Part shown: in pieces, positions 1 to 54,886 of the stretch
How the letters are laid out: each line of letters starts with the position of its first letter
Position numbering within the stretch: the stretch's first letter is position 1
Assembly (NCBI GenBank): GCA_016935665.1
Contig: JAFGQN010000109.1
Location: 1 to 54,886 of the forward strand
From: Deltaproteobacteria bacterium
GTDB lineage: Bacteria; Myxococcota_A; Polyangia; JAAYKL01
Length of the DNA: 54,886 nt
Direction: 5' to 3'
Made by a program: the position numbers and the translations under genes
Notes under the pieces: model-generated
The model's input: the letters and a program-made list of their open reading frames with translations, nothing else
Told to the model about the DNA's origin: nothing
Databases searched by the model: none

Positions 1-2
1 AA

Positions 3-40
3 GCCCGTTACTGACCGCCCTCGGTAACGGGCATTTTTTT
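3..40 (+). terminator. Rho-independent terminator of a gene upstream of the window
   Basis: A perfect 9-bp inverted repeat (GCCCGTTAC at 3-11 and GTAACGGGC at 24-32, 12-nt loop) is followed directly by A and seven T residues on the plus strand. This is a classical intrinsic terminator. It presumably ends a plus-strand gene that lies before the window. Confidence 0.85.
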
Positions 41-347
41 GCCCTTAACAATCGTTGGTCGATTCATCAGATACCAACCTCAATAACGACGTGGTTTTGT
101 CAAGTTTCGCCCAATATTGTTATCCCAAAAAAAATGAAGTGATACAGGATTACTGGAACGCATTCATCACAACAGAAATGATATGTTCGGAATTGAAATA
201 TTCGGATTACATGGTAAAACCGGCAAAACACTCCGTCGCGAAAAACACTCCAAAATCAGAATGGCGCCCTTTGTAGCATCAACATATTTATTATAGAATC
301 AGTGCGTTCGAGGATGGAAAAAAGGACGCTATTCCATTTCAAAGGCG
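41..347. other. Intergenic stretch, no supported gene
   Basis: Between the terminator and the 3' end of the DUF4215 lipoprotein. A 73-codon open frame starting at a TTG (55) is present on the plus strand, but it has no ribosome binding site, no recognisable motif and follows a terminator immediately, so I do not call it. Confidence 0.5.
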
Positions 348-2327
348 CTATTCCATAATGGCGTATTCCTTATGGCATTCGGAGTCGCAACCATCACCAT
401 TGACCAGATTGCCATCTTCGCAGTCCTCGCCGTATTCGGTCTGAACCACGCCGTCGCCGCAGCGCACATCCAGGGTACAGTCACTTTTGCATTTACCGTA
501 TCCCCCTTCGTTGATGCCATCATCGCACGACTCGCCAAATAAGCTATTCAACACGCTGTCTCCGCAATAGGACCCCGGAACGCAACCCGGCGCGCACCCC
601 GATGTCTTAGTGGTCGAATATACACTCAGGTTGACACCGTCATCGCATTTTTCGTGGGAGGGCTGCAGTACACCATCGCCACAGCGATCTCCGCGAGTGC
701 AATCCGGCATACATGAGCCATAACTGCCATCGTTGACCCCATCGTCGCAGGTTTCGTTTCCCGCAACAATGCCGTCTCCGCAAAAGGCCTCGCACGTGCT
801 CTGAATAGTTGTAAATCCGGAAAGCGTCAGCTCATAACGGGAATTGTAGGTATGGCGTTCCGCATGAAACAACACGGTCTCATAGATGCGGCCCTCTTCC
901 AATCCAAGTTTCGCAGCCGTCTCCTCGTTTAGCGCCAGCTCCACGGACTGGCTGTTGTGGAGTCCGCCAATGTCAACGGCCAGTCGGTTGTTTATGAATA
1001 CCCACACATCGTCGTCTCCCAGAAAGTGCAGATATTCATCGCCTTCGTACTTGAACCAATAACGCAGTTCACTGGTAAACCCAAAGTTGTGACCGTCCAC
1101 CGCCTCTTCCTCACCACTTTTCACCCAGCCTTCGCCATCCATGGGGAAAAAATCACTGCTGCCAAAGAAATAGGTGTTGTCGCTGCGCCTTTCGAGGATC
1201 ATTTCTGCCGCGACCGTCTTATTTACCGACGCAACATCCGTGTACCACTGATTGAATTGGGCTTTCGATGTGGTCTGCGCCTCAAAGGGACAATCCGATT
1301 CCGAATATTTTCCCTCTTCGCAAATTCCCGTATAAATGGGATTTCCGTTGGCGCCCAGAGTGTTCATCACCATGCCCGGCGTAATGGCATCGCCGCTAAA
1401 TGTTTCAAAATCCGGGTGCTTTTTGGCATCGCCCACCGGCACTGCGATAAAGTCCCTGTATGTCACCGGCACCTTCAACACATCCGGCAGTTCATCTTCC
1501 ACATTGTCGCACTGGAAACCGGGCTCCACTTTGCAATCGGCGCTGCATCCGTCGTGATTCAGCAGGTTGCCATCGTCGCATTCCTCATTGTCCCCGGGTA
1601 AAATGATGCCATCGCCGCAGGCGGATACACAGGCGCCACTGCTGCAATCCGGCTCTTTTTGACAAAACGGCGTGCAACCATCGCCCACAACGTCATTACC
1701 GTCATCGCAGGCCTCCCGTCCCTCCTTTATCCCGTTGTTACATATAGTCTCCTTACACGGCTGCCCAGGCGTGGCGCAATGATACCCTTCTTCGAGTCGA
1801 CATGTTTGCGAGCATCCGTCAGCAGCGTTCGTGTTGCCATCATCACATTCCTCGGCGCCGGCCACCAATCCGTCGCCACATTTCGCGGCCACACAGCGTT
1901 TTCCCGCCACCAGACAAATCCAACCGGGTTCCAGCTGACAATTGGCGGAGCATCCATCCTGACTGACTGTATTAAAATCATCACACGTCTCACTGCCGCT
2001 CACCTGCCCATCGCCGCATTCGATGGTATACACGCACTTTTCACCGGGAGCAGTGCAGAAAAAGCCCGCCTCCACCGCATCGCACATGGCCGAGCAGCCA
2101 TCCCCGGAGTTATTGTTGCCATCATCACATACTTCGGAGGGTTCCATGACGCCATTGCCGCAGCCGGTGGTATCCTTTGGTTCCGTATCCGTATCCCTGC
2201 CATCTGTACCCCGCGGATCCAGCCCGCTCTCCGAATCATTATCTTCATTCGAATTACCGGGGGCGCAACCACTCGAACAGAGCAAAACCACAAAAACATA
2301 AAGTACGAAAAACCTGCAAATGAACAT
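348..2327 (-). CDS. Lipoprotein with DUF4215 Cys-rich repeats and a fibro-slime domain
   Basis: A 659-aa predicted lipoprotein. The N-terminus is hydrophobic and ends in a lipobox (CSSGC, Cys at about residue 21), followed by an Asp/Ser/Glu linker. From about residue 55 come repeats of the form CGDG-x-EECDDGN-x-DGCSxxC, typical of the DUF4215 myxobacterial repeat. A fibro-slime domain lies at about residues 370-510 (GDDDVWVFINN, DIGGLH, FHAERHT), and four more DUF4215-like repeats close the protein. GGAG lies 10 nt before the ATG, which supports this start. Fibro-slime domains are found in Fibrobacter and myxobacterial surface proteins, probably in adhesion; the exact ligand is unknown. Its fibro-slime domain is related to the C-termini of the two giant proteins in this window. 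The role as a surface adhesin or matrix protein is inferred. Confidence 0.9.
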   Translation of the reverse strand: MFICRFFVLYVFVVLLCSSGCAPGNSNEDNDSESGLDPRGTDGRDTDTEPKDTTGCGNGVMEPSEVCDDGNNNSGDGCSAMCDAVEAGFFCTAPGEKCVYTIECGDGQVSGSETCDDFNTVSQDGCSANCQLEPGWICLVAGKRCVAAKCGDGLVAGAEECDDGNTNAADGCSQTCRLEEGYHCATPGQPCKETICNNGIKEGREACDDGNDVVGDGCTPFCQKEPDCSSGACVSACGDGIILPGDNEECDDGNLLNHDGCSADCKVEPGFQCDNVEDELPDVLKVPVTYRDFIAVPVGDAKKHPDFETFSGDAITPGMVMNTLGANGNPIYTGICEEGKYSESDCPFEAQTTSKAQFNQWYTDVASVNKTVAAEMILERRSDNTYFFGSSDFFPMDGEGWVKSGEEEAVDGHNFGFTSELRYWFKYEGDEYLHFLGDDDVWVFINNRLAVDIGGLHNSQSVELALNEETAAKLGLEEGRIYETVLFHAERHTYNSRYELTLSGFTTIQSTCEAFCGDGIVAGNETCDDGVNDGSYGSCMPDCTRGDRCGDGVLQPSHEKCDDGVNLSVYSTTKTSGCAPGCVPGSYCGDSVLNSLFGESCDDGINEGGYGKCKSDCTLDVRCGDGVVQTEYGEDCEDGNLVNGDGCDSECHKEYAIME

Positions 2328-2632
2328 AATTAAAATCTCCTCACCAAATCCATATCAGAGATTGTCATCGACAGCGGTCAGCGAGCCATATCCGCATCGA
2401 AAACAGTTGGGCACAGCATATAACGGGACTGGCCCATATCAGCTTGTTCGCTTCAAATACCAAAAATACGGAGTTCGCGAAAGAGATGATGCAGAATAAA
2501 AACACTTGCGACAGGATGTATCGTGGAAAATACCGCTCCCTCCGGGACCGAAAAAGCACTATTGGTGCAATTATTAAGTAAATCCGGAATCGACGAAAAA
2601 ATCGACGGGGACCGGGCAATCCGGGGGGACAA

Positions 2633-3178
2633 TTACTCAAATGGCCGTGGATCAGATAAAAACGCCAAAATGGTCTGTTTTAATTCGTGATTATCCAGCC
2701 AAAGTTTAAACTCTCTAATTTTCATGAAATCCTCGCCGAACTTTTGCACATACATTTCGTTAAAGTACCGATTTTTCTCGTCAGCGCGAATTTCATTCTG
2801 CCACTGGGTCGTAAAAATCTTATGAATTTCATCATGGAGGTTGCGACTTTCCAACATTTCCCATTCGTTTTTGTCAAACCAAACGCCGTTGCAGGCGTTG
2901 CAGTGATCCAGCCTGAAATCCATGCCGTGTCCCACACGAAACCTGATAAGAATCCGCCCACATTCCGGGCACAATTTCGCCTGCGGCGTATCGTGAACCT
3001 CCAAATGCACATCGGAATACACTTTTTTGGGCAACTCCCCTTCCAACGTTTCCAGCCATGACCAATAATGTGTCGAAGACAACCATTTGCCATCGCAATC
3101 TTCACAGCAGGACATGGCCAGAGGTTCCGATACCGCCTTTACAATCAACGAATCCGTTTTACATACGGGACACTTCAT
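2633..3178 (-). CDS. zf-TFIIB domain protein with two zinc ribbons
   Basis: A 181-aa cytoplasmic protein with two zinc-ribbon units. The first is CPVC...CEDCDGKWL at residues 4-34, the second CPEC...CNACNGVWFDKNE at about residues 70-107. The CxxC-x(n)-CxxCxGxWxD/E pattern is that of the zf-TFIIB family. The rest is mainly charged and helical, with no catalytic motif. The family is widespread and functionally poorly characterised; nucleic-acid or protein binding through zinc is the usual guess. No strong ribosome binding site precedes the ATG. A TTG-started 91-codon hydrophobic open frame overlaps its 3' end (2365-2640); I consider that one doubtful. Confidence 0.85.
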   Translation of the reverse strand: MKCPVCKTDSLIVKAVSEPLAMSCCEDCDGKWLSSTHYWSWLETLEGELPKKVYSDVHLEVHDTPQAKLCPECGRILIRFRVGHGMDFRLDHCNACNGVWFDKNEWEMLESRNLHDEIHKIFTTQWQNEIRADEKNRYFNEMYVQKFGEDFMKIREFKLWLDNHELKQTILAFLSDPRPFE

Positions 3179-3378
3179 TTTTGTTACCGCCTGTCGACAG
3201 CCTCACGCGGGTTCGCGCGCATCCTGCTGCACAGCCACCATATATATATTTCCATGGTCCTGTGGCGCAACACCCAAACACTATAAAGTTACGGGCATGA
3301 CATTTCCCGACTGATAATATAATCTGACGCTAACCAAACAGATGCCATATCAATGATGATGCAAAACGGGGGTAAACG

Positions 3379-4043
3379 ATGCATAGATTCATCCATATCC
3401 TTCTTTTATTAATTCTCCCAATTTTCGGGTGGGGTGGTGTCCCCCGTTTTCCAACCAAAAACAATCGCCCTTCACGATACTCTGCTCAACAGCCCCCCTA
3501 AACTCATATGAACTCCGATGATGCCAAGCATTTTTTGGAATTGCTGACAGATTTCACAATAAACGACGCACATGATGAAGCCGCCGAAAACAGAATCAAC
3601 AACATGATTGCCGCCATTGAAATTGAAACAGGACAATGGCGTGGTCAACCGCTCACTCTGGCTTCCATCGCGGCGATTAAAAACGAATCGACAGGGTAGC
3701 GTGTCTCAGATAGGACTACAGCTTGCAATCCGGTGATGGCTCCGATGGTGGCAATGGCGGTCGAGGTGGCGATGGTGGAGACGTTATTGTTACTGTAGTT
3801 TGCCAGGAAACAGACTGTTGCAAAAACTTAAAAGTTCTGGCGAAAATGGTTGCAGTCAGCGCAGGGGGAGCGGGCGACGCTGGCGGGCGTGACGGCAAAG
3901 GTGGGAGCGACGGCAGCGGAACATCGTGCACCACGACTGATATGGATGGCAATACAAAAACGGAAAGCAGCAGTTCCGGCTCAAGCGGACGCAACGGACG
4001 TGATGGTCCTCCGGGTACTCAAGGCAAAGTGAATGTTCTGTAA
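3379..4043 (+). pseudogene. Broken small secreted-protein locus: signal peptide, acidic segment, Gly-rich collagen-like segment
   Basis: Three open pieces lie head to tail. ATG 3379 opens a 40-codon frame with a signal-peptide-like start (MHRFIHILLLLILPIF), ended by TAA at 3499. The same frame reopens after that stop as a 63-codon stretch (3508-3699, acidic, unrecognised), ended by TAG. A different frame (from about TTG 3723 to 4043) encodes about 106 residues rich in Gly-Asp/Ser/Asn (GGNGGRGGDGG), with a Cys pair and a collagen-like end (GRNGRDGPPGTQG). The in-frame continuation across TAA 3499 and the frame change near 3700 suggest a decayed gene for a secreted Gly-rich protein. The alternative is two or three independent tiny genes. 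No homologue is recognised. Confidence 0.4.
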
Positions 4044-4052
4044 CAATAGATT

Positions 4053-4391
4053 CTATTTCATTGATTTTACCTTGCGCTTTTTCTTCGCCGGCAGTGGCAG
4101 TTCCTTTTCGGTCAGCGACACCAGTTCACTCAGCCACTCGCTGTCTTCGAAACCGTCCTCAATCAAAAACGACGGCTTCGCACTCGGATACGGCGGCGCT
4201 TCGACCACATCACCAATAAACGCCCGCCCTGCTGCGGTGGGCTTTAAAAACAGCTGATTGTCACAAATCAGCAATACCAGCTTTTCATTACAGTACACCG
4301 CATACTCTCCAAACATCTTCCGATACCGAATCTGCCCAGCTCTCTCAATCTGATCCGCAATGTATTTTACAAATTCCTCGTCTGATGCCAT
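4053..4391 (-). CDS. TfoX N-terminal domain protein
   Basis: A 112-aa protein matching the TfoX N-terminal domain along most of its length: an N-terminal helix (ASDEEFVKYIADQIE), the hallmark RKMFGEYAVYCNEKLVLLICDNQLFLKPT, then FxGDVVEAPPYPSAKP. The C-terminus is a short Lys/Arg-rich tail. The TfoX C-terminal domain of the Haemophilus competence activator is absent, as in most stand-alone members. Those are small proteins of unresolved function, annotated as competence regulators only by similarity. AGAGG precedes the ATG. It lies just downstream of the giant ORF's 3' end on the same strand, separated by about 110 bp. Confidence 0.88.
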   Translation of the reverse strand: MASDEEFVKYIADQIERAGQIRYRKMFGEYAVYCNEKLVLLICDNQLFLKPTAAGRAFIGDVVEAPPYPSAKPSFLIEDGFEDSEWLSELVSLTEKELPLPAKKKRKVKSMK

Positions 4392-4499
4392 CCTGAGCGC
4401 CTCTTTCTTTCACGCAAAAGCTGCTGTGAACACTGAAGCGAAACTTTACATCTTCGGCATCTGACTGTCATGAAAAATCAAAAGATATGATGAATCCTG

Positions 4500-7400
4500 T
4501 TATTGTGGCGCCGCTTCAATCCCGGCGATGGAGGTGGTGATGAGGAAGTTGGAGTGGGTGATATTGCGTTCCGCGCCGAAGATATCCATGCGGTAGCTTT
4601 GGTCTTCCACCAGTCCCCAGTACTCAGTATAGTTGGGGTCTGTATCTGCGTCGTTGCCATCCCGAGCGGCAATCATTCCAGCACCGGTACCCGTCATTGT
4701 AACACTGGCGTTCTGTGCCCCGTGAATACCACCCAAATCAATGGCCAGGTTGCCGTCGATGAAGACCCACAAGTCATCGTCTCCGGAAAATTCAAACTTT
4801 TGTCCAGACTCATAACGGAACATAAAGTGCATTTCCGTTGTGAAATAGTAGTTTGACGAGTATGTGGTACCGCAGGGGTTGGTGGTTTGCAGATCATTAA
4901 ATAGTTCACCAGGACGGATGGGGTAATATTGCAGCTGGGTACAACCGGTACCGTAATTGAAGAACATTTCACCATCCTCTACTGCGCCTGCCTGATAATT
5001 GCCATCTAAATCCGGCCCAGTCAGTGGCATACAGATCTGCTTCTCCAGATTCACAGGACTCGTGGTATCTGTATCTGTGTTATACCATTGGGAAAAAGTA
5101 GTCCCATTTTTACTCATGGCTGTACAGGTTGTGGCACCGGTATTCACTTGAGGCTTTCTATCTGTACTCAGCGTGTCCAGAATCAGTCCTTCGCAGCTCG
5201 TAATTGTAGAATACGGGAAATCCACATGTGTTCCCCTCTCAATATCTCGAATTGTCGCTGTCAATTCCACCTCATCCACTTCGCTATCGCAATCGTTATC
5301 TCTACCGTCCTCGCTGTATATCTCGCACTGTCCCGGGTGACTGGTGGGGTCCAGGTCGTTGCAGTCGCCGGTATCCAGTTCCGCAGGGAGGGACCCTTCA
5401 AAACCAATGGCCACGTAGCCGTCGCCGTCCTGGTCCACACAACCCGCCAGTCCCAGGCCCCGCGCAGATGTGTCGCAGCCATTGACGCAGAACACCTCGT
5501 TATACGAATGCAGACAGGTACCCGCATAACAGGTCGCCTTACCGTCAAACTTCAACAGCACATCCATGTCCGCCGTATCGCATTCCCAATTCGTATCACC
5601 GATGCAGTCCACTGTGTCGCATGCGTCATTGGGATCGGCCCCGCGGCAGCATCTGAATCCGAGATTGTCCATTTTGAACGTGGCGCCATTGGCGGCCCAC
5701 AAATCAAAGTTGCATTTCATGCTGCCCGCCTGATCATTCCACGAGCCGCCGCGAATCTGGTAGGTGCCACTGCCGAGGGTTGTCTCAGTAGATGTCCATT
5801 CTTCCACGTTGCCGGACATATCGTACAGGTCAGTTGTGCCCCATTCCGCGATGCAATTCGGCATATCGCCCACCGGCATCATTCCATCGATTGTGGTGTA
5901 TTCCACCCCATTGCATGTGTTGGGATCATACGTGTCACCATACGGATAATCCGTTTGCGCAATGCCGCCCATCTCACAGGCAAACTGCCACTGACTGGCG
6001 GAACACAAATGCCACTGATCACTGGCAGAATCGGTATCGGCATAAGCCAATTGCTGACAGGCCGTTTCAGCGTCCGCCCGAGTAATGCCGGTCCAGGGCA
6101 ACACACCGTCTTTGGCGCAGGCCACCCCATTACTGCCGCTGCCCGCGCTCCCTGAACTGGCCCCCTGACGGCTGGCTTCAAATGCAAATATGTCGTAGTC
6201 ATCGGTGCCATTGCTGTCGTAATCAATGGACACATACGCGTCGGAATCCACGCAGTTGGTGTTTTCATCCACCAGTCCATCGCAATCGTCATCCAGACCA
6301 TTTGGCGTTTCAATTTTGCCCTGGGCCACCTCTGACGGCGTCAACACCACATTGGCGCACACAGCATCCGAATCGGTATCCTGGCAGCACACCGCCACTG
6401 CGGCGGCGTCCGTATCGCATCGCCAGATGCCTGTGAGAATACACGCCCCCTGTGAATTCGTATCGGAATCATCGGAGTTGTCACAGGCCGCCCCCAGATA
6501 GGGCGCAGTGGCCAGTGATTCGTCAATAAAGCCATCGCAATCGTTATCCAGCCCGTCGCATAGCGTCTCGTTGACCACCGGTACACCATTGATGTCCAGC
6601 TCCACATTGGCATCGTACACACACGCCCAGTCTTCTTCTGTATCGGACGTATCGCCAACACAGGTCACCGTGGCCTGTCCAACCGCCACACATTTGGCCG
6701 CGCATACGCCCGGCGCATCGTTGGCGTTCAAATCCGCATCATCCAAATCCCAGTCGCTGTCACAGTCATTGTCAATGCCATCACACTGCCGCTCAACCGT
6801 TTCTGCGGCATCGTTGGCCACGTTGTCGCAATTGTCGTCACCGTACCCGGCATCCCCCCAGCATACATCGCAATCGGCCATGGGATTGTCCGGATCGGTG
6901 CCACATGCCGCAACGTTGTACTCACATTCACACCCATCGGTCGGCGATAGCGTTAAATTGGCGTCGCGATAATTACCTTTACAGGTGGCGATTTCACATA
7001 CGCCGCCGCTGCACCGATAGCTGTTCACATTGGGCGCGCCAATCGTCGTGCAGTCCGTATTGCAATCACCGCAATGGGTCACATCATTTGAGAAGTTGAA
7101 GGCATCGTCCACCACACCGTCACAGTCATTGTCTTCGCTATCGCAACGGGTTTCCTGTATCACCAGCGCAAAACAGGGATCCGAATCGTTTGCCCGATCA
7201 CATTCCACAATCCCCGTGTTCGTTACGTCGTACTCACACCGCCACCCGCTGGTGCCATCACAGACCACCTGGGTCACTGTCGCTGCCGGACACTCGTAAC
7301 AACCGAACGCCCCTATATCCGGCACTGTCAAATCAGATAACTCATCGGTATCTCCGTCGCAATCGTTGTCATCCCCATCACACACCTCCACCCGATTAAG

Positions 7401-10400
7401 CGCCGGGTTCTCATCGCAATACATGTGAGTACCATCGCAGCGCATCACCCCCAATTCGCATTTGTCGGCATCATCGGTGCCATCACAGGCGATTTCGTAA
7501 GACGTGTCTCCCGCGCCGTCCGGGGTAGACGCATCGCAGTCATTGTCAATACCATCGCACACATCCGGACCATAGTTCAGGTTGGCGTCCACACAGGTCA
7601 TCGCGCCGCCAATACACTCCAAATGACCATCATTACAGGGAGAGCCGCAAACAGTGTCGGAATCCACAAACCCATGGAATGCGTCCTCATCCACCAGGCC
7701 ATCGCAATCGTTGTCCTCCCCGTCACACACATCACAATGGTCCGTATCGCCACAACTCGGTCCCACATCGCCCACACACCCATCCGAATCCGCGCATGAA
7801 TAGGTGCCCACCTGGCAAATGCCTTCATTGTAGGGATCGCAATCATTGGCGGGACGGTTGCAGGGCACCGTGCTGGAACCGCCACACTGATACGTCTCCA
7901 CTTCGTCCACAGCGCCGTCACAATCATTATCGGCGCTGTCACAGGCAATTTCCACATGGGTATCTGTATCGTCCAGACACGTAATCGTTCCGTCGATACA
8001 TTGGGTTACGTTGGCGGCACAGATGCCCAAACCGCAGGCAACTCCCAGACGCACACCGTCATGAATTTCAATGTTATTGGCATTGGAATCAGCTGCACTC
8101 AATTCATCGGTCAGGCCATCGCAATCGTTGTCGAGGCCATCACAAAGTTCCATCGCCGGTCCCACCGCTCCCACACAACCATCGTCTGTATCGTACTCCT
8201 CCGGCCCCGCCACACCGGAAGCAAGCGCCTGTGCAACGCATGATGCCAGCCCCGTCTGACAAATGCCCTCGTTGGGATTGGCGCCGGGGGCGCCGCCACA
8301 CGGAATGCGCAACGCTTCATCAGGCACACCGTTGCAGTTGTTGTCCAGTCCATCGCATACTTCGGTTTGAGGCAACTGATACCCCGAGCACTCCAGATTT
8401 CCCGATACACAACTTATGATTCCCGCCTGACAGATACCCTGACAACTGTATGTTCCGTCCGTATTCTCGATGCACCCGGTTGACCCGATGGGATAACACG
8501 GTGCACCACCTTCGGGATTGCCTTCATCTTTTTGCCCATTGCAGTTGTTGTCCAAATTGTCGCAAGTCTCAATAGCGGCGGTGTCGCCATCGCAGTAATA
8601 TTCACAGCCGTCCGTATCCACATCGTTCAAATTCCACCAGCGGGAATCGCATCCGGAAAGGGTGCATTGACCGTTCACGCAATCAGGCGAACCGTGATTA
8701 AACAGACAGAGATGACCACAGTACCCGCAGTTCTTGTCGTCATTTTGAAAATCAACGTCTTCATCAAATGAAAAGTCGCAGTCGTTATCCACAGGCACAT
8801 AACTGTCATTGTCGGGATCTGCGGACGTGGCAAATCCATCACAGCGGTCGGCGTTGTCATCCGGGTCCACCGTAGGCTGGCAAAAGTGTTCGCAGCCATC
8901 GGCGATGTTGCCATTCTGATCGTACCAATATATGTCGCAGGCCGCCACGGCGCATTGTCCCTGAACACACCCCGCCGACGCATGGGCCACCGTACACCCC
9001 ATACCGCAGGTCCCGCAGTTGGAGGGGCTGGTCAACAGATTCACACAGTACTGCGCACCGTTTTCCCGGCTGCAGCATGTTTCACCAACCGCACAGGTAC
9101 TGCAATCCACACCGGTATCATTCGAACTGTCAAAATCCGTACTGTCCGTCCCGCCATCCGTTGAGTCCGTCCCGCCCCCATCCGTTCCATAACTGGATGT
9201 ATCATCACTGTCACTGCCACCGCCATCGGTGGGGTTGATGCCGGAACTGTCGGTTCCCCCTGCACTGTCTGACGACGTGGTCCCGCCACCTGTGCCGCTG
9301 CCACTGCCGGTATCCTCCTCCCCCAGATGAAACGGTTCCACCTGACAGCCCAGCGCCAGCACAACCAAACCCAGCAATATGATGCGGGTGAGCCACAACC
9401 GATATACCTCTGCGCGTCGTCGCCGCGCCAAACGCAGCAGTGCCAGCATTGCGCCAAACACAATCACCATCCAGGGCAGGCTGTTTTCAGACGACGCTCC
9501 GGGCGCCGCACTGCACAGACATCCCCCCATTCCCGTTGCCAGCACGTCGGTCAATCCCTCGTAAGTGAGCGGTTCTTCACTATCCGAGGCGCTGTCGGTT
9601 GCACTATCACCACCCATACCCGACGTATCCGCGCTATCGGTCCCGCCCGCCGTATCCCCGCCAGTCGTATCCGTATCTGTCCCGGACGATGTTTGCCCCT
9701 CCGGCAGGTAACATGATCCTTCGAAACACACAGTCCCGTTTGGGCACTCGATATTCACGCATTCATCCGGCACGCAATTACCCTCTTCGCAGCGTTCATA
9801 GAAGTCGCAGGAAATCCCCGCACACGGATTGGTCAACGTGACGTCGCACAGTCCTGTTTGCGGATTGCACACCACTCCCGTTTTGCACATGACACCGGCA
9901 CATGAGTCTGCCACACATACGCCTTCTACACATCCCTGCAGCGCTGGACACGTCACATCCACACAGGTGCCCACACATTGCCCGTCACTGTTGCAATACT
10001 GATTTTCAGCGCAGGTCACGCCGGCACAGGGATCGACAACACATTCCGCACATATTCCGTCGGTGCACAATGCGATGGGAACGCATTTGTAACCGGATTC
10101 GCAGCCAGTCACCATACACCCCTCCGCAATGTCATGACATCGGCCATTATCGGCCACCACGCACACTCGGTCTTTGCCGCAATCCTTGTTGTAACAGACA
10201 TCCACACATTTTTGTGCAAGGGGATCGCACGCGCAGGGAGGCTCAAAGCCCTCACCCGGTGTACAATAGTATTCATTGAACACGCAGGGCAATGCCAGGT
10301 CGTTGCCGGCGTCGCAGACTGTCGCCATGCAAATCCGGACACCCGCTTCGTAAGTGATACAGGATTTGCCCACAGGACAAACAAACTCTCCTTCGTTGCA

Positions 10401-13400
10401 AGGCTCCGCACATTCGCCCTCCAGGCAGATAGCGCCCGCCAGAGGACACTCCACCTCATCATCTTCGTCTACCAACCCATCGCAATCGTTGTCGAGACCA
10501 TCGCACACCTCATCGGTCGGTCCAGGCGCACTGCACTCCCAGCCACAATCCTTACATTCAAACTGGCCCACCGTACATTCGCCAATGCCTTCGGGATTCG
10601 CTGCCTTAACAGCTTCATCGCTCATCCAGTTGGGCGCCTTGCTGCATTGTCCGTATGGCAACACGTCTTCATCCACCTGTCCGTCACAGTCGTCATCCAG
10701 ACAGTTGCACTCTTCGGAGGTGCCCCCGCTGCCACCCACGCATACCATGGCATAGTCCTTCGTCACGGGATCCTGTACACACTGCATCAACCCAGGTTCA
10801 CAAATGCCCAGTGACTGCCCGCATGCTTCACCCGAGCCCGCAATATCCTCATCCACGCTGTCATCGCAGTCGTTGTCGCGACCGTCGCACACTTCCATCT
10901 GGGCCACCACGGGAGACGTGCATTCGCTGTCGCTGTCCCACACCTCCGCATCACAACAATGCAAACTGGTTTCCACAATTTCGCCATCCACCACACTGAC
11001 ACACTGTTGAATGCCCTGTGGACACTCACCCACCGCCACCTGACACACCACATCCTCCATGTTATCGAAATCCTCATCCGACTGACCGTCGCAGTCGTTG
11101 TCCCGGCCGTCGCAGACTTCGGCCACCGGCCCCACCGAACCGAAACATGCCGTGGTCATGGCCCCGTCGAAACAGATGTTTAGACCTTCCACACATTCGC
11201 CGGCCGACGGATTTCCCGGAACGCAGGGAGAATCCGTATCCAATCCTGTAACACATCCACCACACGGTACCGGATCGATACCGTCGTCGATGACATCATT
11301 GCAGTTATCATCGGCGCCATTGCACACCTCATCTGCCGGCTCGTCTCCCACGCACACCAGCTCATAGGCGCCTATCTGTCCCGGTGTTCTGGCGCTGTTG
11401 GGCAAACACTGATACACGCCGTTGCACGCACCGCACGGCGTTCCCACCAGCGAAACAGCCTGGTTATCCAGCAAATCAACGGATTCCTCGTCTTCGAATT
11501 TTCCATCGCAATCATCATCGAGACCGTTGCACAATTCCTTTTGCGGTCCCTGTGCGCCGCTGCAGGCGCCCCACGTAGCCGGATCTTCGCTTTCGGTATC
11601 CGGGCTGCAATACTGTGTGCCCTTGCGGCAGATACCCACGCCATACGCGGCGTCGGGCCAGCTGTCTGTATCGATGTCATCGCCACAGTCATTGGTGATG
11701 CCTTCGTCCACATCGCCGTTGCAGTTATTGTCCAGATTGTCGCAGGCACTGCCCTCGGATACCGGCTTCACATATCCCGCACATGAAATGGTGCCACTGG
11801 TGCACGTATACGTTCCCTCCTGGCATTCACCTTTACACACGCCACCGACGCATCCAATCAAACCCGCTGGATAACAGGGTCCAAGAGAAATCCCTTCATC
11901 CACAATGCCATCACAGTCATCGTCGAGGTTATTGCACATTTCCGCTGTGGGGCCCACATCCCCCACACAACTGCTCCAATCCGCCACACCGCTGCCCAGC
12001 ACAGCCTGACAGGTTCGTGTTCCCACCGTGCACCGTCCCGCGCCAGGATCGGTACTGATGCAATCGAACTCCGTATCCACTCCAATTTCACACCCTCCGC
12101 ACGATTGCGCCGTTGTCTCATCCACCGTACCCTCACAGTTATTGTCCAGACCGTCGCAAATTTCCGCTCTGGGAGAGACCACATCAGTCCCGTCGTTGCC
12201 CACGCACTGCATTGCAGGAATGCTTGAGTTGCACTGCATGGTGCCCGCGTTGCAAATGGAATAGGGCTCCATCTGGAACGTGGTCCAGGACGCGGCGCCT
12301 GCGGGGCATACCTGTGTTTCCACCACGTCTTCATCCAATAAACCGTCGCAGTCATCATCGAGGCCATTGCAGGTATTATCTTCGCTGCGAGGCGTCACCA
12401 TGCCCACACATACCTCACTGCCGGACAAACAGGTCAACTGTCCTGGCTCACAAATGCCCTTGCAATCATATGTGCCGTCGCTGTTGGTATCCATACACCC
12501 GTTGTCTGCAATCGCGTCGGTATCGCTGTAACAGGCGTTGCCTTTATTGGGGAATGTCTCGTCGGCCTGACCGTCGCAGTCATTGTCGCTTCCGTCACAG
12601 GTTTCGTCGGTGCCCCATACCGCGTTGCATTGCCAGTCACCGTCCACACAAACCAGATGTCCCGCAGAACAGATACCCACATCCTTGCCGCATGTGGCGC
12701 CGGTGTTTTCCAGGGGGTTGCCCGCTGTATCTTCATCGGTGTCCCCATCGCAATCGTTGTCCATACCATCACACGTTTCTTCCGTGGGCCCCACCGCGCC
12801 AATACATGCGAGACCATTACCCGGAATGCACTGCACAAGCCCGCTTTTGCACTGAACACCGGTGGTGTTGTAATTACTCGGAATGGTGGTGGTATATCCA
12901 GCGCCCTGGGACACACACTGTGCGTGCCAATCCGGATTATAGGTGATTGACCAACCATCGATCGGCACTTCGTCCACCTGGCCATTGCAGTTGTCGTCCA
13001 GCCCGTCGCACACCAGTTCCCCCGGATCGTCACACACCGCATTCCAATTGGGGTTACGGTACAATTCACCGTCGGTGTCATACCAATATGGATAGACGGT
13101 GGTATCGGAATCCGAGTCCGAATCCGTATCCCAGAACACGGTCGCCGGCAGACTCAACTTATTGGGGTCGCAATAGTCGCCCGCCACGCCTTCATCCACC
13201 AGACCATCACAGTCGTCATCCAGATAGTTACACTCTTCAATCAAAATTGCCGAAGAAATGATGTTGGCCAAAATCGTGGAAAGGGACTGCTGACTGTTGG
13301 CCAGAAAGGCGTAGCCAATGCTGCCATTACAATTGCTGTCGGGATGCGCTGTCCGCGCTGCCGCGCCACGCGCGGGGTCGTAATGACATCCGCCTACATC

Positions 13401-14411
13401 TGCCATGTAGTCCAGCGTGGTCGACTGCGCCGCCAGACCGATCACCCAGGTTTCCACCTGCAATACGTCGTGCAGCGCATCCACGCCGTACTCGAATTCG
13501 AAACCCGCATTGTCGCCCGTTCCGCCCACCACATCCGCACCGGTAATGGGATCGAGTCGACCATCAAAGTCCCCATCCGCCAGAATGACCAGATAATACG
13601 GCCGGCACTCCGATACCGGGTCTGCCGCCTTGACCTGCGCCAGATACCGATACGCTGCGTGCACCGCTTCGCCCAGGGGCGTTCCGCCATCGCCCCGCAG
13701 CTCCTGCTCGGTCAATTCACTGTACGGACTGGGGTACACCGAGGTCAGAGGCGCCACGAACACGTTGGAATCGATGTCCATCGAAGTATCACTATCGTAC
13801 TCCACGTGGTCAAACCACGCTTTCAGTTCTTCGATTTTTTCGTAGTACAAATCGTCGGCATCGGGAAACTCTTCGCACAAATAGAAGGCCTGGTTGAATG
13901 ACGAATCCGAGTCCGAGATAAAGTAGGGCGCATAATCGTAATACACATCCGTGCCCACAGTGACCTCATCCGTGTCACCGGCACCCAGCCCCTGGTAACG
14001 CAATGAATCGTTGGCGCCCTGCGACTGATTGTTCACATACCACTGCACCTGAAATCCAGGATTGCCATCGGCATCATATGCCTGAGGAAACTTCATGAGT
14101 GCAAACTCAATATCCCCCGTGGAATCGATCATCTGGGTAATTGCATCCTTGGCAATGCGCATCCGGGATTCGCCCAGCCCCGGGCAGCAGTATCTGTCTG
14201 CATAAATGTCTCTGGAACCGTCCCCAAAGGTCGGCGAACCACCAATATCAAACGTCATGCTACCCGATGTATCAAACAGAATCAGAATTCTGGGTTTCAC
14301 GGTGCTTTGACTTCGTGCGGCAAAACTGATTGTCAGTGCCAATGCCATCACTGACCCAAATAAAAACCGGCCCATTTTCCTGTGGTGATTCGCGCTAAAA
14401 AATTCAAACAC
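4500..14411 (-). CDS. Giant two-part surface protein: VWA, MopE repeats, internal MYXO-CTERM-like tag, internal lipobox, FGE fold, fibro-slime domain
   Basis: A 3303-aa exported protein. The GTG start is supported by AAGGAG 10 nt upstream; a signal peptide runs from Met13. Domain order: von Willebrand A domain (about 40-385, MIDAS DTSGS at 47-51); 14 MopE-type repeats (CDGxDNDCDGxxDE) from 393 to about 1340; a Cys-rich EGF-like region to about 1560; Thr/Ser/Asp/Gly linker; GGCLCS (Cys1631) with a membrane span and RRRR; then directly a second membrane span ending in lipobox LALGC (Cys1689); about 13 more MopE repeats; FGE-sulfatase/C-type-lectin-like fold (about 2714-2925: YDMSGNVEEWT, IRGGSW, LGFRCC); and a C-terminal fibro-slime domain (about 3050-3303: SGDDDLWVFIDG, DLGGIH, FGAERN). 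It therefore reads as two complete surface proteins fused in frame. Probably an adhesin or matrix protein; metal binding is known for the family and the ligand is unknown. Its paralogue is at 34870-44679. Confidence 0.92.
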   Translation of the reverse strand: MFEFFSANHHRKMGRFLFGSVMALALTISFAARSQSTVKPRILILFDTSGSMTFDIGGSPTFGDGSRDIYADRYCCPGLGESRMRIAKDAITQMIDSTGDIEFALMKFPQAYDADGNPGFQVQWYVNNQSQGANDSLRYQGLGAGDTDEVTVGTDVYYDYAPYFISDSDSSFNQAFYLCEEFPDADDLYYEKIEELKAWFDHVEYDSDTSMDIDSNVFVAPLTSVYPSPYSELTEQELRGDGGTPLGEAVHAAYRYLAQVKAADPVSECRPYYLVILADGDFDGRLDPITGADVVGGTGDNAGFEFEYGVDALHDVLQVETWVIGLAAQSTTLDYMADVGGCHYDPARGAAARTAHPDSNCNGSIGYAFLANSQQSLSTILANIISSAILIEECNYLDDDCDGLVDEGVAGDYCDPNKLSLPATVFWDTDSDSDSDTTVYPYWYDTDGELYRNPNWNAVCDDPGELVCDGLDDNCNGQVDEVPIDGWSITYNPDWHAQCVSQGAGYTTTIPSNYNTTGVQCKSGLVQCIPGNGLACIGAVGPTEETCDGMDNDCDGDTDEDTAGNPLENTGATCGKDVGICSAGHLVCVDGDWQCNAVWGTDETCDGSDNDCDGQADETFPNKGNACYSDTDAIADNGCMDTNSDGTYDCKGICEPGQLTCLSGSEVCVGMVTPRSEDNTCNGLDDDCDGLLDEDVVETQVCPAGAASWTTFQMEPYSICNAGTMQCNSSIPAMQCVGNDGTDVVSPRAEICDGLDNNCEGTVDETTAQSCGGCEIGVDTEFDCISTDPGAGRCTVGTRTCQAVLGSGVADWSSCVGDVGPTAEMCNNLDDDCDGIVDEGISLGPCYPAGLIGCVGGVCKGECQEGTYTCTSGTISCAGYVKPVSEGSACDNLDNNCNGDVDEGITNDCGDDIDTDSWPDAAYGVGICRKGTQYCSPDTESEDPATWGACSGAQGPQKELCNGLDDDCDGKFEDEESVDLLDNQAVSLVGTPCGACNGVYQCLPNSARTPGQIGAYELVCVGDEPADEVCNGADDNCNDVIDDGIDPVPCGGCVTGLDTDSPCVPGNPSAGECVEGLNICFDGAMTTACFGSVGPVAEVCDGRDNDCDGQSDEDFDNMEDVVCQVAVGECPQGIQQCVSVVDGEIVETSLHCCDAEVWDSDSECTSPVVAQMEVCDGRDNDCDDSVDEDIAGSGEACGQSLGICEPGLMQCVQDPVTKDYAMVCVGGSGGTSEECNCLDDDCDGQVDEDVLPYGQCSKAPNWMSDEAVKAANPEGIGECTVGQFECKDCGWECSAPGPTDEVCDGLDNDCDGLVDEDDEVECPLAGAICLEGECAEPCNEGEFVCPVGKSCITYEAGVRICMATVCDAGNDLALPCVFNEYYCTPGEGFEPPCACDPLAQKCVDVCYNKDCGKDRVCVVADNGRCHDIAEGCMVTGCESGYKCVPIALCTDGICAECVVDPCAGVTCAENQYCNSDGQCVGTCVDVTCPALQGCVEGVCVADSCAGVMCKTGVVCNPQTGLCDVTLTNPCAGISCDFYERCEEGNCVPDECVNIECPNGTVCFEGSCYLPEGQTSSGTDTDTTGGDTAGGTDSADTSGMGGDSATDSASDSEEPLTYEGLTDVLATGMGGCLCSAAPGASSENSLPWMVIVFGAMLALLRLARRRRAEVYRLWLTRIILLGLVVLALGCQVEPFHLGEEDTGSGSGTGGGTTSSDSAGGTDSSGINPTDGGGSDSDDTSSYGTDGGGTDSTDGGTDSTDFDSSNDTGVDCSTCAVGETCCSRENGAQYCVNLLTSPSNCGTCGMGCTVAHASAGCVQGQCAVAACDIYWYDQNGNIADGCEHFCQPTVDPDDNADRCDGFATSADPDNDSYVPVDNDCDFSFDEDVDFQNDDKNCGYCGHLCLFNHGSPDCVNGQCTLSGCDSRWWNLNDVDTDGCEYYCDGDTAAIETCDNLDNNCNGQKDEGNPEGGAPCYPIGSTGCIENTDGTYSCQGICQAGIISCVSGNLECSGYQLPQTEVCDGLDNNCNGVPDEALRIPCGGAPGANPNEGICQTGLASCVAQALASGVAGPEEYDTDDGCVGAVGPAMELCDGLDNDCDGLTDELSAADSNANNIEIHDGVRLGVACGLGICAANVTQCIDGTITCLDDTDTHVEIACDSADNDCDGAVDEVETYQCGGSSTVPCNRPANDCDPYNEGICQVGTYSCADSDGCVGDVGPSCGDTDHCDVCDGEDNDCDGLVDEDAFHGFVDSDTVCGSPCNDGHLECIGGAMTCVDANLNYGPDVCDGIDNDCDASTPDGAGDTSYEIACDGTDDADKCELGVMRCDGTHMYCDENPALNRVEVCDGDDNDCDGDTDELSDLTVPDIGAFGCYECPAATVTQVVCDGTSGWRCEYDVTNTGIVECDRANDSDPCFALVIQETRCDSEDNDCDGVVDDAFNFSNDVTHCGDCNTDCTTIGAPNVNSYRCSGGVCEIATCKGNYRDANLTLSPTDGCECEYNVAACGTDPDNPMADCDVCWGDAGYGDDNCDNVANDAAETVERQCDGIDNDCDSDWDLDDADLNANDAPGVCAAKCVAVGQATVTCVGDTSDTEEDWACVYDANVELDINGVPVVNETLCDGLDNDCDGFIDESLATAPYLGAACDNSDDSDTNSQGACILTGIWRCDTDAAAVAVCCQDTDSDAVCANVVLTPSEVAQGKIETPNGLDDDCDGLVDENTNCVDSDAYVSIDYDSNGTDDYDIFAFEASRQGASSGSAGSGSNGVACAKDGVLPWTGITRADAETACQQLAYADTDSASDQWHLCSASQWQFACEMGGIAQTDYPYGDTYDPNTCNGVEYTTIDGMMPVGDMPNCIAEWGTTDLYDMSGNVEEWTSTETTLGSGTYQIRGGSWNDQAGSMKCNFDLWAANGATFKMDNLGFRCCRGADPNDACDTVDCIGDTNWECDTADMDVLLKFDGKATCYAGTCLHSYNEVFCVNGCDTSARGLGLAGCVDQDGDGYVAIGFEGSLPAELDTGDCNDLDPTSHPGQCEIYSEDGRDNDCDSEVDEVELTATIRDIERGTHVDFPYSTITSCEGLILDTLSTDRKPQVNTGATTCTAMSKNGTTFSQWYNTDTDTTSPVNLEKQICMPLTGPDLDGNYQAGAVEDGEMFFNYGTGCTQLQYYPIRPGELFNDLQTTNPCGTTYSSNYYFTTEMHFMFRYESGQKFEFSGDDDLWVFIDGNLAIDLGGIHGAQNASVTMTGTGAGMIAARDGNDADTDPNYTEYWGLVEDQSYRMDIFGAERNITHSNFLITTSIAGIEAAPQ
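9345..9524 (-). other. Internal junction: MYXO-CTERM-like motif, transmembrane hairpin and lipobox inside the giant ORF
   Basis: Codons 1630-1689 encode GGCLCS, a Ser/Pro-rich spacer, a hydrophobic span, an RRRR cluster, a second hydrophobic span and the lipobox LALGC before QVEPF. The first half of this has the order of a C-terminal sorting tag of the MYXO-CTERM kind (Cys motif, span, basic cluster). The second half has the order of a type II signal peptide. No stop codon lies between them. Predicted topology: both large flanking arms outside the inner membrane, joined by a two-span hairpin. Confidence 0.75.
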
Positions 14412-14703
14412 TTTGGGGGTGCTCCTTGCTAAAGCGTTCAGGCATAACGCCGAGCGCCATCGGTTACTGACAACATGCCAAACCTGAAATTTGTAAAATC
14501 AAAAAATAAAATGTAGCACCAAAACCGGGGTTGGCATGTGGGGCATTCCTTTTGGTGAAATGTTAAAAAGGTGGATTCGCAGAGACTCTCACGCAAGGGG
14601 GCTCCCCTTTGCGATATGCAGCACCATTACGAGACTGTTTTCAGGAGGGTATCAATATGCGAAGGACCGGATTGTATGGGCGAAAGCCCGCTTCAGCGGA
14701 CGT
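14412..14703. other. Intergenic and upstream region of the first giant gene
   Basis: Contains the AAGGAG ribosome binding site of the giant gene and the end of the decayed DUF285 gene. A 79-codon plus-strand open frame (14536-14775) overlaps the pseudogene tail and shows no family motif, so it is not called. No promoter could be assigned with confidence. Confidence 0.4.
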
Positions 14704-15873
14704 CTACGGCGCCTCACCGCCATCCATAATGAACCAGTTGTATTGTTGCGTCAGTATTTTTCGGGCCTCGTCTGACGCGGATGTGTAGTTGCTTCTCCCG
14801 GCGTTAAAGTAAATGTGAGTAACCACATTCTGACCAGCGAAAGAGATAAGGAGCGCATCGTAATTTTAGGGAGACAGATTTTCAACAAATTCGCGAGGCG
14901 GCGCAAAATCAGCGTCCACCTTATCACCTTCTATGTCTCCACCGCCCGTCATGCCACCGCAAAAGTCGGTTACATTGGCCACGTCCCACGTTGACAAATC
15001 CTGATCGAAGGCACCTGCCATCTCAAACATGGCGAACATCCGTGTTACCTGTGACACTTCTCATGTGGACAAGTCCTGATTGAATACCGAAGCCCCAATG
15101 AACATTTCAGACATCTCGGCAACGCGCGAAACATCCCAGTGCGCGAGAGGCTGATTGAATGCCGCAGCCCCGCGAAACATGCCGAACATACTGGTCACCC
15201 CCGATACATCCCACGAATCAAGGGGCTTATCAAACACGATGGCATTGGCAAACATAAATGACATATCCGATACATGGGACACATCCCAATTCGCCAGCGG
15301 CCGGTTGAACACCCTGGCGCCCTCAATCATTGAGGCCATATTTTCCACATGGGAAACGTCAAAGGCAGACAAATCTGAATTAAACAGCCTGGCGTTGTGA
15401 AACATTCCGCGCATATTCGTCACCGACATCACATTCCAGCCGGAGATATCCCCATTGAATATTGTAGCTCCCTCAAACATACCGTGCATATCGCGCACAC
15501 CGGTAGTCACCCAATCCGTTAAATCCCGATTGAAATTCTCCGCCCAGGCAAACATGTATGCCATGTCTGTTACATTTGATACATCCCATTTCGAAATGTC
15601 GCCGTTAAACATATCTGACGCTTCGAACATGGATTTCATACTGGTAATTGACGACACATCCCAGCCTGCAAGGGCGTCGTCCCGCCACCCTGAACATCCC
15701 GGGCCACACTCTTTGTGAGAGCATTCCGATGGAGAATCGCTGCTGCACGAATCCAGAAAGCAACCTAAAAGAGACGTGGTCTTCGACAAATCCGGAGTAT
15801 CTTTGGCGGTGATTTCCAAATTCAATGTATAGGCAAACTGCGCCAATGTATCGCCAAACGCCATATTCCCCCA

Positions 15874-15955
15874 CTGAGCCACTTTCAGCAGTTTTGGCGC
15901 GTCCCCCGCATTTTCTGAGCCACTTTCAGCAGTTTTGGCGCGTCCCCCGCATTTT
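15874..15955. repeat. Perfect 41-bp tandem duplication within the DUF285 gene
   Basis: Positions 15874-15914 and 15915-15955 are identical 41-bp units starting CTGAGCCACTTTC. Because 41 is not a multiple of three, the second copy shifts the reading frame of the minus-strand lipoprotein gene. Removal of one copy would join the two open frames exactly at KVAQ-WGN. The identity of the copies suggests a recent event, or one that can revert by slippage. Confidence 0.95.
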
Positions 15956-16362
15956 GGAAACGAATCCGTCCCGAAGCCGCGTCTCCATCTGAATCATTCA
16001 GGATACTGCCAAACTGCCATCCTTCGAAAATGCCTGTGATTTTAACCACGTAGGCGCCGGCCATCCCAAAGGAATGACGTTTGGCGGCACTGTCAAAGGA
16101 GGTAATTCTGCTGCTGCTGCCATCGCCCCAATCCACCATAAAATCGTAGCGTCCGCTTTCAGTCAGGGGCAGCTCAATCTGATGATCTTCCGATGCGCCA
16201 TACAAATTCGTTTGCCATAATGTGACAAACACATCGAAGTCCACATCATTCATAAGATTTGCCAATTCCGTTTCAGCCTCACTTAACGGACGGGTGGGGG
16301 CGGGCGTGTCCGATTCCGTATCCGTGACGGTATCGGAGTCTGTATCTCCATCACCATCTCCG

Positions 16363-16506
16363 TCCGAATCCCCATCGCTGTCAGAGTCCGAATCCCCATC
16401 GCTGTCAGAGTCCGAATCCCCATCGCTGTCGCCGTCCGAGTCCCCGTCACTGTCGCCGTCCGAGTCCCCGTCACTATCGCCGTCCGAATCCCCGTCACTG
16501 TCAGAG
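16363..16506. repeat. 24-bp coding tandem repeat (Asp-Ser-Gly linker)
   Basis: Six consecutive 24-bp units (starts at 16363, 16387, 16411, 16435, 16459 and 16483), each near TCCGAATCCCCATCGCTG plus a 6-bp variable end. On the minus strand they encode an eight-residue D/S/G module in the linker of the decayed DUF285 lipoprotein. Units differ by synonymous or Gly/Ser changes. Confidence 0.9.
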
Positions 16507-16650
16507 TCGCTATCTAAGCCATCAGTTGAACTCGGCTCCCCAAAACTGACCCCGGCAGACCGCTGACAACCGATAAACGCCACCGCCAGCCAGAGCAGTA
16601 TGCAGCAATGAAACAGTGTTGTTTTCAAATCCGGCATTGATTTTTTTGCC

Positions 16651-16925
16651 TTTCGTTAAAATCTGGACGCTGGTTTCTGAAAGCAATTGCCAGACCACGA
16701 GACCAAAACTACGATACGCGGCTGGAGCTGTATCATCACAAGACAGATCCGGGAGATCATCACAATGTTGCTGAAAACCATCCCGAAATGTACACGGCAT
16801 TGAAGACACGTCTGGAACGCATGCGCGAACGACTGGACGCAAAATCTCCAGTGAATCCGACCGTCGAAGTCACTCTGGAGGACGAATTGCGTGAGCGTCT
16901 GCAACGACTGGGATATGTGAACTGA
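16651..16925 (+). pseudogene. C-terminal remnant of a sulfatase
   Basis: The plus-strand frame ending at TGA 16923-16925 reads RLELYHHKTDPGDHHNVAE, then NHPEMYTALKTRL, and ends LRERLQRLGYVN. The pattern LELY-x-DPGE/D-x-NVA-x-HPE followed by a helical end is the usual C-terminus of arylsulfatase-family enzymes. No sulfatase active site (CxPSR) or any upstream body is present; the upstream side runs into the start of the decayed DUF285 lipoprotein gene. About 90 codons of the tail survive. It is a relic and not expected to be functional. Confidence 0.7.
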
Positions 16926-17010
16926 ATCGACAGGAAATACTTGCTCGAGAACCTCAATGGCCAGAGCCATTAAACGCGGGGGGCCACATCACTTTTTTTT
17001 CGGGACCGAC

Positions 17011-17214
17011 TCAATAAATCAAATCTTCCACTCTCGGCATGGGCATGTCTTTGTACCGAACCACACGCAGCGCCTGCGCCTGTTTCTGAATTTTCGAAAG
17101 GGAGTGCTCCCGAACAGCTTTTGTCGCACACACGCGACAATGGGGAACTTCGTTGATACGCATAATCGCCAGAGAATTGCAAAATGCACAGTAGATTGGT
17201 TTTACTTCAGTCAT
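17011..17214 (-). CDS. Small zinc-ribbon protein of unknown function
   Basis: A 67-aa protein if started at ATG 17214, which has a strong ribosome binding site (AGGAGGA four bases before the ATG). An upstream in-frame start at 17268 lacks such a site. It has two CxxC knuckles (CAFC at about residues 9-12 and CRVC at about 25-28), as in short rubredoxin-like or zinc-ribbon proteins, and then a basic helical C-terminus ending PRVEDLIY. Zinc binding is inferred from the four cysteines. It sits alone between a sulfatase relic and a protease gene. No family name can be assigned. Confidence 0.65.
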   Translation of the reverse strand: MTEVKPIYCAFCNSLAIMRINEVPHCRVCATKAVREHSLSKIQKQAQALRVVRYKDMPMPRVEDLIY

Positions 17215-17512
17215 ACGCTCCTCCTTCCTGGCTGTGACACCGAGCGTTGGTCTCAGTGTCCAAATCACATTAGTGTAAACCTGGTTATAAACCTAATCGC
17301 ACAACCAACATCGTCAACCATTCGCCACCCAACGAATCCACATTTTTTACTGACAGTCGGCATGTTCGCCATCCGGGACATGACCGAAATTGAGAGAATT
17401 GCCAAATAACAATATCCGTTTTGGGATTACCTGATATAGTAGGGCCTTAAATATCGATTGACTCTTTGTGATGCACCAGGATGTGCAAAAACTGAATATA
17501 CCCAAGAAGAAT

Positions 17513-18703
17513 ATGACTCTAATATCGACCCCAAAAAAATCCGTCACATGCATGGTCCCGTATCTGTTTTTAATTCTCGCCGCACTGGGGTGCGACAACC
17601 ACCCGGTAAAAGTTGAGATACTGACAATTGACCAGAAAACGAAAACTCTTGATTTACGCGTGGCCACTGTAAAATCCGTTCAGAACATTGGAAAACTGGA
17701 AGGCCGCGCCACCCGTCTTCGAGGCGGCATATCCATGGAGCTGGACTACATTGAGGAAGTCGCACGATGGCACCGTGTGGGCACACCAGTGGCCTTTAAT
17801 GCCATTAAAAGTAACGGTATTCTTTATCCCGCTGACTTCAATTCGCTGGCGATGGTGTCCGTATATTACAATATTGAACAGGCCATGCTGTTTTTCGAAT
17901 CCATCGGCATGATTCCCGGAGAGCTGGGGCGTTTGGACACTTATTACTGGGCGGACGTTCTTGAAATCAACTACGATGACTATGGGGCAATCACTCGGGA
18001 AAAAGGATCAAACAACGCGTTTTACCTCGCCCTCTCTCAGGATGATCGCGGTTTTTATGTAATGCCGTTTGATTTACAGGACACGCAGTCCGCAGTGGAC
18101 CGGGTCCCCCTCTCCATGAATCCCGGGGTGGTGACCCATGAGTTTGCGCATGCCGTGTTTCAGCATTTGGTATATGATGCACTCCCAAACGGTGGAAAAG
18201 ATTTGCTTCCAACGCCATACAACTATCTTTGGGCACTCAATGAAGGCATCGCTGACATTTTTGCCATCGCATTGACCGGTGACAATGATTTTATTACCGC
18301 TTCCATCAGCAATCCGGGAGTTCAGCGAAATGCGGCTGAATTCATTGAATACGATGAATTCCTTGATGACCATGTCCAAAGAGCGGGAGACTCTTTCAAA
18401 AATCCCTACGAAATTGGCAGTTTCATCTCTGCAACGGTATACGAGATTGCAAGGCGCTTCCAGCCATTGCCGCCCAATGGACCCACCCGTCCCGCTTTGC
18501 GCGCACGAAAAGTGGTGGCCAAAATCACATATGATACACTGGCCGTCCTGGTGAATTATGGTGCGGATAACTTTGTACCCGCAGATTTTTTCAGCATCTT
18601 CCTCACCCACCCACTCATCGGCCCGGGACGCCGACAAATCGTCTGCGATGTGCTGGCAGAACGATTTAAAATTCACTACGACGAAGTGGAAGGATGCCAA
18701 TAG
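17513..18703 (+). CDS. Thermolysin-like zinc metalloprotease lipoprotein
   Basis: A 396-aa predicted lipoprotein if started at ATG 17513, which gives a compact signal peptide ending in lipobox LAALGC; GTG 17468 would add 15 residues. The catalytic signature is HEFAH (His209, Glu210, His213), followed 31 residues later by NEGIAD with the presumed third zinc ligand Glu244. This order (HExxH ... NExxxD) is that of gluzincins of the thermolysin/fungalysin type (M4/M36). The domain is shorter than classical M4 enzymes and no propeptide is recognised. It is probably an outer-membrane or surface-anchored peptidase; substrate unknown. The stop codon is intact and no lesion is visible, unlike several neighbours. 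Confidence 0.8.
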   Translation: MTLISTPKKSVTCMVPYLFLILAALGCDNHPVKVEILTIDQKTKTLDLRVATVKSVQNIGKLEGRATRLRGGISMELDYIEEVARWHRVGTPVAFNAIKSNGILYPADFNSLAMVSVYYNIEQAMLFFESIGMIPGELGRLDTYYWADVLEINYDDYGAITREKGSNNAFYLALSQDDRGFYVMPFDLQDTQSAVDRVPLSMNPGVVTHEFAHAVFQHLVYDALPNGGKDLLPTPYNYLWALNEGIADIFAIALTGDNDFITASISNPGVQRNAAEFIEYDEFLDDHVQRAGDSFKNPYEIGSFISATVYEIARRFQPLPPNGPTRPALRARKVVAKITYDTLAVLVNYGADNFVPADFFSIFLTHPLIGPGRRQIVCDVLAERFKIHYDEVEGCQ

Positions 18704-19136
18704 TTGCCATCTGTGAAAACAGGAGTGACGGTCAGTGAATCACTGGCACAAAAGTGATTTCTTCATTTGGAGTTCCCGACAGCCCCTGATTTTCAAAAAC
18801 GAATACAGACGCGACACTGTTGGATGCGAATGTGCCGTTCATCTCGCTTCCTGCCACAAACGACACTTCAAGCTTTGCATCCGCTGTTGTGCTGGTTCAG
18901 CCGGACACATCACCGGCGCCATGGGAACAGAGTATTCGTGGTGGTATCGAGTCGCCATGTACTCAATATTTATACCAGTTATTGTTATACCGGCCTATAC
19001 AGCTGGTATGCCACGGGGTGTCGACAGCCTCAATTTGAGGAATCAATGCCCTGACAACGTGGTCGAAAAAAAAAGACCGGTTGCAGCACTGAAATGACTG
19101 CCGGACCTGCTCCATAATTATTGGCTCATTCGACAC
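18704..19136. other. Intergenic region holding a gene fragment
   Basis: About 430 bp between the metalloprotease gene and the end of the efflux operon. It contains the chemoreceptor fragment annotated at 18893-19004. Several short overlapping open frames occur, but none has a ribosome binding site or a recognisable domain. Confidence 0.5.
18893..19004 (+). pseudogene. Fragment duplicated from the chemoreceptor-like gene at 32.7-33.7 kb
   Basis: About 112 bp are nearly identical to 32849-32960 of the intact chemoreceptor-like gene. They encode [19 protein letters not shown] and then VAMYSIFIPVIVIPAY, against [16 protein letters not shown] in the intact copy. Similarity ends abruptly on both sides and the surrounding sequence is unrelated. 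It is a dispersed partial copy, not a gene. Confidence 0.85.
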
Positions 19137-20657
19137 TTATTCCGTAAGGGTTGAGGGATTTTTGCCAATACTTTTAAGCAATTGAAGCAGAGACAGCTGG
19201 GTTTTGAGTTCAGTGGTGGCAAGGTTCACTTCTGCCTGCAAATACATCCGCCTCGCATCGGTAATATCCAGCGATGTTCCTGCCCCGGCGGTGTAGGCCG
19301 CTTCAGCCAGCTCAAGCGATTCACTGGCGAGCTTTACTCTTCGGGCAGCGCCTTTCACATTTGTCAGTGCCGTTTGATATTCCCTATGGGCCAAACGCAC
19401 TTCCTGTCCAATGTCTCGTGCCAACACATCGATGTCCAGTTCCGCCTGTTTTCGCGCGGCCTTGTTTTCGCGAATCGTTGCATAGGTGTTGTAATTGAAT
19501 AACGGTATGGTGAGCCCCAGAATAAGATTCCAGCGTGTGCGGTCGTCAGCGCCCAGACCGGTTGGTTCGGTTATTTGCAATGTTCCCTGCCACGTGAGAT
19601 TCAGGGAAGGGAAAAGTGAGGCAACAACTGAATCCATCTGATCCGCCGCCAGCTGCGCTTTAAGCTGCGCCATCTGCATGTCGAGACGTTCCCGGGAGGC
19701 ATCATTCACCATCGTTTCATCGGTCACTTCCGCGTTCATGGCCGGCAAAACGGCTACTGTTTGAGGAGAAAGCATTCCATCAACGCCGGCAAGCACTCCC
19801 AGCGCGTCACAGGCAGAGGCAAGGGAAAGCCGGGCGTTTAACAAATCTTCTTCGGCCTGCTCGAAATCAATGCCCGCTCTCAACACATCAATTCGCAATC
19901 CGCTCCCGGCAAGAAACTTTTGCTCCGCTACACGCAGATGCGCCTGAGTGGCGGTTATCTGGTCTTTGTAGAGTGTCACGAGTGTCCTGGAAAGCAGCGC
20001 AGAATAGTACGCCTGTGCAGTGCCATATAAAACGCTGCGCCGCGCTTCCCTGATGGAAAGGCTGGCCATATCGGTTCCTCTTTTTGCCAGTCGCACGCTT
20101 TTCCATATCCCCACATTCACCAAAGGCATGGAGGCAGTGAGGCTGCCAGACGCCGTGTGCTTTGGGCTTATTTCCATACTGCCGCCGCCGAAATTCACTT
20201 CAACATTGTGGTCGGCCATCACATACTGTGCCTCCGCCTGTACAATTGGCATCAGATATCCCCGTGCCTGCCAAAGCTTTGCATCGGCTTTTTCAAGTTC
20301 CATCCTTATCTGTTTGAGCGAAAGATTGCGCTCATGGGTAAGCCGCAACGCCTCCTTCAAAGATACAGTTTTGGTTCCCGCTGGAAGGTCGGGAGATGCC
20401 ATCAGTTCTTCGGCTTTGGCTATCGCAGTGTCAAACTGTGTTTCGGTTTTACGGTTTGCTTTTTGGGAAGAGGCGCCGCTGCCCTCAAGTAAAGCCGCAG
20501 TCGCCTCATTTGGGCGCGTTTTTGATGCGTCGTCATTTTGCGCCAGTGAAACAGACGCGAAGAGCATTGCTGTCAGCACGGCTATAAACAGCATGAACCA
20601 ACTGTGTCGACTAATATAAAGCTGATTGTCCTGGGGGAGAACTGTTGAACGGATCAT
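19137..20657 (-). CDS. TolC-family outer membrane efflux protein
   Basis: A 506-aa protein from ATG 20657, which has AGGAGG eight bases upstream and lies directly behind the RND gene's TAA; a longer frame to 20741 would run into that gene. A cleavable signal peptide (about 1-40, ending SVSLAQ) is followed by a low-complexity stretch. Two outer-membrane-efflux repeats with long coiled helices follow, for example LTHERNLSLKQIRMELEKA near residue 105 and, in the second repeat, ENKAARKQAELDIDVLARDI. Length and helical pattern fit trimeric TolC-like channels. It is the last gene of a tetR-MFP-RND-TolC operon and should provide the outer-membrane exit duct for the RND pump. Confidence 0.92.
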   Translation of the reverse strand: MIRSTVLPQDNQLYISRHSWFMLFIAVLTAMLFASVSLAQNDDASKTRPNEATAALLEGSGASSQKANRKTETQFDTAIAKAEELMASPDLPAGTKTVSLKEALRLTHERNLSLKQIRMELEKADAKLWQARGYLMPIVQAEAQYVMADHNVEVNFGGGSMEISPKHTASGSLTASMPLVNVGIWKSVRLAKRGTDMASLSIREARRSVLYGTAQAYYSALLSRTLVTLYKDQITATQAHLRVAEQKFLAGSGLRIDVLRAGIDFEQAEEDLLNARLSLASACDALGVLAGVDGMLSPQTVAVLPAMNAEVTDETMVNDASRERLDMQMAQLKAQLAADQMDSVVASLFPSLNLTWQGTLQITEPTGLGADDRTRWNLILGLTIPLFNYNTYATIRENKAARKQAELDIDVLARDIGQEVRLAHREYQTALTNVKGAARRVKLASESLELAEAAYTAGAGTSLDITDARRMYLQAEVNLATTELKTQLSLLQLLKSIGKNPSTLTE

Positions 20658-20658
20658 T

Positions 20659-23600
20659 TTATGCCTCCTGTCCTTTGGCCTGTTTTCTGGCGAAGAACGT
20701 GTAAAATGTGGGAACCACCACCAGGGTAAGAATTGTAGCAACAGTCATGCCGCCAACAACTGACTGCGCCATTCCTTTCCATGACTCGGAACCTTCGCCG
20801 ATGCCCAGGGCAAGGGGAATCATGGAGCAGATAGTCGTCATGCTGGTCATCAGCACTGGACGTAACCGCCGTCTGGCGGCTTCCACCACCGCTTCAAATC
20901 GCTCCATTCCGGTGTTTCTGCGCTGATTGGCTGCGTCCACCATCACAATGCCGTTGTTCACCACAATTCCCACCAGCATGATCACACCGATGAGCGCGGA
21001 TACTTCAAGATTATTTTTAGTAATTGAGAACATCAATACAACGCCAATCAAAGCCAGCGGCACTGTGAACAGAATGATGAACGGTTCTCTGAATGATTCG
21101 AATTGGCTGGCCATCACCATGTACACAAGGAATATGGACACAAGTAAAGCAATTCCAAGAGCCATAAATGATTCCTGAAAATCTTCGGCCGTACCGCCCA
21201 CTTTAAACGCCATCCCGTTGGGCCATTTATACGCGCCGAGCATCTCTTTTATTTTGTTAATCGATGCCCCCATGTCCTTTTTTTTTGCTTCTCCGTCACC
21301 CCCTGTGTATTCATCTTTCAACGTAACGGAGATGGTTGCGAGCCGCTGCTGGTCCTCGCGAGTGATGGAAACCGGACCGGGGCCAAAGGTGATATCGGCA
21401 ACATTGGCAAGAGGAATCATTTTCCCCGACGCGGTAGCGACTGGCATTCGCATCAATTCATCCACATCCTGGCGATGTTTCTTTCCGTATCTAACGTAAA
21501 TATCGTACTCATCTTCGTCTTCGGAGAAGTAAGCAGCGGTTTTTCCCAGGAAGAAAGTGGCTACCGTGGAACTCACCGCCGCGGTGGACATGCCCATAGT
21601 CGACATTTTTTTTCGATCATAGTCCACGTTAATTTGCGGAGTCGGGTCAGAGAACGAGAATTCCACCTGCGCCATATCCGGCATTGCGGCTATCCTGTCT
21701 GTTAACTCCCGTCCCACTGCACGCAACTGTTCCAGATTGTCTCCGTAAATTTTAACATCCATATCCCCGCTGGAACCGGTGGGGCCCTGGCGGCTAACGG
21801 CGACATCCAAATCCGGAAGGAGAGACAATCGTTCCAGCAGCATCTGCTCGTACTGAGCCTGAGATGTTTTTCTGTCAGAAACAGAAACCAAAGGAATGCG
21901 AACACTCGTCGAATGTGTGCCTTCTGACATCAGAGCGGACCAACCCGTGCCAATGCCAATCTGAGCAGAGATCAGCTTGCGGTCAGCTTTGGGAACTGTC
22001 TGTGTTATTACAGTAATGGCGTCATGGGCGTAAGCAGTCGCTTCATCGAGATTACTGCCCACTGGCGCTTTTAGCGTAAGCGATATTGCGGCACGGTCGT
22101 TTTGCGCCATGAAATCGGTTGGGAGCCGGGTGGCAGCTGCGGCGGCAATCCCAATCAGCAATGTCAATCCCACCATAATCATCCAGCGTTTCGTCAGTGC
22201 TTTTGAGAGGAAATTGGCATACAATGCTTCCATGCCGAATTTTTTTGAGTTTGACGCATCCTGAGTGAATTTTCCTTTTTTAAGTAAGCGGGACGAGGCC
22301 AGAGGAATGAAGCTGATGGCCACAATCAGAGACACTGCAAGGGCAACGCAAATCGTAATGGCCATGTCTCGAAACAAGACACCGGCTATTCCTGGCACGA
22401 ACAATACCGGCACAAACACTGCCACTGTGGTTAATGTAGATGCCATCACCGCTGTGGATACCTCCTTCGCGCCATTCATGGCGGCATCCCATGAACCCAT
22501 TCCCTCCTGTCGGCGCCGATAGATATTATCGAGAACCACAATCGCGTTATCCACCAGCATTCCCACCGACAACGCCAGACCGGCCATGGAGATCACATTG
22601 AGCGTCATTCCCATTGTATCCATTACAGAGAATGTGGCCATTACCGACAACGGAATCGCTGTGGCGACAATGAGAGAACTTCTGAAATTTCGAAGAAAAA
22701 CAATCAGCACCAGAAACGTGATGCCAACAGCCATCAGCGCCGTGGAGGACAAATTGCCAATGGATTTATTAATGAAATCCGCCTGGTTAAACAGCACGCC
22801 AAAATTTAAGGGCATGCTTTCATCCTTCTGGAGCATCTCAATTTCGGCAATGGTCGCATCTGCCGCATTTACTGTATTATATCCTGACTGCTTGCGGACA
22901 ATTATCCATACCGAAGGATTGCCATCAACCTCTATGGTTTGCGTCTGTTCCGCAAATGTGTCGGTTACTTCCGCCACCTGATGGAGATATACGGATTCCA
23001 GTTTTCCCCGGGATGTTATCCGCTGCGCCACCACCACATCGGCGATTTCCTCAACTGTTTTAAATTTCCCTTTCGTTTGGATATTGAATGCCATGGCGCC
23101 CTGTTCAATAGTGCCTCCCGGTTCCTGTATGTTTCCCTTTCCAATGGCCCCCATGATGGTTTGGACATCAATGCCATAACCAGCGAGGCTATTGGGATTC
23201 AGTGATACCCGTATTTCTCGTTCGAGACCGCCAACGGCATCACAGGCAGCGATACCGTCAAGTCTTTCGATTCGTTCGCACACGTCTTCTTCTGCGATTT
23301 CTCGAAGTCTATCGAGAGAAAAAGGGCCATTAACGCTCATCATCACAATGGGCTGCATCGACGGGTCCATGGCGAAAATCATTGGTTTGGTGGCATCTTC
23401 CGGCAATGTGGTCACCATTTCCATATTTCGCCGGACTTCCGTCTCCGCCAAATCCATATCCTTGTCCCAGCCAAATTCCACAGTCACAATGGATGCGCCC
23501 TGCTTGGATGTCGAGGAAATCTCTTCGATACCTTTTACCGTGGCCACTCCTTCTTCAATGGGTTTGGTCACGAGCGTTTCCACATCTTCGGGACTGGCGC

Positions 23601-23757
23601 CCGTATAGGTGGTCATAATGAGCACAGCGGGAAAGGTCATTTCCGGGTACAAATCCAATTGCAACCTGGAAAGGGAAAAGCCCCCAAACAAAAAAACAAT
23701 AAGAAAAATCATTCCGAAGGTCACACCCCTTCGGACAGACAGAGAGGAAAGACTCAT
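20659..23757 (-). CDS. RND-family multidrug/metabolite efflux pump (AcrB-like)
   Basis: A 1032-aa inner-membrane proton antiporter of the RND superfamily. It has the N-terminal span followed by LYPEMTFPAV and TGASPEDVETLVTKPIE, typical of AcrB/MdtB-like pumps. The TM4 relay appears as MLVDNAIVVLDNIYRRR, in which the second Asp of the usual DD pair is Asn. The C-terminal half repeats the pattern (LVGIVVNNGIVMVDAANQRR). Twelve spans and two large periplasmic loops are expected at this length. Its ATG overlaps the stop of the adaptor gene by ATGA, and its stop touches the start of the TolC gene, so translation is probably coupled. Substrate is unknown; the sequence resembles hydrophobe/amphiphile exporters more than metal exporters, but this is not certain. 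Confidence 0.95.
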   Translation of the reverse strand: MSLSSLSVRRGVTFGMIFLIVFLFGGFSLSRLQLDLYPEMTFPAVLIMTTYTGASPEDVETLVTKPIEEGVATVKGIEEISSTSKQGASIVTVEFGWDKDMDLAETEVRRNMEMVTTLPEDATKPMIFAMDPSMQPIVMMSVNGPFSLDRLREIAEEDVCERIERLDGIAACDAVGGLEREIRVSLNPNSLAGYGIDVQTIMGAIGKGNIQEPGGTIEQGAMAFNIQTKGKFKTVEEIADVVVAQRITSRGKLESVYLHQVAEVTDTFAEQTQTIEVDGNPSVWIIVRKQSGYNTVNAADATIAEIEMLQKDESMPLNFGVLFNQADFINKSIGNLSSTALMAVGITFLVLIVFLRNFRSSLIVATAIPLSVMATFSVMDTMGMTLNVISMAGLALSVGMLVDNAIVVLDNIYRRRQEGMGSWDAAMNGAKEVSTAVMASTLTTVAVFVPVLFVPGIAGVLFRDMAITICVALAVSLIVAISFIPLASSRLLKKGKFTQDASNSKKFGMEALYANFLSKALTKRWMIMVGLTLLIGIAAAAATRLPTDFMAQNDRAAISLTLKAPVGSNLDEATAYAHDAITVITQTVPKADRKLISAQIGIGTGWSALMSEGTHSTSVRIPLVSVSDRKTSQAQYEQMLLERLSLLPDLDVAVSRQGPTGSSGDMDVKIYGDNLEQLRAVGRELTDRIAAMPDMAQVEFSFSDPTPQINVDYDRKKMSTMGMSTAAVSSTVATFFLGKTAAYFSEDEDEYDIYVRYGKKHRQDVDELMRMPVATASGKMIPLANVADITFGPGPVSITREDQQRLATISVTLKDEYTGGDGEAKKKDMGASINKIKEMLGAYKWPNGMAFKVGGTAEDFQESFMALGIALLVSIFLVYMVMASQFESFREPFIILFTVPLALIGVVLMFSITKNNLEVSALIGVIMLVGIVVNNGIVMVDAANQRRNTGMERFEAVVEAARRRLRPVLMTSMTTICSMIPLALGIGEGSESWKGMAQSVVGGMTVATILTLVVVPTFYTFFARKQAKGQEA

Positions 23758-24947
23758 CGTGCGTCCTCCTTCTTTGCCGCAGCTGCAGGCGTCTTTTGTT
23801 CGTCGGATACGCTGTCCCCATCCCGAAGATTGTATTGCCCTTTGATTACGACGCGCTCTCCGGTCTTCAGGCCCTCGATTATTTCGAACCAGTCGCCATT
23901 GCGTATGCCAACGCGGACCATGCGGCTATGGGCAATTTGATTTTTATCCACAACAAAAACACGGCGCTGATCCACAGAGGCATTCTCTGCAATCATTAAA
24001 ACCCGGGACGGAACCACCACCTGATTTTCCCTGCGGCCAATTACCAGATTCACCTCACCGTACATGCCGGGTTTTAGCAGGGGCGCGCCCAATTCCTCGT
24101 CGACGGGATTGTCTATCTCAATCTGGGCCTCGTTTGTGCGTGTTTCCCTATCCAGCACTGGCAATATTCGAACGATCCTGCCGTGAAAAATCCTGCCAGG
24201 GACGGCACTTACAGACAGTTCCACTTCCGTTCCCTTGCGTACCGCCATTAAATCCTTTTCAATAATGCCCAATTCCACGCGGATGGGATCCACCTGGACG
24301 ATGCTGCACAATGGAACCGCCATCTGTGCAACGTCACCTTCTTCAAGACGTTTATCCACGATAAAGCCCTCCACCGGGGACTTCATCACAGCGTTTCCCG
24401 CAGTAATTTCCACCTGCCCAAGACTGGCTTCCAGGGATTTGCGTCTGGCAAGACCTGCCATGTATCCGGATTCCATCTGCTCAAGGGTCTGCTCGGTAAT
24501 CACCGATTTGTTGTAAAGTTCGGAAGAACGTTCCAACTCCCGTTTCTGTGACATGAGGTCCTGATCCAACGCCTCTATTTCGGCCTGCATTTGCGCGATG
24601 CTTTTTTTTATGCTGGCCGCACGAATTTTGGCAATCATGTCGCCTTTGCGCACCCGGTCGCCTTCTTCCACCGGAAAGCTGACAATTCGTTCCGCCACCA
24701 ATGGATACAGAGTGACTTCCGTTGACGCCTCCAAATCAGCGGCATATGCGCGCTTGTCCATAATATCCATTGTTGTGACAGTGTACAGAATTACGTTTTT
24801 GGCAGTGTCATTATCGCCGGTGGACTGCGCTGCGTTTTTTTTTTCACCGGAGGAACACGAAGCTGTGGCGAATAGTGTAAAAAATCCGGTCAGCCCACAT
24901 AGCACTGCGATTACCGGCGTTCGATTCAAATATTTTTTCTTAAGCAT
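23754..24947 (-). CDS. Periplasmic adaptor (membrane fusion protein) of the RND pump
   Basis: A 397-aa lipoprotein from ATG 24947, which has AGGAGA in front; the open frame extends further but overlaps tetR. The signal peptide ends in a lipobox-type Cys (ATASC). The body has the HlyD/AcrA order: a beta-barrel and lipoyl half (YPLVAERIVSFPVEEGDRV), an alpha-helical hairpin (about 115-175), a second lipoyl half (SPVEGFIVDKRLEEGDVA), and a C-terminal membrane-proximal domain (GQYNLRDGDSV). It bridges the RND pump and the TolC channel. It is the second gene of the operon, starting 29 bp after the tetR stop and overlapping the pump gene by 4 bp. Confidence 0.93.
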   Translation of the reverse strand: MLKKKYLNRTPVIAVLCGLTGFFTLFATASCSSGEKKNAAQSTGDNDTAKNVILYTVTTMDIMDKRAYAADLEASTEVTLYPLVAERIVSFPVEEGDRVRKGDMIAKIRAASIKKSIAQMQAEIEALDQDLMSQKRELERSSELYNKSVITEQTLEQMESGYMAGLARRKSLEASLGQVEITAGNAVMKSPVEGFIVDKRLEEGDVAQMAVPLCSIVQVDPIRVELGIIEKDLMAVRKGTEVELSVSAVPGRIFHGRIVRILPVLDRETRTNEAQIEIDNPVDEELGAPLLKPGMYGEVNLVIGRRENQVVVPSRVLMIAENASVDQRRVFVVDKNQIAHSRMVRVGIRNGDWFEIIEGLKTGERVVIKGQYNLRDGDSVSDEQKTPAAAAKKEDAR

Positions 24948-24976
24948 TGTCTGGTCTCCTGTAAATTGTTTTTGCG

Positions 24977-25633
24977 TTAGAATGATGGCGCCTGTTCCTG
25001 TCGGCCTGAATCTGATTCGTCCGGTGAGGTCACAGCGCTCGCTATGCCCCCCTCTAAAAACGCGATAAGAACAGTGACAAACCTGTCTGTTCCCGGCCAT
25101 TTTTCAAAGTGTCTGGCGAGCCTGGACTGATTCTCCATCGCGATAAAAATATTTATGAAAAGCAAATGCTTTTTTATCTCCCGCTCCTCTTTGGACATGT
25201 CCGGCAATACGCGCCTCAATGCATCGTCTATCCGCGCCATAAAATTCTGCGATTCATTTTTTATCGCCTCGTGGAATTTGGCGCTGGGATAATTGCTCAA
25301 CTGCTTCATAAACGGCAAAAACTCCGGATGCCGCTCTACCTCTTTGCGAAAAGGCGTTACCAACGCTTCAATCAGACGATGCAGTGTCAATGTGTTTTCG
25401 CCGTTGTTGCTTTCCAACTCGGAGATTCGTTTCAGTTGCGCTTCGCTGATGGGGACAATCCGACGTTTATACACCGCTATCACCAGATTATCCTTGGAGC
25501 CGAAATGATATGTCACTGCGCCAAGATTGACGCCCGCTTCAGCAATGATGGTTCGAATTGATGCTTTGGCTATTCCATCGCGGGCAAAGCATTTTTCAGC
25601 TGCATCCATAATTTGTTTTTTGGTGTCGGTCAT
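24977..25633 (-). CDS. TetR-family repressor of the efflux operon
   Basis: A 218-aa regulator from ATG 25633, preceded by GGAGGT at 9-nt spacing; the longer frame to 25810 runs through the operator and is unlikely. The N-terminal helix-turn-helix is clear (residues about 3-50: IMDAAEKCFARDGIAKASIR, then AGVNLGAVTYHFGSKDNL). The C-terminal ligand-binding part is all-helical and resembles TetR_C members of the CerR/YbiH type. It is the first gene of the operon and probably autoregulates it through the palindrome at 25689-25710. The inducer is unknown. Confidence 0.93.
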   Translation of the reverse strand: MTDTKKQIMDAAEKCFARDGIAKASIRTIIAEAGVNLGAVTYHFGSKDNLVIAVYKRRIVPISEAQLKRISELESNNGENTLTLHRLIEALVTPFRKEVERHPEFLPFMKQLSNYPSAKFHEAIKNESQNFMARIDDALRRVLPDMSKEEREIKKHLLFINIFIAMENQSRLARHFEKWPGTDRFVTVLIAFLEGGIASAVTSPDESDSGRQEQAPSF

Positions 25634-25688
25634 TAGGTAAATACCTCCAATCCTGACGCATTTGGCACGAGAGGCGCCGTCGCCATAT

Positions 25689-25710
25689 AATTCATACGTA
25701 TGTATGAATT
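25689..25710. promoter_or_regulatory. Palindromic operator upstream of tetR
   Basis: A perfect inverted repeat with 9-bp arms, AATTCATAC at 25689-25697 and GTATGAATT at 25702-25710, separated by GTAT. It lies 56 bp before the tetR start, where a promoter is expected. Size and symmetry fit a TetR-family operator that would control the whole four-gene operon. Regulation is inferred from position. Confidence 0.75.
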
Positions 25711-25990
25711 CTTTTGAGCAGTCGCGCAAGTTTTTTTTAAAAAGACATTGTGAATTATCTTCTGAAATCAGGAAGACAGGGCCAAAACAATTAAAGGTAG
25801 TCAGAAGCACATCATACCGGCCGGAATGTCGGATGCGTTGGCAAAATGCACCGGAACTGTTCGGAATCAGGGGGGTCGAGCTCTGTCAATCTGGATAGAG
25901 GCAGGAAAGGCCGGTTGGACTCGACCTCCCCTCCCCAGGGTTGGGTCGAGAACTGGCGCGGTGGTCTATTGATATCGTTTCCAGACCCCG
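25711..25990. other. Intergenic region between the efflux operon and the group II intron relic
   Basis: Shows no supported gene. Open frames on both strands here (for example the minus-strand frame 25812-26051) run into the intron relic and have no independent support. The part near 25900-25990 is probably the flank just beyond intron domain V/VI. Confidence 0.4.
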
Positions 25991-25996
25991 CCACGT

Positions 25997-26033
25997 CAAA
26001 CGCAGCATGCGGATTTCCCGCACTACGGCTTTC
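25997..26033 (-). ncRNA. Group II intron domain V-like hairpin (degenerate)
   Basis: On the minus strand a hairpin reads AAAGCCGTAGTGCGG, GAAA, then TCCGCATGCTGCGTTT, about 60 nt downstream of the maturase relic. That is where domain V of a group II intron belongs. The GCGG/CCGC upper stem with a GAAA loop is preserved, while the lower stem has mismatches. The assignment rests on location and shape and agrees with loss of function. Confidence 0.55.
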
Positions 26034-26054
26034 CTCCCTGCTTCGCATCAAGGT

Positions 26055-26312
26055 TTATGTGACCTGTCGTGCAGGGAGCGCTTTGGTCGACAACCCTTTT
26101 TTTCTAACTCGGTATTCATTGAAAAGTCCAAGCTCATCATACAGCCATCGCCTACTCCACCTCTTCCAGCCAAACCCTCGAACTTTGCGCGACTTCATAA
26201 GGCGTCTTTTCACCTTCTTTTCGACCCAATCCCTGATTTATCCGAAGGTCCATAACGAATGACCTGCCGCAAAGTAATTCACCCAGCCGCGCAAAATCGA
26301 ATTAAGCGGACT
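26055..26312 (-). pseudogene. Group II intron maturase domain relic
   Basis: The minus-strand frame reads LNSILRGWVNYFAAGHS, a stop (TAA at 26238), IRDWVEKKVKRRLMKSRK, RGFGWKRWSRRWLYDELGLF and NEYRV, and ends at TAA 26055. This is the X/maturase domain (GIIM) of group II intron reverse transcriptases. The stop occupies a position where an aromatic residue is expected. It lacks the catalytic RT palm, which is deleted between this piece and the N-terminal piece at 26350-26553. It is a dead element. Confidence 0.9.
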
Positions 26313-26349
26313 TTTCGACCCCCATCTTTCGATATCTCCCGTCGTCTGT

Positions 26350-26553
26350 TTCTCTGTGCGTGTCTTGAGGAATCAGACATTGTAAGACGGGGGATGGAGA
26401 GTATGCTTCTGTGCGCAGTTCTTGATGAAGTTATTGAAGATTTACTTCGAAATTTTCTTCAAACTCCGTGATGCTTTCGCCATCAACACCTCCTGCTCCT
26501 TTGTTTCGGCGTATCTTTTCCCATGCCAGCTCCAGATTCTTCTTTTTGTACAC
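26350..26553 (-). pseudogene. Group II intron reverse transcriptase N-terminal relic
   Basis: From GTG 26553 the minus strand encodes VYKKKNLELAWEKIRRNKGA, GGVDGESITEFEENFEVNLQ, a stop (TAA at 26431), then LHQELRTEAYSPSPV and LIPQ. This matches the start of group II intron reverse transcriptases (the NLxxAWxxVxxNKGAGGVDG block and the LxxGxYxPxPVR..IPK block). The sequence then jumps within about 60 bp to the maturase domain, so roughly 250 residues of palm and thumb are missing. Together with the downstream pieces it marks a degenerate intron on the minus strand. Confidence 0.88.
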
Positions 26554-26792
26554 CCGTCCACTAAAAGCGATATTTGCACAGCATGTGCGATAAAGTTGCG
26601 ACGAACTTCGTAATTATTACCGGTTTCGCACATTTATCGTCATGGATCGTTTTTTAGGGATTCACACATTGAAAAAAGTGGTGACAATAGCCCCAGTCAG
26701 TTTCAATGCCGCGCGCGTGCCGCTAAACAAGTTGAACGTGTTGACCTTACACATGGTGACCATGGACCGGAAAATCAAATTAGGAATTGTGA

Positions 26793-28526
26793 ATGCAAAA
26801 AAAAATACAACTTTCAAAATTTTATCAGGTAATCAAAAATTACGACCAAACCTCGTTCAGACACATCGTCCATCTCGTTTTTTCTCTGATAATCAGCCTT
26901 ACCAGCATGCTGCTCTACAACCGGCAGATGACTCCTGCATCGGCTTCAATACCCGCATTTCTTTTCACGTTTTTTCTCGTGCTGGCGTTTTCACGAAATC
27001 GATGGATTTTCGCGTTCGCATTCCCTGTACTGGTCGTACCAAGCGCGCTGCTTAAATACTTTGTTGATGCGAACAACATTTCAATTAACGAGAATATCGC
27101 TGCCGCGCTGATGAATACAAATTACAGCGAGACGATGGAGCTGGTCTCGGCAGAGCTGGTTTGGACGCTGGTATTGGCTTTGCTCTATTGTGGGGCTGCG
27201 ACCACATTGCTATTTTATCTCCACCGACGGTACAGGCCAGTATCCAATCCCTTCCTGGACCTGTTTTATCTTGGGACCGGTGTCGCCCTGCTTTTTTTTG
27301 TGGCAAACAAACAGGATTTTTTTCACAAGCTCAGCTGGATGACAGTTCTGTTCGCCGGGTTCAGTGTTGCGCATTTCAAAGGCGCGTCGTGGCCCACCAA
27401 AACGGCCATAACCCACGATGTCTGCAAATTCGTATTTTACACAATGTTGTCATTTGTGGGAATTTCATATTCAATGCAAATCTCTTCCGCCCGCCCGTTT
27501 GATTTAAACAAAGAAATTGTGGCGTACTACCTGGAATATCTCTCTTTGGAAAAAGAAAGCGAAAAAAAAACAGATTTGGCGCAGTTAAAATCCAGTTTTG
27601 ACGATAATCGGGGCAAGGACCTTAAAGTGGTGCTGATAATTGGGGAATCGGCTCGCGCCGACCATTTCTCACTCAATGGGTACCAGCGCGGCACAAATCC
27701 ACTTCTATCCAAACGCGAGGGTTTGGTTTCATTTACCAAAGTACATACACGCTCCGCCAGCACCGGAATTGCTGTGCCCAATATTATTACACGGTCCGCG
27801 ACATCGAGGCTAAAAGGCGTCAAAAACGAAACCTCGATTATAAGCATTTTCAACAAACACGACTTCTTCACCGGATGGGTCTCATCCAATGAACCCTTTG
27901 GAAAACACGATTCCTCTACCACGCGCTTTGCAAAGGAGGCTCAATACCTGAATTTTCGCGCCAACGCCGAGGTGAGTTACAAGGATTCCAACGATAAACG
28001 ACTATTGCCCATTTTTAACAGAGTCATTAAGGACCACACTGAAGACAGACTGTTTCTGGTGCTGCACACCCGGGGGAGCCACTGGCGATACGACCAGCGC
28101 TATCCAAAGAAATTTGAAAAGTTTTCTCCAGTGACGCAAACATCGAATAACGCCAAAAGATGGAAACACAATGAGCTTATCAACGCATATGACAACTCCA
28201 TTTTATTCACTGACTATATCATCGACAGCATTATCGAAAAGTTGGAAGACAGCAACGCTGTGGTGTTATACGTTGGGGATCATGGCGAATCCCTTGGGGA
28301 GGATGGTTTTTTTAGTCATTCCAACAATGATCGCAGCGAACAAAAAAATGTACCAATGGTCCTATGGGGGTCTAAAGCATTTCGTTCGCGGTACCAAAAA
28401 GAATTCGATGCATTTTCAAAACACCAACATAAAAAGATGCGCCACGACATCGTGTTTCACACCCTACTCGGCCTCACCGGCTTCAAAAGCGACGCCATCG
28501 ACGACGACCTGAATTTGTCTCGATAG
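26793..28526 (+). CDS. Phosphoethanolamine transferase (EptA/MCR-like)
   Basis: A 577-aa inner-membrane enzyme with about five N-terminal membrane spans (residues 25-225) and a periplasmic alkaline-phosphatase-fold (sulfatase) domain. Catalytic signatures: GESARADHFSLNGYQRGTNP with Glu285; the nucleophile region ASTGIAVPNI with Thr324; HTRGSHWRYDQRYP; NAYDNSILFTDYIID; and VGDHGESLGEDGFFSH for zinc. The family moves phosphoethanolamine from phosphatidylethanolamine to lipid A or other glycans, which changes surface charge and polymyxin sensitivity. The Cys residues that form disulfides in EptA/MCR catalytic domains are largely missing here (for example the usual SCGT is SAST). The acceptor is not evident. 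It stands alone, without a two-component neighbour. Confidence 0.9.
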   Translation: MQKKIQLSKFYQVIKNYDQTSFRHIVHLVFSLIISLTSMLLYNRQMTPASASIPAFLFTFFLVLAFSRNRWIFAFAFPVLVVPSALLKYFVDANNISINENIAAALMNTNYSETMELVSAELVWTLVLALLYCGAATTLLFYLHRRYRPVSNPFLDLFYLGTGVALLFFVANKQDFFHKLSWMTVLFAGFSVAHFKGASWPTKTAITHDVCKFVFYTMLSFVGISYSMQISSARPFDLNKEIVAYYLEYLSLEKESEKKTDLAQLKSSFDDNRGKDLKVVLIIGESARADHFSLNGYQRGTNPLLSKREGLVSFTKVHTRSASTGIAVPNIITRSATSRLKGVKNETSIISIFNKHDFFTGWVSSNEPFGKHDSSTTRFAKEAQYLNFRANAEVSYKDSNDKRLLPIFNRVIKDHTEDRLFLVLHTRGSHWRYDQRYPKKFEKFSPVTQTSNNAKRWKHNELINAYDNSILFTDYIIDSIIEKLEDSNAVVLYVGDHGESLGEDGFFSHSNNDRSEQKNVPMVLWGSKAFRSRYQKEFDAFSKHQHKKMRHDIVFHTLLGLTGFKSDAIDDDLNLSR

Positions 28527-28781
28527 CAGGGTTTGCCATTTCAATTGCACCGTCGTTTTTAACAGTTTCCAGCTCACAATCCGGCAACACAGACCAGGAC
28601 GTTACACGACGCATTTTCTTACTTTCCAAATTTTACGCCATCTATTCCAGACAAATGCCACAATCGCTTTAAGGAGCCGCGTCATATTCTTGAATAACTT
28701 GCATACGCCATGGGTCATGCTCATCACTCCACTGATTTTGTCAGCGATGTGGTTTTAATCCATTTTTACAAGGAGAGTTCA
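28527..28781. other. Intergenic region
   Basis: Between the transferase gene and the metalloprotease pseudogene. Only the ribosome binding site AAGGAGAG of the latter is recognisable near its 3' end; no gene or clear terminator is seen. Confidence 0.4.
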
Positions 28782-29645
28782 ATGGACCGCTATGCAACTA
28801 TGAAACAAAAAAGAAAAGCAAACCGAATATGGTCTGGCATGTTGTCAATGTTATTCGCGCTGGCAAGGTCTGGTTGCGACGCGCAAACAGAAATGCTGCA
28901 AACATTGGGCAAAAAAAATGTGCCGCAGGATCTGTAGATTAATCACTATGTCCTTTGGCCGAACCAAAGGAACCATCTACGTGTGTTGGAACAACCCCAA
29001 CGCCGTCCCGGCAGAGGTGTTGCTCTGGGTTGAAAATGCCGTTGCCCGCACATGGGAAGCGTATTCAGCGATTGATTTTGTGGACAGGGGCCCTTGCAGT
29101 GACAGCGACACCGGTGTTCGAATCACTATCGCCGATGTACAGCCCAACGCAGCCATTGGCGACTCGGTGATTTCGCTGCAAACCAGCATGAAGCTAAATT
29201 TTACTTTTCGAAACTGGGGATGCAGTGACGGCACTGGAAACGTGATTCCCTGTACATTTCCCAATGGCACGCAGCAATGGACTCGGCAGGACTTCGTTGA
29301 GATGATAGCGGTGCATGAATTTGGTCACACACTGGGATTCTCCCATGAGCAAAATCGCCCCGGTACGCCGAGCAGCTGCACCGCAAATCCACAGGGCGAC
29401 GATGGCACGGTCATGATAGGTGCGTAGGATTTGGACTCTGTAATGAACTACTGCAATCCCACCTGGAACAACGGCGGTGAGCTGAGCGCAACCGACATTG
29501 CCGGGCTGCAGGCCTTCTATGGCGATTCGGGAGCGACACCCACATGCGACGATGGCTACCGAAATCAGGACGAAGATGGCATTGACTGCGGCGGTGTGTG
29601 CGGCGGCATTTGTCCCGACGGCAATGAAGTCGCCATTTCTGGCCG
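28782..29645 (+). pseudogene. Decayed astacin/matrixin-like zinc metalloprotease
   Basis: ATG 28782 has AAGGAGAG upstream and opens a lipoprotein-like N-terminus (LFALARSGC). That frame stops at TAG 28935 but goes on with HYVLWPN, then changes to the +1 frame near 28962-28970 as GTIYVCWNNPN. The catalytic domain follows, with HEFGHTLGFSHEQNRP (zinc signature HExxHxxGxxHE), and reaches IGA-TAG at 29425, where the family has Trp (IGAWDLDSVMNY). The same frame resumes as DLDSVMNYCNPTWN (Met-turn) and LSATDIAGLQAFYG, and a Cys-rich tail (CDDGYRNQDEDGIDCGG) fades out near 29645. The family consists of secreted metzincins common in myxobacteria and relatives. At least two stops and one frameshift make this copy inactive. 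Confidence 0.85.
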
Positions 29646-29649
29646 GTGG

Positions 29650-30085
29650 GTTCAAGGCGCCGAAGGGACTTCAACCCTTTTGAACAATGCACTGCTCGGC
29701 GCACACTACGGATTCTCTGATTCCTGTTCGAGTCTCTCCCCCCATCAGGCCTCCCTGATTCACGTTACAATTCCGTCATCGCATTCCACCGCCAACCACC
29801 TGATGTGTCCCAATATCGCGTTTTACCTGTTCACCCAGCGTATCGGGCTTCATGAGCCCCGGGGGCCGCTTCCGCGTACCCTGTCAGATTCATGCCTGGA
29901 CTTCGCCATTCGATCACAGGCTCGCCACTTTCATCCGGCAGAATCGCGTTTGTCTCCTGCGGACTGCGCTTTCGCCTCCGACTGCTCCCCACCCCGCATC
30001 ATTGCGACGCAGTTGTCTTCAGCTAACAAGATAGAACACCTCCTGTAAGAGGTCTTTCACCTCTTTGAAACTATACGCTTTCAGG
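29650..30085 (-). ncRNA. Possible 5' (domain I region) remnant of a group II intron
   Basis: The pseudogene's protein-like sequence ends near 29645. The following about 400 bp, read on the minus strand, look like structured intron RNA: a GAGGTGAAAGACCTC hairpin at about 30046-30062, GAATGGCGAAGTCCAGGCAT, and GTTGGCGGTGGAATGCG. These phrases resemble domain I-III segments of bacterial group II introns as I remember them. I cannot run a covariance search. It has the same orientation as the intron relic at 26.0-26.6 kb. The 205-codon plus-strand open frame across it is probably incidental. Confidence 0.4.
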
Positions 30086-30090
30086 CGTAC

Positions 30091-30155
30091 AAACGCGGAG
30101 CTCCTGCTCCGCAAATTGTGTGAATACGAATAGGCGGGGCAGGAGCTCCGTGTTT
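30091..30155. repeat. Long imperfect inverted repeat with GGAGCTCC cores
   Basis: Arms 30091-30107 and 30139-30155 match over 16 of 17 positions, with a 31-nt loop. The left arm overlaps a second perfect hairpin, GCGGAGC-TCCT-GCTCCGC at 30095-30112, so the two folds are mutually exclusive. No T-run follows, so it is not an obvious terminator. It could be a REP-like element or the end of the adjacent intron relic. Confidence 0.7.
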
Positions 30156-30622
30156 CCAGATTGGCAGAACTCGATTGCCCAGTGTGCAAAATTGCCGGGG
30201 ATTTGTCGCTGGCTCTATTTCTGACAAACTGAAAAATGCGTAAACGATTCTATAGCGCGAGTCTCCTCTCCAGAATTGAAGTCATTTTTAATCTGTTCAA
30301 CACAGGTGCGGTTGTGGGAATCGCCGGTTCAAATCATCCGTTTAACGGCAACGCCGAAACACTCATCAGGGATGTGATCGTTATGGATATGCTGACGCAT
30401 TGCATCGAGATGGGGCCGTGATGATTTTCAATGATGCCATTGAACACCGACAGTTCAATATTGGTTTCTTTTGCTTTTCCAGGAATAACGCCTGGATTTT
30501 GACTCTTAGCCTGCTACAGATGCTAAACAGTTACAAATGGATTTTGCGTCCAGGGGCAAATTTTTTTGATTTTAATGTTTTTTTGCCACCTATATATGGC
30601 CTTGCCATAAAGGAGCATTGCG
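30156..30622. other. Intergenic region without a supported gene
   Basis: Short open frames occur on both strands (for example 61 codons from 30236) but none carries a ribosome binding site or a recognised motif. The ribosome binding site AAGGAG of the LysE gene lies at 30610-30615. Confidence 0.4.
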
Positions 30623-31255
30623 TTGCTGTTAATTTGGTTATCTTTGGTCCTGGTGTGTCTTTTGGGCGCGATGTCGCCTGGGCCCAGTTTTGTGGTGGTT
30701 GCGCGAAATGCGCTTTACAGGGGAAAACGCGCCGGATTGCTGGCGGCCTGGGCTCACGCAACAGGAATTTGCTTTTGGGCGCTGCTGACAGTGACGGGAC
30801 TTTCGATGCTCATTCGAACTGTTCCAGCGTTGCTTGTGACCATCTCGATTGTGGGCGGGGCTTATCTGGGATGGCTTGGTGTTAAAACGCTGATGCACTC
30901 GTCAATAATACTCGATGAAATGAAGGGAATTCAAAATGAGTCCCCCTGGCGCGGTGCATGGGAAGGGGGAATGATTGCGTTTTTAAACCCCAAAACCGGC
31001 CTGTTCTTTTTAGCGCTGTTCAGCCCTTTTGTGAAGCCGCATGCGGAAACCGCCTGGCAGTGTGTCATGGTTATCACCCCATTTTTTACCGACGGACTGT
31101 GGTTCAGCTTCGTAACCTTTGTGCTGGTGCGCCCAAAGGTGCTTGCAGCGCTGCGCGCCAAATCCATTTGGGTGAATCGGCTAAGCGGGGCAGTACTGCT
31201 AACTTTTGCAGCATTGGTGTGGTGGCATGCCATCTCTTCTGTCGTAAACGTATGA
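30623..31255 (+). CDS. LysE-family amino acid/metabolite exporter
   Basis: A 210-aa inner-membrane protein with the LysE/RhtB hallmark near the N-terminus (GAMSPGPSFVVVARNALYRG) and about six hydrophobic spans. A conserved AFLNPKTGLFFLALFSPF segment lies in the middle. The TTG start at 30623 has AAGGAG seven bases upstream and gives the usual family length. LysE-type carriers export basic or neutral amino acids or homoserine-like compounds; the substrate cannot be told from sequence. It is monocistronic as far as visible. Confidence 0.92.
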   Translation: MLLIWLSLVLVCLLGAMSPGPSFVVVARNALYRGKRAGLLAAWAHATGICFWALLTVTGLSMLIRTVPALLVTISIVGGAYLGWLGVKTLMHSSIILDEMKGIQNESPWRGAWEGGMIAFLNPKTGLFFLALFSPFVKPHAETAWQCVMVITPFFTDGLWFSFVTFVLVRPKVLAALRAKSIWVNRLSGAVLLTFAALVWWHAISSVVNV

Positions 31256-31601
31256 TCTATTGATTATGTAGACAGTGTCGTTCGTCTAGATTTCCTAATC
31301 AATCCAATTCATTGAAATTGCGCCCAAAACAGAAGCATGCACGTAAAAAAACGATCAATTGCACTGTTATTAAAAAAGGAACGCATCGATATTGACCAGA
31401 AGAAATGAATGCGATGCTCTTATCCTTCATAACGTAACTTGAAAAGCCATTGTGCCAACCTGTCCTGCAAGGCTATTTGGCACTAAAGTCATTGGTGCCG
31501 TCGTTGTTGAGGTGCCTGCGGCGCCTGCCATGAACCCCAACTATATTTCCTTACGATTCACACGGTGAGACAGCGATAAGCATCGTGGCTTTCAAACGAA
31601 T
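31256..31601. other. Intergenic region between convergent lysE and GNAT genes
   Basis: About 345 bp in which I see no gene, repeat or clear terminator hairpin with a T-tract. It lies between two convergent genes. Confidence 0.4.
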
Positions 31602-32306
31602 TCACCACGGTACAATCAGCTTTTGAACGCCTGAAAGCAAATCCAGTTGTTTGGTCGCCATTTTCTCTGCTTCGCCATAGAATTTCTGCATGAACACCTC
31701 AATCGTTCGCCTGTACGCATCGTTTGCACCGCAGATTCGATAGTATCCTGGAACAACGGCTCTGGCCACAAACCCCAATGTTTTCATAATTTTTTGTGTT
31801 GCTGGATGTTCAGCCGCCGCCCAGACAAATGCCATTTCAACACCGCATTCCTCTATATAACTATCAAATGCATGGGCAAGCGCCTGACCAATGCCGACCT
31901 CCTGATAGTCTTTGTGCGTCACAATCACCACCACTTCGCAATTCCGCTGTTTTTTTGCCAGGGTAAGCAACATAAGTCCAACGACCTTCCGGGTTGCAAT
32001 CTCTTCGGCGACAAGGACAAATCTGTCCCCCTTCAGGAACGTTTCGCCCTCACCCAAAATCAGAGAAAACCCCCGGGGTTGAAGTAAAATGTCAAACTCC
32101 GTGTCACGAATTACTGAAAAAGAAACACGCATTATTTCCGCTGCTTCCGACAGATCACTTTGCGTATCCCGTATTGTCCTTAAAAGATACTGTTTATCAA
32201 GTACCAACCTGTCGGCAAAGGGCTTCCAATCAATCGGCGTACAATCAAACCTCGGTACAACATCACTGGGATGTGTCGACCAAATTTCCTCCATGGCTTT
32301 TTTCAT
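31602..32306 (-). CDS. GNAT-family N-acetyltransferase
   Basis: A 234-aa protein whose C-terminal two thirds has the GNAT fold: VVVIVTHKDYQEVGIGQALA (motif A, acetyl-CoA pyrophosphate loop near Q/E-VGIGQA, residues about 130-145), then FVWAAAEHPATQKIMKTLGF (motif B), and an aromatic end GYYRI. AGGAGGA lies seven bases before the ATG. The N-terminal about 60 residues do not match a known domain. The substrate is unknown. The gene is divergent from the chemoreceptor-like gene. Confidence 0.85.
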   Translation of the reverse strand: MKKAMEEIWSTHPSDVVPRFDCTPIDWKPFADRLVLDKQYLLRTIRDTQSDLSEAAEIMRVSFSVIRDTEFDILLQPRGFSLILGEGETFLKGDRFVLVAEEIATRKVVGLMLLTLAKKQRNCEVVVIVTHKDYQEVGIGQALAHAFDSYIEECGVEMAFVWAAAEHPATQKIMKTLGFVARAVVPGYYRICGANDAYRRTIEVFMQKFYGEAEKMATKQLDLLSGVQKLIVPW

Positions 32307-32697
32307 CGGTATCCTCCTAATGTGGTGGTTGTTTTGAAATTTTCCACTTAAACGGAAAAATAGTCAAACACCTATTTGAGAAAAACCCGAAATAATCGCG
32401 TTTCATTCACCCCCGGGGTGTTGCATTTTCTAAACTGAAACACTAAGACTGTTGGGTCATCGCAACATTTCGGGTAATTGCGATTCACTTTCCGATACGA
32501 TACAGGCAAATTTTCTTCCAATTATTAAGAAAAATGTGCGCACGGTAAAAAGTGCGCTAAATTTCTTCATTATACCAGATATGGAGATATCACCTCGTGG
32601 ACCACATTCGCCAAGTGCCGAAGATGCAGAGTGGAAATCATTTCCCTGTTTCCAATACGAGGTGGTTTGCCACTGCTCCACAATCAAGGAGTTCGCT
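32307..32697. other. Divergent intergenic region
   Basis: About 390 bp between the GNAT and chemoreceptor-like genes, expected to hold both promoters. A separated 8-bp inverted pair CACCTCGT / ACGAGGTG (about 32590 and 32657) is present. The plus-strand open frame continues upstream of 32698 to 32452, but the ribosome binding site AAGGAG and signal-like start favour ATG 32698. Confidence 0.45.
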
Positions 32698-33711
32698 ATG
32701 AATGCTTTCGATGGTCTTTTAGCTTACGTCGCATTCACGGTGCCGAGCGCTATCGCCATCGTGGCCATCTCTTTTTACAGGTTCAGGTGGTCAATTCCCA
32801 CCCGCCTCTTTTCGATGGTCAGCGTCATCGCCATTACAACTGGTTCCGCCGGACACATCACCGGCGCCATGGGAACAGAGTATTCGTGGTGGTATCGAAT
32901 CGCCATGTATTCAATATTTGTACCAGTTATTGTTATGCCGGCCTATTACCTCTATAAACTCGTGGTTTCAGAGATTCGCACACAAATCAACCAGTTGGTG
33001 TCCGGCACTTCGCAAATCTCCGCGACCACGAAGCAATCGGCTGTCATCGCGGCGCAACAGGCGTCTATTGTTAATCAGGTAAGCAGCACAGTGGAAGAAA
33101 TCCACCAAATGAGCAGCTCCACAATGATGGCGGCACAAAAGGTTCTGGCGATAACATCGTCAGCAACAGAACAAGGGCTCGGCGGCCAGAAATCCATCGA
33201 AAAAGCGGTCAGTATCATGACGTTGGTGGGGGGCGTGGTTGAAATAGTGCAGACTGTCGAAGGACTTGCAGAGCAGTCGAATCTCCTGGCCCTCAACGCC
33301 AGTATTGAAGCGGCGAAGGCAGGCGAATATGGAAGAGGGTTCTCTGTCGTCGCCGACGAAGTTCGAAACCTATCCAAACTCAGTAAAGCGGCCACGAAGC
33401 AAATCAGAGAAGCCATCCAACGGGTCAAAGAAGGACAGGAGGCCATCGACAGCAGCAGTGAAACCATGCAACGGTTGGTGGCGGTGTTAAAAAAGAGCTC
33501 CGATTCTGCGCGTGAAATCTATACCGCCGCCAGCGAACAGGTGTCTGAAATCCAGCAACTGAATGAGTCAATGACATTTGTTGCCCAGGGAGGCAAGAAT
33601 ACCGCCGACAGCGTGAAAGAGCTGGAAACCGCACTCATTTCACTCAACGGCATTGCATCATCGCTGCATTTCCTCACAACCGGAAGGAATGCAATGATGA
33701 AAACATCCTGA
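32698..33711 (+). CDS. Chemoreceptor-like (methyl-accepting) protein without a periplasmic sensor domain
   Basis: A 337-aa membrane protein from ATG 32698 with AAGGAG upstream. Three hydrophobic spans with very short loops fill residues about 5-100. A coiled-coil signalling domain follows, with the receptor tip consensus [20 protein letters not shown] and [17 protein letters not shown], which contacts CheA/CheW in classical receptors. There is no HAMP and no periplasmic ligand domain. Sensing may involve the membrane core or a partner. The gene downstream (125 bp later, same strand) encodes a V4R-like small-molecule domain and could be that partner. A fragment of this gene is duplicated at 18893-19004. 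Confidence 0.88.
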
Positions 33712-33836
33712 TGTCCCTGGAGCCTGTACATCTTTTTTTGGGGCAGCCACAAAGATGACGTCACAAATGACCTCTTTGTTTGGAAATCAACGGAACGCAG
33801 CGTGAATGCTGCAAAAAATGTGAGGAGGCACTTACC

Positions 33837-34373
33837 ATGTCCGTATTTGAAACGTATGCACCTGGTGTCCAGGTAAACGGTGAGTCTATCATGGCGGTAA
33901 TCGAAGGAATGGGCGCTTTTGAAAACAGAGCATTCAACATTTTGTCAGAGAATCATATCGACAATCCCCAACCTGGCAATTGGTATGATCTTCAGCGTTA
34001 TCTGGATGCCTTCAAAACAATTTCCGAAGAACTTGGCCCGGCCACTTTGCGCGTCATTGGAAAGAAGATCCCCGAGACGGCTGTCTTGCCGCCGGGACTG
34101 GACACCATTGAGAAAGCGCTGACGCTAATGGATCAGGCCTATCATATGAACTACAAAGGTGGAGAAATTGGTCACTACTCCTTCCAATCGACTGGCGCCC
34201 AGAAGGGCGTCATGATTTGCAGCTCACCGTATCCGTGTGCCTACGATCAGGGCATCATTATGGGATTTATGAACAGACTGAAAAAAGGCAACGAATGGCC
34301 GGCAATCAAACATTCGCCAGGAAGCTGTCGCACGAATGGAGATGCCGAGTGTCGCTATGATGTGTCCTGGTAG
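33837..34373 (+). CDS. V4R/heme-NO-binding-like sensory protein
   Basis: A 178-aa cytoplasmic protein from ATG 33837 (GAGGAG upstream; the longer frame to 33780 has no site). The C-terminus PGSCRTNGDAECRYDVSW resembles the end of V4R (4-vinyl-reductase-like) domains (GxCxxxGDxxCRYxV), and the alpha/beta pattern before it fits. Such domains bind small hydrophobic or heme-type ligands or zinc, often in signalling proteins. It lies close behind the chemoreceptor-like gene, probably co-transcribed, so it may deliver the input signal. The family call rests mainly on the C-terminal motif. Confidence 0.55.
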   Translation: MSVFETYAPGVQVNGESIMAVIEGMGAFENRAFNILSENHIDNPQPGNWYDLQRYLDAFKTISEELGPATLRVIGKKIPETAVLPPGLDTIEKALTLMDQAYHMNYKGGEIGHYSFQSTGAQKGVMICSSPYPCAYDQGIIMGFMNRLKKGNEWPAIKHSPGSCRTNGDAECRYDVSW

Positions 34374-34426
34374 ATATTGGGGCGAACAATATTCGGCCGG
34401 GAAACGAATACCGATCCCCGTAATAT

Positions 34427-34672
34427 TTAAATCTTCCGAATCTTCAGCTGCTCCAGAAACAATGCGGGACACGGGACTTTGGGGAATTCATGAACCACCT
34501 CGTCGCCTTTTGTTATCTGAAGACAAAGTGCATATTTTTCCTTAAAAAACTCCTTCGACATCAAATCCAGCAGCGCCTCATAATCCGGCCAGCGGTCATA
34601 TTCCTCACGGTCTTCTCGAACCAGGTAAAGATGTCCAGCAATCGTCACATTGTCGTATGAAACCATTCTCAT
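34427..34672 (-). CDS. Small conserved-looking hypothetical protein
   Basis: An 81-aa soluble protein rich in charged residues (REDREEYDRWPDYEALLDLM) with no membrane segment and no recognised motif. GGAGG lies six bases before the ATG, which supports a real gene. It is convergent with the V4R-like gene and lies before the 3' end of the second giant gene. Function unknown. Confidence 0.55.
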   Translation of the reverse strand: MRMVSYDNVTIAGHLYLVREDREEYDRWPDYEALLDLMSKEFFKEKYALCLQITKGDEVVHEFPKVPCPALFLEQLKIRKI

Positions 34673-34869
34673 CGCGTCCCTCCAGATAGTTATATTAAAT
34701 AGTATTCACAATTAATCGACATATCCTGCAGCCAATGTCAACCGGTTTTCCACGGGCCGCAAAAAAACAGTCTTTTGCATCCGGAAATCAGGAAATTGAA
34801 TTGAGGGGACAATGCGATTACCCATAGCCCAGGTAAGGCATTGGGTTGCCAGTGCTTCTGAAATGGCGA

Positions 34870-37800
34870 CTATTTGGGAATGGCTTCGATACCGGCGATG
34901 GAGGTGGTAATGAGGAAGTTGGAGTGCTGCGTGTGGCGCTCAGCTCCGAAGATATCCATGCGATAACTTTGATTTGGCGTCAGTCTCAGATCATTCAGGT
35001 TTACTGTCGCAGTAGCGGCGCCATGAACACCGCCCAAATCCATCACACGTTGTCCATTGATAAATACCCACAAATCATCGTCTCCGGAAAATGTGAAGGT
35101 CTGGCCTCTTTCATACCGAAACATAAAGTGCATCTCGGTAGTAAAAAAGAAGTTGTGGGGTTGTCTTGCCCCGGTGCAGGTTGGTGGATCACCAGGATTA
35201 TAGCCATCGTAGTTCGGAGTTTTTGAGTCGGCGAATAATTTTCCATCAATGGGGAAATACTGCATTTGGCTACACCCATAATTTTTGAAAATCTGCCCAT
35301 CCGCATATTTACCGGCTGTGTAAATGACGGGATTCGTGTTCGGTTCTTTCACCAGTGGCATACAAATTTGGGTTTCCCGGTTCACCGATGTATCGGTGTT
35401 ATACCATTGGTTGAACTGATACTCACTGGTGAGTACCTGGACGTTTCTATTCAACGCCTGAGACCAGCAATTTCCATAATTAAAATTGGGTTTGTAATCA
35501 TTTGTATCAATATTGCTCTGCACTAACCCTGCACACACTGGATAATCGAAATTCTGCTCAAATCCAATTTCAAAATCGGGATGACTTTCTCTGAAGTCAC
35601 GGATGGTGGCCAGCAGTTCCACTTCGTCAGTGGTACCGTCGCAATCGTTGTCGATGCCGTCCTCGCTGTTGGATTCGCACATAGAGGGAAAAGAATCCGG
35701 GTTCATATCGTCACAGTCCCCTTTTTGCAATCCAGAAGGCATCACTCCCGGGTAATCCCTGTGCACCCATCCATCCCCATCCATATCGATACATCCGGGT
35801 TTGCCAGTGCCCATTGCCACACTGCTGCATCCAATAGCGCAGAAAATCTCCACGTAAGAATCGACACACGTACCATCATAACATTTGGCGCCGCCGTCGT
35901 ATTTGCGCAGAATATGGGTATTTCCGCCGGGATCGCATTGCGAATCCGTGCGACCTGAACATGTCGTGCCAATACAGGCATCATCCGGATCCTCACCACG
36001 GCAGCAGCGGAAGCCAAGATTATCCATTTTAAACTTCGCACCGTTGGCTGCCCAGAGATCGAAATCGCAGGTCAGACTCTCCGGCTGATCATTCCACGAA
36101 CCACCGCGAATCTGGTATACCCCGCTCCCCGGCGACGTTTCGGTGGACGTCCATTCTTCGGCATTACCGGACATATCATACAGGTACGTGGTTTGCCCCC
36201 AATCTGCAATGCAGTACTCATTGGCGCTGTTGGCGCTGCCGCCTGGAATCAAGGCACCCGAATATCTATCTATCCCGTTGCATCGATCCTCGTCGTAAAC
36301 GTTGCCGTAGGGATAGGCATACTTCTTCACACCCTGCGCGCAGGCGAACTGCCATTGGCTGGCAGAGCAAACCGACCAATTCCCATCTTCCAGAGCCTTG
36401 CAGGCCGCTTCTGCCTCCAGTTGAGTAACACCAGTCCACGGAATAGTGTTGCCAACAGAACAGGCCACTCCGGCATTGCCACCACCGGCATTTCCCGCAT
36501 TGGCGTTGAAGCGGCTGGCTTCAAAGGCAAAAATCTCGTAATCGTTGGTGCTATCGTTGTTGTAATCCACCATCACCGTTTCATTGGCACAGCTGGTTCC
36601 TTCGTCAATTAAGCCGTCGCAATCGTCGTCGACACCATTAAGAATCTCGGTTTTGCCTTCCACCTCTTCGGACGGTGTGGGTACTTCGTTGACACACACC
36701 GCATCGCTATCACTGTCGGCACAACACACAACGGGCGCTTTGGGATTCGAGTCGCAACGCCATGTTCCCGTTAATATGCAGGCGCCCTTGGAGAAGGGAT
36801 CATTCACATCGGAATTGTCGCAAACGGTTCCCAGATAGCCGGCGTTGGCCACAGGTAGATTCTCATCCACAAACCCGTCGCAATCATTGTCCAGTCCGTC
36901 GCAAAGTGTTTCGTTGCCCACGGGAATACCACCGGCCAATTCCACACTCGTATCGTAAGTACATTCCCAATCCTCATCAGTGTCAGACGGATCGCCGTTG
37001 CACGACACCTCTGCCACACCGTACTCCACGCACGTTGACGCACACACGTTGGGCGCATCGTTGACGCTCAAATCGTCATCGGCCAAATCGATGGCATTAT
37101 CGCAATCATTATCAATCCCATCGCACCGCTGCTCAACAGCAGGCGCGGCATCATTGGGAACGTTGTCACAGTTGTCATCGCCATAGCCAGCAGCGCCCCA
37201 GCACACATCGCATCCCGCGGTGGGGTTATCAGGATCACTACCGCAGGCCGCCGTGTTGAATAGGCATTCACACCCATCACTTTCGTCGTTATTGGCATCC
37301 CTGTATTTCCCTTCGCACCGTGTGATCTCACAGGTTCCCCCACTGCATTTGAAATCGCCCAGATTGGAGGCAGGAATAATATCCGCGCACGCGTTGCCAC
37401 AGGCGCCGCAGTTGTTTTCGTCCGCACTCAAGTTGAAATCATCATCTGCGATGCCATCACAATCATTGTCTACCTGGTCACATCGGCTCTCCTCTGAATA
37501 CAGTTCAAAACAGGGTTCGCTCGAATTAATGCGATCGCAATCAAGAACTTTGGCAAACTGATTGTTCACATCGTACTGACACCGCCAACCATTTTTGCCA
37601 TCGCACACTACCCGAGTTTCGCCCACTGGGCACGTGGCACAACCAAAGGCTGTGGGACTGGCGGGGGGCGTCAGGCCATCATCCACCACTCCGTTGCAGT
37701 CGTTGTCCACGCCATCACACACCTCCACATGAGATACGGTTTCCTCGCAAACCATAGCTGCACCATCACACCGCATAACCCCGGAGGCGCACTGGTCCGC

Positions 37801-40800
37801 ATCGCCACCATCGCAGGGAGTGTCGAAATTGGCTTCCGCAGACCCATCCGGAGTGGTGGCATCACAATCGTTGTCCTGGCCATCGCACACATCCTGACCA
37901 TAGTTCTGGTTCGCTCCCACACAGGTCATGGCGCCGTTTATACACTCCAGCATTCCGTCATTGCAGGGAGTGCCGCAAATCTTCTGCGTAGCCGTGTAGC
38001 CGTAGAATGCGTCCTCATCCACCAAACCGTCGCAGTCATTGTCTTCTCCATCACACACATCGCAATGGTCTCCATCCGCACACGCAGGCGGCACATCCCC
38101 CACGCACCCATCCGCCTCTGCACAGGAAGAAATACCCACCTGACAAATCCCCTCATTGTACGGATCGCAGCCGTTTACGGTGTCATTGCACGTCACTGCA
38201 CTGGAACCACCGCATTGATAGGTGGTAACTTCATCCACCGCACCATCGCAATCGTCATCAATGTTGTTACAGGCGATTTCCATGTTGGGAACAGTAAAAT
38301 CTTCACACGTGATCACTCCGCCGATGCACTCTGTCACGTGAACCGCGCAGGCGCCGAGGCCACATGCCACGCCGAGGCGTGCCGCGTCATTCACATTGAT
38401 ATTGTTGTTATTGCCATCCACCGTTGCCAATTCGTCCACCAACCCGTCACAATCATTATCGAGGCCGTCACATCTCTCCAAACCAGGCCCCACGGCGCCC
38501 ACACAACTGTGGTCCGTGTCATAAACAGCCGTCCCGGGGACGCCCGGCGCCGGGGATTCCGCCACACACGGTGCCAGTCCCTGTTGACAGATACCTTCAT
38601 TGGGATTGGGACCTGGTGCACCGCCACAGGGAATTCGCAGCGTTTCATCCACCTGACCATTGCAGTTATTATCCAGGCCATCACACACCTCGCTCTTCGC
38701 CAGCACGTAGTTGGCACATTCCAGATTGCCTTCGACACAGCTTATTTGACCGGTGGCACAAACTCCGATACAATTGTAACTGCCATCATCGGTATCGAGA
38801 ATGCACCCAGTGGAACTGTTGGGATAACATACCGCACCGCCACCCGGATTTCCTTCATCCTTTTGTCCGTTACAATTATTATCCACATTGTCGCATACTT
38901 CCAGGGCATCGGTATCGCCATCGCAATAATACTCACAGCCGTCCGCCATGGTGTTGTTCATATTCCACCATTTATCGTCACATCCCGTCAACACACATTC
39001 GCCCAGCGCACAGGTGCCGCTCCCATGGTTGAACATACACAAATGACCGCAATATCCACAGTTTCGGGGATCATTTCGAAAATCCACGTCTTCATCAAAC
39101 TGAAAATCACAATCATTGTCGAGGGGCACGTAGTTATCGCTGTCGGTATCCGCCGAAGTCGCCAGACCATCACATTTATCGCCGTTGTCATCGGGATCCA
39201 CCGTGGGTTGGCAGTGGTACTCGCACCCATCGGCCACATTACCATTGTGATCATGAAAATACGTATTGCATGCAGCCAACACACAGCCGCCGTTCTGGCA
39301 CTGTGCGGTTGCGTTATCATAGACGCATTCCGTACCGCACGCGCCACAGTTGGTTGGACTGTTGAGCAGATTCACGCAATACTGAAAACCACCCTCCGTT
39401 CTGCAACAGGTTTCCCCCGCCAGACATGTGCTGCAATCCACCCCTGTATCGAAATTGCCATCGGAACCTGTCCCATCTGTTCCCAAAGAATCGGTACCGT
39501 CGCTGTCCGAAGACGAAATCGAACTGCTGTCTGTGCTGTTTTTCCCATCTGTGCCGTCGGTTTCCACCTTGAGATTGCTGCTGTCCTGGCCAAGCAATCC
39601 TTCGTTTAAATTGTACGGTTCCACCTGACATCCCATCAGTGCCAGCAACAGCGCCAATCCACCCGCTTTGACCAACCAGATGACCCGCCGCCGCGTCATC
39701 GAACGACGGAACAGACGCATCATCAGCAGCATGAACGCAATCGCCAGGGCCTGCCATCCCAAAGGTTGCGATATGGTTGCGCCCGGTGCAGTACTGCAGA
39801 GGCATCCACCCATCCCCGTCGCCAGCACATTATCAAGGCCCTGGTAATTGTCTGGATTTTCATCCGAATCGTTCGGCGTTCCATTCGAATTGCTGTCACT
39901 GTCAATCACTGTCGATGATGAATCACTGTCAAAGGTGCCACCATCCGAATCCGTTCCAGTCAATGGACGGCTGCCCTCTGGCAGGTAACAGGAACCTTCG
40001 ATACAAATGTTGCCATTGGGACACTCCACATTCCTGCATTCATCTGGCACGCAAAGGCCAATCTCACAGCGTTCATGGAACTGACAACTCACTCCGGCGC
40101 ATGGATTGGTCACACCCGGATCGCATTGACCCGTTTCCGGATTACACAACACTCCGATTTTGCATATCACGCCGGCGCAAACATTAGGACCACACACGCC
40201 TTCTTCGCATCCCTGGCCTGCGGGACAATGGACATCCGCGCACGTTCCAACGCAAACCCCGTTGCCGTTGCAGTACTCATTGTCACCACAGACAACTCCC
40301 GCACAGGGATCCTGTACACATTCCTGACATGGCGCCTGTGTACAGGGTTCAATGTCGACACATTTTTCGCCGGGCTCGCACCCGGTCACCATGCAACCTT
40401 CTTCAATATCGTGACACCGCCCGTTATCTGCGGCGACACACACGCGACCTTCACCACAATCCTTCCCGTAGCAACTATCCACGCACATCTGCGCCACAGG
40501 ATCACACGTACACGGTGGTTCAAAATCGTGTTCAGGAGAACAGTAGAATTCATTAAATACGCAGGGCAGCGCATTTCCACTGGATGGGTCACAGACAGTT
40601 GCCATGCAGACTTTTGTAGTGACATCCAACTCCACACAGCTCTTGCCCACCGGGCAAACAAATTCGCCGTCATTGCACGGCTCGGCACATTCGCCTTCGA
40701 TGCAAATAGCGCCTTCCAAAGGACATTCCACCTCATCATCCTCATCCACCAAACCATCGCAGTCATTGTCAAGGCCATCACAAACTTCCGGCGTTGGGCC

Positions 40801-43800
40801 AGGTGCATCACATTCCCACCCACAATCTTTACATACAAAAGCACCAACAGTGCATTCGCCGATGCCATTGGGATTCGCCCGCTGCACTTCAATATCACTC
40901 ATCCAGTTATCCGCCTTGCTACAGACGCCATTGGGAGCGATATCTTCGTCCACATCTCCATCGCAATCATCATCAAGGCAATTGCACTTTTCAGCTGTAC
41001 CGGCGGTTCCCCCAATACAGGCGATGCCGTAATCGCCAGTCGTCTGATCAAAGACACACTGCCAAACACCCGGCTCACAAACGCCAAGAGACAATCCGCA
41101 TGCGTCTCCCACTCCCGACAATTCCTCATCCACCAAACCATCGCAGTCGTTGTCGCGACCGTCACACACTTCCAGCTGCGACACAACAGGTGAAATGCAC
41201 TCGCCGCTTGTCCGCCATATATTCGCATCGCAGCAATGCAGGGCCGTCTCCACCGATTGCCCATCGACCACATTCACACACTGTTGAATGGCTTCGGGGC
41301 ATTCACCAACAGCCACCTGACAAATGGTGTCGGCCATATCATCGAAATCCTCATCAACCTTACCATCGCAATCGTTATCTTTACCATCGCAGACTTCCTG
41401 AACAGGTCCTACCGAACCATAGCATTCGGTAGTCATTGCACCGTCGATACAGTAATTCAACCCCAACGCGCACTCTCCCGCAGCCGGATTACCTGCCACA
41501 CACGGCGAATTCGCATCAAGTGGTGTCAGACAACCACCGCAGGCCACCGGATCGATGCCGTCATCGGGAATATCATTGCAGTTTTCATCAAGGCCGTTGC
41601 AAACTTCAGGTTTGGGCTGGTCCCCTTCACATACCAGTTCATATGCTCCCATCTGTCCAAGGTCTTTGGCGAGGTTTCGCACGCACTTATAAATGCCGTT
41701 GCAACTGCCGCAACTGGTCCCCACCAGAGAATCTTTGGCATTGGCCAGCAGGTCTGCCGCTTCCTCATCTTCGTATTTGCCATCGCAATCGTCATCGAGG
41801 CCATTGCACAGCTCCTCGCTCGGCCCCTGAACCCCCGCGCAGGTTCCCCATGCCGCGGGATCTTCACCGCTGGTGGCCGGACTGCAATACTGAATGCCCA
41901 GGCGACAAAGTCCGACGCCGTATTGCGCATTGGGCCACTTCGACGCATCAATCGGATTCCCGCACGGGTTCGTAATTCCTTCATCCACCATGCCGTTACA
42001 GTTGTCGTCCAGGTTATTGCACACGGTGCCTTCGCTCACCGGTTTCACATAGCCATCGCAGGAAACAGTGCCGTCGGTGCATTTATAGGTTCCCAGCGCG
42101 CATTCCCCCACACAGACATCATTTTTGCATCCCTGCAGTCCCGCGGGATAACAGGTCCCAAGCGAGAGGTCTTCGTCGATCTGGCCATCACAATCATCAT
42201 CGAGCTTGTTACATTCTTCCTTCCTGGGGCCGACGTCTCCAACACATGCGCCATAGGAAGCCACACCGCTGCCAGCCACCGCATTGCACGAGCGTTTGCC
42301 CACAGCACAACGGCCCAGCGCCGGATCATTGGGATTACAGTCAAAGTCCGTGTCAACTCCGATCTCACAGCCGCCGCAGGCTTGCGTCATCCCCTCATCC
42401 ACCTGGTTATCGCAATCGTTATCCAATCCATCACACACTTCTGTTTCGGGATAAACCACCGGTTTCGCCGCGCCATTATAGAGATTTCCCACACACTGCA
42501 TTTCCGGCACCGACGAATTGCACTGCAGCGTACCAGCATTGCAGATAGACAACGGATTATCCTGTATGGTCGTCCAGATTCCCGATCCCACCGGACACGT
42601 GCGCGTCTCCAAAACATCTTCGTCCACACTGCCGTCACAGTCGTCATCCAGTCCGTTACAGGTATTGTCTTCGCTCTTCGGCGTTATCATGCCGATACAT
42701 TTTTCAGTGCTGTCATCACACCCCAGCTGACCTGTCTGGCAAATCCCCTTGCAACTGAATACACCGTCACCGTCCGGATCAAGGCAGCCGTTGGTTGCAA
42801 TGCCATCGTTATCGCTGTAGCATACCGTTCCTTTGTTCGGAAACGTTTCATCGGTCTGACCGTCGCAATCATTGTCAACGCCATCGCATTTTTCATCCGT
42901 CCCCCAAACCGCAGTGCAAACCCACTCACCGTTGTCGCAAATCACTTTGCCCGGTTCACAGGCGCCTTCGTCCTTGCCACACGTAATCCCCGATTTTTCA
43001 AGGGGCTCTCCGTTAGAGCCTTCATCCACCAGACCGTCGCAATCGTTATCAATCCCATCGCAACGCTCTTCACCCGCAGGACCAACGGCGCCAATACACT
43101 CCAGACCACTGCCCGGGATGCACTCCACCTTGCCGCTCTTGCATTGGGACCCTGATGTATTGTAGACAGGTGGAATTGTCTTGCTGTATCCGCCGCCTTC
43201 AAGGGGCACACAGGCCGCATTCAAATCAGGATTGTATGTGGTCGACCAGCCTCCAGCGGGCATTTCATCCGTCTGGCCATTACAGTTATCATCCTCACCA
43301 TCGCACACCCTTTCGCCGGGATCGGAACAAACGCTGTCGTAGTTGGGATTGCTATACGTCACGCCGCCTTGCGACCAGGGTGTTTTTGTTCCCAGAACGT
43401 TGTGGACGTCGCACCACTCACCAGCCACACCCTCATCCACGAAGCCATCGCAGTCGTCATCAAGGTAGTTGCATTCCTCAATCAAAATCGCTGACGAAAT
43501 AATATTGGCCAGAATGCTGGACAGCGACTCTTTGCTGTTGGCCAGATACGCGTGTCCAGGGTTGCTCCTGTCGCAGTCGGAAACGTTCGATGCACCGGGA
43601 TGAATACCGATCACACGAGGGTCCCGATTCGCGCTGTTGTCCCAGTGACAACCACCCACGTCCGCCATGTAGTCCAGCGTCTCTGAAGCAGCAGCCAACC
43701 CCACCACCCAGGTTTCCACACCCAAATCATCGTACAACGCATCCACGCCAAACGCATTGTTGTAAAACTTCGAACTGGGCATCCCAGTACTCTCATCGAG

Positions 43801-44679
43801 TCCCGTTATGGGATTGATCAACCCGTCAAAATCACCATCCGCCAGAATTATCAGATAGTATGGGCGACATGCGGACACCGGATCCTGCGCCATCACCGAA
43901 TTGAGATACACATACGCGGCGTGCACCGCTTCCCCAAGGGGTGTTCCCCCATCTCCGCGCAGCTCCTGCTCAGTAAAATCGCCTACCACGGGACTTTCAA
44001 ACGGAGATGCCGCAGGCAACTGAACCACTTCAGAGTTCGCATTATAACCGGTATCTGTGCCATATTCATGGTTGTCGAACCAGGCCTTCAATTCGGTCAC
44101 TTTGTCGCCATAGTCATCTGTGTCAGTGGGAAATTCTTCACAAAGGAATGTGTCAGTTGCAAAATTGGGATAGACGCCATCAAGGAAATAACTACTGTAG
44201 TCATACCACATGCCGTTGACAAGATCCGCATCTGTGGCGCCCAATCCCTGGTACCTCAGCATATCATTTTCTTCTAAATGCTGATTATTCCGATACCACT
44301 GAACACTGAAACCATCTGTTCCACTGATTTCATAATCCTGAGGAAATTTCATCAACGCAAAATCAATATCGCCCGTGGAGTCCAGCATTTGTGTCATGGC
44401 ATCCTTGGCAATGCGCAGTCGCGATTCTCCAAGACCGGAACAACAATATCTGTCGCCAAAGGGGTCGCCACTGCCATCGCCAAAGGTGGGCGTCCCGCCA
44501 GTTGCCAGATTGTTTTTATCAATATCAAACGTCATACTGCCGGATGTATCGAACAATATGAGTATTCTTGGCTTGACCGTATTTTGGCACCATGCATCTG
44601 ATCCCATCAGCAACAGTGCGCCAAGCATTCCAGTGAACAACAATCCCTGCAAAAACTTTCCATTTTTTTGTTCGGACAT
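34870..44679 (-). CDS. Second giant two-part surface protein, paralogue of the first
   Basis: A 3269-aa exported protein with the same domain order as the ORF at 4500-14411. Signal peptide (about 1-31); VWA domain with MIDAS DTSGS at 44-48; 14 MopE repeats; EGF-like Cys-rich region; linker; GGCLCS (Cys1626) with membrane span and RRR; second span with lipobox LALMGC (Cys1684); about 13 MopE repeats; FGE-sulfatase-like fold (YDMSGNAEEWT, IRGGSW, NLGFRCC); C-terminal fibro-slime domain (SGDDDLWVFING, DLGGVH, FGAERH). The two proteins align along the whole length, with insertions mainly in linkers, so they come from one duplication. The FGE-like fold keeps only one of the two cysteines that human and bacterial FGE need for catalysis by my alignment, so it is probably a binding module. 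Expected outside the cell. Confidence 0.92.
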   Translation of the reverse strand: MSEQKNGKFLQGLLFTGMLGALLLMGSDAWCQNTVKPRILILFDTSGSMTFDIDKNNLATGGTPTFGDGSGDPFGDRYCCSGLGESRLRIAKDAMTQMLDSTGDIDFALMKFPQDYEISGTDGFSVQWYRNNQHLEENDMLRYQGLGATDADLVNGMWYDYSSYFLDGVYPNFATDTFLCEEFPTDTDDYGDKVTELKAWFDNHEYGTDTGYNANSEVVQLPAASPFESPVVGDFTEQELRGDGGTPLGEAVHAAYVYLNSVMAQDPVSACRPYYLIILADGDFDGLINPITGLDESTGMPSSKFYNNAFGVDALYDDLGVETWVVGLAAASETLDYMADVGGCHWDNSANRDPRVIGIHPGASNVSDCDRSNPGHAYLANSKESLSSILANIISSAILIEECNYLDDDCDGFVDEGVAGEWCDVHNVLGTKTPWSQGGVTYSNPNYDSVCSDPGERVCDGEDDNCNGQTDEMPAGGWSTTYNPDLNAACVPLEGGGYSKTIPPVYNTSGSQCKSGKVECIPGSGLECIGAVGPAGEERCDGIDNDCDGLVDEGSNGEPLEKSGITCGKDEGACEPGKVICDNGEWVCTAVWGTDEKCDGVDNDCDGQTDETFPNKGTVCYSDNDGIATNGCLDPDGDGVFSCKGICQTGQLGCDDSTEKCIGMITPKSEDNTCNGLDDDCDGSVDEDVLETRTCPVGSGIWTTIQDNPLSICNAGTLQCNSSVPEMQCVGNLYNGAAKPVVYPETEVCDGLDNDCDNQVDEGMTQACGGCEIGVDTDFDCNPNDPALGRCAVGKRSCNAVAGSGVASYGACVGDVGPRKEECNKLDDDCDGQIDEDLSLGTCYPAGLQGCKNDVCVGECALGTYKCTDGTVSCDGYVKPVSEGTVCNNLDDNCNGMVDEGITNPCGNPIDASKWPNAQYGVGLCRLGIQYCSPATSGEDPAAWGTCAGVQGPSEELCNGLDDDCDGKYEDEEAADLLANAKDSLVGTSCGSCNGIYKCVRNLAKDLGQMGAYELVCEGDQPKPEVCNGLDENCNDIPDDGIDPVACGGCLTPLDANSPCVAGNPAAGECALGLNYCIDGAMTTECYGSVGPVQEVCDGKDNDCDGKVDEDFDDMADTICQVAVGECPEAIQQCVNVVDGQSVETALHCCDANIWRTSGECISPVVSQLEVCDGRDNDCDGLVDEELSGVGDACGLSLGVCEPGVWQCVFDQTTGDYGIACIGGTAGTAEKCNCLDDDCDGDVDEDIAPNGVCSKADNWMSDIEVQRANPNGIGECTVGAFVCKDCGWECDAPGPTPEVCDGLDNDCDGLVDEDDEVECPLEGAICIEGECAEPCNDGEFVCPVGKSCVELDVTTKVCMATVCDPSSGNALPCVFNEFYCSPEHDFEPPCTCDPVAQMCVDSCYGKDCGEGRVCVAADNGRCHDIEEGCMVTGCEPGEKCVDIEPCTQAPCQECVQDPCAGVVCGDNEYCNGNGVCVGTCADVHCPAGQGCEEGVCGPNVCAGVICKIGVLCNPETGQCDPGVTNPCAGVSCQFHERCEIGLCVPDECRNVECPNGNICIEGSCYLPEGSRPLTGTDSDGGTFDSDSSSTVIDSDSNSNGTPNDSDENPDNYQGLDNVLATGMGGCLCSTAPGATISQPLGWQALAIAFMLLMMRLFRRSMTRRRVIWLVKAGGLALLLALMGCQVEPYNLNEGLLGQDSSNLKVETDGTDGKNSTDSSSISSSDSDGTDSLGTDGTGSDGNFDTGVDCSTCLAGETCCRTEGGFQYCVNLLNSPTNCGACGTECVYDNATAQCQNGGCVLAACNTYFHDHNGNVADGCEYHCQPTVDPDDNGDKCDGLATSADTDSDNYVPLDNDCDFQFDEDVDFRNDPRNCGYCGHLCMFNHGSGTCALGECVLTGCDDKWWNMNNTMADGCEYYCDGDTDALEVCDNVDNNCNGQKDEGNPGGGAVCYPNSSTGCILDTDDGSYNCIGVCATGQISCVEGNLECANYVLAKSEVCDGLDNNCNGQVDETLRIPCGGAPGPNPNEGICQQGLAPCVAESPAPGVPGTAVYDTDHSCVGAVGPGLERCDGLDNDCDGLVDELATVDGNNNNINVNDAARLGVACGLGACAVHVTECIGGVITCEDFTVPNMEIACNNIDDDCDGAVDEVTTYQCGGSSAVTCNDTVNGCDPYNEGICQVGISSCAEADGCVGDVPPACADGDHCDVCDGEDNDCDGLVDEDAFYGYTATQKICGTPCNDGMLECINGAMTCVGANQNYGQDVCDGQDNDCDATTPDGSAEANFDTPCDGGDADQCASGVMRCDGAAMVCEETVSHVEVCDGVDNDCNGVVDDGLTPPASPTAFGCATCPVGETRVVCDGKNGWRCQYDVNNQFAKVLDCDRINSSEPCFELYSEESRCDQVDNDCDGIADDDFNLSADENNCGACGNACADIIPASNLGDFKCSGGTCEITRCEGKYRDANNDESDGCECLFNTAACGSDPDNPTAGCDVCWGAAGYGDDNCDNVPNDAAPAVEQRCDGIDNDCDNAIDLADDDLSVNDAPNVCASTCVEYGVAEVSCNGDPSDTDEDWECTYDTSVELAGGIPVGNETLCDGLDNDCDGFVDENLPVANAGYLGTVCDNSDVNDPFSKGACILTGTWRCDSNPKAPVVCCADSDSDAVCVNEVPTPSEEVEGKTEILNGVDDDCDGLIDEGTSCANETVMVDYNNDSTNDYEIFAFEASRFNANAGNAGGGNAGVACSVGNTIPWTGVTQLEAEAACKALEDGNWSVCSASQWQFACAQGVKKYAYPYGNVYDEDRCNGIDRYSGALIPGGSANSANEYCIADWGQTTYLYDMSGNAEEWTSTETSPGSGVYQIRGGSWNDQPESLTCDFDLWAANGAKFKMDNLGFRCCRGEDPDDACIGTTCSGRTDSQCDPGGNTHILRKYDGGAKCYDGTCVDSYVEIFCAIGCSSVAMGTGKPGCIDMDGDGWVHRDYPGVMPSGLQKGDCDDMNPDSFPSMCESNSEDGIDNDCDGTTDEVELLATIRDFRESHPDFEIGFEQNFDYPVCAGLVQSNIDTNDYKPNFNYGNCWSQALNRNVQVLTSEYQFNQWYNTDTSVNRETQICMPLVKEPNTNPVIYTAGKYADGQIFKNYGCSQMQYFPIDGKLFADSKTPNYDGYNPGDPPTCTGARQPHNFFFTTEMHFMFRYERGQTFTFSGDDDLWVFINGQRVMDLGGVHGAATATVNLNDLRLTPNQSYRMDIFGAERHTQHSNFLITTSIAGIEAIPK
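39628..39807 (-). other. Internal MYXO-CTERM-like motif, transmembrane hairpin and lipobox in the second giant ORF
   Basis: Same organisation as at 9345-9524: GGCLCS, hydrophobic span, Arg-rich turn (RRSMTRRR), hydrophobic span, lipobox LMGC before QVEPY. The spacing from the first motif Cys to the lipobox Cys is 58 residues in both paralogues, and again no stop codon intervenes. Confidence 0.75.
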
Positions 44680-45194
44680 ATTTTGGACCCTTTGTCTGTT
44701 ATTTCTTCCGGTAAAAACCGATAATTAAAAACGCATTCCCGGCGCTTCGCCCCAACCTGAATGGCAACAGGCGCAACAACGCAGTAAGATTGCGGTTCCA
44801 GGTACTCATTTGGATTCAGGGTGCCACAAATGACGCATCCGTAAAACAATTAAGAGACAAAAAAACAAAACATTCGTCTGGCAAAATTTTCTGGCATTGT
44901 GCACAGATATCAGAGCAGAACCGTGGCTTTCGCAAAACTGGAACAACAATTTTGATATAACAACAAAATTACGCGTTCACAGAATAAATGTCAATTCGCA
45001 AATACATCAGATGATGTTTCCCCCGGCCTGCCAAACGGCCCTGCCCAGTGAAATTTGTTTTCTCAATGCGCAAACGAACGACGTCTTCGGGTTTTTGAGC
45101 TTATTTTCAAAGAGATGGTACTGGCCAGAAGCTATTTCATGATTTTGTGTATTTTTCTGTCAACACATTGAAATAAGGAAGAAAGAAAGGAAAC
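44680..45194. other. Divergent intergenic region between the second giant gene and the CE15-like esterase gene
   Basis: About 515 AT-rich base pairs that should hold the promoters of both genes. An 80-codon minus-strand frame (44607-44849) overlaps the giant gene's start and is not supported. No clear -35/-10 pair could be chosen. Confidence 0.4.
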
Positions 45195-46796
45195 ATGATG
45201 AAAGATTCAATTAACTTTGGTTTGTTGCTCTATATGCTATTGGTGGCGATACTTGCCATGGGATGCGGCAGCGATCCAAACGAGGGTGGAGAAAGCGACG
45301 CGGATTCGGATGGCGATGGCGATGGCGATTCCGATACCGACGGCGATTCCGATACCGATGGCGATTCCGATACCGATGGCGATTCCGATACCGATGGCGA
45401 TTCCGACAGCGATGGCGATTCCGACAGCGATGGTGATTCCGACAGCGATGGCGGGTTGTGCAAAGCGCCCAACGAATGCCACGGCGACTGTTCGCGGTAT
45501 CCCGACGCGGTTCAAGTGGATGGAATTTGCGAAGGTGCCGATGAAGGCGACATGTGCTGCGATATGAACCCCAGTGGTTCGGATGGAGATACGGATAGTG
45601 ACGGTGATACAGATAGTGATGGCGACACAGACAGCGACGGAGACACAGACAGCGACGGAGACGTTGAGTGCACCCTGCCCGATTTCCCCGCTCTGGACAG
45701 TCTGCCCAAAAACGATAAACTTCCCGATCCGTTTACATTTTTTGACGGCACAAAGGTGACCACCAAAGCACAGTGGGAATGCCGCCGCAGAGAAATACAG
45801 GCGATGGCGGCCCACTACATTTACGGCCCGTATCCATTCGAACCAGATGAAACCACCGGAACCGTGTCTGGCAATACAATTAACATCACTTGCAAGGAAG
45901 GCTCAAAAACAGAGACTTTCACAGCGACAATCGGCAGTGGTTCAGGCGATATTCTAAACGTTAATCTGGGGATGGGGTCAATTTTGCCCAATGGTAAAGC
46001 GCTATCATTTGGAAACGGTTTCGAAGGCAAAATAAAAAGCCTGTTTGGTTTATCCGGGGATATGAACACAAACGTCGCCACCGGCTGGATGGTTGACAGG
46101 GTGATTGATGTGCTGGAACAAAACCCGGATAGCGGATATGATCCTGAAAAACTGGCGGTATCGGGATGTTCCGGATGTGGAAAAGGGGCTTTCCTGGTGG
46201 GTGTCTTCAGTCGTATACCAATGACTGTTATCGTTGAGTCGGGCGGGGGTGGCGCCGCCAGTCTGAGACAGGCGGAGTGGTTCCGGCACGGTGATGGTAA
46301 ATCCACCTGGCAGTGCTCAGATGCCCTGCCTCAAAGCATTGATAACCTCGAAAACGACGGTATATGCGGACCATGGGTGACCAGCGTGGCGGCCCCACTG
46401 CGTTCAAATCCCGCCAAGGTATATAACCTCCCCTTCGATCAACATTTGCTTCTGGCAACTATTGCGCCGCGATATTTGGTGCATTTTACAAATGCCAACG
46501 GTACAAATTCATGGTGCCACCTCGGCGGAACCTGTGAAGCGCTCTCCGCATGGGCCGCAGCACCGGTATGGAAAGCACTTGGCGTAGAAGACAACATGGC
46601 GTTTGAAATGTACAGCGGCGGTCACTGCGGCGTCGGCGATACCGGCATTGCAGCCGCCATGTTCAAACGCGCATTCGATGGCGATACCAGTGGAAAAACA
46701 GGCGGCGTGAAGATCATGGACAATGGTGTTCAACAACCGGTCAGCGAATGGAAAAGCATGTGGATTGACTGGGATATGGATACGGTGCTGAAGTAA
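45195..46796 (+). CDS. CE15-like glucuronoyl esterase lipoprotein with Asp/Ser/Gly linkers
   Basis: A 533-aa lipoprotein (signal peptide with lipobox LAMGC; AAAGGAAAC before the ATG). Two D-S/T-D-G repeat linkers (about residues 32-90 and 128-156) flank a small Cys-rich module (CKAPNECHGDC...GDMCCDM) that resembles a carbohydrate-binding region. The catalytic part starts near residue 156 and resembles the CE15 glucuronoyl esterase family: SGCSGCGKGAF with nucleophile Ser326, VESGGGGAASLRQAEW, HLLLATIAPRYL, and SGGHCG with presumed His477. CE15 enzymes cleave ester bonds between glucuronoxylan and lignin. The usual GCSRxGKGA has Gly for Arg here, and this Arg helps the oxyanion hole in known enzymes, so activity may differ. 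Probably on the cell surface. Confidence 0.8.
   Translation: MMKDSINFGLLLYMLLVAILAMGCGSDPNEGGESDADSDGDGDGDSDTDGDSDTDGDSDTDGDSDTDGDSDSDGDSDSDGDSDSDGGLCKAPNECHGDCSRYPDAVQVDGICEGADEGDMCCDMNPSGSDGDTDSDGDTDSDGDTDSDGDTDSDGDVECTLPDFPALDSLPKNDKLPDPFTFFDGTKVTTKAQWECRRREIQAMAAHYIYGPYPFEPDETTGTVSGNTINITCKEGSKTETFTATIGSGSGDILNVNLGMGSILPNGKALSFGNGFEGKIKSLFGLSGDMNTNVATGWMVDRVIDVLEQNPDSGYDPEKLAVSGCSGCGKGAFLVGVFSRIPMTVIVESGGGGAASLRQAEWFRHGDGKSTWQCSDALPQSIDNLENDGICGPWVTSVAAPLRSNPAKVYNLPFDQHLLLATIAPRYLVHFTNANGTNSWCHLGGTCEALSAWAAAPVWKALGVEDNMAFEMYSGGHCGVGDTGIAAAMFKRAFDGDTSGKTGGVKIMDNGVQQPVSEWKSMWIDWDMDTVLK
45327..45452. repeat. 18-bp coding tandem repeat (GDSDTD/GDSDSD linker)
   Basis: Seven units of 18 bp, each close to GATTCCGATACCGATGGC, in frame with the esterase gene. 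A second, more diverged set of the same period (GACACAGACAGCGACGGA type) runs from about 45586 to 45662. The copies encode Asp/Ser/Thr/Gly linker hexapeptides. Confidence 0.9.
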
Positions 46797-47044
46797 TTCT
46801 GTTCGCTGGCCACAACCGGGCCAATGCTGAAAAAACGATTCCGGGTGGTTTGCAGCAGGGAGTAATGCACGGATTTCAAAATGTCCGCATCCTTACGCAC
46901 TCGCCTGGCAACAGAGCGTGTCAAGCGCGAAAATTCCAGTTGTGTGCTCCTTAACTCTCAAGCAAATTTTGAAGAAACAAAGACTGTTTTGCGCAGACAA
47001 AACTCCGGTCCCGAGATAATGGGAGTGCGGGTATGCGTACCCAG
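46797..47044. other. Intergenic region
   Basis: Between the convergent esterase and DTW-domain genes. A weak stem TGGCC/GGCCA near 46806 is present without a T-tract. No gene seen. Confidence 0.35.
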
Positions 47045-47662
47045 CTAATCTGCGACGTCACCTATCGGTTTGGTGCCCCGGAGTTTATGCGTTCTTCGAA
47101 CCATCCGGTTAAACAGGGCATCCATTGATTTTTGCATATCCGGTGATTCAATAATGCCCAGAGCACGAGAGATTGCTTCAAAAGTGGCGAGACCTTCTTC
47201 ATGAGGCTCATGGCGCAACCCCCAACCGGTCGGTTGTCCTTTGGGCAGGACAACGTTAATGGCATCCTTCATTCCTGGAATTCGTCGGCTCATTCTCGAC
47301 GCCTGTCCCCAGTTTCCATCGGGTACAATCAGCGTCACAGGACGATTGTCGGAGTTTACGAATGCGTCATTTAAAATTTGTGCGCCAGGTCTGGGAAAGA
47401 GGCATAGAACGCGGCGGTTTTCGGTCAGCTGTTCTCGCAAATGCAACGGTTGCTCCCGATGACCGTGAATGAGCAGTTCGCTATTGGGGAGACACTCAAG
47501 AGCCAATGGGCCAGTGGCGGAAATTTTCACAAATTCACGTTTGTGCATTACCAGCACCACTTTAGTGGCAACCTCAATGGTGGGAATGTGTGCACAGACG
47601 CATAATTCCAGGTGCATTCTGCAGCGACAACATCGTTGTATCAAAGAAGAAATTCGTCCCAT
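47045..47662 (-). CDS. DTW-domain protein (tRNA-uridine aminocarboxypropyltransferase family)
   Basis: About 205 aa from ATG 47662; a GTG two codons earlier is the alternative start. Zinc-type cysteines CCRCRMHLELCVC at residues 11-23 are followed by IP, then the LxMHxREFxK block, and the family signature as DGNWGQASRM (usually DTWxxA/QA) near residue 115. The C-terminus has RHEPHEEGLATFEAISRAL, typical of DTW proteins. The family transfers the aminocarboxypropyl group of S-adenosylmethionine to uridine in tRNA (acp3U, TapT/DTWD1/DTWD2). The Asp-Gly-Asn-Trp variant keeps Asp and Trp. Cytoplasmic; monocistronic. Confidence 0.85.
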   Translation of the reverse strand: MGRISSLIQRCCRCRMHLELCVCAHIPTIEVATKVVLVMHKREFVKISATGPLALECLPNSELLIHGHREQPLHLREQLTENRRVLCLFPRPGAQILNDAFVNSDNRPVTLIVPDGNWGQASRMSRRIPGMKDAINVVLPKGQPTGWGLRHEPHEEGLATFEAISRALGIIESPDMQKSMDALFNRMVRRTHKLRGTKPIGDVAD

Positions 47663-48002
47663 GAGCACAACTACACCATTTTGAAACCAAACAACATATT
47701 AATTTTTCCAGGGACTGCATGAGTCCGCCGTGAGTAAACCCTGTATACCAGGAATGTTCCCGTTTTTCGCTTTTTACAAATTTGCTTTTTTTAGTGCTGA
47801 TTTTCGCACTCTTTAGACAATCCAGAGACGTCTCTTCCCAATCTTCTCCACGCTCTCTTCCCTCCTTGTGAATTCTGTTTGTAGATGCGGTGAAGAGAAG
47901 CTAAATCTGTTGCCGACATCAGTCACCTGTAATAGGATTTAGTACATAATTTAAAGGAATTGGCCAAAGCATTGATTCGCACAGTCGCCAGAAGCGCTTG
48001 TT
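47663..48002. other. Divergent intergenic region, AT-rich
   Basis: About 340 bp upstream of both the DTW gene and the lipoprotein at 48003. A stem AGTGCTGATTTTCGCACT lies near 47792-47809. No gene or clear regulatory site could be assigned. Confidence 0.4.
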
Positions 48003-49781
48003 ATGCAAATGAAACAGAATAGACCCGCTGAAACACCTCTCAAATTTTTATTTATTGCGATGCAATTGCTATGTACTCTGTACGGTTGTGCACCTTTGAC
48101 GAAAAATAAAGGTGATGACAGTGAAACCGATTCGGGCAAACGAAATAATTCGATACCTGACGACACTGCCATTGCCGACATGGACAGTCTCTCTGATTCA
48201 GCCACTGTCAGTGATACGAACAAATGGGATGGCATCAGCACCGATAAGATTGCGCCTACAAATGACAGCGATACACACAATTGTATAGACAGTTTAAAAG
48301 ATTGTACTGATTTCGGTTCCGGTAACGATTCTGAAGCGGACAGCAAGAGTGATTTTCTCGAAGACGTCGATACCGAATCAGACCCAACAGTTGAGGTTGA
48401 AATTGACTCAAATACCGACAGCGATACAGCTTTGGACGTGGTGACCCAATATGACCCTGTTGTGTATCATGACAGTATCGCCGAGGAAGTCAGACTGCCT
48501 CTCAATCTTTCAGTGGTTCTCGAGCTGGATTGCGAAACAGGGCAATGCCCCGAAAAATTTACCAGTCAAATAGTTTTCACGCGAGATGACTTTGGCAATG
48601 AATTGGATTTTGATCTGATGTTACCGAAGCAAATCAGTATCTCAAATGAATTGCACAAAAGCAACTGTTCAGAATCAACCTGCGTATACGAAACTGTGGG
48701 AGACATCTCTTTGGAAGATCACGAAGCGCTCGCATCCCTCGGCAAAGTGAATCATCAATCATATTGGAATGGTAACGCCCGCGAGATTGCATTCCGGATT
48801 TCGGGGCGTGCCTTGAGCGTGTCAATACTCTGGATGGACGTCGCAGTTGAATATCCCGAGTTTGAGCAAGAGGGTATTGAAACGGAGCGTTCCATTATTT
48901 TTGCTGGTCGTCCAGGAAGAGAACCTGTGCCTTTAAGTGTTGAATGTGAAAAGGATAACTGTGAAAACGTATCTGTTGATCTGGATTTGTATTCGTGGAA
49001 AACCAGAGCTTGCTCGCTATGTCACCAATTGGTTCAATGGAATCTGACAGGTGCAGATGGGAAACCGTATCCGGAGTGCAGCATGCGTACCGCGTGGAAC
49101 ATCGTTTCAAACGAAGCGCTTACCGCGACTAAACGACTTGACGTGTGCAGCACCTTTATGAGCCAAACTCATAAACGGTGGATCCGCGAATTTATATATG
49201 ACATTGGAAAATCCGGCACAGATGCTTATGCCCCCAATAGCGCAATCTACGGCATTGTTCCCAAATACGGAGATACTTATACATTAAGTGCCGCGACAAC
49301 AGCATGGTACTATGCCACCTATGCAAAGTTCGCAGAAACTCAGGTTGCCAAAGACTTTTATTTGAATGAAATTGCCGAAGCAGAACATTGGGGAGAACTG
49401 TTCCACCTGTTCAGTCAGGCCCATCGACTATTCTGCTACGAACCATCCGAGAACAAATGGCGTCTGTTCACATGGCCATCGTCAATGCATCCGGAAGATG
49501 CATCCTTTAAAGAAAAAACCATTTCCAATGCAATACCCGCGATTCAACCAACATCGGGGGATGCATTTCTGCAGCTGTGGAAGGACGAACACGGTTGGCG
49601 GGGCCATACTGGAATGGTGGTTGGTTCACAAGCCGAAAATCGGGAACTTGTTTTTGTTGATGGCACTCCTGTCCTGCTGCACAAAGCCGAACTCGATATC
49701 GTCGCTGCGCCGTGGCCGCCGGATGATATAAAAGCACAGTCCCGGTTTCTCTGCATCGGTCGTATTCCAGACAATGATTAA
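48003..49781 (+). CDS. Lipoprotein of unknown function with acidic linker
   Basis: A 592-aa predicted lipoprotein: signal peptide ending in lipobox CTLYGC (Cys about 29), then about 120 residues of Asp/Ser/Thr-rich linker (DSETDSGK, SDTNKW, DSEADSKSD). A beta-rich middle domain (about 155-320) contains regularly spaced Cys pairs (ECEKDNCENV, CETGQCPEKF). The C-terminal about 270 residues have an all-purpose enzyme look: ACSLCHQLVQWNLTGADGK, WYYATYAKFAETQ, and QLWKDEHGWRGHTGMVVGS, in which Cys and His occur in the order seen in papain-like/NlpC-P60-type enzymes. I do not recognise a family. No strong ribosome binding site was found at the ATG. Confidence 0.75.
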   Translation: MQMKQNRPAETPLKFLFIAMQLLCTLYGCAPLTKNKGDDSETDSGKRNNSIPDDTAIADMDSLSDSATVSDTNKWDGISTDKIAPTNDSDTHNCIDSLKDCTDFGSGNDSEADSKSDFLEDVDTESDPTVEVEIDSNTDSDTALDVVTQYDPVVYHDSIAEEVRLPLNLSVVLELDCETGQCPEKFTSQIVFTRDDFGNELDFDLMLPKQISISNELHKSNCSESTCVYETVGDISLEDHEALASLGKVNHQSYWNGNAREIAFRISGRALSVSILWMDVAVEYPEFEQEGIETERSIIFAGRPGREPVPLSVECEKDNCENVSVDLDLYSWKTRACSLCHQLVQWNLTGADGKPYPECSMRTAWNIVSNEALTATKRLDVCSTFMSQTHKRWIREFIYDIGKSGTDAYAPNSAIYGIVPKYGDTYTLSAATTAWYYATYAKFAETQVAKDFYLNEIAEAEHWGELFHLFSQAHRLFCYEPSENKWRLFTWPSSMHPEDASFKEKTISNAIPAIQPTSGDAFLQLWKDEHGWRGHTGMVVGSQAENRELVFVDGTPVLLHKAELDIVAAPWPPDDIKAQSRFLCIGRIPDND

Positions 49782-49866
49782 TACCTTTCAGAAAAAACAT
49801 TTGGGGGACAACAGACAGTTCAGAAAGTTGCGCTATTTCACCTGATTTTGGAGTGATGTGCAAAGG

Positions 49867-50223
49867 TCAAGATGCATTTGATGTAATCATATCGGCCATT
49901 TTAACCTGCATTTCATGAAAGGTGTCAACATCCCCGACATTGCTGAAGTAAACAAAGGAACGAATAGTTCCGTCCGGATCTTCTCGAACGCTCCCCATCG
50001 CGTCACCAGAATCACGCACCCATGGCCCAGGATCCATATTCCCCCGCACAAATGTTTCATGACTATTCATGGCATCGTGCCTGAACTCAACTTTGCAAAG
50101 AGAGGTTCGACATTCGACAAAATTGATTTCAGTTCCTTCGAACTGTTGTTCGTTGAACAACCTGGTTGCAGCCTGTTCCACATTGTTTGTCCAGGAAACG
50201 TCTATCTCCTGCTGCTGAAACAT
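49867..50223 (-). CDS. Small hypothetical protein with a CRTSLCKVEF motif
   Basis: A 118-aa soluble protein. The segment NFVECRTSLCKVEFRHD recalls a motif found in the C-terminal part of larger secreted proteins in myxobacteria and relatives, where the two cysteines (CRxxxC) probably form a disulfide. No signal peptide is seen and the start has no strong ribosome binding site. It may be the surviving C-terminal part of a longer secreted protein, with the N-terminal region lost upstream. It is convergent with the lipoprotein at 48003. Confidence 0.55.
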   Translation of the reverse strand: MFQQQEIDVSWTNNVEQAATRLFNEQQFEGTEINFVECRTSLCKVEFRHDAMNSHETFVRGNMDPGPWVRDSGDAMGSVREDPDGTIRSFVYFSNVGDVDTFHEMQVKMADMITSNAS

Positions 50224-50299
50224 TTCTTATTTCCATCTTAAAACGCACGGAGTGGCCACATCACCATGGAGATGTTACTATAGGAATTAAAGCAGTGTA

Positions 50300-51025
50300 T
50301 CAGAAGAATTTGCAAATGGTAATCAGATGGGCGAGTTTTGTTGGATTGTCAACATCCAGATGGACATTCAGTTTTTCGTAGATACGAGAAAATGCTTTAT
50401 TAACGCTTTGGTTTGAGACGCCTATTCGCTTTGCCACTTCAGTTTGGCGCGGAAACCCTCTGGACCACTCATCCAGTATTTCGATCTCTCTTTTGGATAG
50501 ACCTGCGCTTTTGAACAACGTCAGTTTAGTCAGACTCTCAGGCTGAAATGGCATTGATGAAGGTAAGGACAGCACTGCGTCCACCGCCTCGCTGATTTTC
50601 AGACTGTGACTTTTTATCCAGAAATCCCGAATACCGCATCGAGCAGCGTTATAAATCATTTCGATGGATGCTTCCTCTGCCCAAAAAACAACCTCGCCGC
50701 CATAACCTCTGTATCTTGCGAAATCGATAAATGCGTGGCAGGATTTGAAATTGTCGAACACATCCGGTGAGACGATGACAAGCTCCGTTTTCTCAAGGAG
50801 CACCCCAGCAACGAGAATGTCCGGATTGTTAAAGGTTTTTACCTGGTAGTCTTCCTCTTTTTTCAGTCTGTATGCATACTTTTGAACCTTGTAATTGTCA
50901 CTATCGCAGAAAACGATCTGTCGTGTACAGGATTTGTTTTCCATCCGTTCTAAATCCACGCGTTGCCGGCATGGTCTCTTCTGGCCATTCGCACGGGAAT
51001 GCGTAAGGGAAATAGCAGTTGTCAT
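50300..51025 (-). CDS. LuxR-type response-regulator-like transcription factor
   Basis: A 241-aa regulator. The C-terminal about 65 residues are a LuxR/FixJ helix-turn-helix (LSKREIEILDEWSRGF, then EVAKRIGVSNQSVNKAFSRI). The N-terminal part (about 35-150) has the length and alternating pattern of a receiver domain (IVFCDSDNYKV..., LVIVSPDVFDNF). The usual phosphoacceptor Asp is not in a clear context, so it may be an unphosphorylated pseudo-receiver. ATG 51025 has AAGG upstream; ATG 50944 is an alternative that would start just before the receiver. No kinase gene is adjacent. It lies downstream of the caspase-like operon on the same strand. Confidence 0.8.
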   Translation of the reverse strand: MTTAISLTHSRANGQKRPCRQRVDLERMENKSCTRQIVFCDSDNYKVQKYAYRLKKEEDYQVKTFNNPDILVAGVLLEKTELVIVSPDVFDNFKSCHAFIDFARYRGYGGEVVFWAEEASIEMIYNAARCGIRDFWIKSHSLKISEAVDAVLSLPSSMPFQPESLTKLTLFKSAGLSKREIEILDEWSRGFPRQTEVAKRIGVSNQSVNKAFSRIYEKLNVHLDVDNPTKLAHLITICKFF

Positions 51026-51141
51026 TCTTAAGACCTTTCGCAGCGTTTATGGCTGGGTATGGTCTGAATTACGTTGAGGAGAATGCAATTGGCGTTTTTT
51101 TTTGAGGGGGGAGGGACGACAATCCAAAAAAGGAACCAGGT

Positions 51142-52860
51142 TCAGAATTTCAAGGTGTAATTCAACTGGACCGCAGTGTTGAAATTGGTGCCCAGCGCAA
51201 TGGGGGGCGGTGACACGTTCGGTCTGTTTTTGGGCCAAACAACAATCGCTGCGGTAATCGCAATTGGTACCAGGGCACCGGCAATCCAGGCGGATGTTCC
51301 GTATTTCTGATACTCTGAATTACGTATTTTCTCGGTTTTTTCGACCGAAGTACTATAGAATTGGTCTTTGGCGTGCAGGCTGAGGATGGCAAATGCGGCG
51401 GCCAGCCCACCGCTCACCGCTGCAAAAGCAAACAATGAAGTTGACCAAATCTTTTTTTGGCGAATGGAATCCCGCTCAGCAAATTTGCGAACAGAATCTC
51501 TCTCAGCAAAATTGGCATTTTCTGTTTTTACCAGATCTGTCTGCAATTGGGAGGAATGAAATGCTACAGGAATGAGTGCACTGCTGTCAATGATGCCTTT
51601 ATAATATTCGGGGCTATAGGCCGAGGAAAACAGTCCTTTGGTAAGTGAGGTCTCAATACTCCCCCTGGTTGCTGTTTCTTTTGTAGCAAAAACCATGTTT
51701 CCAATGTTGTACTCATGGTTTTCATCAAGCGTCAAAACAGACTCCCTATCTTCTGAGTAGACAAATATTGGTTGATTCGCAGGTACCCAAAAACGGGTGT
51801 TTGAAATGCCCCGCAGGTGACCGTCAGCAAACCGTTGACCATTTTCCAATTCCACATAAAAATGGCTGAGTCGAGACATATCCCCGGTTAAAAATGCCGC
51901 ATTTGAAATGTCGGAAATGTCAACAATCGGCTCATTCTGATTTCTGTCCGGGGGGGTTGCCACTACGTCCACTCTGGCAAATTCCTTTTCGACAGAGCGA
52001 TTTGCCGCAACGGTGAACGCATACAGTTCACTATACGCGATTTCGCCATCGCCATTAATGTCCGCCAAACCAGACAGCCCCGAGAGAACCACATGCGTAA
52101 ACACACCGGATTCCAACCTGGACCATTCGTGAGACTGCTGGGAAGTCGACGACGACAGGAATATTCCCAATCCCGGATATCGGGATGGATCTACTGGTGT
52201 AACTTTCAGTTGTTCCTCCTGAGAAAGAATCTCCCGTGTGGCATCGGCTTCGTTATCAAACAGACCACGGCTACCAACGACGCCTTCGGCGTAGCAGGCG
52301 TCTATCAACAGATGAACGAAGTCGGCGTTGAGTGGACCAATTATCTGCGAGTATAGTGCGTCCCTGGTCAGGTGCCCATCCACCAGCAACAAACCAGGAA
52401 CACCTCTGCTGTCCTGAGCGCCGTGACCACTGAAATACAGATATACCGTTGATTTGATTCCAGAAGCAGTGTCGCTGGCAATTATTTTTTTCAATTTTTC
52501 AACTGTCCGTGCGAGGTGATTCAGCGTAGGCATTTCGGTTTTATCAACGATTTCGGGATATCGGCGCTGCGTCGTTTCATCGGCCACGGTTAGCAGCCAC
52601 ACTTTTGACGCGATTCGGGATAGAAACATAAACATGCGAATCGCATCGTCATCGGCATAACGCAGCAATTGAAGAGTATCCCGCTGGTACTCGCCGGGAG
52701 AATTATTGCCTACAATGATCGCATATCGATGTTCTGCCTTTGCAGCACGTCCCGTCGCGGAATGAAAAAGCACAAAAAAAAGGACGCATACACAAACAAA
52801 AATGTGCGTTTGAGTCGCTGCGACTTTAAATTTACGTTTATGATTATTGGTCTTCCACAT
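51142..52860 (-). CDS. Secreted or periplasmic caspase-like (C14) protease with C-terminal membrane spans
   Basis: About 572 aa from ATG 52860; TTG 52863 is also possible. A signal-anchor or signal peptide (about 18-42) precedes a peptidase C14 domain: RYAIIVGNN at the start, catalytic His146 in YFSGHGAQ and Cys189 in LIDACYAEG, giving the usual His-Cys dyad. An EF-hand-like loop DINGDGEIAYSEL follows near residue 270. The second half has a beta-rich domain, two hydrophobic spans near 480-540 and a C-terminal segment ending NYTLKF, which resembles outer-membrane beta-strand ends. It overlaps the 3' end of the preceding membrane-protein gene by 17 bp, so the two are co-translated. Bacterial caspase homologues act in signalling or cell death; here the partners suggest regulation by the sigma factor. 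Confidence 0.85.
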   Translation of the reverse strand: MWKTNNHKRKFKVAATQTHIFVCVCVLFFVLFHSATGRAAKAEHRYAIIVGNNSPGEYQRDTLQLLRYADDDAIRMFMFLSRIASKVWLLTVADETTQRRYPEIVDKTEMPTLNHLARTVEKLKKIIASDTASGIKSTVYLYFSGHGAQDSRGVPGLLLVDGHLTRDALYSQIIGPLNADFVHLLIDACYAEGVVGSRGLFDNEADATREILSQEEQLKVTPVDPSRYPGLGIFLSSSTSQQSHEWSRLESGVFTHVVLSGLSGLADINGDGEIAYSELYAFTVAANRSVEKEFARVDVVATPPDRNQNEPIVDISDISNAAFLTGDMSRLSHFYVELENGQRFADGHLRGISNTRFWVPANQPIFVYSEDRESVLTLDENHEYNIGNMVFATKETATRGSIETSLTKGLFSSAYSPEYYKGIIDSSALIPVAFHSSQLQTDLVKTENANFAERDSVRKFAERDSIRQKKIWSTSLFAFAAVSGGLAAAFAILSLHAKDQFYSTSVEKTEKIRNSEYQKYGTSAWIAGALVPIAITAAIVVWPKNRPNVSPPPIALGTNFNTAVQLNYTLKF

Positions 52861-53644
52861 CAATTTTAACCCGGGAAATTCTGGTGCGAGTCCCGGGACC
52901 CTTTAGGGTTGTGCGTACTGTGGTCTCCTGTTGCGCACTCGCCAATACCAATGTCTTAATTTCATCACGATTCATGGCGTAGTCGCCGAGGATACCGACA
53001 ATCTCGTAAATTCCCGGGGAATACAGGTCATCCAGTACAATGGCTTCGGATAATATTTTGTCATGTTGCGATACGGCGATACTCTTCTCACCCATCTGTC
53101 CCGGAAACATCCAGATCACAAGCGCGTCGGATTTGCGAATGGCAAAAGCCGAGAAATAAGAATCCACTGCAATGTCTCTGAATGAAAAAGTCAGTCTGCT
53201 GCCCTGGACACAGCCGGTTTCACTGTCTTCATTCAGACAGCGCACTTCAAAAAAGGATACCAGCGGTCCTCCACTTTTAGATGTGAACGCGGGTATCTCA
53301 CCGCTTCCGCTGAATCGCAGCCATAAAAAGCATCCCAGCGCGCACAACATCACCAATGCCCCAATCGCGGAGAGTCGGCGAATTCCGGTGAAACGTGAAA
53401 CATGCAGAATTCCGGTATGTGCACGATCCGCTTCAGACAAACGTTGAAGAACATTCTCAAGCACCTGCTCTTTTTCCTGTATTGTCACATCATTCCTCTG
53501 AGAGAGAAGACGCGCGACAAAATTATTATCCGTCCTTCCGTAGCGGTTGTTTAATTTCGAAAACAGACTCCGTTTTCTGTATATTTCTTTGATTCGTTTC
53601 ATAAAACTTTCCGGGTCAGCCACTATTACGACTGCACGTTCCAT
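52844..53644 (-). CDS. Membrane protein of the sigma-caspase operon, possible anti-sigma factor
   Basis: A 266-aa protein with one membrane span (about residues 90-112, LSAIGALVMLCALGCFLWL). The N-terminal cytoplasmic part of about 88 residues is charged and helical, in the position and size of an anti-sigma domain, but no zinc-binding ZAS motif (HxxxCxxC) is visible. The C-terminal periplasmic domain is beta-rich and resembles DUF4384-type modules (FRDIAVDSYFSAFAI, IWMFPG). Start at ATG 53644 or at ATG 53602, which has GGAAAG in front. It lies between the sigma gene (85 bp away) and the caspase gene. A role in transmitting an envelope signal is inferred from context only. Confidence 0.65.
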   Translation of the reverse strand: MERAVVIVADPESFMKRIKEIYRKRSLFSKLNNRYGRTDNNFVARLLSQRNDVTIQEKEQVLENVLQRLSEADRAHTGILHVSRFTGIRRLSAIGALVMLCALGCFLWLRFSGSGEIPAFTSKSGGPLVSFFEVRCLNEDSETGCVQGSRLTFSFRDIAVDSYFSAFAIRKSDALVIWMFPGQMGEKSIAVSQHDKILSEAIVLDDLYSPGIYEIVGILGDYAMNRDEIKTLVLASAQQETTVRTTLKGPGTRTRISRVKIDVEDQ

Positions 53645-53729
53645 TTTGGCGGAAAAAAATAATCACCGCTGGAAATTGTTTTCTTAAAGTCGGTCATACT
53701 CCCAAAATCCCAGACATTCAGAAGCCGAA

Positions 53730-54371
53730 TCATTGCCGTAGCAATCCTCTTTGTCGTAAATACTTCTCAAGATTCAGTTGCAGTTGCTTCTCAAGCGCAC
53801 GTGCCTTCCAACGAGTCATATTCAGTTGTCTGGCGACTTCAAGCAGAGGCAACTCCTCCTTAAAACGAAATGCGATAAATTGTTGATGACGCGCACTCTG
53901 ATTAGAAACAAATTCTTCCGATGCCTCAAGGCAATGTTGAAAGAAAATTCGGTCTTCTTCATCGGGGACAGCTACCTCAGTCCTCTGGATGATATTTTCG
54001 GGCACATGAACTCCATATCCTTCGGAATGATTTTGCCCCGCAGCCACAGGGTCTCTGGCATGCGCACGCCAATAATCTATCAGGCGATTGCGCGCAATGG
54101 TCAGCAGAAAGGCGTGATAGGGACGAATACCATCGTAGGATTCTCTGGCACTTTTCGAAAATGCCCTTAAAAAAACATCCTGAAGAAGGTCCAAACGCTC
54201 ACTGATATTTGCAACGCCCTTGATGAAATTCCCCTTATGCTTATCAGTAAATCCGGTTTGCAGACACCGAAGTACAGCATTTGCATACGTACGATACACT
54301 GTTGTCAGCGCATCGTGTTCGCCCCGTCTGAAGGCATCAAGGAGCTCTCGGTTTTCATTCAGTATGGTCAT
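53730..54371 (-). CDS. ECF-type RNA polymerase sigma factor
   Basis: A 213-aa sigma-70 family protein of ECF type. Region 2 spans about residues 10-110 (ALTTVYRTYANAVLRC, DLLQDVFLRAFSKS, AFLLTIARNRLIDYWRA; the DxxQDVFxRA and NRLIDYWR blocks are diagnostic). Region 4 spans about 145-205 (QQFIAFRFKEELPLLEVARQ, LNMTRWKARALEKQL). The first gene of a three-gene minus-strand operon with a membrane protein and a caspase-like protease. Target promoters are unknown; autoregulation is likely for ECF systems but no consensus could be defined in the upstream 500 bp. Confidence 0.9.
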   Translation of the reverse strand: MTILNENRELLDAFRRGEHDALTTVYRTYANAVLRCLQTGFTDKHKGNFIKGVANISERLDLLQDVFLRAFSKSARESYDGIRPYHAFLLTIARNRLIDYWRAHARDPVAAGQNHSEGYGVHVPENIIQRTEVAVPDEEDRIFFQHCLEASEEFVSNQSARHQQFIAFRFKEELPLLEVARQLNMTRWKARALEKQLQLNLEKYLRQRGLLRQ

Positions 54372-54886
54372 GACAGTACAATCAGTTTCATGGGACTACC
54401 CGCACAACCGAGTTTACAGGTACCTGGAACAACTGGATTTCAATACTATTTCCATTGAGCGATATCTAACGAAAAATAAGGAACTTCACAAACATAACGC
54501 GTTTGTCACAACAAAGGAGAAATATCCCAACTTTCCCCGGCTCATCCCGGCGAGGGTGCCAACTCGCCGCGCGCGTCCCGCTGATCAAAAGCGCTATAGT
54601 TTTGAACCATTGTCCGCAAATTCAATCGCGCGGTGGCAAATCCTCTGCACCATACTGCACATAAACTGTTACAGTGGCACAAGGACAATGCACGGGCGCA
54701 TAATTACAGGGATTAGGCTAAAGGTCCAGCCGATGTTAAGGAATTGAAACCGTTTTTCAGATTGTCGAAATTCAGATTATGTATTCGCTCACAAAATCAA
54801 CGGCCACACACTCCCGCAACAGGGTTATCGCAAGATACTAGATTTTTAGAAAAATATTGTAGGGCGGTAGTTTATCTGCCGCCTTG
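54372..54886. other. Upstream region of the sigma operon, no supported gene
   Basis: About 515 bp. Long but overlapping shadow frames only. A hairpin GGCGGTAG-TTTAT-CTGCCGCC lies at 54864-54884 at the very end and may be a terminator or repeat cut by the window edge. The promoter of the sigma operon must lie here but cannot be pinpointed. Confidence 0.4.

Follow-up and report, generated by a model that had tools for sequence, protein, structure and literature searches.

To our knowledge, polyproteins encoded by cellular bacterial genes are few. The chromosomal fbcH gene of Bradyrhizobium, coding for cytochrome b/c1, yields two envelope proteins via a cut at an internal signal peptide. In comparison with the locus described here, fbcH relies on a type I signal, serves a respiratory complex and involves neither a sorting tag nor a second protease.

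Sorting tags of the MYXO-CTERM type are cut by myxosortase, as was found experimentally in M. xanthus and E. coli, and the secretin of the system exporting the tagged proteins is GspD (Guo, Haft and Wall 2025, PMC11980579). The sections of that paper drawn on here also describe MXAN_5598 of Myxococcus xanthus, a single ORF coding for a large surface part, an internal MYXO-CTERM and then a second envelope protein; its authors propose a gene fusion with processing of the N-terminal part, call internal tags rare and, in these sections, do not discuss a second signal peptide after the tag. In the traAB operon of myxobacteria a MYXO-CTERM gene is followed, with a four-base overlap, by an envelope-protein gene (PMC3325183).

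The window analysed in this work (the whole stretch of 54,886 nucleotides) carries two giant ORFs in which such a tag is directly followed by a lipoprotein signal. A first-pass annotation had reported this junction in the 3303-aa ORF, read it as a polyprotein split by myxosortase and Lsp, and knew of no described case. Its coordinates proved exact (tag at 9513-9527, codon of the lipobox Cys1689 at 9345-9347), and the polyprotein remains the best-supported reading; the remark that no case had been described needs correcting, since MXAN_5598 had already been published with an internal tag.

The fused genes of the window

The features of the two fused genes are collected in Table 1. The copy 1 junction (residues 1629-1689, GGCLCSAAPGASSENSLPWMVIVFGAMLALLRLARRRRAEVYRLWLTRIILLGLVVLALGCQ) runs in the order GGCLCS, span, RRRR, span, LALGC, is devoid of stop codons throughout and leaves about 1640 residues downstream of the tag. 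Met13, rather than GTG1, is the probable start for the N-terminal signal of the A half. Twelve stretches distributed over the whole ORF match Pfam PF11617.

Table 1. Features of the two fused ORFs in the window
Feature	Position	Strand	Basis or remark
Fused A-B ORF, copy 1, 3303 aa	4500..14411	(-)	ORF translation
A half, copy 1: type I signal peptide, VWA-like domain, MopE-type D-x-D-x-DG repeats, Cys-rich stalk, Ser/Thr/Asp linker, to tag Cys1633	9513..14411	(-)	
MYXO-CTERM signature GGCLC (G1629-G-C1631-L-C1633), copy 1	9513..9527	(-)	TIGR03901 match and invariant Cys
First membrane span, copy 1, aa 1645-1662	9426..9479	(-)	Hydropathy; AF2 helix 217-236 of junction model
Basic loop RRRRAEVYRLWLTR, aa 1663-1676, copy 1, predicted cytoplasmic	9384..9425	(-)	K/R versus D/E counts
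Possible relic start site of gene B, copy 1: GAGGTA then TTG (Leu1672)	9396..9410	(-)	
Second span and lipobox IILLGLVVLALG before C1689, type II signal peptide, copy 1	9345..9383	(-)	Gene B starts here in split relatives
B half, copy 1: predicted lipoprotein from Cys1689-QVEPF..., MopE repeats, FGE-sulfatase-like and fibro-slime domains	4503..9347	(-)	
FGE-sulfatase-like domain, copy 1 B half	about 5643-6110		
Fibro-slime domain, copy 1 B half	about 4527-4856		
Fused A-B ORF, copy 2, 3269 aa, paralogue with the same junction	34870..44679	(-)	
Tag GGCLC (Cys1626, Cys1628), copy 2	39796..39810	(-)	Alignment; TIGR03901 no match
First membrane span, copy 2, aa 1640-1657	39709..39762	(-)	Hydropathy
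Basic loop RRSMTRRRVIWLVK, copy 2	39667..39708	(-)	
Second span and lipobox LALMG before C1684, copy 2	39628..39666	(-)	

With the NCBIfam MYXO-CTERM model TIGR03901 (cut-off 20 bits) the copy 1 tag scored 26.8 bits as an isolated fragment, 26.6 bits in a six-frame search of the genome and 18.1 bits when the full-length protein was run through hmmscan. The tag fragment of copy 2 (junction GGCLCSTAPGATISQPLGWQALAIAFMLLMMRLFRRSMTRRRVIWLVKAGGLALLLALMGCQ, 39628-39810) did not match the model. A third paralogue with the same junction (L016) lies on another contig, C137, of the genome, and its tag fragment scored 22.0 bits. Another C-terminal anchoring domain, NF058595 ("lipo-invert"), has a weak local resemblance to the span region, but its scores of 16.0 and 15.1 bits fall short of the cut-off (37), so it was rejected and the ORF is not a member; its genome-wide match list is noise, the model giving matches in 14 of 14 control genomes as well.

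MopE-type repeats in both halves and a VWA-like N-terminal region are common to all three paralogues, and both window copies have the FGE-sulfatase-like and fibro-slime domains near the C-terminus. The VWA label rests on a DTSGS motif and on Pfam matches below the cut-off, since Foldseek, run with an AlphaFold2 model of the region (pLDDT 37.9), returned VWA folds as best matches at an E value of only 0.0035. A sequence search of the PDB found no match. Two neighbouring genes on the same strand also resemble surface protein genes: the product of 348-2327 (-) has DUF4215 repeats and a PA14/fibro-slime-like part, and that of 15061-15882 (-) has DUF285 (394.7 bits).

Split relatives and breadth of the fused junction

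The two halves also exist as separate genes, in the order A then B, adjacent or overlapping, at 15 loci of the window's class (best four candidates per genome in the phylum search). Split gene A stops a few residues past the tag span in a tag-span-RRRR-stop arrangement (e.g., DRILAAGGCMCRVGASPRSGGHGLALLGLLGLGLLIARRRRS followed by the stop codon), and split gene B opens with a lipoprotein signal of the form M-basic-span-[GAS]C (e.g., MRRFLLIALLLAGCEVDPFC). In 11 of the 13 split pairs examined the genes overlap by 4 nt, the B start lying on the A stop as ATGA or GTGA. This is like the overlap in traAB, although the products of these two genes have other domains and TraB belongs to the OmpA proteins rather than the lipoproteins. 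In these pairs gene B is preceded by a strong Shine-Dalgarno sequence of GAGG or GGAGG type, with anti-Shine-Dalgarno pairing energies of -7.2 to -12.1 kcal/mol (mean -10.3). Related Cys-rich/MopE proteins from other classes of the phylum terminate some 30 residues past the tag. The split and A-only relatives thus identify the tag as a natural protein end and the lipoprotein signal as the natural start of a different protein; in the split relatives, stop and start are placed exactly between the two signals. A stop codon between the halves had been named beforehand as possible evidence against a polyprotein. It was literally found, yet it corroborates the polyprotein reading because fused genes also occur in near-complete genomes. 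At one further locus (L113:5943-11768, G341:C40) the order is reversed, with the lipoprotein gene B directly upstream of the tag gene A.

The same junction was searched for at two levels. First, a profile of the junction with its flanks was built on the three paralogue junctions; its matches were not chosen for their lipobox. It found 10 further complete junctions, which come from five other genomes belonging to the same order as the window. Each of the resulting 13 homologues of the window's family is a single open frame (1661-3502 aa); the Cys pair of the tag and the lipobox Cys are present in 13 of 13 and the Gly at -1 in 12 of 13, while the mean pairwise identity of the spans and loop is just 27%. 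A chance pattern is excluded. A contig scan with query A1 found no relatives; the scan with a complete-genome relative as query did.

Second, the phylum search, which scored the best four candidates per genome and whose counts are therefore no frequency estimates, raised the number of fused ORFs to 44, distributed over 23 genomes from 8 families. This wider set was collected by the pattern [GAS]C..xP[FYW]; since the pattern is lipobox-like, lipobox conservation in the set is partly circular, and only the 13 homologues of the window's family are non-circular in this respect. L139 and L145 were added by eye as fused and L143 as split; L117 and L121, which have a stop codon, were counted as split. 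Among the fused genes are L144 in a genome consisting of a single contig of 10,327,335 bases (G190) and L094 and L135 in a two-contig genome (G368); named records with fused genes are, among others, those of Sandaracinus sp. NAT131 (PABA01000013.1) and of Myxococcota bacterium Prado146 (JALOQD010000001.1). By kinship the window belongs with the class of Sandaracinus, probably Polyangia, rather than with Bradymonadia.

Only the Cys and the Gly at -1 are strict lipobox positions. Position -3 is loose (A in copy 1, T in L016, Q in L046), and evolution is faster in the junction than in the flanking sequence (dN/dS 0.28-0.88). A conserved C-x-[VA]-[DEQN]-P-[FY] motif, perhaps related to sorting, stands right after the lipobox Cys in most of the fused and split relatives. 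Three loci (L092 of G271, L124 and L125) have the same junction with other outer domains, lacking the VWA-like start and having sialidase-like repeats at the end; in these the junction outlives domain swaps.

Fused and split states have replaced each other repeatedly. A quick IQ-TREE phylogeny of A-tail plus B-head (56 rows) has 7 state changes, at least 4 of them forced by starred branches, and holding all fused rows in one clade was rejected (lnL lower by 331, two long rows left out). Both states are also found within single genomes: L096 fused and L110 split in G163, L094 fused and L114 split in G368.

Topology, processing and start signals

In the window junctions the Cys signature, span and Arg-rich cluster of MYXO-CTERM are all present, as are the basic n-region, hydrophobic h-region and lipobox with Cys at +1 of a lipoprotein signal, its -3 position being loose. 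What differs is location: the tag is internal in the window and C-terminal in split and other-class relatives, and the lipoprotein signal is internal in the fused ORFs and N-terminal in split gene B. Over 42 fused homologues, the stretch that joins the spans contains a median of 6 K+R (minimum 4) and 0 D+E (maximum 2), which fits a cytoplasmic loop. An AlphaFold2 model of the junction gave two consecutive helices between disordered linkers, with a low mean pLDDT of 55.9.

Relevant processing enzymes are encoded in the genome. Out of its five CPBP proteases one (L055, 1108-1827, contig C182) is above the NCBIfam Mrt_core cut-off, scoring 127.6 bits against NF040914 (cut-off 100) and staying below the cut-offs of the subfamilies MrtP, MrtC and MrtX. 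The genome shares with the MYXO-CTERM/myxosortase system both the tag elements and the Mrt_core protease, the internal position of the tag being the difference. An Mrt_core protease above cut-off is present in 13 of the 14 genomes of the window's order. Two adjacent lspA genes with PF01252 matches lie on contig C82 (106270-107525), and GspD is present too. One of the two LspA proteins could have a special role, such as the processing of internal signals.

We consider it likely that the fused ORF encodes a two-protein precursor, derived from the fusion of an overlapping gene pair and cut by myxosortase and Lsp. It is supported by the split relatives, by the retention of both signals throughout the fused members of the window's family, and by the presence of one myxosortase-family protease, two LspA and GspD; most likely, the giant chain would be cut apart at the membrane after translation. 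Following gene fusion, the precursor would be exported through its N-terminal signal and form a hairpin, with the tag span N-out/C-in, the Arg-rich loop in the cytoplasm and the second span N-in/C-out, which would put both halves of about 1600 residues on the outer side of the inner membrane. A myxosortase-type CPBP protease would cut at the tag Cys, which is probably lipidated, and the freed A half (VWA-like, MopE, Cys-rich) would become a lipid-anchored surface protein. Lgt and Lsp would process the second signal to give the B half (MopE, FGE, fibro-slime), now a lipoprotein that begins with Cys1689, and about 55 hairpin residues would be discarded. Both cleavages, lipidation, surface export and equal amounts of the halves are what we infer. 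Several points speak against this scheme: the copy 2 tag is below the TIGR03901 cut-off, the -3 position is loose, the junction evolves fast, the AlphaFold2 model is weak and copy 1 has a possible relic start. A tag inside the chain also differs from the C-terminal tags tested elsewhere.

The hairpin with its basic loop would anchor a protein stably, and the sub-threshold tag of copy 2 might likewise indicate that the fused protein stays whole, as an anchored chain of about 330 kDa, or is cut at one site only to give an A half with an uncut tag and a released B lipoprotein. We regard such an outcome as unlikely: in split relatives the orthologous halves are separate proteins and the state has changed repeatedly, neither Cys signature has been lost from a junction that otherwise varies, and the protease is present in the genome.

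The start signals of B have a different fate from the two processing signals. A start codon (ATG, GTG or TTG) between the spans is absent from 8 of the 42 fused junctions, and the best Shine-Dalgarno energy of fused genes (mean -4.5) is close to that of matched internal codons (-3.7 +/- 0.4), compared with the mean of -10.3 in split pairs. By these measures the start signals of B are decayed in the fused genes, so that in most of them translation no longer sets where B begins, yet tag and lipobox are retained. On the simplest reading, it is Lsp that would now set the N-terminus of B and myxosortase the C-terminus of A; the fused genes behave as if one precursor had replaced two proteins. In the loop of one fused gene (L050, G008:C470) ten consecutive A (CGC AAA AAA AAA ATA GCG) lie exactly between the halves; a one-base slip there would lead to a TAG stop right after RKKK and could yield short and fused products.

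These start signals also bear on the idea that B is made, additionally or mainly, from a translation start inside the ORF, the lipoprotein signal being an ordinary N-terminus and the A-B chain a by-product. B does begin at this place in split relatives, an ATG with a good Shine-Dalgarno sequence is present in L131, the loop of copy 2 contains an in-frame ATG (39697-39699, leading to MTRRRVIWLVKAGGLALLLALMGC) which lacks such a sequence, and in copy 1 GAGGT followed by TTG would give MWLTRIILLGLVVLALGC, at -7.1 kcal/mol and with no conservation in relatives. The missing start codons and the near-background Shine-Dalgarno strength led us to reject a conserved internal start as a general mechanism, and with no stop codon an upstream ribosome would still produce the fused chain. 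This idea therefore appears improbable, although some separate B may arise from the possible start of copy 1. The loss of a stop codon through assembly or sequencing error, conceivable for a 249-contig draft, is refuted by three paralogues and 41 further fused genes (44 fused ORFs in all), including those in single- and two-contig genomes, and its probability is negligible.

A second junction type and the significance of fused genes

The genome of the window has a second kind of fused junction. L017 (contig C28, 5062-10995; 1978 aa) starts with an N-terminal lipobox and thrombospondin-3-like repeats, which are followed by the tag GGVSCLCS-span-RRR and a type I signal (VLGATQAMAQ); the remainder reads, on inspection, as a barrel with an OmpA-like end. 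This layout is like that described for MXAN_5598, and junctions of a tag with a type I signal like that of L017 were found in more than 10 other genomes of the phylum. The junction principle is thus wider than the combination of a tag with a lipoprotein signal. Window copies 1 and 2 share with MXAN_5598 the internal MYXO-CTERM inside one ORF; they differ in the second element, which is a type II signal with a MopE/FGE/fibro-slime protein in the window and an OmpA barrel in the published description of MXAN_5598. New here are the lipoprotein signal as the second element, its breadth, and the equivalence of fused and split forms; the internal-tag relative itself had already been published.

Overall, the fused genes probably represent a chromosomal bacterial polyprotein that is widespread within a single class of Myxococcota, in which a myxosortase tag and a signal peptide make up a composite junction, two different intramembrane proteases, one glutamic (CPBP) and one aspartic (Lsp), would cut one chain into two lipid-anchored surface proteins, and fused and overlapping forms are interchangeable in evolution. 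Most likely a single gene would thereby yield two proteins, by a route that is unusual in bacteria. Annotation pipelines that require C-terminal tags and N-terminal lipoboxes miss surface proteins in these genomes. Tens of fused genes are accompanied, in the same class and even in the same genomes, by unfused pairs that constitute natural controls. This material allows one to ask whether internal signals are substrates of myxosortase and Lsp, whether the two enzymes act together, and why stoichiometric delivery of the A-B pair would be favoured.

Follow-up and report, generated by a model that had tools for sequence, protein, structure and literature searches.

Within the MYXO-CTERM/myxosortase system (TIGR03901, NF040593, NF040914), the MYXO-CTERM signal is cut by a myxosortase in a Cys-dependent manner, also in E. 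coli (PMC11980579). An internal MYXO-CTERM is already on record for MXAN_5598 of Myxococcus xanthus (Guo et al., 2025; PMC11980579). The authors suggested that two genes may have fused to give this protein, whose N-terminal part would reach the surface through processing in the middle of the chain. An ArtA-processed Tat substrate of Haloferax is also reported to carry an internal tripartite signal and still to be processed (Abdul Halim, 2017, as cited in PMC11980579). The genes traA and traB of M. xanthus overlap by four bases, and both proteins belong to one pathway (PMC3325183).

Here, we analyzed a contig of 54,886 nucleotides (JAFGQN010000109.1, assembly GCA_016935665.1, GTDB lineage Bacteria; Myxococcota_A; Polyangia; JAAYKL01), called the window below. 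On its minus strand it carries two giant paralogous open reading frames, P0001 (positions 4500–14411, 3303 aa) and P0002 (34870–44679, 3269 aa). As in MXAN_5598, an internal MYXO-CTERM lies between two large regions. The second half of MXAN_5598, however, is an outer-membrane beta-barrel with OmpA and is not described as a lipobox lipoprotein, and MXAN_5598 was described as a single atypical protein, whereas the junction reported here forms a class-wide family with split counterparts. These split pairs resemble traA/traB in that a MYXO-CTERM gene overlaps the gene of a partner envelope protein by four bases, but TraB is of the OmpA type and no MopE lipoprotein, and the two genes are unfused in M. 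xanthus. With the MYXO-CTERM/myxosortase system as a whole, the giant ORFs share the tripartite signal and the enzyme family encoded in the genome; they differ in the internal position of the signal and in the Arg tail, which doubles as the n-region of a lipoprotein signal. The Haloferax substrate is similar in having a sorting-type signal away from the C-terminus, but it is archaeal and handled by a different enzyme. An internal MYXO-CTERM as such is known. New are the lipobox partner, the class-wide conservation, the equivalence of split and fused forms, which were switched repeatedly, and the use of the junction in unrelated cargo; none of these was described in the literature examined. A literature search on MopE lipoproteins in Myxococcota returned no paper.

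Architecture of the Two Giant Open Reading Frames

P0002 was read as an N-terminal signal, a VWA-like DxSGS domain, MopE repeats, the MYXO-CTERM, the lipoprotein signal, further MopE repeats, an FGE-like domain and a fibro-slime/PA14-like C-terminus, and P0001 has the same architecture. Cys/Asp-rich MopE repeats (PF11617) were found on both sides of the junction in both proteins. The VWA-like DxSGS motif at the N-terminus is a reading by eye without database support, and a PDB sequence search with this region gave no match. The C-terminal half of P0002 (residues 1684–3269, positions 34873–39630, minus strand) is homologous to stand-alone lipoprotein genes of split relatives and is predicted from its sequence to be an N-terminally lipidated MopE/FGE-like/fibro-slime lipoprotein. 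The FGE-sulfatase-like domains (PF03781) lie at 5643–6110 in P0001 (E 4e-11; used for the gene tree below) and at 35998–36450 in P0002 (E 2e-8), both on the minus strand. One Cys of the RGG...C region is kept in them; of the two active-site Cys known from formylglycine-generating enzymes, the second seems by eye to be missing, and the domains are therefore probably structural.

Two other minus-strand features of the window were recorded. A 273-aa protein (15061–15882) consists almost entirely of DUF285 repeats (PF03382, 394.7 bits), whose family name derives from Mycoplasma. A caspase-domain protein (PF00656, 51142–52863) is encoded near an ECF-type sigma factor (53730–54371) and a LuxR-type regulator.

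A Predicted Pair of Sorting Signals at the Junction

The initial annotation had pointed out the motif block in both giant ORFs without naming its parts. The block was found in frame in both, in the order GGCLCS, helix, Arg cluster, helix and lipobox Cys. From its sequence features we read it as a MYXO-CTERM sorting signal directly followed by a type-II lipoprotein signal peptide, the Arg cluster being shared between the two. In P0002 (minus strand), the MYXO-CTERM-type signal spans 39706–39810, with GGCLCS starting from 39810, Cys 1626 at 39804–39802 and helix 1 at about residues 1640–1658. It is followed by the basic loop RLFRRSMTRRR (39685–39717), predicted to be cytoplasmic, and by the internal lipoprotein signal (39628–39675) with a hydrophobic stretch and the lipobox Cys 1684 at 39630–39628. 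In P0001 (minus strand), the MYXO-CTERM occupies 9414–9527 (Cys 1631 at 9521–9519) and the lipoprotein signal 9345–9392 (Cys 1689 at 9347–9345). The lipobox LMGC had been assigned to both copies; it was found in P0002, while P0001 has LALGC. The Cys-to-Cys distance is 58 residues in each, just as the annotation gave it.

The assignment as MYXO-CTERM is based on the short GC.C-type motif with its invariant Cys, present as GGCLCS in both copies, and on the transmembrane helix with a subsequent Arg-rich segment. The position deviates from the extreme C-terminal one, with about 1600 residues following the signal. TIGR03901 matched P0001 with 26.6 bits in a six-frame search (cut-off 20) and with 18.1 bits when the whole protein was used; P0002 stayed below the threshold, while its paralogue and its orthologue passed. 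The same profile matched 15 of 22 sampled junctions of the class at E 0.01 and gave no match in 14 control genomes. The lipoprotein signal shows a basic n-region, a hydrophobic h-region and a lipobox Cys; it is internal in the fused form and N-terminal in the at least 12 split homologues. P0001 and P0002 contain a single hydrophobic lipobox each, at residue 1689 and residue 1684, respectively. The lipo-invert C-terminal anchoring domain (NF058595) was considered and rejected: it scored 15–16 bits against a cut-off of 37, a level at which 11 of the 14 unrelated control genomes also gave matches, none of them above the cut-off.

Divergence of the Two Copies

A codon comparison of the two junctions, the check proposed in the initial annotation, yielded a dN of 1.26 and 27% amino acid identity for the helix-to-helix span, compared to a dN of 0.27–0.29 and 63–67% identity in the flanks. 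The residues between the two Cys have indeed diverged, as had been noted from the letters, yet hydrophobicity, basic loop and open frame were retained. The proportion of synonymous differences (pS) was about 0.77 in the N-terminal half, 0.73 between the two Cys and 0.82 in the C-terminal half, and the longest identical run of the two genes (25 nt) lies far from the junction. Since synonymous sites are near saturation gene-wide and long identical runs near the junction are absent, recent gene conversion, which would have made the conservation uninformative, was excluded. When the observed divergence was simulated without constraint, the span remained open in 12% of the runs, and the Cys motifs together with both helices were retained in 0.005%, as estimated with a crude model of a single span without a tree.

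These data also bear on the view that the fused frame stems from faulty sequencing or assembly, or that a stop codon was lost recently and the loss copied between the paralogues by conversion. The fragmentation of the window's assembly into 249 contigs speaks for an error of this kind. Against it stand the near-saturated synonymous sites across the junction and the same in-frame arrangement in at least 68 loci of at least 45 genomes, single-contig and two-contig genomes included. We regard the probability of such an artifact as negligible, in agreement with the initial annotation, which had dismissed chance stop loss and assembly error.

Fused Junctions Within the Class

A third fused copy with a spacing of 59 is encoded elsewhere in the window's genome. 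A protein search of 59 relatives yielded 13 fused junctions within the family, counting the two of the window, plus one from a different family. Orthologues of the same family had Cys spacings of 52–60, and across the 13 junctions L, G, GG, both MYXO Cys, the lipobox Cys and P were invariant, while the helices diverged. In a relative (G006), near-identical sequence starting just after the junction region was observed at the first bases of two contigs (C20 and C161), which suggests that repeats break assemblies there and that this relative also has two copies.

For the class, which we take to be Polyangia (Myxococcota), 317 genomes were searched with a profile and each locus was then read. All resulting counts are lower bounds, drawn from among the matches listed per genome. 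At least 68 fused junctions were found in at least 45 genomes of at least 18 families. Spacing among the 68 listed junctions ranged from 43 to 71 residues (median 56.5) and was exactly 58 in 8 of them. The identical spacing of the two copies, which had been taken as conserved, is not a constraint of the family. The net charge of the loop was +2 to +11 in all 68 listed junctions; a strict PROSITE-like lipobox pattern was matched by 55 and missed by 13. We are aware of the fact that the motif Cys, present in 68 of 68, appear invariant partly by selection of the matches, because the search profile contained both Cys. In a phylum-level sample, judged by score alone, few matches outside the class were obtained at E below 1e-4. 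A first scan of named genomes with the whole protein gave no match; with the junction alignment, 7 loci in named MAGs were found.

The same junction also joins other cargo. In G017 (L146, G017:C398) it connects a subtilase/PKD protein to a lamin-tail-domain lipoprotein; G034 and G050 have homologues of this junction, as do G026 and G042, where the loops are longer. Loop length varies widely among these subtilase/PKD junctions (L146, L214, L215, L216, L217). An FG-GAP/laminin-G protein of G147 carries the junction as well. As these proteins lack kinship with the MopE architecture, the junction is not peculiar to one repeat family. A separate case was observed in G155:C573 (L123, ORF 3342–1414, minus strand), where the frame of a MYXO-CTERM-like segment continues into a signal of the signal-peptidase-I type (SSASA/QV) and a TraB-like OmpA protein. 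The TraB-like half reached 257.7 bits with NF033763, below its cut-off; this TraA-TraB-like fusion resembles MXAN_5598.

Split Forms and Repeated Switching

At no fewer than 12 MopE loci in at least 10 genomes, the MYXO-CTERM ORF stops just past the Arg tail and a lipoprotein gene follows directly. In most of these pairs, stop and start share the four bases ATGA or GTGA; in the others they lie within about 14 nt of each other, and a GGAGG-like site is usually located upstream of the second start. The second genes encode MopE repeats and begin similarly after the lipobox; they are stand-alone homologues of the C-terminal halves, and most split forms also share the FGE-like domain of the fused ones. 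Both states were found together in at least 5 genomes, among them G314 (one contig), G315 (two contigs) and G017, which has the fused subtilase and a split MopE pair.

An unrooted tree of 52 FGE-like domains from fused and split forms requires 6 changes between the two states, at least 5 of them on well-supported branches; being unrooted, it does not give the direction, fusion or fission. P0001 grouped with the copy of a congeneric species and not with P0002 (support 93/77, below the level starred in the tree), so the duplication probably predates the species split. The interchange of split and fused forms is our main argument for two separate proteins as the functional product.

The initial annotation had proposed selection for the fused form or for the hairpin. 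Selection on both signals is borne out. Selection on the fusion as such found no support: overlapping gene pairs carry these two signals in homologues, and repeated switches are required by the gene tree. On these sequence comparisons, what is selected is the pair of signals at the boundary, which can be produced interchangeably by a fused gene or by two genes.

The split genes are relevant to a further explanation, in which translation of the second half begins at an in-frame start upstream of the lipoprotein signal, with read-through as a by-product. Split relatives do start there with a Shine-Dalgarno-like site, and the loop of P0002 contains an ATG (MTRRRV). But no Shine-Dalgarno-like motif is visible before this ATG, the loop of P0001 offers only a TTG, and the full-length chain is made anyway, as no stop codon is present. 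An ATG occurs in the loop of 10 of the 68 listed fused junctions, and 29 have no ATG, GTG or TTG at all. On these counts, internal initiation was rejected as a general mechanism, and we consider it very improbable for the two giant ORFs.

Processing Enzymes and Proposed Precursor Mechanism

The window's genome encodes a CPBP protease which scored 127.8 bits with NF040914, the myxosortase core family (curated cut-off 100), and carries the motifs EExxxR, H and HxxxN. This myxosortase-family protein stays under the thresholds set for the named subtypes MrtX, MrtC and MrtP. MrtX-like proteins were detected in 58 of 59 relatives, all under the MrtX cut-off. Two LspA, three Lgt and a full GspD are also encoded. 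The two LspA genes are in tandem (G000:C82:106270-107525), and the Lgt genes are located on C95, C66 and C65. To our knowledge, no MYXO-CTERM acyltransferase has been assigned in the literature; an extra Lgt is a candidate for this function.

We think it likely that each giant ORF encodes a precursor which is cut twice, by myxosortase and by LspA, to give two lipid-anchored MopE-repeat surface proteins in a 1:1 ratio. Sec would export the N-terminal half by means of its own signal peptide, and transfer would stop at helix 1, which belongs to the MYXO-CTERM. With the Arg loop left in the cytoplasm, helix 2 would restart export as an ordinary lipoprotein signal, leaving both halves outside the inner membrane, linked by a helical hairpin. 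The MYXO-CTERM Cys would then be lipidated and the N-terminal half freed by the myxosortase-family protease, while lipidation of the lipobox Cys and cleavage in front of it, by Lgt and LspA, would free the C-terminal half. The hairpin of about 55 residues would be discarded. Both proteins would arrive in a 1:1 ratio, the outer surface being their probable destination, and may act together there. For the enzyme steps this proposal draws on published MYXO-CTERM work (PMC11980579) and on general lipoprotein biology.

A hairpin that is left uncut, or cut on one side only, would look similar in sequence. It would serve as a permanent two-helix inner-membrane anchor for two periplasmic domains, the signal-like motifs being relics of a gene fusion, and hydrophobic helices around a basic loop are what such an anchor needs. 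Relic motifs would decay, yet the Cys stay while the span turns over at a dN of about 1.3. Moreover, unrelated cargo has acquired the same junction, these signals recur in split relatives on two separately made proteins, and a myxosortase-family protease is present in the genome. We therefore judge the permanent anchor unlikely and favor the precursor that is cut twice.

Implications

If this reading is correct, myxosortase can work on a site that is followed by a second helix and a 1600-residue domain, LspA acts on an internal signal, and the poorly understood lipidation of MYXO-CTERM proteins meets the standard lipoprotein pathway on one molecule. We know of few cellular polyproteins in bacteria that are cut at an internal hairpin; they appear to be rare. 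With some reservation, we lean toward a polyprotein strategy of the whole class, in which a C-terminal sorting signal and an N-terminal lipoprotein signal are combined in a hairpin excised by two cuts. Two surface proteins of opposite lipid polarity, one anchored at its C-terminus and the other at its N-terminus, would arise in a fixed 1:1 ratio, and lineages would have switched repeatedly between this solution and two overlapping genes. The switches between fused and split forms mark the two halves as likely partners and may thus provide a handle on the role of MopE-repeat surface proteins.

Follow-up and report, generated by a model that had tools for sequence, protein, structure and literature searches.

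An exported caspase encoded with an ECF sigma factor and an anti-sigma factor in Myxococcota: a probable regulated-proteolysis switch

Composition of the three-gene locus

The window analyzed here (the whole stretch of 54,886 nucleotides) carries three consecutive genes encoding an ECF sigma factor, a single-span membrane protein and an exported C14 protease (Table 1). All three lie on the minus strand, with 85 nt between the sigma gene and the gene for the single-span protein and an overlap of about 17 nt between the latter and the protease open reading frame, so the close packing given in a preliminary description of this DNA holds. The sigma factor matches TIGR02937 (E 1.9e-14) and Sigma70_r2 (6.9e-8) over their cut-offs, while its Sigma70_r4 match falls slightly under; with regions 2 and 4 and without region 3, it is of the ECF type. 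The protease matches PF00656 (7.3e-8), and its reading frame ends at 51142 and may start at either TTG 52863 or ATG 52860. The catalytic pair named earlier, His146 and Cys189, is correct when numbered from the ATG and corresponds to residues 147 and 190 when numbered from the TTG, as in Table 1.

A LuxR-type regulator (50300-51025, minus strand) is encoded directly 3' of the caspase gene; there is no conserved downstream neighbor at the other loci. Elsewhere in the window (45195-46796) a secreted hydrolase-like protein carries long SDSDGDSDSDG linkers, and similar D/S/G repeats are found in another part of the same genome (locus L190).

Table 1. Genes and features of the locus, with positions in the window.
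Feature	Position	Strand	Basis
ECF sigma factor, 213 aa, regions 2 and 4	53730..54371	-	TIGR02937 53.6 bits, over cut-off; PF04542 6.9e-8
Single-span anti-sigma factor, 266 aa, divergent	52844..53644	-	profile-profile 99.5%, E 3.6e-23, against family members
Cytoplasmic three-helix region, residues 11-76, predicted anti-sigma domain	53417..53614	-	AF2 helices 11-32, 39-48, 55-76
Transmembrane helix, residues 92-111	53312..53371	-	structure model and hydropathy
Candidate caspase cleavage site F120-T-S-K123↓S124, juxtamembrane linker	53273..53287	-	conserved motif, disordered linker
Periplasmic beta domain, DUF4384-like, residues 130-264	52853..53257	-	pLDDT mostly >90
Exported C14 metacaspase-like protease, likely start ATG 52860	51142..52863	-	PF00656; metacaspase/legumain fold, Z 16-18
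Catalytic stretch: His147 (52425-52423), Cys190 (52296-52294), Asp188 at Cys-2	52294..52425	-	invariant in 81 aligned sequences
R199-G200, nine residues after catalytic Cys, candidate autoprocessing site	52264..52269	-	K/R 100%, G 89%
EF-hand-like loop DINGDGEIAYSE	52027..52062	-	EF-hand models match 5/17 relatives
R400-G401, second candidate autoprocessing site, before C-terminal membrane region	51661..51666	-	K/R 98%, G 90%
Two C-terminal hydrophobic helices, predicted membrane anchor	51238..51438	-	hydropathy and long helices in model

No family in Pfam or NCBIfam is dedicated to the single-span protein, and neither the NCBIfam anti-sigma model NF052375 nor zf-HC2 nor DUF4384 matches it directly. 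Its relatives are more readily recognized: among 41 family members, 27 match NF052375 (below its cut-off), 10 match zf-HC2 and nine match DUF4384. A profile alignment places the window clade with these other members over residues 39-242, and the three-helix region of the window protein, modeled with moderate helix confidence, occupies the same position as the zf-HC2 region of the relatives. The earlier suggestion that its N-terminal domain sits where an anti-sigma domain would be is therefore borne out by the family match. The Hx3Cx2C zinc motif is absent from the window copy; this motif is optional in class I anti-sigma factors (ASDI), being present in about half of them (PMC7406223). Features of this class that the window protein does have are three N-terminal helices and a gene adjoining that of its ECF (adjacency at 71 of 80 related loci). 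The linker that follows the membrane helix (residues 112-131) is without secondary structure in the structure model (pLDDT 53-64), and a PDB fold search with the protein returned generic Ig-like matches only, none of them at E 0.001. At another locus of the same genome (L212:664-2125, G000:C231), an in-frame fusion of 487 aa directly before a caspase joins, in this order, an ECF sigma factor, a zinc-finger anti-sigma domain, a membrane helix and a DUF4384-like domain, and carries the linker site discussed below as LYPKG. We conclude that the middle protein is a member of the anti-sigma family and is predicted to bind and inhibit the sigma factor.

The window protease has a caspase fold with a His/Cys dyad and a predicted export signal, and structure comparison groups its protease domain with those of metacaspases and legumains. 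The catalytic His and Cys and the Asp at Cys-2 are present in all 42 caspases and invariant in the 81-sequence alignment; these caspases are metacaspase-like in both catalytic residues and fold. The D-x-C arrangement is found in clan CD enzymes that cut after Arg or Lys, such as metacaspases, MALT1 and clostripain, and its Asp would contribute to an acidic S1 pocket suited to such residues. The EF-hand-like loop resembles calcium-binding proteins in the PDB, and metacaspases are calcium-dependent and cleave after Arg or Lys (PMC8283722). Both conserved basic-Gly pairs lie in parts of the protease predicted to be flexible, R199-G200 in a loop of mean pLDDT about 58 and R400-G401 within a segment of pLDDT <50. 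Their conservation suggests autoprocessing with the same specificity as the linker site, or the pairs could instead be structural. The regions that follow the protease domain vary (for example at L055 and L061): the window clade has two membrane helices there, other caspases a longer, beta-barrel-like sequence, and many of the latter end in an aromatic residue.

Distribution of the module

The host genome (8.16 Mb, Myxococcota) encodes 17 caspases, and 66 of its genes pass the family cut-off for ECF sigma factors. An ECF gene lies directly upstream on the same strand for 11 of the 17, and in all 11 pairs the membrane protein is encoded in between or, in one case, fused to the sigma factor. A random gene of this genome has by arithmetic a chance of about 0.8% of having an ECF gene within 2 kb upstream on the same strand, and therefore the arrangement is not a matter of chance. 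The module has been multiplied by paralogy in this genome.

The other six caspases have no ECF gene upstream. At loci of this kind (L041, L042, L075, L077 and L078) the caspase gene is followed by small genes for secreted or lipoprotein-like products, several of which carry a Cys-rich FDLWCxxxLCxWxV motif, and a downstream sigma gene is sometimes present.

We also gathered 80 related loci independently from GTDB genomes; those records with a named group are myxobacterial or deltaproteobacterial. Sigma factor, membrane protein and caspase are encoded in that order at 71 of the 80, and the membrane protein is present at 76; several of the loci without the full triad are interrupted by contig ends. 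Myxococcus xanthus, Plesiocystis, Enhygromyxa, Archangium, Hyalangium and one Sorangium MAG are among the sources of related modules. This neighborhood is thus class-wide in Myxococcota rather than unique to the host genome. A conserved fourth gene was sought in the flanks of the 80 loci and none was found, the largest neighbor cluster being present at six of them. No plasmid-borne copy was found with one caspase query, and a phylum-wide search with the anti-sigma profile was non-specific, as generic anti-sigma domains match it too. Apparent mid-caspase fusions in high-GC loci were rejected as an artefact of stop-to-stop reading frames.

The juxtamembrane site and co-evolution of the partners

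Almost every member of the anti-sigma family carries the motif [F/L]-x-[A/S/P]-[R/K]-[G/S] just outside the membrane, with F/L at P4, A/S/P at P2, R/K at P1 and G/S at P1'. Counted over the 40 residues that follow the membrane helix, the pattern [FLIVWYM]x[ASPVT][KR][GS] is present in 80 of 99 caspase-linked anti-sigmas, against an expectation of 7.4 and a maximum of 16 in 300 shuffles of each linker. It is present in none of the 34 transmembrane proteins encoded beside caspase-free ECFs in the same genome (1.8 expected). The distance from site to membrane ranges from 0 to 34 residues across the family and is 12 residues in the window protein, and conservation is higher at the basic site than in the rest of the linker. 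The candidate site matches metacaspase specificity and is specific to caspase-linked anti-sigmas.

Two further observations concern individual loci. In L045:4541-5539 and L136:3904-4902 tandem copies of the motif (FLVKS...FRVKS...FRVKS...) lie between the membrane helix and the ectodomain. One DUF4384-like transmembrane protein of the same genome that has no caspase (L214, a single case) is without the site.

Tree distances of anti-sigma factor and caspase are correlated at 0.88 over 68 triads. When the anti-sigma factor was split at the membrane, the ectodomain correlated more strongly with the caspase (0.77; partial correlation 0.70) than with its own cytoplasmic half (0.51), and the sigma factor correlated at 0.61 with the cytoplasmic half and at 0.30 with the ectodomain. 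These differences stand in at least 99.9% of 1000 subsamples. Because subsampling leaves shared ancestry in, the correlations support, and do not prove, co-evolution of the ectodomain with the caspase and of the cytoplasmic half with the sigma factor. The co-evolution of membrane protein and protease that the preliminary description had suggested looking for is thus supported for the periplasmic side of the protein. The choice of K or R at the anti-sigma site was also correlated with the choice at the two sites of the caspase (Fisher p 6e-4 and 4e-3); this covariation was dropped because the tree holds too few independent pairs for significance.

Proposed mechanism and relation to known systems

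Two of these observations are new, namely the linker R/K site specific to caspase-linked anti-sigmas and the metacaspase-like caspases with two R/K-G sites of their own in predicted loops, and they point to a mechanism. We put at roughly 0.6 the probability that the three genes form a regulated-proteolysis switch in which the caspase makes the site-1 cut in the anti-sigma factor and the sigma factor is freed after a second cut. The cytoplasmic N-terminal helices of the single-span, class I-type anti-sigma would hold the ECF sigma factor at the inner membrane, and the exported caspase would reside near or in the same membrane, cutting after Arg or Lys. The caspase would be activated by a signal in the periplasm, perhaps calcium or a ligand that the DUF4384-like domain binds, and activation would probably involve autoprocessing at R199-G200 and R400-G401. 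The activated enzyme would then cut the linker just outside the membrane (at K123 in the window copy), and a site-2 protease together with cytoplasmic proteases would clear the stump and free the sigma factor. The exported caspase would in this way probably switch on a stress gene program, the presumed regulon of the sigma factor. The balance tips slightly in favor of the more specific and broader reading that the operon-encoded metacaspase is the dedicated site-1 protease of an ECF anti-sigma factor, with a conserved Arg/Lys-Gly bond on the outer side of the membrane as its target, that about one sixth of the ECF sigma factors of the host genome are caspase-gated, and that the switch has been multiplied in Myxococcota.

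The preliminary description had proposed that a membrane-linked caspase releases the sigma factor independently of the usual site-1 and site-2 proteases. Its core, an exported caspase acting on an anti-sigma factor, agrees with the class-wide operon, the anti-sigma family membership, the specific site and the co-evolution, and cleavage itself is what we infer from them. Independence from site-2 proteolysis does not hold up in the same way: a cut 12 residues outside the membrane would leave the sigma-binding half tethered, which probably makes a site-2 protease necessary even so; several M50 (PF02163) protease genes are present in the host genome. A role in cell-death signaling, also raised there, finds no echo at the locus or in its relatives, where nothing points to cell death.

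The strongest alternative, which we consider unlikely, is that the caspase is an output. The sigma factor would transcribe its own operon, and the caspase would accumulate after another protease has cleared the anti-sigma, then target further proteins of the envelope or take part in cell death. Autoregulation is frequent among ECF operons, and the caspase is the last gene of this one, as would be expected; however, neither the restriction of the R/K-G juxtamembrane site to caspase-linked anti-sigmas nor the tracking of the caspase by the ectodomain tree is explained. Somewhat less probable is the idea that the conserved R/K-G caps the Ig-like ectodomain structurally or acts as a topology signal, and that it occurs with the caspase only through common descent of one module. 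The pair does lie at the edge of the beta domain on its N-terminal side, and the K/R covariation is not phylogenetically significant, but a structural cap sits poorly with a linker of 0 to 34 residues before it, with disorder of the model at the site, with the tandem repeats in L045 and L136 and with the missing site in the caspase-free protein of L214 (one case). Least probable is a silencing role in which the ectodomain inhibits the caspase or serves as its receptor and the sigma factor is signaled by binding or conformation without cleavage, an idea that fits the tight ectodomain-caspase co-evolution and the recurrence of DUF4384 as a fusion partner of cyanobacterial orthocaspases but not the invariance of the catalytic residues in all 81 aligned sequences or the excess conservation of the basic site over its linker.

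The caspase-cut model resembles the RseA-DegS-RseP pathway of E. coli sigma-E in that a single-span anti-sigma holds an ECF sigma factor, the first cut is periplasmic (as proposed here) and genes for site-2 (M50) proteases are present in the genome. It differs in the candidate first protease, which is a C14 cysteine protease of the same operon with Arg/Lys at P1, whereas DegS is a PDZ-containing HtrA serine protease. Operons of sigma-70 and metacaspase genes were reported in 2012 from Myxococcus, Anaeromyxobacter, Haliangium, Sorangium, Ralstonia and Fibrobacter; in M. xanthus, four of the five metacaspase operons include sigma-70 genes (PMC3501461). To judge from the operon section of that paper, which names no anti-sigma factor, cleavage site or mechanism, these are very probably the same operons as the module described here. 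For ECF54, which has CHAT and subtilase proteins nearby, gene context has also led to the proposal that a caspase-fold neighbor controls the ECF by proteolysis, but that proposal concerns ECFs without an anti-sigma factor (PMC8999054). EACC2-caspase systems likewise place a caspase domain and an ECF sigma factor in one neighborhood, but as presented in the relevant part of the source they involve EACC2 and TRADD-N/TPR proteins and an autopeptidase model, with no membrane anti-sigma described (PMC8195603).

Sequence alone is enough to name the enzyme, its presumed substrate, the cleavage site and the transcriptional output of this module, which is found in M. xanthus and other cultured myxobacteria. 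The function of bacterial metacaspases is a long-standing question, usually discussed in terms of programmed cell death. The module allows this question to be tested directly and, if the model is true, assigns bacterial caspases a definite function that is open to experiment. Among mechanisms already worked out, the nearest is Craspase (Cas7-11/Csx29, Csx30 and CASP-sigma), in which the caspase-like Csx29 cleaves the sigma inhibitor Csx30, and which likewise unites a caspase-like protease, a sigma inhibitor and an ECF sigma factor in one module (PMC10028731). Craspase, in contrast, is cytoplasmic and CRISPR-linked, its protease is an RNA-activated TPR-CHAT protein, and its inhibitor is not a membrane anti-sigma with a DUF4384-like ectodomain; the window protease lacks the TPR-CHAT architecture and has an export signal, and no type III-E effector is found among the adjoining open reading frames. 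If our model is true, caspase-type proteases have come to release sigma factors on at least two occasions, in the cytoplasm with Craspase and across the membrane here.
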